IMG/VR virus record: IMGVR_UViG_3300008113_000259
Location: 1-29,537 of that record
Source of the DNA: a virus
Reading direction: 5' to 3' (one strand)
Length of the DNA stretch: 29,537 nt
The notes under the pieces are model-generated. The model saw nothing but the letters and a program-made list of their open reading frames with translations, was not told the origin of the DNA and searched no databases. Within the stretch, counting starts at the first letter, position 1; each line of letters starts with the position of its first letter. A program made the position numbers and the translations under genes. Below are positions 1 to 29,537 of this stretch, one piece after another.

Positions 1-712
1 TATTAGCCCCACCAACACCACCATTGCCGGCGTAACCCGCAGTCCCACCACCACCACCAGCTGTGCGTGAGGCTCCTGAACCACTTGTTCCTCCACCACC
101 ACCATCAGCAAAAAGGAATGTAGAGTTACTGAACCAACTAGCTGAACCTGTTCTTGGTGCTGAAGAACCACCAGCACCAACAAATAGGTTGTATGTATTA
201 CCTGGTACAACAGAAAGATTATTAATATATGTAAGTGCAGCACCGCCACCTCCACCACCGTATAGATCTCCACCAGCACCACCGCCACCAACCATTACTA
301 TGCTGATGCTTGTAACGTTTGCTGGAACTGTCCATGTATTGGTTCCTGCTATAGTAAATGTTGCTTCACCAAATTCTGAATTAGCATTACCACTTGAAGT
401 ACTATTAGAACTATTTCCAATATCATTAGTAGCATAAACTATAAAAGTATAAGCAGTGCCAGATGTTAAACCAGAAACAATTACATTTCCACTACCAGAT
501 TGGTTTACTGTTCCTGATATTGAGCTTGGAGTAGAGACTGCAGTATAACTTTTTACTGGATTTCCACCGTTGTATGATGGTGCAATAAAAGAGATAGATG
601 CAGCGGTTGTGTTTGTTAAAACTGCTCTAGTGAGTGTTGGTGCATCAGGTACAGTTGCAGAACCACCACCAGGTCCAGGACCTTTTCCAGCCATAACGTT
701 GAAAACGCCCAT
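1..712 (-). CDS. Fn3 / glycine-rich tail adhesin, 3'-truncated by window edge
   Basis: The minus-strand frame is open from the ATG at 712 to base 1 (237 codons visible, no stop), so the gene continues outside the window. Residues about 20-110 read as a fibronectin type III-like beta-sandwich: a PDAPTLTRAVL start, a PSYNGGNPVKSYTA segment and a SGLTSGTAYTFIVYA strand. From about residue 118 a TWTVPANVTSISIVMVGGG stretch opens a glycine-rich domain with GGGG runs, a type seen at the ends of phage tail fibres and adhesins. The start overlaps the stop of the upstream 1577-aa fibre by one base (TAATG); an in-frame ATG at 694 is an alternative start. By context it is probably another fibre or receptor-binding component. 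The fold calls rest on motif reading only, and the unseen 3' part could add other domains. Confidence 0.75.
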   Translation of the reverse strand, partial: MGVFNVMAGKGPGPGGGSATVPDAPTLTRAVLTNTTAASISFIAPSYNGGNPVKSYTAVSTPSSISGTVNQSGSGNVIVSGLTSGTAYTFIVYATNDIGNSSNSTSSGNANSEFGEATFTIAGTNTWTVPANVTSISIVMVGGGGAGGDLYGGGGGGAALTYINNLSVVPGNTYNLFVGAGGSSAPRTGSASWFSNSTFLFADGGGGGTSGSGASRTAGGGGGTAGYAGNGGVGGAN

Positions 713-3700
713 TATGACAACCCGCCACCTGTGATCACAAAATTATTTGCTGCCACACACACCACTGTAGCTAAACCTCTTTGTGCCAATGTTCTATTAC
801 CTGTACTAGATGAGCCTACAAGATACATTGTAACACTATTGGCTGTGATAGTTTGATTAGATGCACTATTATTATAAATTGTAATAGTTTCACCCGCAAT
901 GAAGATATCACTATTAATAGTAACTCCACCAGTAGTAACGGTAACTAATTTATTAGCATCATTTGCTGTTAAAACATAGGATGAGGTTTGATCATTTACT
1001 GAAAAGCTTACAGAATATCCAATAGACCCTGTGTATCCAAAAGATCCAGTAAAACCAGTACTACCAAAAGATCCAGTAAACCCAGTACTACCAAAGGAAC
1101 CAGTATAGCCTGTTTGACCTAAGAATCCACTACCAGCCAATTCTACCCATTGAGAACTGTCACCATCATATGTGTAAACCAATTCAATACCATAATCAGT
1201 ATTGAACCATCTATCACCTGCTGTAGGACTTGATGGAGCTGTATTTGAAACAGTGTATATACTGTTTGCACCTTGTGAACCACTATACCCCAAATCACCT
1301 TGAGATCCCGTATAACCAGTATCTCCTTTGGAACCTGTATATCCAATAGATCCAGTATATCCTAAATCACCTTGAGATCCTGTGTATCCTGAATCTCCTT
1401 TAGACCCGGTATAACCAAAAGATCCTGTATATCCAATATCACCTTTTGATCCATCATATCCAGTATCACCCTTGGATCCTGTGTATCCAAAAGAACCTGT
1501 ATAACCAAAGGAACCTGTATAACCCAAATCACCTTGAGAACCAACATAACCAGTAGAACCTGTGTAACCAGTATCACCAATATCACCGGTTCTTGCAAAT
1601 GTAATAACAGTATTTGTACCATTAGTAAATGATGTTACACCACTTAGGTAAGAAATTGGCACATCAAAATGTTCACCATCTTCTACATGTGTTCCTATAA
1701 TCGCAAACATTGCGTAGTTAAGTGAATTTGAAACATCCTTAACTGAAAAATGTCCCTTTATTGAAGATGTTGAGTCATCTATTGTTTGTAGGAAGGAATA
1801 ACTGTTGGCTCCTGTTGCATCGATATAGTCAATATATAAAGTGTTTGCAAGACTGAAATCTGTGTTACTAAAATTAAAGTAACCATTTGGTGTTGATGTG
1901 TGTATTGTATTTGACGAGAAATAATAATTAAAAGCTTGACCACCAAATGAACCTTCACGTCCTTGTGATCCTGTATAACCTAGATCACCCTTAGATCCAT
2001 CATACCCAGTATCACCCTTAGAACCTGTATATCCCTGAATACCTTGAGAACCAGTATAACCAAATGATCCAACATACCCAGTATCACCTTTTGAACCAGT
2101 ATATCCTATTGATCCTGTATAGCCCAGAGAACCAGTATATCCTGTCACGTAGGCCATGATGGATGTAAAGGCCCAGATGTCAACACCATTTCCATCGGCA
2201 GAGTTTTGAACAACTCTTATATAAATGCCACCTGGATATTTGGCATCAGTTGGAATAGTAAACTCTCTTTGTACCCATGTATCATTAGCAATACCAGTGT
2301 AAGGTACTGTATGCATAGTAGTCCAAGTAGAACCACCGTCTTTACTATACTCTACTAATAAGTCTTCTTCGGGTGGTTGTGTGCCACTTTGATATACATA
2401 GAATGCGCATTTTGAAATACCATAAAGATAAGTTCTATGTTGATTTGTGCATGTTCTTGTACCAGAACCAGTATTGAAAACACCAATTGACGCTGTACCA
2501 CCAACATCACTTGAAGTAGTAAATCCTTCACTTGTTGGTGTTGATTTAGAACCACCAACAAATATTACTGAACTATCTGCATCAACATCTAATATTGCAT
2601 AAGATGATCCGTAAGTTCCTCTAGAACCATCGTAACCAGTATCACCTTTAGACCCAGCATAACCTCTTGAACCAGTATAACCAATAGATCCATCATATCC
2701 AGTATCACCTCTGGAGCCGTCATACCCAGTAATACCTCTTGAACCAGTATATCCTAGTGAGCCTGTATATCCTAGATCACCTCTAGAACCATCATATCCA
2801 GTATCACCTCTTGATCCAGTATAACCAATTGATCCTGTGTAACCAGTATTACCTCTTGAACCATCGTATCCAGTGTCACCCTGGGAACCTGTATATCCAG
2901 TATCACCTCTTGATCCATCGTATCCAGTATCACCTTTAGATCCAATATATCCTGCACCAGAAGAACCTGAATAACCCAGATCACCTCTTGAACCTGTATA
3001 ACCAGCACCCGTAGAACCTGTAAAACCAATAGATCCTGAATATCCTAGATCACCTCTAGAACCAGTATAACCTGCTCCGACAGATCCTGTAAAACCAATA
3101 GATCCTGAATATCCCAAATCACCTGTTGAGCCAGTATAACCAAAACCTCTTGAACCAGTATAACCTAAACCACCGATAGAACCTGTATAACCAGCTCCTG
3201 TTGAACCAGTAAATCCTATTGATCCAGTATAACCTAAGGATCCTGAATAACCTGTGCTACCTCTTGAACCATCATAACCAGCACCAGTTGATCCCGTATA
3301 ACCAATTGATCCATCATATCCTGTATCACCACGTGAACCAGCAAATCCAGAAACACCTCTTGAACCGGTGTAACCTATTGATCCTGTGTAACCATCAACA
3401 CCAATTGTACCCGCAGAACCTGTATATCCTTTAGAAGCAACATTACCCCAATATTCTGGATATGAAACAGGATCATAATTTAAATTGCTATCAGTGAGAG
3501 AGATATATGAAGAGCCATCATAGAAAACCGTATCTCTTGCACTATATGTTGTTCCAGAATCCCATGTTCCAATATAATTTAAACCAATAGATCCAGCATA
3601 ACCTGTATTACCTCTTGATCCAGTGAAACCAGTTCCACCAATAGAACCTGTATAACCAGTTCCACCCGAACCTGCATATCCACTTGCACCAGCAGATCCT

Positions 3701-5445
3701 GTATAACCAGTGTCTCCTATATCACCAACTCTTGTTAGGGTAATTGTGCTTACAGTACCATCAATAAGACTTGGTAAATTATTTCCCGAGGTAAAGGCGA
3801 TAGGAACCCTAACCCAAGCAGATTCTTCTGTGAAATTATTGATAATTGTAAATACACCAAAGATATCAGTGTTGACTGAATCTCCAACACGCATAATACC
3901 CTTTATGCCTGATGTGGATGTATCTATAATTAAAAATGAATTAAAGGCATAACTATAATCTAGAGCGAGTTTATTGATATACAGAGTACCAATATTTGCA
4001 GAATTCGCAACACCGTAGTCAAATCTAAATGTTCCAATACCTGGATTGTCATTTGTGGTATTAGAACTGAAACTATAAAGATAGTTTATACCACCAAAAT
4101 TACCTTGTACACCTTGTGGACCTCTTGATCCCGCATAACCAACTGAACCAGTATATCCGGAATCACCTTTTGAACCTGAGTATCCTAATACACCTTGATC
4201 ACCTTGTGAACCAGTATATCCAGCACCTACGGATCCAGTATATCCTAATGGACCACCGACACCTCTTGAGCCAGTAAAACCTGAACCTGTTGAACCTGTA
4301 AAACCTGAATTTCCTTGTGAACCAGAGTATCCAAGTTCACCCCTTGAACCTGTAAATCCACTTCCTCTTGATCCTGTATAACCTAAACTACCAATAGAAC
4401 CAGTATAACCTTCAGAACCTGTGTAACCAGCACCAGTTGAACCAGTATATCCTAATCCCCCAACTGATCCGTCATATCCTGTATCACCTTTAGAACCAGT
4501 ATACCCAGCACCAACAGATCCTGTAAAACCAAGTGAACCAACAAAGCCAACAGAACCGGTAAAGCCTGTACCAGTTGATCCTGTAAATCCTAACGGACCA
4601 TTAGCACCTCTGCTGCCTGTAAATCCTGTATCACCTCTGGAGCCATCATAACCCGCACCAGTAGATCCTGTAAATCCAATTGAACCTGTATACCCAAGAT
4701 TACCCTGAGATCCAGTATATCCTGCACCACGTGATCCGGTGTATCCGATTGAACCTGTATAACCATCAACTAATACTGTTACTTCAAGGACACTAGCTTC
4801 GTTAAAACTTACACTCTCACCATCAATATATTCAATTGGTAGTTCTATAATATAAAAAGTATCCAATCCAGACCACAAGGATACAGAAGCTTGACCAGAT
4901 ACTCTTAAGATAGCATAAGAAGTTACATCATCTCTTTTTCTGATGTATATTGTACCACCAGAATTAGAATTGCTAAAAAGAGCAGTTAAAAGGTTTTTGA
5001 TATTATTATTATTTAAATCATTTTCAGCAAATGTGATAGTAGTTGCTGTTGATATATCATCATCAAAATAGATAGATTGTATAGTAGGGGTTGTTTGATT
5101 TTGATAATATTCAAAGGCGTCGCCTGTTTGGCCAACAAGACCTCTTGAACCTGAGTATCCCCTTAAACCTTGTGAGCCAGTATATCCTCTTACACCTTGT
5201 ATACCCTGAGATCCTGTATAGCCATCAGCACCAACAGAACCAGAATATCCCATCTCACCCTGTGAGCCTTGAAAGCCCACAGAACCTCTAAAACCAGCTG
5301 AACCTTGATAACCAACCGTACCTACGGAACCCTGAAAGCCGACATCACCAACATTTAGCCAGCGATAGCCATCCCATTTGTATGTTCTACCATTGAGAAC
5401 TACTACATCATTTAAAAGAGGATTATCGGGAAAAATTAAAGCCAT
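712..5445 (-). CDS. Large collagen-like tail fibre protein (1577 aa)
   Basis: This is a modular fibre with six blocks of Gly-X-Y repeats, mostly GYTGSx, GDTGYDGSx or GFTGSx, at residues about 33-109, 226-451, 573-621, 669-944, 1100-1168, 1286-1394 and a short one at 1438-1477. Globular inserts separate the blocks. The N-terminus (1-32) has a TYKWDGYRW motif. The inserts at ~452-572 and ~1169-1285 are related to each other and end in GDIGDTGYTGS. The insert at ~622-668 resembles a small carbohydrate-binding module (YIGTWDSGTTYSARDTVFY). The insert at ~945-1099 is a beta-rich domain containing EYSKDGGSTW. The last ~100 residues form a knob-like tip with GETITIYNN, TMYLVGSSSTGNRTLAQRG and FVITGGGL. 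Gly-X-Y blocks are expected to form trimeric triple helices between trimeric knobs. A late promoter motif lies 23 bases upstream and CGGAT serves as a weak ribosome site. The structural role is well supported by composition and neighbours; the receptor is unknown. Confidence 0.85.
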   Translation of the reverse strand: MALIFPDNPLLNDVVVLNGRTYKWDGYRWLNVGDVGFQGSVGTVGYQGSAGFRGSVGFQGSQGEMGYSGSVGADGYTGSQGIQGVRGYTGSQGLRGYSGSRGLVGQTGDAFEYYQNQTTPTIQSIYFDDDISTATTITFAENDLNNNNIKNLLTALFSNSNSGGTIYIRKRDDVTSYAILRVSGQASVSLWSGLDTFYIIELPIEYIDGESVSFNEASVLEVTVLVDGYTGSIGYTGSRGAGYTGSQGNLGYTGSIGFTGSTGAGYDGSRGDTGFTGSRGANGPLGFTGSTGTGFTGSVGFVGSLGFTGSVGAGYTGSKGDTGYDGSVGGLGYTGSTGAGYTGSEGYTGSIGSLGYTGSRGSGFTGSRGELGYSGSQGNSGFTGSTGSGFTGSRGVGGPLGYTGSVGAGYTGSQGDQGVLGYSGSKGDSGYTGSVGYAGSRGPQGVQGNFGGINYLYSFSSNTTNDNPGIGTFRFDYGVANSANIGTLYINKLALDYSYAFNSFLIIDTSTSGIKGIMRVGDSVNTDIFGVFTIINNFTEESAWVRVPIAFTSGNNLPSLIDGTVSTITLTRVGDIGDTGYTGSAGASGYAGSGGTGYTGSIGGTGFTGSRGNTGYAGSIGLNYIGTWDSGTTYSARDTVFYDGSSYISLTDSNLNYDPVSYPEYWGNVASKGYTGSAGTIGVDGYTGSIGYTGSRGVSGFAGSRGDTGYDGSIGYTGSTGAGYDGSRGSTGYSGSLGYTGSIGFTGSTGAGYTGSIGGLGYTGSRGFGYTGSTGDLGYSGSIGFTGSVGAGYTGSRGDLGYSGSIGFTGSTGAGYTGSRGDLGYSGSSGAGYIGSKGDTGYDGSRGDTGYTGSQGDTGYDGSRGNTGYTGSIGYTGSRGDTGYDGSRGDLGYTGSLGYTGSRGITGYDGSRGDTGYDGSIGYTGSRGYAGSKGDTGYDGSRGTYGSSYAILDVDADSSVIFVGGSKSTPTSEGFTTSSDVGGTASIGVFNTGSGTRTCTNQHRTYLYGISKCAFYVYQSGTQPPEEDLLVEYSKDGGSTWTTMHTVPYTGIANDTWVQREFTIPTDAKYPGGIYIRVVQNSADGNGVDIWAFTSIMAYVTGYTGSLGYTGSIGYTGSKGDTGYVGSFGYTGSQGIQGYTGSKGDTGYDGSKGDLGYTGSQGREGSFGGQAFNYYFSSNTIHTSTPNGYFNFSNTDFSLANTLYIDYIDATGANSYSFLQTIDDSTSSIKGHFSVKDVSNSLNYAMFAIIGTHVEDGEHFDVPISYLSGVTSFTNGTNTVITFARTGDIGDTGYTGSTGYVGSQGDLGYTGSFGYTGSFGYTGSKGDTGYDGSKGDIGYTGSFGYTGSKGDSGYTGSQGDLGYTGSIGYTGSKGDTGYTGSQGDLGYSGSQGANSIYTVSNTAPSSPTAGDRWFNTDYGIELVYTYDGDSSQWVELAGSGFLGQTGYTGSFGSTGFTGSFGSTGFTGSFGYTGSIGYSVSFSVNDQTSSYVLTANDANKLVTVTTGGVTINSDIFIAGETITIYNNSASNQTITANSVTMYLVGSSSTGNRTLAQRGLATVVCVAANNFVITGGGLS
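1016..1132 (-). repeat. Short collagen-like repeat block near the fibre tip
   Basis: Encodes ~40 residues of GYTGSFGSTGFTGS-type repeats just before the C-terminal knob of the 1577-aa fibre. Confidence 0.8.
1264..1590 (-). repeat. Collagen-like repeat block
   Basis: Encodes ~109 residues of Gly-X-Y repeats, largely GYTGSxGDTGYDGSKGD units. Lysine recurs in the Y position (GSK). Confidence 0.85.
1942..2148 (-). repeat. Collagen-like repeat block
   Basis: Encodes ~69 residues of GYTGSxG and GDTGYDGSKGD repeats between two globular inserts. Confidence 0.85.
2612..3441 (-). repeat. Longest collagen-like repeat block of the 1577-aa fibre
   Basis: Encodes ~276 residues of near-uninterrupted Gly-X-Y repeats built from an 18-base unit (GYTGSx) and a related GDTGYDGSR unit. 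Many adjacent copies are nearly the same at the DNA level, which makes slippage or recombination likely. Confidence 0.9.
3582..3728 (-). repeat. Short collagen-like repeat block
   Basis: Encodes ~49 residues (GDTGYTGSAGASGYAGSG type) between an insert with an SGIKG motif and the small carbohydrate-binding-like insert. Confidence 0.8.
4093..4770 (-). repeat. Collagen-like repeat block
   Basis: Encodes ~226 residues of GYTGS, GFTGS and GAGYTGS units with periodic two-residue shifts (GAGY) that interrupt the strict hexad. Confidence 0.88.
5119..5350 (-). repeat. N-terminal collagen-like block
   Basis: Encodes ~77 residues of more divergent repeats (GFQGSVG, GYQGSAG, GYSGSRG). Glutamine and arginine are more common than in later blocks. 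Confidence 0.82.
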
Positions 5446-5467
5446 TTAAGATCCGTGTATTTTTTAA

Positions 5468-5475
5468 TATTTATT
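5468..5475 (-). promoter_or_regulatory. T4-type late promoter motif for the 1577-aa fibre
   Basis: The minus strand reads AATAAATA here, matching the NATAAATA late-promoter form of T4-like cyanophages and seven of eight bases of the T4 form TATAAATA. It lies in the 47-base intergenic gap, 23 bases before the ATG at 5445, which leaves a short leader. The gap is AT-rich, so a chance match is possible. Confidence 0.5.
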
Positions 5476-5492
5476 GTTATAAATTATCAAGG

Positions 5493-6239
5493 TTAATAAG
5501 TCCCGGCCTTTTCAATTTTAATTGTGTCAATACCTAATATTGCGCCTGTTCCTGTTCCAAAATTATAATCAAATGTTCCACTAATAAAAACAAAGTAATA
5601 ATTTCCAGCTTCACCTGGTCCTATTACTTTCGATACTTTAGTCCAAGGTTGAACTGCTGCTCCATTATCACCTGTATCATCAACCATAATAAAATACCTA
5701 CAACTTTGATCAGGGTCAAAAATATAGGCAAGGACATTATATGCATCGCCACCACCCAGGGCAGTCCAACTAAAACTTATTCTATCTCCAACACCGGCAA
5801 TGACAGGACTATTAGAAATAACAGCAGGTCCGTAGGCTATCCCACCGTTATTGAGTTTCATAGTTCCCTTCAAAGACAACTCAAGATAACTACCATAGGG
5901 TCCATTGGGCATAACTCGGGTCAAGAAACCATTTGTACCTGTAAAAGGTGCAACCGCAGATGGAGTAAATGTGCTAGATTGTCCAATTGAAGGTGTAGGA
6001 ACACCACCTTTTTCACCCATAGGATAAGGGGTTGGATCTGCTGGAATAGGACAACCCATCAAAGTTGATTTTTTTCCTGGTATAACACCTCCGGGTGATA
6101 TCCATTCATTGTAAACGGTATATCCAACTAATCCATCATCAAAAGTTCCATTGTTAAATTGTAAACTAGGTGTAGGTACAATATTTACATACCTCATACC
6201 GGGATAAAAACTATGTCGTGTATTACCAGGTAAAGGCAT
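5493..6239 (-). CDS. Beta-rich tail-associated protein, putative adhesin (248 aa)
   Basis: I do not recognise a named family. The protein has no collagen-like repeats and is rich in Gly, Pro, Thr and aromatic residues. An FNNGTFDDGLVGYTVYNEW segment near the N-terminus and a C-terminal half with alternating hydrophobic strands (SYLELSLKGTMKL, ISFSWTALGGGDAYNVLAYI, YYFVFISGTFDYN) resemble the jelly-roll binding domains attached to carbohydrate-active and tail proteins. A GTG start at 6257 would overlap the upstream fibre gene by 17 bases. I prefer the ATG at 6239, one base after that gene's TGA, because GGAG lies ten bases upstream and the arrangement (TGATATG) suits coupled translation. It sits between two collagen-like fibre genes, so a fibre tip, accessory adhesin or dedicated chaperone are all possible. 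No catalytic motif is visible. Confidence 0.65.
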   Translation of the reverse strand: MPLPGNTRHSFYPGMRYVNIVPTPSLQFNNGTFDDGLVGYTVYNEWISPGGVIPGKKSTLMGCPIPADPTPYPMGEKGGVPTPSIGQSSTFTPSAVAPFTGTNGFLTRVMPNGPYGSYLELSLKGTMKLNNGGIAYGPAVISNSPVIAGVGDRISFSWTALGGGDAYNVLAYIFDPDQSCRYFIMVDDTGDNGAAVQPWTKVSKVIGPGEAGNYYFVFISGTFDYNFGTGTGAILGIDTIKIEKAGTY

Positions 6240-6240
6240 A

Positions 6241-8937
6241 TCAACCAAACTCCACACTTTGACCTAATGTGGTAGTACCTGTTGAGGTTTTAAAGATTGT
6301 AAGACTGATAGTTGTAGTCTTGTTAGCAGAACCCGTTGGTGAGGATCCTCCTTGCCATTTAATTGACGATTGTGTTGTACCATCATATTTTATTGAGCTT
6401 GGAACGTATGGTGTTGCACCTTGTTGAATTACAATTACAAATGTTGTAGTTTTATTATTTGCTATTGTACTTATATTTGTTAAATCAACATTAAATGAAC
6501 CTGATGGAGATAATCTAAAGATATTGTATAATGAAGTATCAAGGGTTAGACTTCCTGAAGTTGATCCAAGATCTTGGAAACTTTCAACTAATTGTGCTGC
6601 AGCACCTACTGAACCTGTATATCCTGCACCTGTAGATCCTGTGTAACCTAAAGCACCAATAGAACCAACAAAACCAATACTACCTGTATATCCTCTTGAC
6701 CCAACAAAACCAACTGATCCAGTATAACCAATTGACCCGGTATAACCTTCAGAACCAGTATATCCCTCTGAACCTGAATAACCAAATGACCCAACAAAAC
6801 CTTCAGAACCAGTATATCCAATTGATCCTGTGTATCCAATTGAACCAGTATATCCAATAGACCCAGTATAACCTTCTGATCCTATATAACCTTCCGAACC
6901 AGTATAACCTTGAGATCCAGTGTAACCTTCAGATCCTGTGTATCCAATTGATCCAGTATATCCGAATGATCCGGTATAACCTATAGACCCAGTATATCCT
7001 TGTGATCCATCATAGCCCGTATCGCCTAATTCACCTTGAGATCCTGCATATCCTTTAGATCCTGTATAACCTCTTGAACCAGTATAGCCACCTGGATCAC
7101 CTCTGGAACCAACAAATCCAGTCAAACCCGAATTGATACCAACCCATGTATCTTCATCTTTATAATAGATACTTAAGATACCTGTATCATTGTCATACCA
7201 AAGAGTGCCATCAATATCATTAGGATCAGGTGGTGATAATTCCTTGACAATAACATTTGCAATACCTTTAGATCCGGTGTAACCCGCACCTATTGATCCC
7301 GTATAGCCAGTATCGCCTAATGAACCTGTATAACCAATTGAACCAGTATAACCTGTATCTCCAACATCACCAGTTTTTGCTAATGTGAATTCTACTACTA
7401 AATTATTAGCAAAGTTTGTTGTATTTCCTGATGTATAGGAAATAGGCAGTGTAAAATAATTACCATCAAAAGAACTTACGCCAGTAATACTGAATAAAGT
7501 TTGATTGAGGGTGTTTGCTTTTTCAGCAATTAAGAAATGCCCTTTGATTCCTGATGATGATGCATCTATAGCATGTATAAAGTAATATATTGATCCATAA
7601 TAAGCATCATTTTCATTAACATACAATTCAGTGGCTGATGTCTTAGAAGAACTGTTTATTTTTAATTTGCCGGCACCAGGATCCGAATTGTCAATATCTG
7701 TGAGATATGTGTAATCAAATGTAGCACCACCAAAATTACCAGTAGCACCTGTTGAACCTACATATCCTCTTGATCCTGTATAACCAGTTCCACCAATAGA
7801 ACCTGTATAACCAGCACCTGCTGATCCTTGATAACCAGTCTCCCCGATCGCACCCCTTGATCCTCTATACCCAGCATAACCTGCAATAATACCATAATAT
7901 CTAACTTCAACAAACGCATCTAGAGCAGGTGGATTTATAAATTGTAATTTATCGTAATCAACTGTATAATCAACATAAGGTGTTTCAACAAGACCGTTAA
8001 CAAATACTAAAATATTTTCAGGTACATTTGTTGGATCTAATAAGCCAAATTCGGTGTTACTTCCGTTGGCAATATAAGTAGATACTTTGTATGGCATACC
8101 GGTCTGACCAAATGAACCAGTATAACCAGTAACACCTATAGAACCAGTAAACCCTCTAGATCCAACATAACCAACTGAACCACCATATCCAACAGGTCCC
8201 GTTGAACCAGTGAAGCCTACAGAACCTTGAAAACCAACAGAACCTTGATAGCCTGTTGCACCTAATGATCCTCTATAACCCGCAGATCCTTGGAAACCTA
8301 CGTCGCCTTGTGCAATATCAAAATATCTTACTTCAATAAAAGCATTGAGAGGAGGAGCAACAGTATATGATAAAGTTGTTCCGCTTACATTATAATCTAC
8401 AACTGGTGTCTCAATAAGACCATTTGTAAAGACCATAATATGATTTGGATCAATGGTAGAATCCAAAAGTGTAAATTGTGTGTTACTACCATTTCCAGTA
8501 TATGTAGATGATTTTGAAGGTTTACCTGCACCCTGTGAACCTGTATAACCCACTGAGCCGTCATAACCAGATCCACCGGCACTACCAGTATAGCCAGTTG
8601 GACCACCTGGTGCACCAGCAGATCCTTGGAAACCCGCAACACCCGAAGATCCACGGTAACCAGCTGAGCCAATAAATCCTGCTGATCCACGATAGCCGGT
8701 TGGACCTTCATTACCATCCGTGGTAATATATCTTATTTCAATATCTTCGTAACTATTAGGTGTGATTGCTAAATTAAGAATGTCACCGTCTACGACAGTA
8801 TAATCAACCCCTGGCACCTGAACAAGGCCGTTGACAATTACCAAAATATTGGTAGCTGTATCTACTGTTCTAGATAAATTGAAAGAATTGGAACTACCAT
8901 CAGCTGATATTTGTTGACTATATAAAATCAGAGCCAT
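6241..8937 (-). CDS. Collagen-like tail fibre protein with three tandem N-terminal domains (898 aa)
   Basis: The N-terminal half carries three copies of a ~60-residue domain (about residues 10-72, 139-208 and 280-350). Each has the pattern GS-N-F-L, NGL-x-PxVDYxV and a final EVRY or EIRY, and the copies are separated by short Gly-X-Y blocks. An insert at ~404-521 (SGIKGHF motif, ending GDVGDTGYTGS) is related to inserts in the 1577-aa fibre. A short Trp-containing module (PNDIDGTLWYDNDTG) follows at ~560-603. The longest collagen-like block covers ~605-778, almost purely GYTGSx. The C-terminal ~120 residues are a beta-rich globular tip. The gene has its own late promoter motif (8987-8994) and an AAGG ribosome site six bases before the ATG. 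It runs divergently from the glycosyltransferase gene. The fibre role is inferred from architecture and context. Confidence 0.85.
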   Translation of the reverse strand: MALILYSQQISADGSSNSFNLSRTVDTATNILVIVNGLVQVPGVDYTVVDGDILNLAITPNSYEDIEIRYITTDGNEGPTGYRGSAGFIGSAGYRGSSGVAGFQGSAGAPGGPTGYTGSAGGSGYDGSVGYTGSQGAGKPSKSSTYTGNGSNTQFTLLDSTIDPNHIMVFTNGLIETPVVDYNVSGTTLSYTVAPPLNAFIEVRYFDIAQGDVGFQGSAGYRGSLGATGYQGSVGFQGSVGFTGSTGPVGYGGSVGYVGSRGFTGSIGVTGYTGSFGQTGMPYKVSTYIANGSNTEFGLLDPTNVPENILVFVNGLVETPYVDYTVDYDKLQFINPPALDAFVEVRYYGIIAGYAGYRGSRGAIGETGYQGSAGAGYTGSIGGTGYTGSRGYVGSTGATGNFGGATFDYTYLTDIDNSDPGAGKLKINSSSKTSATELYVNENDAYYGSIYYFIHAIDASSSGIKGHFLIAEKANTLNQTLFSITGVSSFDGNYFTLPISYTSGNTTNFANNLVVEFTLAKTGDVGDTGYTGSIGYTGSLGDTGYTGSIGAGYTGSKGIANVIVKELSPPDPNDIDGTLWYDNDTGILSIYYKDEDTWVGINSGLTGFVGSRGDPGGYTGSRGYTGSKGYAGSQGELGDTGYDGSQGYTGSIGYTGSFGYTGSIGYTGSEGYTGSQGYTGSEGYIGSEGYTGSIGYTGSIGYTGSIGYTGSEGFVGSFGYSGSEGYTGSEGYTGSIGYTGSVGFVGSRGYTGSIGFVGSIGALGYTGSTGAGYTGSVGAAAQLVESFQDLGSTSGSLTLDTSLYNIFRLSPSGSFNVDLTNISTIANNKTTTFVIVIQQGATPYVPSSIKYDGTTQSSIKWQGGSSPTGSANKTTTISLTIFKTSTGTTTLGQSVEFG
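6604..7125 (-). repeat. Longest collagen-like block of the 898-aa fibre
   Basis: Encodes ~174 residues, almost purely GYTGSx, with x being mainly I, E, Q or F. Unlike the 1577-aa fibre it is rich in Glu and poor in Lys at this position. Confidence 0.9.
7261..7372 (-). repeat. Short collagen-like repeat block
   Basis: Encodes ~37 residues (GDTGYTGSIGYTGSLG type) directly after the insert with the SGIKGHF motif. Confidence 0.8.
7729..7884 (-). repeat. Short collagen-like repeat block
   Basis: Encodes ~52 residues (GYRGSRGAIGETGYQGSAG type) after the third N-terminal domain repeat. Confidence 0.8.
8100..8312 (-). repeat. Collagen-like repeat block
   Basis: Encodes ~71 residues (GFQGSAGYRGSLGATGYQGS type) between the second and third N-terminal domain repeats. 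Confidence 0.8.
8523..8717 (-). repeat. Collagen-like repeat block
   Basis: Encodes ~65 residues (GYRGSAGFIGSAGYRGSSG type) between the first and second N-terminal domain repeats. Confidence 0.8.
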
Positions 8938-8940
8938 CTG

Positions 8941-8969
8941 TTGCCTTGTTTACAAAAGTAATATATAAT
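8941..8969 (+). promoter_or_regulatory. Sigma70-like promoter for the glycosyltransferase
   Basis: A perfect TATAAT -10 box (8964-8969) sits 17 bases after TTGCCT (8941-8946, four of six bases matching TTGACA). Transcription would begin near 8976, leaving a leader of about 38 bases. GAGG lies five bases before the ATG at 9014. This is a host-type promoter, unlike the late motifs on the other strand. Confidence 0.55.
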
Positions 8970-8986
8970 TATAGAAATTCATCACA

Positions 8987-8994
8987 TATTTATG
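8987..8994 (-). promoter_or_regulatory. T4-type late promoter motif for the 898-aa fibre
   Basis: The minus strand reads CATAAATA, matching the NATAAATA late motif of T4-like phages. It lies 50 bases upstream of the ATG at 8937 in the divergent intergenic region, and its transcript would run back across the -10 box of the plus-strand promoter. Confidence 0.55.
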
Positions 8995-9013
8995 TTTTTA
9001 TTATGAGGTTATT

Positions 9014-11776
9014 ATGAAGTTACCTTCTATCGCTATTCTCGATTTGATTGGTCTTGTTTATGATGGTAATACCCTAAAAAATAGAGGGTTAGGTGGGTCT
9101 GAATCAGCCGTAATTCTCATTTCCCGTGAACTTTCAAAGCTGGGATTCCCTGTAACTGTACTAAATGCTTGTGGTGAAGACGATAGTACTGTTGGTATTT
9201 ATGACGGTGTCACTTATAGACATATTAATAGTATAAATTCATCAGATAAGTTTGATATTGTAATATCATCTAGAACTGTTGTACCATTTATACCAGAACA
9301 TTATTACCACGCATTTGATCAAGCAACAAGATATCCTTGTCGCATATTTGAAAATATTAGAAAAAATGCTAAACTTAAAGTATTATGGATGCATGATACT
9401 TTTTGTAATGGTGATAATATCCTAGAAGAATTGGCTGTACAAGGTTATATTGATAAAATCTTTACACTTTCTGATTTCCATACAGCTTATGTAACCAATT
9501 GCCATCATGGTAAAAGACGTAATTTTGAAGTAATGAAAAATAAGATGTTCATTACTAGAAATGGTGTTGTTAATTATTTTGATGAAGTTGATATCCATGC
9601 AAAAGATAGGAATCTTTTTGTTTACAATGCATCAGTTACAAAAGGAATGATTCCTCTTATTGATAAAATTTGGCCAAGGGTTAAACATTATATTCCTGAT
9701 GCAAAGCTTAAGATTGTAGGTGGTTATTATAAATTTAGAGATGATTCACCTTTAGATGCTCAAGGTGAAACATTGATGAAATTGAAAGAAGAACAAAGAT
9801 ATAAAGATCTTGATATTGAATTTACAGGAATCATTACTCAAAAACAAATTGCTGAGCTTCTTGCTAAGGCTAATTTCTTTTTGTTTCCGGGTGCTTTTCC
9901 TGAAACGTTTGGTATTTCAACACTTGAATCATTAACATATAATACTCCACTGGTTGCTACTCGTTTTGGTGCATTGGAAGAGACTGCTATTGATCTTGCA
10001 TCTTATTTTATTGATTATGCTATTGAACCAAATGGTCTGTTTCCAGAAATTAAAGTTGATGCACAGGTAGATCAATTTGTTGCTAGGGTTGTTAAGGCCT
10101 ATAATGATCCTTATCTTCATCAACAAAAACAATATTATTGTAATGTAATTAAAGATATTAACACATGGGATACTGTTGCTTTACAATGGAAACAATTGTT
10201 CTTAAAACAATTTAATCAATATATGCCAGTAAATGAATATCGTCAAGTATCTTATATCAATGATAAAGTTCATAGAGTATTTGGAAGACGATTCAGCAAT
10301 AAGGAAGAATGGAATAATTATAAATCGGGATATGAAGAACACATTGCTGTTATCACACCTTTCTATAATGCTGAAAAATATCTATTAGATTGTTTGCAAT
10401 CGGTTGCCTCTCAAGACTATGATAATTATCATATGTATTTGATTAACGATTGTAGTACTGATAATAGTGTAAAGGTTGTTAAAGACTTTATAGAAAGTCT
10501 TCCTATGTATATGCAACATAGATTTATTCTTATTAATAATAATGAGAATAAAGGGGCAGTGTATAATCAAATAAACACATTGAGAAACAATGTATTAGGA
10601 TCCGATGATATTGTAATGCTTCTTGATGGAGATGATTCATTAAAGAATGATAATAATATCTTTAATTTCTATAATGCTTTATTTGCCGATAATAAGACTG
10701 AATATGCATACGGAAGTTGTTGGTCTATGGCTGATAACATTCCCTTGATTGCACAACCCTATCCAAAACAAATTAGAAAAAATAAAGCCTACCGTGAACA
10801 CAAATTTAACTGGGGAATGCCTTACCCCCATCTAAGAGTATTCCGCAGAGGTTTAATTGATAATATTGATGATAAAGTATTTAAGGATGAGGATGGAAAT
10901 TGGTTTATGGCTGGTGGTGATAATGCTACCTTCTATAATATAATTGAACAAGCTGATCCCAATAAAGTTGTTGCAGTTCAAGAGATATTTTATAATTATA
11001 ATGATTTAAATCCTCTAAATGATTATAAAGTTCATGGTGAATTGCAAAATAAAAATGCTTCAAAGATTGCTGGTAAGAAACCAAAGATACCTGACTTTAT
11101 GAGCAATGTAGAAGAATCAAGGGAAGTGATTAATCAAGTACAACCAACAAATGAAACAGTGGTGAAAAACATTATGAAAAAGAAAATTCTTATTGCAATT
11201 CCAACAGCAAAGAATATTGAATCTGCTACATTTAAATCTATCTATGATCTTATTGTTCCAGAGGGATATGAAACAGTGTTTCAATATTTCTATGGTTATA
11301 ATGTTGACCAGGTTAGAAATCTAATTGCAGATTGGGTGGTCAGAGGCAATTATGATTATCTCTTTGCTGTTGATTATGATATTGCTTTCCCAGCAGATAC
11401 ACTTGTTCGTCTATTAAAACATGATAAGGATATTGTTTCAGGTGTATACAGACAACGTGTTGTAGATAAGCAGGTTCTAGAAATCTTTGAGAAGAATGAT
11501 AGAGGTGGATACACACACATTCCTTATGATAAATTGCTGAATGCCGGACTTATGGAAGTAGGTGCTTGTGGATTTGGATGTGTTCTTATCAAGAAGAAAG
11601 TCATGGTTGATATTGGCTATCCACAATTTCAATATCGTTCAGCCTTGAATCACAATGATACATTCTCAGAAGATCTAGACTTCTGTAGAAAAGCATCACT
11701 GAAGGGATTCAAGATTTACGCAGATAGCACACTGTTGTGTGAACACATAGGATCTTATGTGTTTAGGGTTTCTTAA
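9014..11776 (+). CDS. Three-domain glycosyltransferase (GT4-like, GT2, GT-A-like)
   Basis: Residues ~1-400 look like a GT-B enzyme of the GT4 type: a GLGGSESAVILISREL stretch near the N-terminus and the donor-site pattern FPETFGISTLE near residues 297-306. Residues ~442-690 form a GT2 (GT-A) domain: VITPFYNAEKYLLDCLQSV, then INDCSTDNS, then LLDGDDS near 536 supplying the metal-binding acidic cluster. Residues ~720-920 form a third unit that also looks like a GT-A transferase: ILIAIPTAKN, AVDYDIAFP near 786, GACGFGCVLIKKK and a late SEDLDFCRKA. The gene is alone on the plus strand among minus-strand structural genes, with its own sigma70-like promoter and a GAGG ribosome site. It could build a short glycan on a phage protein, with the neighbouring fibres as natural candidates, or modify host surface sugars. 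The acceptor and sugar are unknown. Confidence 0.85.
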   Translation: MKLPSIAILDLIGLVYDGNTLKNRGLGGSESAVILISRELSKLGFPVTVLNACGEDDSTVGIYDGVTYRHINSINSSDKFDIVISSRTVVPFIPEHYYHAFDQATRYPCRIFENIRKNAKLKVLWMHDTFCNGDNILEELAVQGYIDKIFTLSDFHTAYVTNCHHGKRRNFEVMKNKMFITRNGVVNYFDEVDIHAKDRNLFVYNASVTKGMIPLIDKIWPRVKHYIPDAKLKIVGGYYKFRDDSPLDAQGETLMKLKEEQRYKDLDIEFTGIITQKQIAELLAKANFFLFPGAFPETFGISTLESLTYNTPLVATRFGALEETAIDLASYFIDYAIEPNGLFPEIKVDAQVDQFVARVVKAYNDPYLHQQKQYYCNVIKDINTWDTVALQWKQLFLKQFNQYMPVNEYRQVSYINDKVHRVFGRRFSNKEEWNNYKSGYEEHIAVITPFYNAEKYLLDCLQSVASQDYDNYHMYLINDCSTDNSVKVVKDFIESLPMYMQHRFILINNNENKGAVYNQINTLRNNVLGSDDIVMLLDGDDSLKNDNNIFNFYNALFADNKTEYAYGSCWSMADNIPLIAQPYPKQIRKNKAYREHKFNWGMPYPHLRVFRRGLIDNIDDKVFKDEDGNWFMAGGDNATFYNIIEQADPNKVVAVQEIFYNYNDLNPLNDYKVHGELQNKNASKIAGKKPKIPDFMSNVEESREVINQVQPTNETVVKNIMKKKILIAIPTAKNIESATFKSIYDLIVPEGYETVFQYFYGYNVDQVRNLIADWVVRGNYDYLFAVDYDIAFPADTLVRLLKHDKDIVSGVYRQRVVDKQVLEIFEKNDRGGYTHIPYDKLLNAGLMEVGACGFGCVLIKKKVMVDIGYPQFQYRSALNHNDTFSEDLDFCRKASLKGFKIYADSTLLCEHIGSYVFRVS

Positions 11777-11976
11777 AAGAAACTAACTGGAGGGGCAACA
11801 TTAGGAACAGTTGGTGTTGCCCCTATAACATCAGAACCTTTTTGCTTTAACACAGATAAAGGTTCTATAGTATCACCAATTTGTTTTACTATTATTTTTA
11901 TTTCAACTGGGGCAGATCTTGCAACAGTAACAATAACATCATTAAATTTTGTTACTATTATTTTACCATCACGCAT
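11773..11976 (-). CDS. Small unknown protein (67 aa)
   Basis: I do not recognise the family. The protein is a short beta-like N-terminal segment (GKIIVTKFNDVIVTVA, VEIKIIVKQIGD) followed by a Pro/Val-rich tail (TPTVPNVAPPVSFF). It is the last gene of the minus-strand late block. Its ATG overlaps the stop of the 108-aa gene (TAATG) inside a small hairpin, with GAGG about ten bases upstream. Its TAA shares the TTAA palindrome at 11773-11776 with the stop of the convergent glycosyltransferase gene. The next gene upstream is a BppU-like domain, so a small fibre-attachment or accessory role is possible, but nothing in the sequence shows it. Confidence 0.55.
   Translation of the reverse strand: MRDGKIIVTKFNDVIVTVARSAPVEIKIIVKQIGDTIEPLSVLKQKGSDVIGATPTVPNVAPPVSFF
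11792..11823 (-). terminator. Strong hairpin, possible terminator of the late block
   Basis: GGGGCAACA (11792-11800) pairs perfectly with TGTTGCCCC (11815-11823) around a 14-base loop. Downstream on the minus strand the sequence is T-rich but broken (TCCAGTTAGTTTCTTTT), a weak U-tract; on the plus strand no T-run follows. It lies inside the last codons of the 67-aa gene, 15 bases past the glycosyltransferase stop, so it could end or block transcription from either side. Confidence 0.4.
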
Positions 11977-11983
11977 TAGCGTG
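11970..11983 (-). other. Hairpin around a TAATG stop/start junction
   Basis: CACGC and GCGTG form a perfect five-base-pair stem, with the TAAT of the overlapping stop/start as its loop. The G of the ATG start codon is in the stem. It may make translation of the 67-aa gene depend on ribosomes finishing the 108-aa gene. Confidence 0.3.
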
Positions 11984-12302
11984 TAACCTCGGGATTTACA
12001 GTAACAATACCCTCCATGATTCTTGAAGTTGTATTGTTTGAATGTAATTGAAGGTCATATACATATCTATTATTTGTAAGGTTAGCTGTAATAGCTGTGT
12101 TCATAGATAATGTAATTAATCCATTAGTATTACCAACTGCAACGTCTATTGTATTATATGTAGTTGATGTATATGTTTTTCTAATTTGAGCATTAGCAGT
12201 ATACCCGGTAATATCAAATGCATCACCGTTTTGATCTATTAGATATACATTATAAACAAAATTAGCACCTTGATCAACTATGAGATTTGTTTTAATTGCC
12301 AT
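11976..12302 (-). CDS. Small BppU-like fibre/baseplate domain protein (108 aa)
   Basis: This single-domain protein has the pattern VDQGANFVYNVYLIDQNGD, then ITGYTANAQIRK, then NRYVYDLQL and a final RIMEGIVTVNPEVTR. The pattern resembles the immunoglobulin-like domain of phage upper-baseplate (BppU N-terminal) and fibre-associated proteins, commonly encoded next to fibres in marine T4-like phages. It begins inside the last codons of the S74 fibre gene (11-base overlap) and ends in a TAATG overlap with the next gene, so it is made within the fibre operon. It may attach or cap a fibre. The family resemblance is from memory of the pattern and the exact role is not shown. Confidence 0.65.
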   Translation of the reverse strand: MAIKTNLIVDQGANFVYNVYLIDQNGDAFDITGYTANAQIRKTYTSTTYNTIDVAVGNTNGLITLSMNTAITANLTNNRYVYDLQLHSNNTTSRIMEGIVTVNPEVTR

Positions 12303-13749
12303 TTTTGAGACTATCTACTTCTGCTTTTAATTCTTTAATAGCTTCAATAAGAAGTGCAATTATCTTCTCATACTTAACAGCTTTATATCCATCAGATCTT
12401 TGAACAACTACTTCTGGTAGAATAGCTTCTACTTCCTGAGCTATAACACCAACATCGTGTTTACGCATAAAGGTGCTATCCAATCCACCATGCTGAGTGA
12501 TATAAGCATCAGTCCAATCAAACTCAACACCATTGATTGCTTGAAGTTTAGTTAATGCATCTGTAATATTTGTAATATTTTCTTTGAGTCTTCTATCAGA
12601 AGAATAATATGCAGTAATATTACCTATTGCTCTGATATCTCCTGCAGTCCCAGCCGGTGATGTGCCTACACCAATGCTTCTTGCTGTAATATCTCTAGCT
12701 GTAAAATCAAATGATGAATTACCTGTGAATTGAGGTTTGAATCCTAATTTACCTGCACCATTTGTAAAAAGAATATCCCCTGCATTACCATCATCAACAG
12801 GTAATGTAAATGTTACATTATTTGTATCAGTGTTTGCTTTGAGTCTTGTATAACCACTTGATGAACCATTAAATTGAATAAAATCTGTTACAGTTATTCC
12901 TGCATCAGCATTTATGATATCATACGAATCAATTACACCCGCGGAAGTTAATCCTGTTGTAAAATAATTATTTACTCCATTAAATAATGTATTTGAATTA
13001 AAGGTTACTAGACCACCTTCAAATTTAACATCACCATTGGCAGTAAGTCCATATTTAAAATAATTATTTGCACCATAGAAAATAACATTTCCTGAAAATT
13101 CAGTATTAGATGAAGCACCATTTATATTGATTCTCTTTGCGTGGATGTTATCAATCCAAAGATCGGTTGCTGTCATATAACTATTAAGGACGAGAGATCC
13201 TGTTGGATCTGAATATATTGCAACACCGTATCTATTAATTACTACATTAGCTTCAACGTCACCAATAAAAGCAGTATTTGATACATTTAGAAAAATTGAA
13301 TTGGCTGTATCAGTGGCAGTTGATATTGGAGTAATTCTGGTATTACCCATCATCAATTCAGTAGTAGTAAATATTGAATCTGCTGTAATATTGGCGCCGC
13401 TTATTACTGTGTTTCCAATAGTAGCAAATGTTTTAGTATATTGGGTTACACCATCAATTATCATACCTGTTGAAGTAATGATGTTATTTGTAGATGTTGA
13501 TGTTTGTAATACCAACTTATTACTGCTGGTTATGGTATTGGATACCCCATTACCAATAGCAACAAAATTACTAAGAACTTTTATGGTATTGGCTGTAAAA
13601 GAACCAGTGATACCAGCATCCCCAACAGCTGTGTTTGAGTTGACAGTTACGGCATTGTTTGATAGAGCCGCAATTATATAATTAGTCTTATCAACCCACT
13701 GACCAAAAGTATCGGTGCTTAATTCAACGTTAGCAATGTAAACCGTCAT
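12292..13749 (-). CDS. Tail fibre with S74 intramolecular chaperone domain (485 aa)
   Basis: The C-terminal ~105 residues are a peptidase S74 (chaperone of endosialidase) domain. It begins YYSSDRRLKENI with the expected Ser384-Lys389 pair, continues INGVEFDW and HDVGVIAQEVEAILPEVV, and ends in a helical tail. In this family the domain helps trimerise beta-helical fibres and then cuts itself off next to the serine. Residues 1-25 (TFGQWVDKTNYIIAALSNN) match the usual start of such fibres in T4-like marine phages. The middle is a repetitive beta-strand region with NGVNNYFTTGL and GANNYFKYGL repeats, consistent with a trimeric beta-helix stalk. The ATG follows directly after the TAA of the oxygenase gene. 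Mature protein probably lacks the last ~100 residues. Expected to bind the host surface. Confidence 0.85.
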   Translation of the reverse strand: MTVYIANVELSTDTFGQWVDKTNYIIAALSNNAVTVNSNTAVGDAGITGSFTANTIKVLSNFVAIGNGVSNTITSSNKLVLQTSTSTNNIITSTGMIIDGVTQYTKTFATIGNTVISGANITADSIFTTTELMMGNTRITPISTATDTANSIFLNVSNTAFIGDVEANVVINRYGVAIYSDPTGSLVLNSYMTATDLWIDNIHAKRININGASSNTEFSGNVIFYGANNYFKYGLTANGDVKFEGGLVTFNSNTLFNGVNNYFTTGLTSAGVIDSYDIINADAGITVTDFIQFNGSSSGYTRLKANTDTNNVTFTLPVDDGNAGDILFTNGAGKLGFKPQFTGNSSFDFTARDITARSIGVGTSPAGTAGDIRAIGNITAYYSSDRRLKENITNITDALTKLQAINGVEFDWTDAYITQHGGLDSTFMRKHDVGVIAQEVEAILPEVVVQRSDGYKAVKYEKIIALLIEAIKELKAEVDSLKNGN

Positions 13750-13830
13750 TTATTTGCTTTCTAAAGCCTTCAGTAATAAGTTTTTAATATCAGCCAAATC
13801 ATTTTTCATTGAATCTACTTCACTTCTTAG
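13750..13830 (-). repeat. Duplicated coiled-coil tail, copy in the oxygenase
   Basis: The last 26 codons (starting LRSEVDSMKNDLADIK) match the end of the upstream 72-aa gene at 14640-14720, with 17 of 26 residues identical and clear similarity at the DNA level. This points to duplication of a docking or oligomerisation helix. Confidence 0.7.
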
Positions 13831-14643
13831 AGTATTTATTTCTCCAGAAGGCACAGGGGGAACAGAAATACTAGAATCTATGCTATTAAAATAGTCTATT
13901 CTATCAACTACATCATTATTTTTAGGATCATAATCATATAAATCTTCATTATGATTGATCATTTTATTTGCATCCGGATCTGCAAAATAATATCTATCAA
14001 AAGGATCAGTATTTGTTGCGCCAACTGGCATCGCGTTAAATGATACAATTTTTCGATATTTTCCAGTTGATTTAAAATTGTTTGTAGCAGTTGCATGTTG
14101 CAACCAGGCAGGAAATATTATCATTATTCCTTCTTCAAATTTGCATGTATAATCACTTAACATTTTAATTTTTGTATTTTTTTCTCTTGCAGGTGAAAGA
14201 ATATTATGATAATGATAAGGTGAATAAAAAGTAGTACCAGATGAATTATCATTACCATCCAAATAGTATACCCCCGCCCAATATGAATTGTGATGATGAT
14301 GTCTGTGATGAAATCCACCATCTGGATGAACTGTTGCCCACATTCCTGTCAGAGCAATATTAGGAACGAAACCATTATCTTTCATCACCTGCTGAAGTGA
14401 ATCCAATATAAAATCTTTTAATGGTTCAAATATTTTTTCATTGTGGATATTAGGTGAAGTGAAAGGTAATCTTGAGGTTCTAGTATTTTTTCTAAAATTT
14501 TCTTTATCTGATAAGTATTCTAACCACTTAGGTTTTAATACACTGTGGTGTTTAAACCTTGTCTTGTAAATTGGTATCCCAAAAAGATTTTTAGAAATTA
14601 AATTAGAATTAATTGTATCTTCAGAACCTTCATCTTCAATCAT
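13750..14643 (-). CDS. Putative 2OG-Fe(II) oxygenase with coiled-coil tail (297 aa)
   Basis: The core resembles the 2OG-Fe(II) oxygenase family common in T4-like marine phages. FHHRHHHHNSYWAGVYYL (residues 111-128) aligns with the HHxNS-xxGVYYL iron-site segment. FPAWLQHATATNN supplies the distal His183, and YRKIVSFN supplies Arg197, which would hold 2-oxoglutarate. A classical HxD pair is not obvious; the family form I recall is also His-rich here. Such enzymes hydroxylate proteins or small molecules with Fe(II), oxygen and 2-oxoglutarate. Residues ~272-297 form a heptad-like helix almost duplicated in the neighbouring 72-aa protein (17 of 26 identical), which suggests both dock to the same partner. 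The ATG overlaps the small gene's stop (ATGA), with TGGA upstream. The location among fibre genes makes a fibre protein a plausible substrate; that is inference. Confidence 0.75.
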   Translation of the reverse strand: MIEDEGSEDTINSNLISKNLFGIPIYKTRFKHHSVLKPKWLEYLSDKENFRKNTRTSRLPFTSPNIHNEKIFEPLKDFILDSLQQVMKDNGFVPNIALTGMWATVHPDGGFHHRHHHHNSYWAGVYYLDGNDNSSGTTFYSPYHYHNILSPAREKNTKIKMLSDYTCKFEEGIMIIFPAWLQHATATNNFKSTGKYRKIVSFNAMPVGATNTDPFDRYYFADPDANKMINHNEDLYDYDPKNNDVVDRIDYFNSIDSSISVPPVPSGEINTLRSEVDSMKNDLADIKNLLLKALESK

Positions 14644-14720
14644 TTTTTATCCAATACTTTCAATAACAAATTTTTTAAATCAGCAAGATCATTTTTGATA
14701 GTATCAACGTCTTGCTTTAA
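14640..14720 (-). repeat. Duplicated coiled-coil tail, copy in the 72-aa protein
   Basis: The last 26 codons (starting LKQDVDTIKNDLADLK) pair with those of the oxygenase gene at 13750-13830. Confidence 0.7.
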
Positions 14721-14858
14721 ATTTTCCACTTCACTTTTTTTTTCTTTTTCAAGAAGAAATTTTTTTCTTTTTATTTTATATTCTTCTAAGGCTTCAACAT
14801 CACTATTAATGAGAGCACCAGGATTATCTTTCAATGGTTTAAATTTATCACTATCCAT
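14640..14858 (-). CDS. Small coiled-coil protein (72 aa)
   Basis: This is a short, highly charged, helical protein. Its middle is Lys/Glu-rich (YKIKRKKFLLEKEKKSE) and its last ~35 residues show heptads (VENLKQDVDTIKNDLADLK). It has no membrane segment or signal peptide. The C-terminal helix is nearly the same as that of the downstream oxygenase, and the two genes overlap by four bases (ATGA), so they are probably made together and may bind each other or a common target. It lies directly after the third DUF4815-type ORF with a 13-base gap holding a weak AAGAG ribosome site. I know no function for it; a structural clip, oligomerisation partner or assembly factor would all fit. Confidence 0.65.
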   Translation of the reverse strand: MDSDKFKPLKDNPGALINSDVEALEEYKIKRKKFLLEKEKKSEVENLKQDVDTIKNDLADLKNLLLKVLDKK

Positions 14859-14871
14859 AATTATAACTCTT

Positions 14872-16578
14872 TTATATCATTAAAGCAACTGAACGTACAT
14901 CTCTCATGTCTGGATACAATGCATTATCTTCAGATAGAAGAACAATTTTAATTGCAAATGAATTAAAACCTCTGTGCTGAACATCATTTCTATCATAATA
15001 AGTTAGAGTTCCTGGTTGTACATCATTGGCAATGTCACCTACAGAATCACCGTATGCAATGTATGTTGAGTCAGCTTCTGATATTGTTGGTCTGGTAGTA
15101 AATTGTTGTAAACCAAATGAATATTCTTTATAATCATTTCTATCTTGAGGTGAACTATATACAGCGTCGCCGCTGTTTAAGTATGAAAGAAGAGACCAGT
15201 CTTTAGAATCAAACGATTCAGTATCACTGTTGCTGTTTAAGAATTTGACATAAACTTTAATATCAGTTCCAACAGGTCTATATCCTGTCACCCAAACCTT
15301 GAAGTCTTCAGATATTCCATCAAGTATTACTGTTTTAGAAATATACTTACATAATGCATTGCCGTATCTAGTATGTTCATTAGTATAATCATTATTAATG
15401 CGATTATGTATAAAGTTAAAATTCTTGGCTGCCAAGTCAATAACAGGAGATTGAAATGGACTTAATGAAACCATTTGAATTTCATAAGTTGCTGTTCCCT
15501 TTGTTCCAAAACCACCAATAGCCTTTTCATTTGAAAAACTTTTAATAGATCTTTGGAAATCCTGATATTGAAATAATGTCTCATTAGGTAAATTAATTCC
15601 AGTAGTATCTTTTGTAGATGGCGAGGAATATGTTGTATTACTAGTTCCGAAAAATTGAGATTTAGTATATGTACCTGATGGTTCATTTATTGTAAATTTA
15701 GGAACAAGAGCTTCATAATAGATATCATCTATTGTTTGAATTACAGCATTAGCAATCAAATAAGTATTAGAAATATAAGATGTATTGGATATATCTGGGG
15801 TTCTGTAAAATCTAATATTTTTAAAACTGGTATTGTTAAACAAACCATTTGATTTTTGTAGATATAGAATACCAGAGACCTCATCAATATAATTAACAAT
15901 ACCAGCAGGATATAAACTAGTATTTGATGTCAATACCTGGTTTAGATTAGAGGCATTAGCTGCGTAAACAACATCACCATGGCTGATAGGAACACCCGAT
16001 GTTTTTCTAATAATTCCATTAGTTGATGATACATCAAGAGAAATGAAATCATCAGCTTTATTTGCAAATACTGCTGTGCCAGTTGTACTTGTAAACTGAG
16101 CAATGTAAAGATTGAATTTCAAATCTTGGGTTTCTACAGGAGTCCATGAGTCACCATTAGATGAAATATATAACACTCCTGCATATGGTTGTTGATTAAT
16201 AATTTCACCAGTTAAAATATCTGTACCTCCAACTTCTGATACCCACATATTATAATCAGGTGAATTTAATTCAGGATAAACATAAAAAGCATATGTTTTA
16301 TCCGAAGACAACATTATAGGGTATTCAAAAGTATATACCGTTTCAGAAGATGAATCATTACTTGTAGAAATAGCTGAACTATTTAAAAAAGCGCCACCTA
16401 AAATTCTATTAGTAGATGGAACACCATTTTCAGTCTCAGCAACCACTAATGTAGTTCCCAATGTTGAACTTTTAGTTTTGAAAAATACACCTATTTGAGT
16501 CAAAAATAGTCCAGGCAGGCCAGCTGTTAAAGATCCTGCTAGTGTAAAAGTTTGAGCTACTGGGTTACCATTTATCAT
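14872..16578 (-). CDS. C-terminal segment of a split DUF4815-type baseplate/tail protein (568 aa)
   Basis: The N-terminus reads NGNPVAQTFTL, then FLTQIGVFFKTKS, then ENGVPS, followed by MWVSEVGGTDI, QPYAGVLYISSNGDSWTP and DLKFNLYIAQF. These are the hallmarks of the last third of the very large virion proteins of T4-like marine phages, in which the DPLAQTF-type segment follows the DUF4815 and YTM-EIG segments within one chain. The C-terminus (KYISKTVILDG, VWVTGYRPVGTDIKVYVKF, FAIKIVLLSEDN, DMRDVRSVAL) also fits that family. Here it is a separate gene: 23 bases after the stop of the middle segment, in a different frame, with its own AAAGG ribosome site eleven bases before the ATG. It probably assembles with the other two parts in the baseplate periphery or at fibre attachment. 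Comparison with the intact family is from memory. Confidence 0.7.
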   Translation of the reverse strand: MINGNPVAQTFTLAGSLTAGLPGLFLTQIGVFFKTKSSTLGTTLVVAETENGVPSTNRILGGAFLNSSAISTSNDSSSETVYTFEYPIMLSSDKTYAFYVYPELNSPDYNMWVSEVGGTDILTGEIINQQPYAGVLYISSNGDSWTPVETQDLKFNLYIAQFTSTTGTAVFANKADDFISLDVSSTNGIIRKTSGVPISHGDVVYAANASNLNQVLTSNTSLYPAGIVNYIDEVSGILYLQKSNGLFNNTSFKNIRFYRTPDISNTSYISNTYLIANAVIQTIDDIYYEALVPKFTINEPSGTYTKSQFFGTSNTTYSSPSTKDTTGINLPNETLFQYQDFQRSIKSFSNEKAIGGFGTKGTATYEIQMVSLSPFQSPVIDLAAKNFNFIHNRINNDYTNEHTRYGNALCKYISKTVILDGISEDFKVWVTGYRPVGTDIKVYVKFLNSNSDTESFDSKDWSLLSYLNSGDAVYSSPQDRNDYKEYSFGLQQFTTRPTISEADSTYIAYGDSVGDIANDVQPGTLTYYDRNDVQHRGFNSFAIKIVLLSEDNALYPDMRDVRSVALMI

Positions 16579-16601
16579 TTTTTAATTTACCTTTATTATA
16601 A

Positions 16602-18020
16602 TTATTCTCTAGCAGGTTGACCTGTTCCCCATGTACCAGTACCTGTACCTCCTAGTGATATACTAACACCACCACCACCACCACCTGCGTGGCAAGCATT
16701 TACACCTACACCTACACCAACACCAGTCCCACCTGTATCGTGTGTTCCAGTACCACCCCCAACAGTTTGCTGAACAGGAGGGGGGTCTGTAGTTTGCCAA
16801 GTGAGCGGAGTGCCTGGTGCTGTACTAGTATCAGGTGTAAATTTAGGTTCAATTACTTGGTATTTTAAGTTCTGTTTGGTTGTCGATAGAGATGATGAGT
16901 GATAAGTACCTTCAGCACTTGTTAATATAGAACTAGTAGCAGTTATATCACTTTGATCAATAAGAAGGAATACTCTTTCTCCTGCTCTAAATGTATTAGA
17001 TGGCAGATTGAAAATTAAAACAACCCTTCCTTTATCATCAGATACTAATTGATCACCCAATGATCCTTTTTGTTGTAGTATAGAACTTGGGTCGACACTA
17101 TGACTTGCTTCTGCAAATGCAGAAGGTATTACATTTCCATTTCCATCTAACAATCCCGGTGCATACACCGCAGGTGAGCAATATTGAGAAACAGGTTGTC
17201 TATCAAAAAACGGATACAATTTTGTATTAGGTTTTAAATTACTTGCAATTATAGCAAGTTTTCTTCCTACCATATAAGGCATTAAAGATACATCTTTAAC
17301 GAAATCACCTAGATCTTGAGGTGGTAATTTTTGACTTTCAACTTTAATATCTCTAATTGTTATTGTTGTATTTGATTGCCAATAATTTGTACTACCTTTT
17401 TTATTAACAATTGCTGGGTTACTATATGTAGTGTCAATATCTTTAAACGCACCAGCTGCAGCTGCATCAGAAAATGCTTTAGCTTGATCATTGACGATAG
17501 TCTGATCTGCTGCTTGTGTGTTAACATTAGTATTATCAAAAGTTGGATATATTTCTAAAGCACCCTTAAAATTATAAAAAGTCTCCGCACAATTGCGTGT
17601 GGTAGTGGCGTGTGGGTTTCCACCTAATTTGACATTGGTGTAATCTAATGTCAATAATCTACCAGATATTTTTATATTTGAACTTGTTGTTTTATCTACC
17701 TCAAATCCAATAAATTTTTCATAGAAATTCGGTCTGGCAAGAGAAAGTTTAGAACTGATACCTATATTCAATTCAGGTGATTGAGTATTCATAATAGTAT
17801 CATCATTGAACGGATCAGCAAAAATACCGTTTTTAAAACGCTCAATACCTTGATCATTTTGTATTGATGTTGTTTTGGTATCTAGAGCCAAAGCATTAAG
17901 AACAGTATAATATTCAAGTTTTCTAATTCTATCTTCGAGCGCACCAATTTCTTTCATGGTGTAACCTTTGATAGTATTAATACCAACCTGAACGGCTATA
18001 TCTTTTCTTTTATAAGTCAT
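16602..18020 (-). CDS. Middle segment of a split DUF4815-type baseplate/tail protein (472 aa)
   Basis: Residues ~19-75 read GYTMKEIGALEDRIRKLEYY, then IERFKNGIFADPF, the block that normally follows the DUF4815 region in large T4-like marine phage structural proteins. Further on, LKPNTKLYPFFDRQPVSQYC and the segment FNLPSNTFRAGERVFLLIDQ match the next conserved block. The last ~85 residues are low-complexity, Pro/Thr/Gly-rich, with a GVGVGVGV run, one CH pair and six consecutive glycines. The ATG comes one base after the stop of the 998-aa ORF (TAATATG), in the +1 frame, with no strong ribosome site (only AGAAG nearby). It is therefore either translationally coupled, made by +1 frameshifting, or separated by a one-base sequence error. 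The product probably acts in the same particle position as its two neighbours. Confidence 0.7.
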   Translation of the reverse strand: MTYKRKDIAVQVGINTIKGYTMKEIGALEDRIRKLEYYTVLNALALDTKTTSIQNDQGIERFKNGIFADPFNDDTIMNTQSPELNIGISSKLSLARPNFYEKFIGFEVDKTTSSNIKISGRLLTLDYTNVKLGGNPHATTTRNCAETFYNFKGALEIYPTFDNTNVNTQAADQTIVNDQAKAFSDAAAAGAFKDIDTTYSNPAIVNKKGSTNYWQSNTTITIRDIKVESQKLPPQDLGDFVKDVSLMPYMVGRKLAIIASNLKPNTKLYPFFDRQPVSQYCSPAVYAPGLLDGNGNVIPSAFAEASHSVDPSSILQQKGSLGDQLVSDDKGRVVLIFNLPSNTFRAGERVFLLIDQSDITATSSILTSAEGTYHSSSLSTTKQNLKYQVIEPKFTPDTSTAPGTPLTWQTTDPPPVQQTVGGGTGTHDTGGTGVGVGVGVNACHAGGGGGGVSISLGGTGTGTWGTGQPARE

Positions 18021-18021
18021 A

Positions 18022-21018
18022 TTATTCTGCTTCTGTAAACGTCAATGATGGATAAGGAGGCACGTAAATATCAGCTATTTTCATTCCTGAACTATTTAGC
18101 GTTGGTTGTTTAGGATTGAAAGACGGTGTACCTGATTTAACCATCATATTACCGTCCTTTGTAATTAACAATGCATCATATCTTGGTAGATAAAATTCTA
18201 CGTTATATTCAAAATTCGAATCAGGTTCAATTGCTGCGGCGAAAGCTGGAGCATAGAATGTTGTAACATTATTTGCTGGATTAATAGTTGCTCCTGCAGA
18301 TGTAGTAGAACTTACTGCTGTATTAGTAATAATAGGTCTTACATCAATGAAATTTCTTAGATCATAAATTCCACCTGAAAGATCTTTATACACAGGAATT
18401 TCTGCTGTTGCAATGGCAATAGTGTTTGCTGGATTTGCATCATCAACCGGATATGAGTCAACAGACATAAATGTTGCTTGTGATGATGTAATATTAGGTG
18501 AAAGATGGTCTAGCTTTACTGTCAATCTTGTTGCTGAAGTAATTTGTGATTTATATTGAGGTTTGACAGAAATTTGTGCAAGACCATAATAATTATCTGT
18601 TTGACCATTATCAAAATTAAACCAATCAACTTTATCTGGATATGTATTTCCAAAACCAGCACCATAGTAAACTGAAGTAACTTTATAAACATCAGGAAGA
18701 CCCAATGACCAAGGCCCTGTTGAACCTGCTGGATGACTTGCACAATTGATGTTTACATATCTATCTTTCTTTACATCCTTTTTAATAGGAACAGCAGATG
18801 TTCTTAAGATAGGAGTTTGAGCTCTTATAGAGTAAGTTGTAGTAGTATCAGGATCTATAGCAATATCAACAGACATCTGAGTAACAACACCTGAGACCTG
18901 TGCAAAAGTTATTGTATTACCACTACCTGTAAAGTCAACTAGAGATCCTTTCTTAAAGAATCTATAAAGTGAAATTGTTCCATCACCAGGTACGGCGGTA
19001 GCACTAATATTAGGTGTCAATGTAATACTATTAGCACCATTTACAGCTGTAATTGTGTGATAGGTTGTACCAGTTGCTGTAGAATATAATTTAATATTAT
19101 GACCTGTTTGAAGTATTGTATCAAAACCAGCATTAACAGATCCAACTGTAACATTACTACAAGTTGAGTTTGATACGCCGCCAATTGATCCTGGATATAC
19201 AGTAGACGAGAATAGATTTGCAGTTACATCAGTATTAAAAAAGATATTGATGTTTTCAGCTGCAATATCATCAATTGTACCAACACCGTAGTTATATCTA
19301 TCAGAACCTAACGTAAATGTTGCAGCGGCCTTACCACCAGTTCTAGTAAGATTCTCAGCTGAACTTGTATCACGATATACATATGATGTTCCATTAACAC
19401 CAGAATTACTTGTTAGCCTTTTTATTCCAGTAAGACCTGTATCGTATATTAGATTGCCAAGATTACCTTGAATTTGAGCTTTGCCGTTTGTTAAAACAAT
19501 ATCGGCAAACACTTTTCCATATGTACCATCGACATAAAAGCTTTTTGCATCAGTTGCAAAACTGTAACCAGTGTTCATTCTTACATTGGTAATGTATAAT
19601 CTATACTGGGCGTTAGGTGTACCTTTTGTACCAGAATAATATTTAAAAGCACGAACTGTTGCAGTTCCAACAAGTGTACCCAAAGGACTAGATGCAGTAA
19701 TATTTTTTGAAAGAACTTCTTGTTTTGTATCATAAATGTTAACAGATTGCAATCCGCCAATATCAAATATACCCGCAACATCGTTAACAAATATGTAGTT
19801 ACCAAAATTAACGGTGGCAATTTCATTTAACAAATCTTGAGAACTTACACCTCTTGGAACCTCTATTCTTCTTGGTGCTTTATATTCAACCCTGTAACCA
19901 TCAATATAAGCAATACCTGGTGATAGGGTATAATAAAATGTATTGGGATTACCAGAGGCTTCAACATTTAATTGAAAAGGTTTTGCAATATAATCACCAG
20001 ATTCTTCTTTTGTTCTTTGTGCAATTGCTTCACCAATTTTACTATACACTGGATCTTCAGCAGTAAGAACTGGTGCAGCAGAAGTTGCTCCACTAAAATC
20101 TACAATAGGTAAAAATCCAGTTGGAATTGTAACTTGTGTGTTTGAAGAATCATAAGATACCAATGAAGGAACTAATTTTAATCTATAAGCACCTGGTGCA
20201 CTATAGTTTGGACTACCAATTGAATTATCATATAATGAAGGATCTTCTGCAGGTTTTACAATATATTCTGCAGTACTAAACCCAACCTTGATACCCGCAA
20301 CATTAGAAGAATGTTCTTTGATTATAAAGTTACCTGGGTTAGATTTAATAAAGAAACCTTTTTGGTAAATAACACCTTGACCAATATGAATACCATGTCC
20401 CACACTTAGAGCATTGACACTTGAATTTGAGTTCAGTGTATAAATTGAACCAAGATAATTAGCAGAACTTAATGGGCCAGTTTTGTCTTGAGTTGAAGAA
20501 TAAACATCAATTTGTTCACTAGTTGTACTGAATGTGCTTACTTGTGTACCTAAATTATTACCTGAATTTAGATATAATACATAAGCTCTGTTTGTATCAT
20601 AACTACCAGCATCAACAGCAGATTCTGCGCCAACTTTTGCTTCAAACACGGCAGCTCTTAAACCTGTTGTGTTAGAAACCAAAAGATGTGAATTAGATAA
20701 GTGTGTAACATTATTTGCTGTATCAGAATTGCCTAAAATAAGAGTAGAAAAATCTAGTGTAGATGTATTACTATCTTTAAATCTTACCTGAGGAATATTG
20801 GGATATTGAGTAAAATTACAACCTTCAACAATACTTCCATCTTTATAGATACTATCACCAAATCTTGAAATTTGTTTCTGGAGAATAGTTTGAAGCTGTG
20901 TTAATTCACGAGCCTGTACAGCTGTCGATGGACGAAACAATATTCTATAATATTGTTTGTTTTCATCATAGTCATCATAAAAAGGAGCTACATTCAAGTT
21001 GGTCTGCAAATCAGCCAT
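18022..21018 (-). CDS. N-terminal segment of a split DUF4815-type baseplate/tail protein (998 aa)
   Basis: The start LNVAPFYDDYDENKQYYRIL, followed by FRPSTAVQARELTQLQTILQ and then ISRFGDSIYKDGSIVEG, is the signature opening of DUF4815-containing phage structural proteins. Later blocks agree: HIGQGVIYQKGFFIKS, the NSIGSPNYSAPGAYRLKL segment near residues 264-281, and LSPGIAYIDGYRVEYKAPRR. Near the end EFYLPRYDALLITKDGNMMV and IADIYVPPYPS form the boundary at which relatives continue into the YTM-EIG block; here a TAA intervenes. The gene follows gp8 with a nine-base gap and a good AAGGGA ribosome site that overlaps the gp8 stop. In T4 the genes after gp8 encode peripheral baseplate and short-fibre connectors (gp9-gp12), so this protein probably occupies an equivalent place. 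Confidence 0.75.
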   Translation of the reverse strand: MADLQTNLNVAPFYDDYDENKQYYRILFRPSTAVQARELTQLQTILQKQISRFGDSIYKDGSIVEGCNFTQYPNIPQVRFKDSNTSTLDFSTLILGNSDTANNVTHLSNSHLLVSNTTGLRAAVFEAKVGAESAVDAGSYDTNRAYVLYLNSGNNLGTQVSTFSTTSEQIDVYSSTQDKTGPLSSANYLGSIYTLNSNSSVNALSVGHGIHIGQGVIYQKGFFIKSNPGNFIIKEHSSNVAGIKVGFSTAEYIVKPAEDPSLYDNSIGSPNYSAPGAYRLKLVPSLVSYDSSNTQVTIPTGFLPIVDFSGATSAAPVLTAEDPVYSKIGEAIAQRTKEESGDYIAKPFQLNVEASGNPNTFYYTLSPGIAYIDGYRVEYKAPRRIEVPRGVSSQDLLNEIATVNFGNYIFVNDVAGIFDIGGLQSVNIYDTKQEVLSKNITASSPLGTLVGTATVRAFKYYSGTKGTPNAQYRLYITNVRMNTGYSFATDAKSFYVDGTYGKVFADIVLTNGKAQIQGNLGNLIYDTGLTGIKRLTSNSGVNGTSYVYRDTSSAENLTRTGGKAAATFTLGSDRYNYGVGTIDDIAAENINIFFNTDVTANLFSSTVYPGSIGGVSNSTCSNVTVGSVNAGFDTILQTGHNIKLYSTATGTTYHTITAVNGANSITLTPNISATAVPGDGTISLYRFFKKGSLVDFTGSGNTITFAQVSGVVTQMSVDIAIDPDTTTTYSIRAQTPILRTSAVPIKKDVKKDRYVNINCASHPAGSTGPWSLGLPDVYKVTSVYYGAGFGNTYPDKVDWFNFDNGQTDNYYGLAQISVKPQYKSQITSATRLTVKLDHLSPNITSSQATFMSVDSYPVDDANPANTIAIATAEIPVYKDLSGGIYDLRNFIDVRPIITNTAVSSTTSAGATINPANNVTTFYAPAFAAAIEPDSNFEYNVEFYLPRYDALLITKDGNMMVKSGTPSFNPKQPTLNSSGMKIADIYVPPYPSLTFTEAE

Positions 21019-21027
21019 TTTATTCCC

Positions 21028-22530
21028 TTAGAAATTAAAGTATAATTTTACATCTTCAGACTTCACACCAGTTCTACTAATTGGTTGTATATTTTTATAG
21101 TAATAAACTGTTGATGAATACGGAACTAAATCTTTATTATTTATTGTTGTAATAATGCATGTTTTACCAGTAGTAAGAGACGTTAGTGTTTCAAATGGTT
21201 GAAATGTCCCCACATCCTCAAGAACATAAAGTTTTGAAGAATCCATGTGAGCTACTGTTGCTGTTGCCTTACTAGTAAAGCCCTGCACAATTTCACCAGG
21301 GTCAAATAAACCACCTGCGTAGCTTAAGATACCAAAATTTAACATTTGGTTAAATGTCGCAGCACTGAATGTAGATAGATTAGATACTGCAACCGGGTTA
21401 TTAATTAATGCAATTTGGCGGTAATTTACCCAATCTGGAAAATTATCACCTACATTTGTACTGATGGAAATGCCTAAAGTATTACACCCCAATTCGTAAA
21501 CAGCATCTGAACCATGTCCATCCTTAGGTGAGATAATGGCTCGAGCTGTTGCATCAGATCCGAAATAAGTATTATTTGTAATTGTAACATTAGCATATGT
21601 ATAATTTAAACCTCTGCTTACAACTGTAACAGAAGTAATTTTACCCGTATTGGCGTCTACATCTGCAACTGCTGCAGCGCCAGTCCCATCTCCTACAATC
21701 TTCACCTGAGGATCAATTCTATAAAGAGATGTACTATCAACCCCAATAATAGGATTGGTAGTTGAGACAAATTTACCTGTAGTATTTACTATATAATTAT
21801 TGATTGGTGAAAGGCTTCCGGCTCCGCCACCCGAATAAATGTAAAATGTGGAGTCTGTGTAGGCTCCACTTAATGTAGATGAATTGGTATTTGCAATTTT
21901 AAAAAATGTATTGCTTATAACATTATCAATGTAACCGTTTGCTGTAGTATAATTATTACCATTTTTAGTTACTTCAATAACATGTAAAGCACCGTTTTCA
22001 GCAAACTGTGAAACTACAGGAGAAGGTATAATGGGGATAAAATCATTAGTAGTAAATTTGTTTGACTGTGCACCATTGATAGTATAAAGATATTTCCACT
22101 TATAACCATCAGCAGTATCAAAATCACCACCACTCACAGTCAATGTTGGCTCATCAGTTGATGGAACCCCATAGTTGTTGAACAAGCACTTGTATACTCT
22201 ATTTAAACTTGTTACCACATAATAATTTTTTGAATATAAGGCTTGATCAGTATCATCATAATAATCGTAGACTGTGTTCGCCGTCCAAGTTTTTTTCTTT
22301 GTAACATATGCAATATCAGTAATGGAAACTTTTTTACCAAAAAGTATTTCTTTATTTACTGAATAGTGTGTTCCGGTGATAGATGAGTTTGTTGAGGGAG
22401 GTATATTATCGTCGGGCCACTCAAAGAATTTTCCAAAAGTAATATAGTAATTTGATGATGTGTTTGCTACATCATCAATAAAATTCTTTACAAATTTTGC
22501 TTTAATATTTTGATTAAAAATACCAGTCAT
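21028..22530 (-). CDS. 8: Baseplate wedge protein gp8-like (500 aa)
   Basis: Several short blocks line up in order with T4 gp8: YYITFGKFFEW (residues ~28-38) with IFITFG-xxPW, RVYKCL (111-116) with VYRCL, DGYKWKYLYTI (141-151) with DGYVWEYLFEI, YRQIALINNPV (~370) with FRQISIITNPL, and the C-terminal DVKLYFNF with EINILFTF. gp8 bridges the gp6-gp7 core of each wedge to the peripheral baseplate and is thought to move during the change from dome to star. This copy is about 165 residues longer than the T4 protein (334 aa), with the extra length in the middle and a second stretch before the C-terminus. It starts in a TAATG overlap with the gp7-position gene and has GGTGG about ten bases upstream. 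Confidence 0.85.
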   Translation of the reverse strand: MTGIFNQNIKAKFVKNFIDDVANTSSNYYITFGKFFEWPDDNIPPSTNSSITGTHYSVNKEILFGKKVSITDIAYVTKKKTWTANTVYDYYDDTDQALYSKNYYVVTSLNRVYKCLFNNYGVPSTDEPTLTVSGGDFDTADGYKWKYLYTINGAQSNKFTTNDFIPIIPSPVVSQFAENGALHVIEVTKNGNNYTTANGYIDNVISNTFFKIANTNSSTLSGAYTDSTFYIYSGGGAGSLSPINNYIVNTTGKFVSTTNPIIGVDSTSLYRIDPQVKIVGDGTGAAAVADVDANTGKITSVTVVSRGLNYTYANVTITNNTYFGSDATARAIISPKDGHGSDAVYELGCNTLGISISTNVGDNFPDWVNYRQIALINNPVAVSNLSTFSAATFNQMLNFGILSYAGGLFDPGEIVQGFTSKATATVAHMDSSKLYVLEDVGTFQPFETLTSLTTGKTCIITTINNKDLVPYSSTVYYYKNIQPISRTGVKSEDVKLYFNF

Positions 22531-24140
22531 TAAGTGTTTACCACCAAGGTTTCGGTCTGTATAATTTCATCAGATTGTTTACTATCAATAAGAATTGGTC
22601 TGCTAAAAACTCTATTTCCTACAGGATGCATAACTTGTTTTAATACATTAATATATTTATCAAGAGATTTTTCAAATTGAATTTCATATGAATATTCTTG
22701 GTAATAATCACTATCTGTAATATACTTATCTGCGTTTAAGAAACTACTTTCGTCTGCCCAGAAACCTTCTTCATATCCAATAGCACCAATTTCCAATGTT
22801 AATTCAGCAGTTTTTAGATCGTCATTTTCATTATAAAAAACAAGCACTTCACCCTGTGTATTATATCCAAGACCAGATGAAACTAGTTCAACACTCTTGA
22901 TGACGCCATTACCTGTTGCCAATTCTCCGGTAATTATGGCATTATTGCCCCATATTTTACCTTTACTATCAATTATACCATATCCATGAACCCTTTTTTC
23001 AAACACGTTTGTTTGAACTGAACCATTATAATTATGATCACCAGAAGAAGCACCACCAAGAGAAGCAATAGATCCAATTGTAATATTAGCTGAAGTTAAA
23101 GCCGTACCAATAATTGATTGGGAATTAGCAAGGTACATGGTAACACCATAATCATTTGCTGATATGAGTGTATTAGCGAATGAAAGTCCATTGGCAAATG
23201 TTAATGGATTTATATTATAAGGAAAAGTAATTGTATTAGCAAGGGATTTTACTTTGAATATTGCCCCATTACCTGAAGACGCTGTCTTATAACTTACAGT
23301 TACAGGAGAGTCAATTGCATATCCGTAACCACCATCTACCAATTTAAAATTAATATATCCCTTGGCCGTGTCATTTTGTAGTATTGAACTAACGTTAAAT
23401 TTAAGGCCTTCACCAGTAGTATTTGACGTTAAAAGGATATCACCTGGTGCATGATCTTCTGATGAAAAAATTATTGAGGCGCCAACAGCTGAACCTTTGA
23501 TTAAAGTAGCATCTTTAATATCTAATCCATCGTAAACTAAATATTCACCAACAACAAACGAACTTCCTGTACTACCAGTTGTAATATCAGAAAGATAAAA
23601 AACATGAGCTAATTGTTGGCCTGTGTTAACTTTTGTAGCAGAAGATACATATGCTGTCGCACCTGAAGTAGTTCCTCTAATTAATTTTTTATTATAACTA
23701 CTATTGGAACTTCTTTCTTCTACTTCAAGATACTTATTTCTTATCCATTTTCCATCAGAGGTTCTAAGCATATCTTTTTGCGGAAGATATACATTTATTT
23801 CTAGATTGTATAGAAGTCTAAAAAGTAATTTAAGACCCTCAATGGAACCTTTTGAACGATAAACATCTATAATATGTTTTTCTAGTAATCTTTTATCAGC
23901 GAGAATATTCTTAGGAATACCTCTCATATATTTTTTAAGAAAATAATCTATGTATTCGTCTGTTACTTCATTTATATCAGTGTATTCAAGAAGCCTTCTT
24001 GATTTATAAGTAGCACCTTCTTGATCCATCCACTCATAGTAAGCCTTAACAAATTGAATAAAATTTTCACCTTCTTCCTGATAGAAGGCTGGAAATTGTT
24101 GAGCTACTAATGGTGCAATTTCTTTTAAATCAACTTGCAT
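22530..24140 (-). CDS. Baseplate wedge protein in the gp7 position (536 aa)
   Basis: The N-terminal ~130 residues are helical and strongly patterned: FPAFYQEEGENFIQFVKAYY, EWMDQEG, DEYIDYFLKKYMRGIPKN, DKRLLEKHIIDVYRSKGS and GLKLLFRLLYNLEINVYLP. This block is common to baseplate proteins encoded next to gp6 in T4-like marine phages and recalls the P2 gpI / gp7 wedge subunit, which pairs with two gp6 (gpJ) chains to form the wedge core. The rest is beta-rich, with a GTTSGATAYV motif near residue 155 and a VELVSSGLGYNTQGEVLV segment. It overlaps gp6 and gp8 genes at both ends by TAATG, matching the T4 order 6-7-8. It is half the length of T4 gp7 (1032 aa), so I assign it by position and N-terminal pattern, not by full-length similarity. 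Confidence 0.7.
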   Translation of the reverse strand: MQVDLKEIAPLVAQQFPAFYQEEGENFIQFVKAYYEWMDQEGATYKSRRLLEYTDINEVTDEYIDYFLKKYMRGIPKNILADKRLLEKHIIDVYRSKGSIEGLKLLFRLLYNLEINVYLPQKDMLRTSDGKWIRNKYLEVEERSSNSSYNKKLIRGTTSGATAYVSSATKVNTGQQLAHVFYLSDITTGSTGSSFVVGEYLVYDGLDIKDATLIKGSAVGASIIFSSEDHAPGDILLTSNTTGEGLKFNVSSILQNDTAKGYINFKLVDGGYGYAIDSPVTVSYKTASSGNGAIFKVKSLANTITFPYNINPLTFANGLSFANTLISANDYGVTMYLANSQSIIGTALTSANITIGSIASLGGASSGDHNYNGSVQTNVFEKRVHGYGIIDSKGKIWGNNAIITGELATGNGVIKSVELVSSGLGYNTQGEVLVFYNENDDLKTAELTLEIGAIGYEEGFWADESSFLNADKYITDSDYYQEYSYEIQFEKSLDKYINVLKQVMHPVGNRVFSRPILIDSKQSDEIIQTETLVVNT

Positions 24141-25930
24141 TATTGGTTAAACACATTAATAGAAATAGAAACTTTATCATAATCAATTTTTAAAAATTTA
24201 TTTTGCTGAACTATTATATCATCATAGTTTAATTTTGCATAAATGTCAATACTGTTTGTGTAATCAAAAGGATTGATATTAAATAACATATCTCCGGTCA
24301 AATAATCAATAGTTCCTATATTACTTTCAAGAATAACTTTTGTTGAATTGGGTGATAAGAAATACACTCTTAGATTACCTATTCCATCATCCGAAATACG
24401 AGCTTGATAAAGTGCACCATCTTTATTATAAGTAAATAAATTTGATACTATAACCTCTGATTCATCGTCAGTATATAATTTTGGAACAGGTCTATAAATT
24501 GCATTACCGTATGTAAAATTATATCTGTTTGTGATTGTTCTTGTTGGTGTAATTTTATAGATAACCCTCAAATTAGTTTGATTACTTACAATTGATTCGT
24601 CAGCAGAATCTATCATTGAGAGTAATTTTGATTTTCTCAAATCATCACCGAAATTATTTAAATGTAATGTATCATACTGAATAATTTGATTGAGAACCTC
24701 TGTTTTAAGAAGTTGGGTACTCTTGGATGTTAATGTAGGATCATATTTTACATCTGATACAATTTCAACAAATAGATACTCAGGATCTATAATGACAGGT
24801 TCTGCAGTAATATTCTTTGGTGTAAGAAATGCAACCACACTATTTTTTAATTCTGTAGAAAGAATAGTTGAAGTTCCATATGGAATAGCTGTAATGATGA
24901 CTTTACCAAATTGTGGTGGATCGGCATCTTCGCCACCATAGACATTTACTGTTTTAATTTGAGGAAAATTCTGCAATACAAGATTAGTATAATCTTCTTT
25001 AGTAACAGCTCTGTTTTGTGTTGTGAAATGTCTTGGTGCATTGAATCTTACTGATTCAATACTTTCTCTCTCAGACCCAACAGATGCAATTTCATTAGTA
25101 GAAACAGTTACGGAGTACAAATTATCTATTTTTGTTGTTGCAGTAAATGAACTTGCCTTGTTTGCCGCTTCACCATTTGTTGATCTGTATTTTACTTTTA
25201 CAATATTACCATTTACTAGTTTATTTCCAAGCACACCATCACCAAATGTAATAGCATATTGATTTGTTAAAGCACCTTCAATAAAGAAAACCTTAGATGA
25301 AGGATCTAGACCATATAAATTATAAGCTTGTTTGTAGACTGTATTTGAAGAATCTGTTGAGGAATTTATAACAGTGACTTTAATACTATTTGTATCAACA
25401 TTTTCTGAATTTAACACAAATGTTGATGTATTAGCTACATTAAAATATTCTGTAACTATTTTACCTTCGTATATGTAAACAGGGTCACTTGTATAGTATC
25501 CATTGTTTCTGTTGATGATAATATTTTCGTCGGTAGTAAAAGTATAATTAACACCATCAACAGCTGTTCTTACAACATAATTCTCAGGAATAACTACAAA
25601 TGAAGGTGTCGCTGTTCCAGTATTGACATTGAATGTCACTAAAGCTTGAGCTGATGTTCTTGAACGTGGAATGTAATTTAATTCCTTAGCATGTGAAACA
25701 ACTGATTCCTTAAGACGTGATGAATCCAGGAACATCTCACTTCCTATCATGTTAAGATAATAGGAATTCATATATGAATTATACGCCAACAAATCTAAAA
25801 GAGCACTAAGATTCGAGCCTTCAAAGTCATAATCTTTGAATTCGGTTTTACTCTTTAAAAATGTCTTTAAGTTGCTTTTGATACCATCAAAGCTTAATTC
25901 AGAAACACTTAAAAACCCTGTATTTGCCAT
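24140..25930 (-). CDS. 6: Baseplate wedge protein gp6-like (596 aa)
   Basis: The opening FLSVSELSFDGIKSNLKTFL, then YDFEGSNLSALLDLLAYNSY, then NMIGSEMFLDSSRLKESVVS and AKELNYIPRSRTSAQA is characteristic of T4 gp6 (660 aa in T4) and of the wider baseplate J family. Central motifs PRHFTTQNRAVTKEDYTNLV and VNVYGGEDADPPQFGKV are also typical. gp6 forms the continuous inner ring of the baseplate as a homodimer per wedge, clamped with gp7, and holds the six wedges together around the hub. The gene overlaps gp25 upstream and the gp7-position gene downstream by TAATG junctions, with an AAGAAGAG stretch before the ATG. Length and motifs suggest an intact gene. Confidence 0.9.
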   Translation of the reverse strand: MANTGFLSVSELSFDGIKSNLKTFLKSKTEFKDYDFEGSNLSALLDLLAYNSYMNSYYLNMIGSEMFLDSSRLKESVVSHAKELNYIPRSRTSAQALVTFNVNTGTATPSFVVIPENYVVRTAVDGVNYTFTTDENIIINRNNGYYTSDPVYIYEGKIVTEYFNVANTSTFVLNSENVDTNSIKVTVINSSTDSSNTVYKQAYNLYGLDPSSKVFFIEGALTNQYAITFGDGVLGNKLVNGNIVKVKYRSTNGEAANKASSFTATTKIDNLYSVTVSTNEIASVGSERESIESVRFNAPRHFTTQNRAVTKEDYTNLVLQNFPQIKTVNVYGGEDADPPQFGKVIITAIPYGTSTILSTELKNSVVAFLTPKNITAEPVIIDPEYLFVEIVSDVKYDPTLTSKSTQLLKTEVLNQIIQYDTLHLNNFGDDLRKSKLLSMIDSADESIVSNQTNLRVIYKITPTRTITNRYNFTYGNAIYRPVPKLYTDDESEVIVSNLFTYNKDGALYQARISDDGIGNLRVYFLSPNSTKVILESNIGTIDYLTGDMLFNINPFDYTNSIDIYAKLNYDDIIVQQNKFLKIDYDKVSISINVFNQ

Positions 25931-26322
25931 TATCTTACTCTTCTTAGAACTAGGTCTAATGTGACCGGTGTGGTATTATTTACTACAGAAAAAACTATAG
26001 TTGCAGAATAAGAGTTTTCATCAGGCAGGGCCTTTACAGTTACACTATAAAGATTGGCTCTTGGTTCATAATTAATAATTGTTTCTCTAATTCTTTCTTT
26101 TAAAATATATTCAGTGTCGGGTCCTATATTTTCAAAAAGACTTTGGCGAATACCTGCCCCAATTCCAGGATTAAAAAATCTTTCATAAGGATCGGTCAAT
26201 AGTAAATTACGGATAGACTTTTTGACTGCATTCTCATTAAAGAGAAGCACCAAGTCCTCCTTAATAGGGTGGACATCAAAATTAGTAGGTATATCTGAGT
26301 AAAATACTGTTGATGTTGCCAT
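25930..26322 (-). CDS. 25: Baseplate wedge protein gp25-like (130 aa)
   Basis: The length agrees with T4 gp25 (132 aa). The sequence shows the family layout: an N-terminal FDVHPIKEDLVLLFNENAVK segment, IRNLLLTDPYERFFNPGIG, and the conserved EPR motif at residues 86-88 within TIINYEPRANL. gp25 (GPW_gp25 family, related to TssE of type VI secretion) sits at the junction of wedge and sheath and is needed to start sheath polymerisation; the EPR loop contacts the gp6-gp7 core. No Shine-Dalgarno sequence is visible, and a perfect late promoter motif ends only five bases before the ATG, so the message may be nearly leaderless. In T4 gene 25 lies in another cluster; here it precedes gp6 directly. Confidence 0.9.
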   Translation of the reverse strand: MATSTVFYSDIPTNFDVHPIKEDLVLLFNENAVKKSIRNLLLTDPYERFFNPGIGAGIRQSLFENIGPDTEYILKERIRETIINYEPRANLYSVTVKALPDENSYSATIVFSVVNNTTPVTLDLVLRRVR

Positions 26323-26327
26323 AAAAC

Positions 26328-26335
26328 TATTTATA
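26328..26335 (-). promoter_or_regulatory. Consensus T4 late promoter abutting gp25
   Basis: The minus strand reads TATAAATA, an exact match to the T4 late promoter. Its T-A-A also supplies the stop codon of the 539-aa gene. Only GTTTT separates it from the gp25 ATG at 26322. In T4 transcription begins about six bases after this element, which would place the start on or next to the ATG. Confidence 0.5.
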
Positions 26336-27950
26336 ATGATGTTTGAACAGCCCTCAGATATGCAGGGTTATATCTTTGAATATCATTTGCTGTAGAAGCT
26401 GCAAGTCTCCAACCCCCAGTAAAAGGAGAGGAGCCAAATGGTGAGAAGGTTTCACCCACCATTACTGCGCTAAATCCTAACATAAAAGGAATTGCATTAT
26501 CTGATCTTCTCATTTCTATCATAGAATCAGAAGGTACATTCATAACATTACAGAGATTGCTATTCATAGTTGCTACATGTTGGCCAAAATAAGTATTCTG
26601 AGGAGGTAATGTAGATGAACCTGTTACCATTCTAGAGACAATTGAGGAGATTGGTAAAGAACCCCCAAAAGAAGCAAAGTTCTGCATTCCAAAACTTACA
26701 ACTCCACTTCCACCACCCATAGATGAAAATGCACCTATTCTTCTACTAAAGATTTGATCAATGGCTGGTAAGGCAACAGGAGCCTCTCCAAAGAAACTTT
26801 TACCAGCATATGATGGTGGCTGCAACATTGGGTTATTTGCTCTTTTAGAAGTAGCTATTCTAGTTCCTATAAGCACCTCAGATAAAAATCCCCCCATCGC
26901 ACCACCACCCGACTGGGATAGTAATGCACCTGCTACAACTCCACCCAAAGAACCCAAAGAACCTAAAGCACCACCCAGTGGTGTTTGATTTAATAAATTT
27001 CCAATAGCTGCACCACCTGCAATAGCTGCAAGAGAAGGAACAGACGTAGTTGGATTTGAAACTGATGCCAGTGCAGCAACGGAAGCTGTACCTCCTGCAA
27101 CACCAACATAAGTATTAATTGCATTTCCAATTGAGCTAGTGGATAATCCAGGAAATCCACCCAAATTACCTCTATAACCTTGATTTTGGTAGGCTGTTGA
27201 AACTATAGAAGGACCTAATACCCCCAATGCTATACCAAGTTCAGCGGCTTGTAATGTATCTCCAATACTACTCTTTGAAATATCATCATATTGTGACATA
27301 TGAGCATATTGATAACTATATCTTTGATTTACTGAAGCTACTCCTTGGCTCAAATAACCTATTTTATAGATATCCGGAATGCCTACAACACCTATAATAT
27401 TTCTAATATATTTTTTATCTGCTAATTCTGGTACACCAATGGTGTTAGAGATTTCTACTAAATTATTGTAATTTTCATTAGCAGCTAAAATATAAAAGAA
27501 ATTTTCTAAAGCATCGTAAGGTATAATACCATAAGATGCAAGTTCTTGAGATTTTCTTTGAATAGCTTGTTTTTCTAATGTTGTTAAAATATAATTACTA
27601 TCGGTACGAACATAGTTAGCAGGAGCTGTAGTATTTCTTAATGATGCTCCGCTTCCAAATAATTGTGCACCAATTTGCACTGCATTATTAAAACTGTCAT
27701 TTGAAGCTTTTAATTCCTGATTACCATAAAATCCGGGTTGACTAATAAATCCCTTTTGAATTAAAGCTAAGGTGTCTTTATTAATACGGGTGTTATTTGA
27801 CCCTGAAGAACCCGGGGTTTGTGTACTTGATGAGTTAGATTTATCTGATCCGCCGTAGGCAACTTCTCTCCCACTTATTGTGTATGTCTGACCAACAACA
27901 GGATTTGGAACGGCAGCAGCAATTAAGTTATCATCTCTAGAACCAGCCAT
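26331..27950 (-). CDS. Unknown virion structural protein between gp5 and gp25 (539 aa)
   Basis: I do not recognise a T4 counterpart. Residues 1-70 are Ser/Asn-rich and probably flexible. Residues ~75-215 are mostly helical (LEKQAIQRKSQELASYGIIP, ALENFFYILAANENYNNLVE). Residues ~265-350 are strikingly rich in Gly, Ala, Leu and Ser (AAIAGGAAIGNLLNQTPLGG, GGVVAGALLSQSGGGAMGGF), giving a hydrophobic, low-complexity stretch with no charge. The C-terminus is compact (RSDNAIPFMLGFSAVMVG, FTGGWRLAAST). It overlaps the gp5-like and is adjacent to the gp25 gene, so it is very probably made with the hub/spike and could be a hub accessory, a spike-tip or a tail-plug protein. A membrane-interacting role for the Gly/Ala stretch is only a guess. 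Confidence 0.6.
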   Translation of the reverse strand: MAGSRDDNLIAAAVPNPVVGQTYTISGREVAYGGSDKSNSSSTQTPGSSGSNNTRINKDTLALIQKGFISQPGFYGNQELKASNDSFNNAVQIGAQLFGSGASLRNTTAPANYVRTDSNYILTTLEKQAIQRKSQELASYGIIPYDALENFFYILAANENYNNLVEISNTIGVPELADKKYIRNIIGVVGIPDIYKIGYLSQGVASVNQRYSYQYAHMSQYDDISKSSIGDTLQAAELGIALGVLGPSIVSTAYQNQGYRGNLGGFPGLSTSSIGNAINTYVGVAGGTASVAALASVSNPTTSVPSLAAIAGGAAIGNLLNQTPLGGALGSLGSLGGVVAGALLSQSGGGAMGGFLSEVLIGTRIATSKRANNPMLQPPSYAGKSFFGEAPVALPAIDQIFSRRIGAFSSMGGGSGVVSFGMQNFASFGGSLPISSIVSRMVTGSSTLPPQNTYFGQHVATMNSNLCNVMNVPSDSMIEMRRSDNAIPFMLGFSAVMVGETFSPFGSSPFTGGWRLAASTANDIQRYNPAYLRAVQTSL

Positions 27951-29537
27951 TATCCTACTATCTTTCTTCCTTGCAATGCAGCAACCGCATATGAAAGTTT
28001 CAATCCAGGAATTGAACTATAACAGTGTGGATCAGCACATGTAAGAACAGTACCTCCTCCTCTTTGACCTGGTTTAGCAGCTTCTACATGAACATGAATA
28101 CCACCTTCATCATTTTTTTCTAAAAGAACTTTACTATAAGGAAGATTGTCTCTAACATAAGATGCAATCTCTGCTGTAAACCCATAGTCTGGTTTATTAG
28201 AACATCTAATATCAACAGCACCACCCGTTGAATGGTTGGTTGATTTTGGTCTCCACCAAGATGAAATATAAACTCTTGCACCAAACTTTTCATATAAAGG
28301 ATCTAGAATATTCCAGGCAACGTTTTGTGCTGCAGTTAATATGTTTTTAATTTCAGATTGAGGAGCATTATGAATACCAATTATTTGACCAACTTTAACA
28401 TGCCTTGATAATTGTTCGTTACTATTATAAATTGAACTTGGTAGAGGTATACCCGGTGTTTCAGATATACCATTACCATCAGAAATTCCTGCTGGTCTAT
28501 CGTAAATACCAGAGGCTATCGCCTCTGCTGTTATACCAGTATCAGTTGATTGATAAGATACACCTGCACCCTTATTGCCTGCAGCATAAGCTTCAGCTTT
28601 TGGATTTGGATTGCCACCTTCATTTTTATAAAGTGACATTTCTTCTGCTGACATAGTAGCTGCATTAAGAGGAAAGTCAGGAGCATCAAGCAATGAAGTT
28701 ATATTTTTAATAATAGTATCTGCTGTCGGATATTGTGCTAGCTGTGCAGGTCCTGGATCAGTTGCAGAATCAACAGAAGGTGACCCACTTATTTGGATAT
28801 CTGTAGCTGAGCCTTTAATATTAACTTTAGCTGAAGCTAAAACATCTATAGTTGAAGTTGAATGAATTGATGCAGCACTTGTCGATGATAACTTGGCTGT
28901 ACCATCAGCTTTCAAAGCAAAATCATCTTTAGTAGAAAGAGTCATTGCACCTTCAGATACAACTTCTAAAGTATCTTTTGCATTTATACTTACTTTTTCT
29001 TTTGCATAAAGACCTATATTTTGTTGTGCATCTAGTTCAACAGTTTTATCAGATCTGATAGTTAGGTTTTTAGCAGCATCAATATCTAATGTATTTGGAG
29101 TTTGAATTTGCATTTTACCGGCTGCAGTGATTCTATTATCACCTGCAACCATGGTACTCATATCTTTGGCAACTTCAACAACCTTGCTTCCGTTGTATAT
29201 CACCTCTTCAGATGAACCATCTCTAACAGAAGTGATCATATTTCTTCCTACATGAATACCTAAACTACCACCAACATTAAAATCCATATCACCTTGTGAT
29301 TCAATTGTAACTTTACCATCACCTTTAAGTATAAGATGACCTTGTGCATAAACTGTCAAATCACCTCGAGGTGATATTACACCTACACCTTTTTTACCAG
29401 TTGATATAAGATGTATAGAACCGTCTGAATCAATTACAATTGCTGCACCACTATGATGTTGCATAGTAATTGTATCAGAACCAAATGTATTATCAATAAT
29501 AACTTTGTTACCTGTTGCTGAAACAAAACCTTGAACA
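27950..29537 (-). CDS. 5: gp5-like central spike with C-terminal M15 peptidase domain (5'-truncated)
   Basis: The frame is open to the window edge: codons upstream of the ATG at 29464 read GFVSATGNKVIIDNTFGSDT, the usual gp5/VgrG sequence before the needle, so the true start lies outside. About 200 residues then alternate short strands (HLILKGDGKVTIESQGDMDF, KMQIQTPNTLDIDAAKNLTI, KEKVSINAKDTLEVVSEGAM), the signature of the trimeric beta-helical spike that pierces the outer membrane. After a linker, a C-terminal domain carries the peptidase M15 zinc site: HSTGGAVD (HxxGxAxD; His codon 28232-28234, Asp codon 28211-28213) and IHVHV (HxH; 28088-28096). Such enzymes cut peptidoglycan peptides. T4 gp5 instead carries a lysozyme before the helix. 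The gp5 OB fold and any lysozyme would be off the window. It overlaps the 539-aa gene by TAATG. Confidence 0.85.
   Translation of the reverse strand, partial: VQGFVSATGNKVIIDNTFGSDTITMQHHSGAAIVIDSDGSIHLISTGKKGVGVISPRGDLTVYAQGHLILKGDGKVTIESQGDMDFNVGGSLGIHVGRNMITSVRDGSSEEVIYNGSKVVEVAKDMSTMVAGDNRITAAGKMQIQTPNTLDIDAAKNLTIRSDKTVELDAQQNIGLYAKEKVSINAKDTLEVVSEGAMTLSTKDDFALKADGTAKLSSTSAASIHSTSTIDVLASAKVNIKGSATDIQISGSPSVDSATDPGPAQLAQYPTADTIIKNITSLLDAPDFPLNAATMSAEEMSLYKNEGGNPNPKAEAYAAGNKGAGVSYQSTDTGITAEAIASGIYDRPAGISDGNGISETPGIPLPSSIYNSNEQLSRHVKVGQIIGIHNAPQSEIKNILTAAQNVAWNILDPLYEKFGARVYISSWWRPKSTNHSTGGAVDIRCSNKPDYGFTAEIASYVRDNLPYSKVLLEKNDEGGIHVHVEAAKPGQRGGGTVLTCADPHCYSSIPGLKLSYAVAALQGRKIVG

Follow-up and report, generated by a model that had tools for sequence, protein, structure and literature searches.

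Probable stepwise fission of a VrlC/DUF4815 baseplate gene into three genes in a lineage of uncultured phages

Large baseplate proteins of the VrlC/DUF4815 family are known from pelagimyophages and cyanomyophages (e.g., HTVC008M, AGE60391), in which one ORF of ~2000 aa is located after gp8. VrlC is viewed as an integral part of the two-layered baseplate (PMC7029224). The pyramids in the double-layered baseplate of Listeria phage A511 consist of gp106 trimers, which change their orientation on adsorption (PMC9863714 and PMC11406892). Among solved structures, sequence comparison yielded a single relative, ORF65 of Staphylococcus phage phi812 (PDB 9euf and others). It is a DUF4815 baseplate protein that consists of one 1152-aa chain with neither a Hint domain nor a gene break. 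In Xanthomonas phage X1 (OQ427096), VrlC is distributed over two genes. A second group of described systems that is relevant here comprises the type A BILs and BUBL1 BIL2, which have the Hint fold with an N-terminal Cys and a C-terminal His-Asn and carry no Cys, Ser, or Thr at +1 (PMC4031507). Type A BILs, which lack the +1 nucleophile, mostly cleave and sometimes splice, the latter through a freed amino group that attacks the thioester (PMC4031507).

The DNA analyzed here (the window) is a virus record of 29,537 bases, whose minus strand holds a tail and baseplate gene block. This block includes the genes, all on the minus strand, of a gp25-like protein (25930-26322), a gp6-like baseplate wedge protein (24140-25930; phrog_219, E 2e-156), an additional baseplate wedge protein (22530-24140), and a gp8-like baseplate wedge protein (21028-22530; phrog_438, E 2e-78). 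The gp8-like gene lies directly upstream of three further minus-strand genes encoding chains A, B, and C. Chain A (18022-21018, 998 aa) is the N-terminal DUF4815 part of a VrlC-type baseplate protein and matches positions 4-944 of PHROG_358 (E 3e-150). Chain B (16602-18020, 472 aa) is the middle part, which contains the YTMKEIG/LEYY helix as well as the LKPN-PFFD block (positions 948-1407, E 6e-63), and chain C (14872-16578, 568 aa) is the C-terminal part, which starts with MINGNPVAQTF and matches positions 1422-1589 as well as a second stretch (E 4e-74). Places and lengths of the three consecutive ORFs are as given in a first-pass annotation of this DNA, which had read them as one gene split at two linker positions. 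That reading is borne out, as the chains cover PHROG_358 (2056 positions; DUF4815/VrlC, listed by PHROG with unknown function) consecutively and without overlap, and both breaks, here called J1 (A|B) and J2 (B|C), fall in linkers. The Pfam DUF4815 profile is itself cut between A and B, with its best stretch at 67-247 in A and at 431-562 in B. The location of A, B, and C beside the gp6, gp7-like, and gp8 wedge genes is that of the VrlC family, and the gp8-like gene precedes them in the same synteny as in the intact relatives.

Those intact relatives include Ochrobactrum phage OC (1942 aa), Pelagibacter phage HTVC008M (2001 aa), and Stenotrophomonas phage Moby (1931 aa), which carry one ORF in the same place. 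The family, block order, and position after gp8 are shared with the VrlC of pelagimyophages and cyanomyophages, whereas the window has three genes instead of one. A single polypeptide is usual in DUF4815/VrlC though not strictly defining, and the window departs from it through two breaks that it has in common with relatives. The expectation that these sequence blocks normally sit in one long protein holds for OC, HTVC008M, and Moby and for most loci in IMG/VR. In scans of IMG/VR, more than 300 loci were collected and near-copies were removed before counting; of the 225 distinct relatives whose state is clear, 189 have neither a break at J2 nor a Hint domain. Separate genes of unrelated kind are not the rule. 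The one-gene form is the rule, and the J1 break is confined to one clade. No record in the cultured-phage collection shows at least 60% identity to B.

The relation to phi812 ORF65 extends to all three chains at the level of sequence homology, with support from the fold. Residues 102-255 of ORF65 are matched by A and residues 806-951 by C (E 6e-15). A phmmer search of solved structures with B alone gave chance hits only, and the family profile was therefore needed for the B region; the profile that spans J1 matches residues 376-786. In the alignment over the 1152 residues of ORF65, J1 lies near residue 455 and J2 between residues ~786 and 806.

We consider A, B, and C to be the products of a stepwise fission of one VrlC/DUF4815 baseplate gene, in which Hint autoproteolysis probably preceded the gene fission at J2 and whose chains would reassemble in the baseplate; we put the probability of this reading at roughly 0.8. 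Relative to the first-pass annotation, it adds a single origin of J1 and, probably, an intein-like domain that was present at J2 before the gene broke there. The earlier view of two splits of one gene stands insofar as both are real, and it is corrected insofar as they differ in age and kind, J1 having come first and from one origin and J2 later.

In the window, J1 (18018-18024, minus strand) is a TAA-T-ATG stop/start cassette that reads GAA TAA T ATG and leads from the end of A (..FTEAE; stop at 18024-18022) to the start of B (M-TYKRKD..; ATG at 18020-18018). The intact relative L167 reads PPYPSLTVKEAE-TYSRKDLSMRISVKTTKRYTMKDI at this place, i.e., KEAE-TYSRKD without a break, and the window reads PPYPSLTFTEAE, stop, M-TYKRKDIAVQVGINTIKGYTMKEI. 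From this alignment, it follows that J1 cost no residues and merely inserted a stop and a start. J1 is present in each of the 21 clade loci that were examined, with a conserved YPSLTFxEA(E/Q), a stop codon (TAA or TGA), and an ATG 1, 2, 3, or 5 nt further on, a spacing that spans all three frames. No strong ribosome site was seen ahead of the B start at J1. Within the block, several adjacent genes share a single base, which indicates that tight stop/start spacing is ordinary for these genes. An AlphaFold2 model of the stretch of L167 across J1 is of moderate quality (pLDDT 80, pTM 0.45) and places J1 at a short helix (residues 260-265), with the end of A on one side and the long BN helix on the other; a fold search with this model returned nothing reliable beyond phi812.

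The distance of just 1-5 nt between stop and restart, the B start without a strong ribosome site, and the overlap of the A and B frames by a few codons would also be expected if ribosomes passed from A to B by programmed frameshifting or stop readthrough and so made a single protein. That explanation is very unlikely, however, since the frame of B relative to A varies among the members (+1, +2, or in frame), so do the codons ahead of the stop (GCA/GCT, GAA/GAG) and the stop itself (TAA/TGA), and the ATG is invariant at J1 in the split genes while the intact relatives have no Met there. The conserved frame relation and shift site of a programmed frameshift gene are not seen at this locus, the offsets of 1, 2, 3, and 5 nt covering all frames.

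Broken at J1 are 17 of 246 distinct IMG/VR loci, counted after the removal of near-copies. One separate contig (L001) has the same J1 and is 100% identical over its part of B, and L002, which is ~79% identical to the window, has both the J1 and the J2 break. J1 corresponds to one change on a tree of 225 rows, and in a focused tree the 23 J1-split rows form a single branch with 100% support. As the sequences and the tree show, J1 arose once, in a linker, and has been retained across a whole group of uncultured phages. The first-pass annotation had also asked whether close relatives share the splits, which is the case for both in L002, for J1 in 17 distinct genomes, and for J2 in a clade of 17 rows. 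Sequencing or assembly frameshifts that broke one gene do appear to occur within the set, namely in L255 relative to L252, inside B of L240, and in L337. As an account of J1 and J2, such errors have a practically negligible probability: the residue at which J1 falls is common to 17 distinct genomes, the offset at J1 varies over all three frames, a second contig (L001) is identical, each break is followed by a proper start, and a ribosome-site-like motif stands in the intergenic gap of J2. Nothing in these genomes points to one open frame across both junctions.

Purifying selection acts on all three chains. Comparison of the window with L002 gives a dN/dS of ~0.11 for A and of ~0.12 for both the B core and C. 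Relaxed evolution was observed in the tail of B (51% identity to L002, dN/dS ~0.5). This fast-evolving tail and the variable lengths are what one would expect if the pieces were degenerating genes en route to loss, which is nevertheless extremely improbable given a dN/dS of ~0.1 in A, the B core, and C and the retention of A, B, and C in all covered members of the clade.

J2 is a different kind of junction. In the window, it is an intergenic gap of 23 nt (16579-16601, minus strand) with an AAAGG motif resembling a ribosome site at 16594-16590, 11 nt before the ATG of C; the gap measures 12 to 77 nt in the J2-split relatives of the clade. Terminator-like sites in the window number six against 2.5 expected, none of them at J1 or J2, and a promoter scan of the window gave promoter-like sites at a frequency not above that of shuffled sequences. 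Ahead of the gap, B ends in a Gly/Thr-rich low-complexity tail of 61 aa with 22 Gly (16605-16787, minus strand), which is the low-complexity tail noted previously at one of the splits and which occupies the position of a Hint domain in close relatives. The window gave no match to the Hint domain, and no Hint remnants are recognizable in its B tail.

The Hint domain is seen in L092, L256, and L263, which are split at J1 and have B and C in one ORF with the domain between them; in the focused tree, they occupy a near-basal position within the J1-split clade. The inserted domain comprises ~145 residues and reads CCFDPKALVTMADG ... SEEHP ... YNLMLDGDHTFIVENYVVHN in L092; in L263, the Hint end and the start of C read VHN|KDPVGETF. 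The Pfam Hint models score below their curated cut-offs in the relatives, and the assignment is therefore carried by the motifs and by fold matches. In an AlphaFold2 model of L263, the domain has a pLDDT of mostly 85-97 and adopts the Hint fold, as seen in its Foldseek matches to the gp41-1 intein with a TM of 0.80 (by target), to BIL2 of Tetrahymena BUBL1 with 0.77, and to a BIL from Clostridium with 0.74; the whole L263 model also matches baseplate chains of phi812. Most members have the N-terminal Cys, the block-B His, and the C-terminal His-Asn and lack a Cys, Ser, or Thr at +1, which is the pattern of type A BILs; L297, L303, and the last Hint of L333 are exceptions without the typical end. 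Unlike known BILs, the Hint of the relatives separates two portions of a phage baseplate protein and has a conserved Lys or Arg at +1, its activity being predicted. No description of a Hint in VrlC or of the fission of this gene was found in the open literature searched.

The residue after the His-Asn is almost always Lys (L049, L088, L089, L090, L092, L102, L263, L331, L336, and L339) and is Arg in L256 and L334. The canonical nucleophile is thus missing. Hint cleavage requires no particular side chain at +1, although Lys is nearly constant there. In L263, L256, L102, L049, L331/L332, L336, and L339, only a few residues separate the cut site from the point at which the conservation of C sets in, so that cleavage would yield a C chain that begins almost where the separate C genes begin (MINGNPVAQTF in the window).

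A rival reading accepts the fission as real but has the Hint of the relatives splice B and C back together, so that the fused relatives would end up with one chain at J2 and the gene break would be unrelated to the Hint. Type A BILs can splice when a freed amino group attacks the thioester (PMC4031507), and B and C would then be reunited. Most one-gene relatives have no Hint and keep these parts joined. We regard this explanation as unlikely, given that cleavage products dominate for type A BILs (PMC4031507), that nearly all Hint members have Lys or Arg at +1, and that many members with the gene break have retained the Hint on B, although nothing is left downstream to splice in cis. Cleavage of B from C by the Hint is the preferred reading at J2.

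The J2-split genes form a clade of 17 rows (100% support in the focused tree) that is sister to the basal fused members, and the J2 break is, by its place on the tree, later than J1. Within this clade, the Hint is retained at the end of B in most members (L089, L090, L243, L248, L250, L251/L264, L254, and L257), and B of L245 ends exactly with VAHNK before its stop codon. Gly-rich low-complexity B tails without a Hint are found in the window, L002, L240, L241, and L246/L247. In L252/L253, B and C are fused without a Hint, and the order in which L092, L256, and L263 are placed differs between the focused tree and the 225-row tree, so the gain and loss of the Hint cannot be dated exactly. An apparent J2 split in L255 was rejected as a genuine break, being a frameshift in a near copy of L252.

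The history that we propose would start with a stop and ATG cassette that arose in the A|B linker of one ancestor without visible loss of residues, as shown by the sequences and the tree. The ribosome would end A and restart at once on B, presumably by translational coupling. The second step involves an intein-like Hint, whose presence in the B-C linker is visible in the sequences and whose main expected effect, with Lys or Arg at +1, would be post-translational cleavage between B and C. A gene break after the Hint then gave C its own start codon, as the sequences show. Finally, the Hint would have been lost in the branch of the window, leaving the Gly/Thr tail on B, which is the most parsimonious course on the tree. 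A and B would thus be supplied by coupled translation and C would be translated from its own start, except in basal members, where the Hint would release it. The three chains would meet again in the baseplate to do jointly the job of the single-chain VrlC of the relatives.

The steps of this history correspond to living intermediates, from the intact gene through genes with a single break, genes with a single break plus a probable self-processing domain at the second site, and genes with both breaks and the domain to those with both breaks and no domain. Such intermediates show how one large structural protein becomes several chains. Moreover, the breaks mark borders at which a large baseplate protein tolerates a cut, which is useful for reading the phi812 and A511 structures, and the findings point to intein-like processing inside phage baseplate proteins. 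More tentatively, and with somewhat less than even confidence, we suggest that the VrlC protein of many uncultured T4-like phages may be matured by a Hint between two of its parts and that fission may have replaced self-cutting in the lineage of the window. Under the same suggestion, B of the split members that bear a Hint might even become joined covalently to another baseplate chain through the Hint thioester at its end.

Three-part fission had been called unusual for a baseplate component. The three-part pattern is indeed unique, but fission as such recurs in the family. A BN|BC break is present in about ten loci of several lineages (L005, L011, L012, L013, L014, L040, L043, L102, and L154, with Xanthomonas phage X1 included), and a BC|CN break is present in several loci; these breaks lie on separate branches of the trees. 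The VrlC of X1 is likewise divided, with its break located inside B between BN and BC and not at J1 or J2.

The Hint occurs at the J2 position in other branches of the family as well, for example in single ORFs of ~2300 aa (L049, L336, and L339), and its state changes 9-11 times on the tree. Across the family, the relation between the Hint and the J2 gene break is consistent in direction and not significant (p 0.25-1), in counts that are biased by the collection of loci through Hint searches. In one pair of loci (L090:6181-7935 and L245:7156-8982), identity is 92-93% in B and C and 43% in the Hint, from which the domain seems to be swapped as one unit. Four tandem Hints were observed between B and C of VrlC in L337 (1140-7789), joined as VHN-K-C, of which the fourth is interrupted by a frameshift, the frame afterwards running ..LVHNKDPLAQTF; L333 has three in tandem. 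In cultured phages, Hint-like matches fall in helicase, portal, and other or uncharacterized proteins, and among the hits, which were inspected in part, none is annotated as VrlC. Hints were also observed in non-VrlC proteins of L338 (5087-8179) and L340 (5090-7867), with two of them in L338 ahead of a sequence resembling the Peptidase_S74 chaperone.

Several other genes surround A, B, and C in the window. Right after chain C follows a 2OG-Fe(II) oxygenase gene (13750-14643, minus strand), the C-terminal stretch of which matches small virion protein families. A glycosyltransferase-like ORF of 920 aa is encoded on the plus strand (9014-11776) within the minus-strand tail block, where two minus-strand ORFs of 539 and 254 aa (26331-27950 and 5493-6257) are without a PHROG match. 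Two long, repetitive tail-fiber ORFs of 1577 and 898 aa are located at 712-5445 and 6241-8937 (minus strand), and both match largely identical tail-fiber PHROG families.
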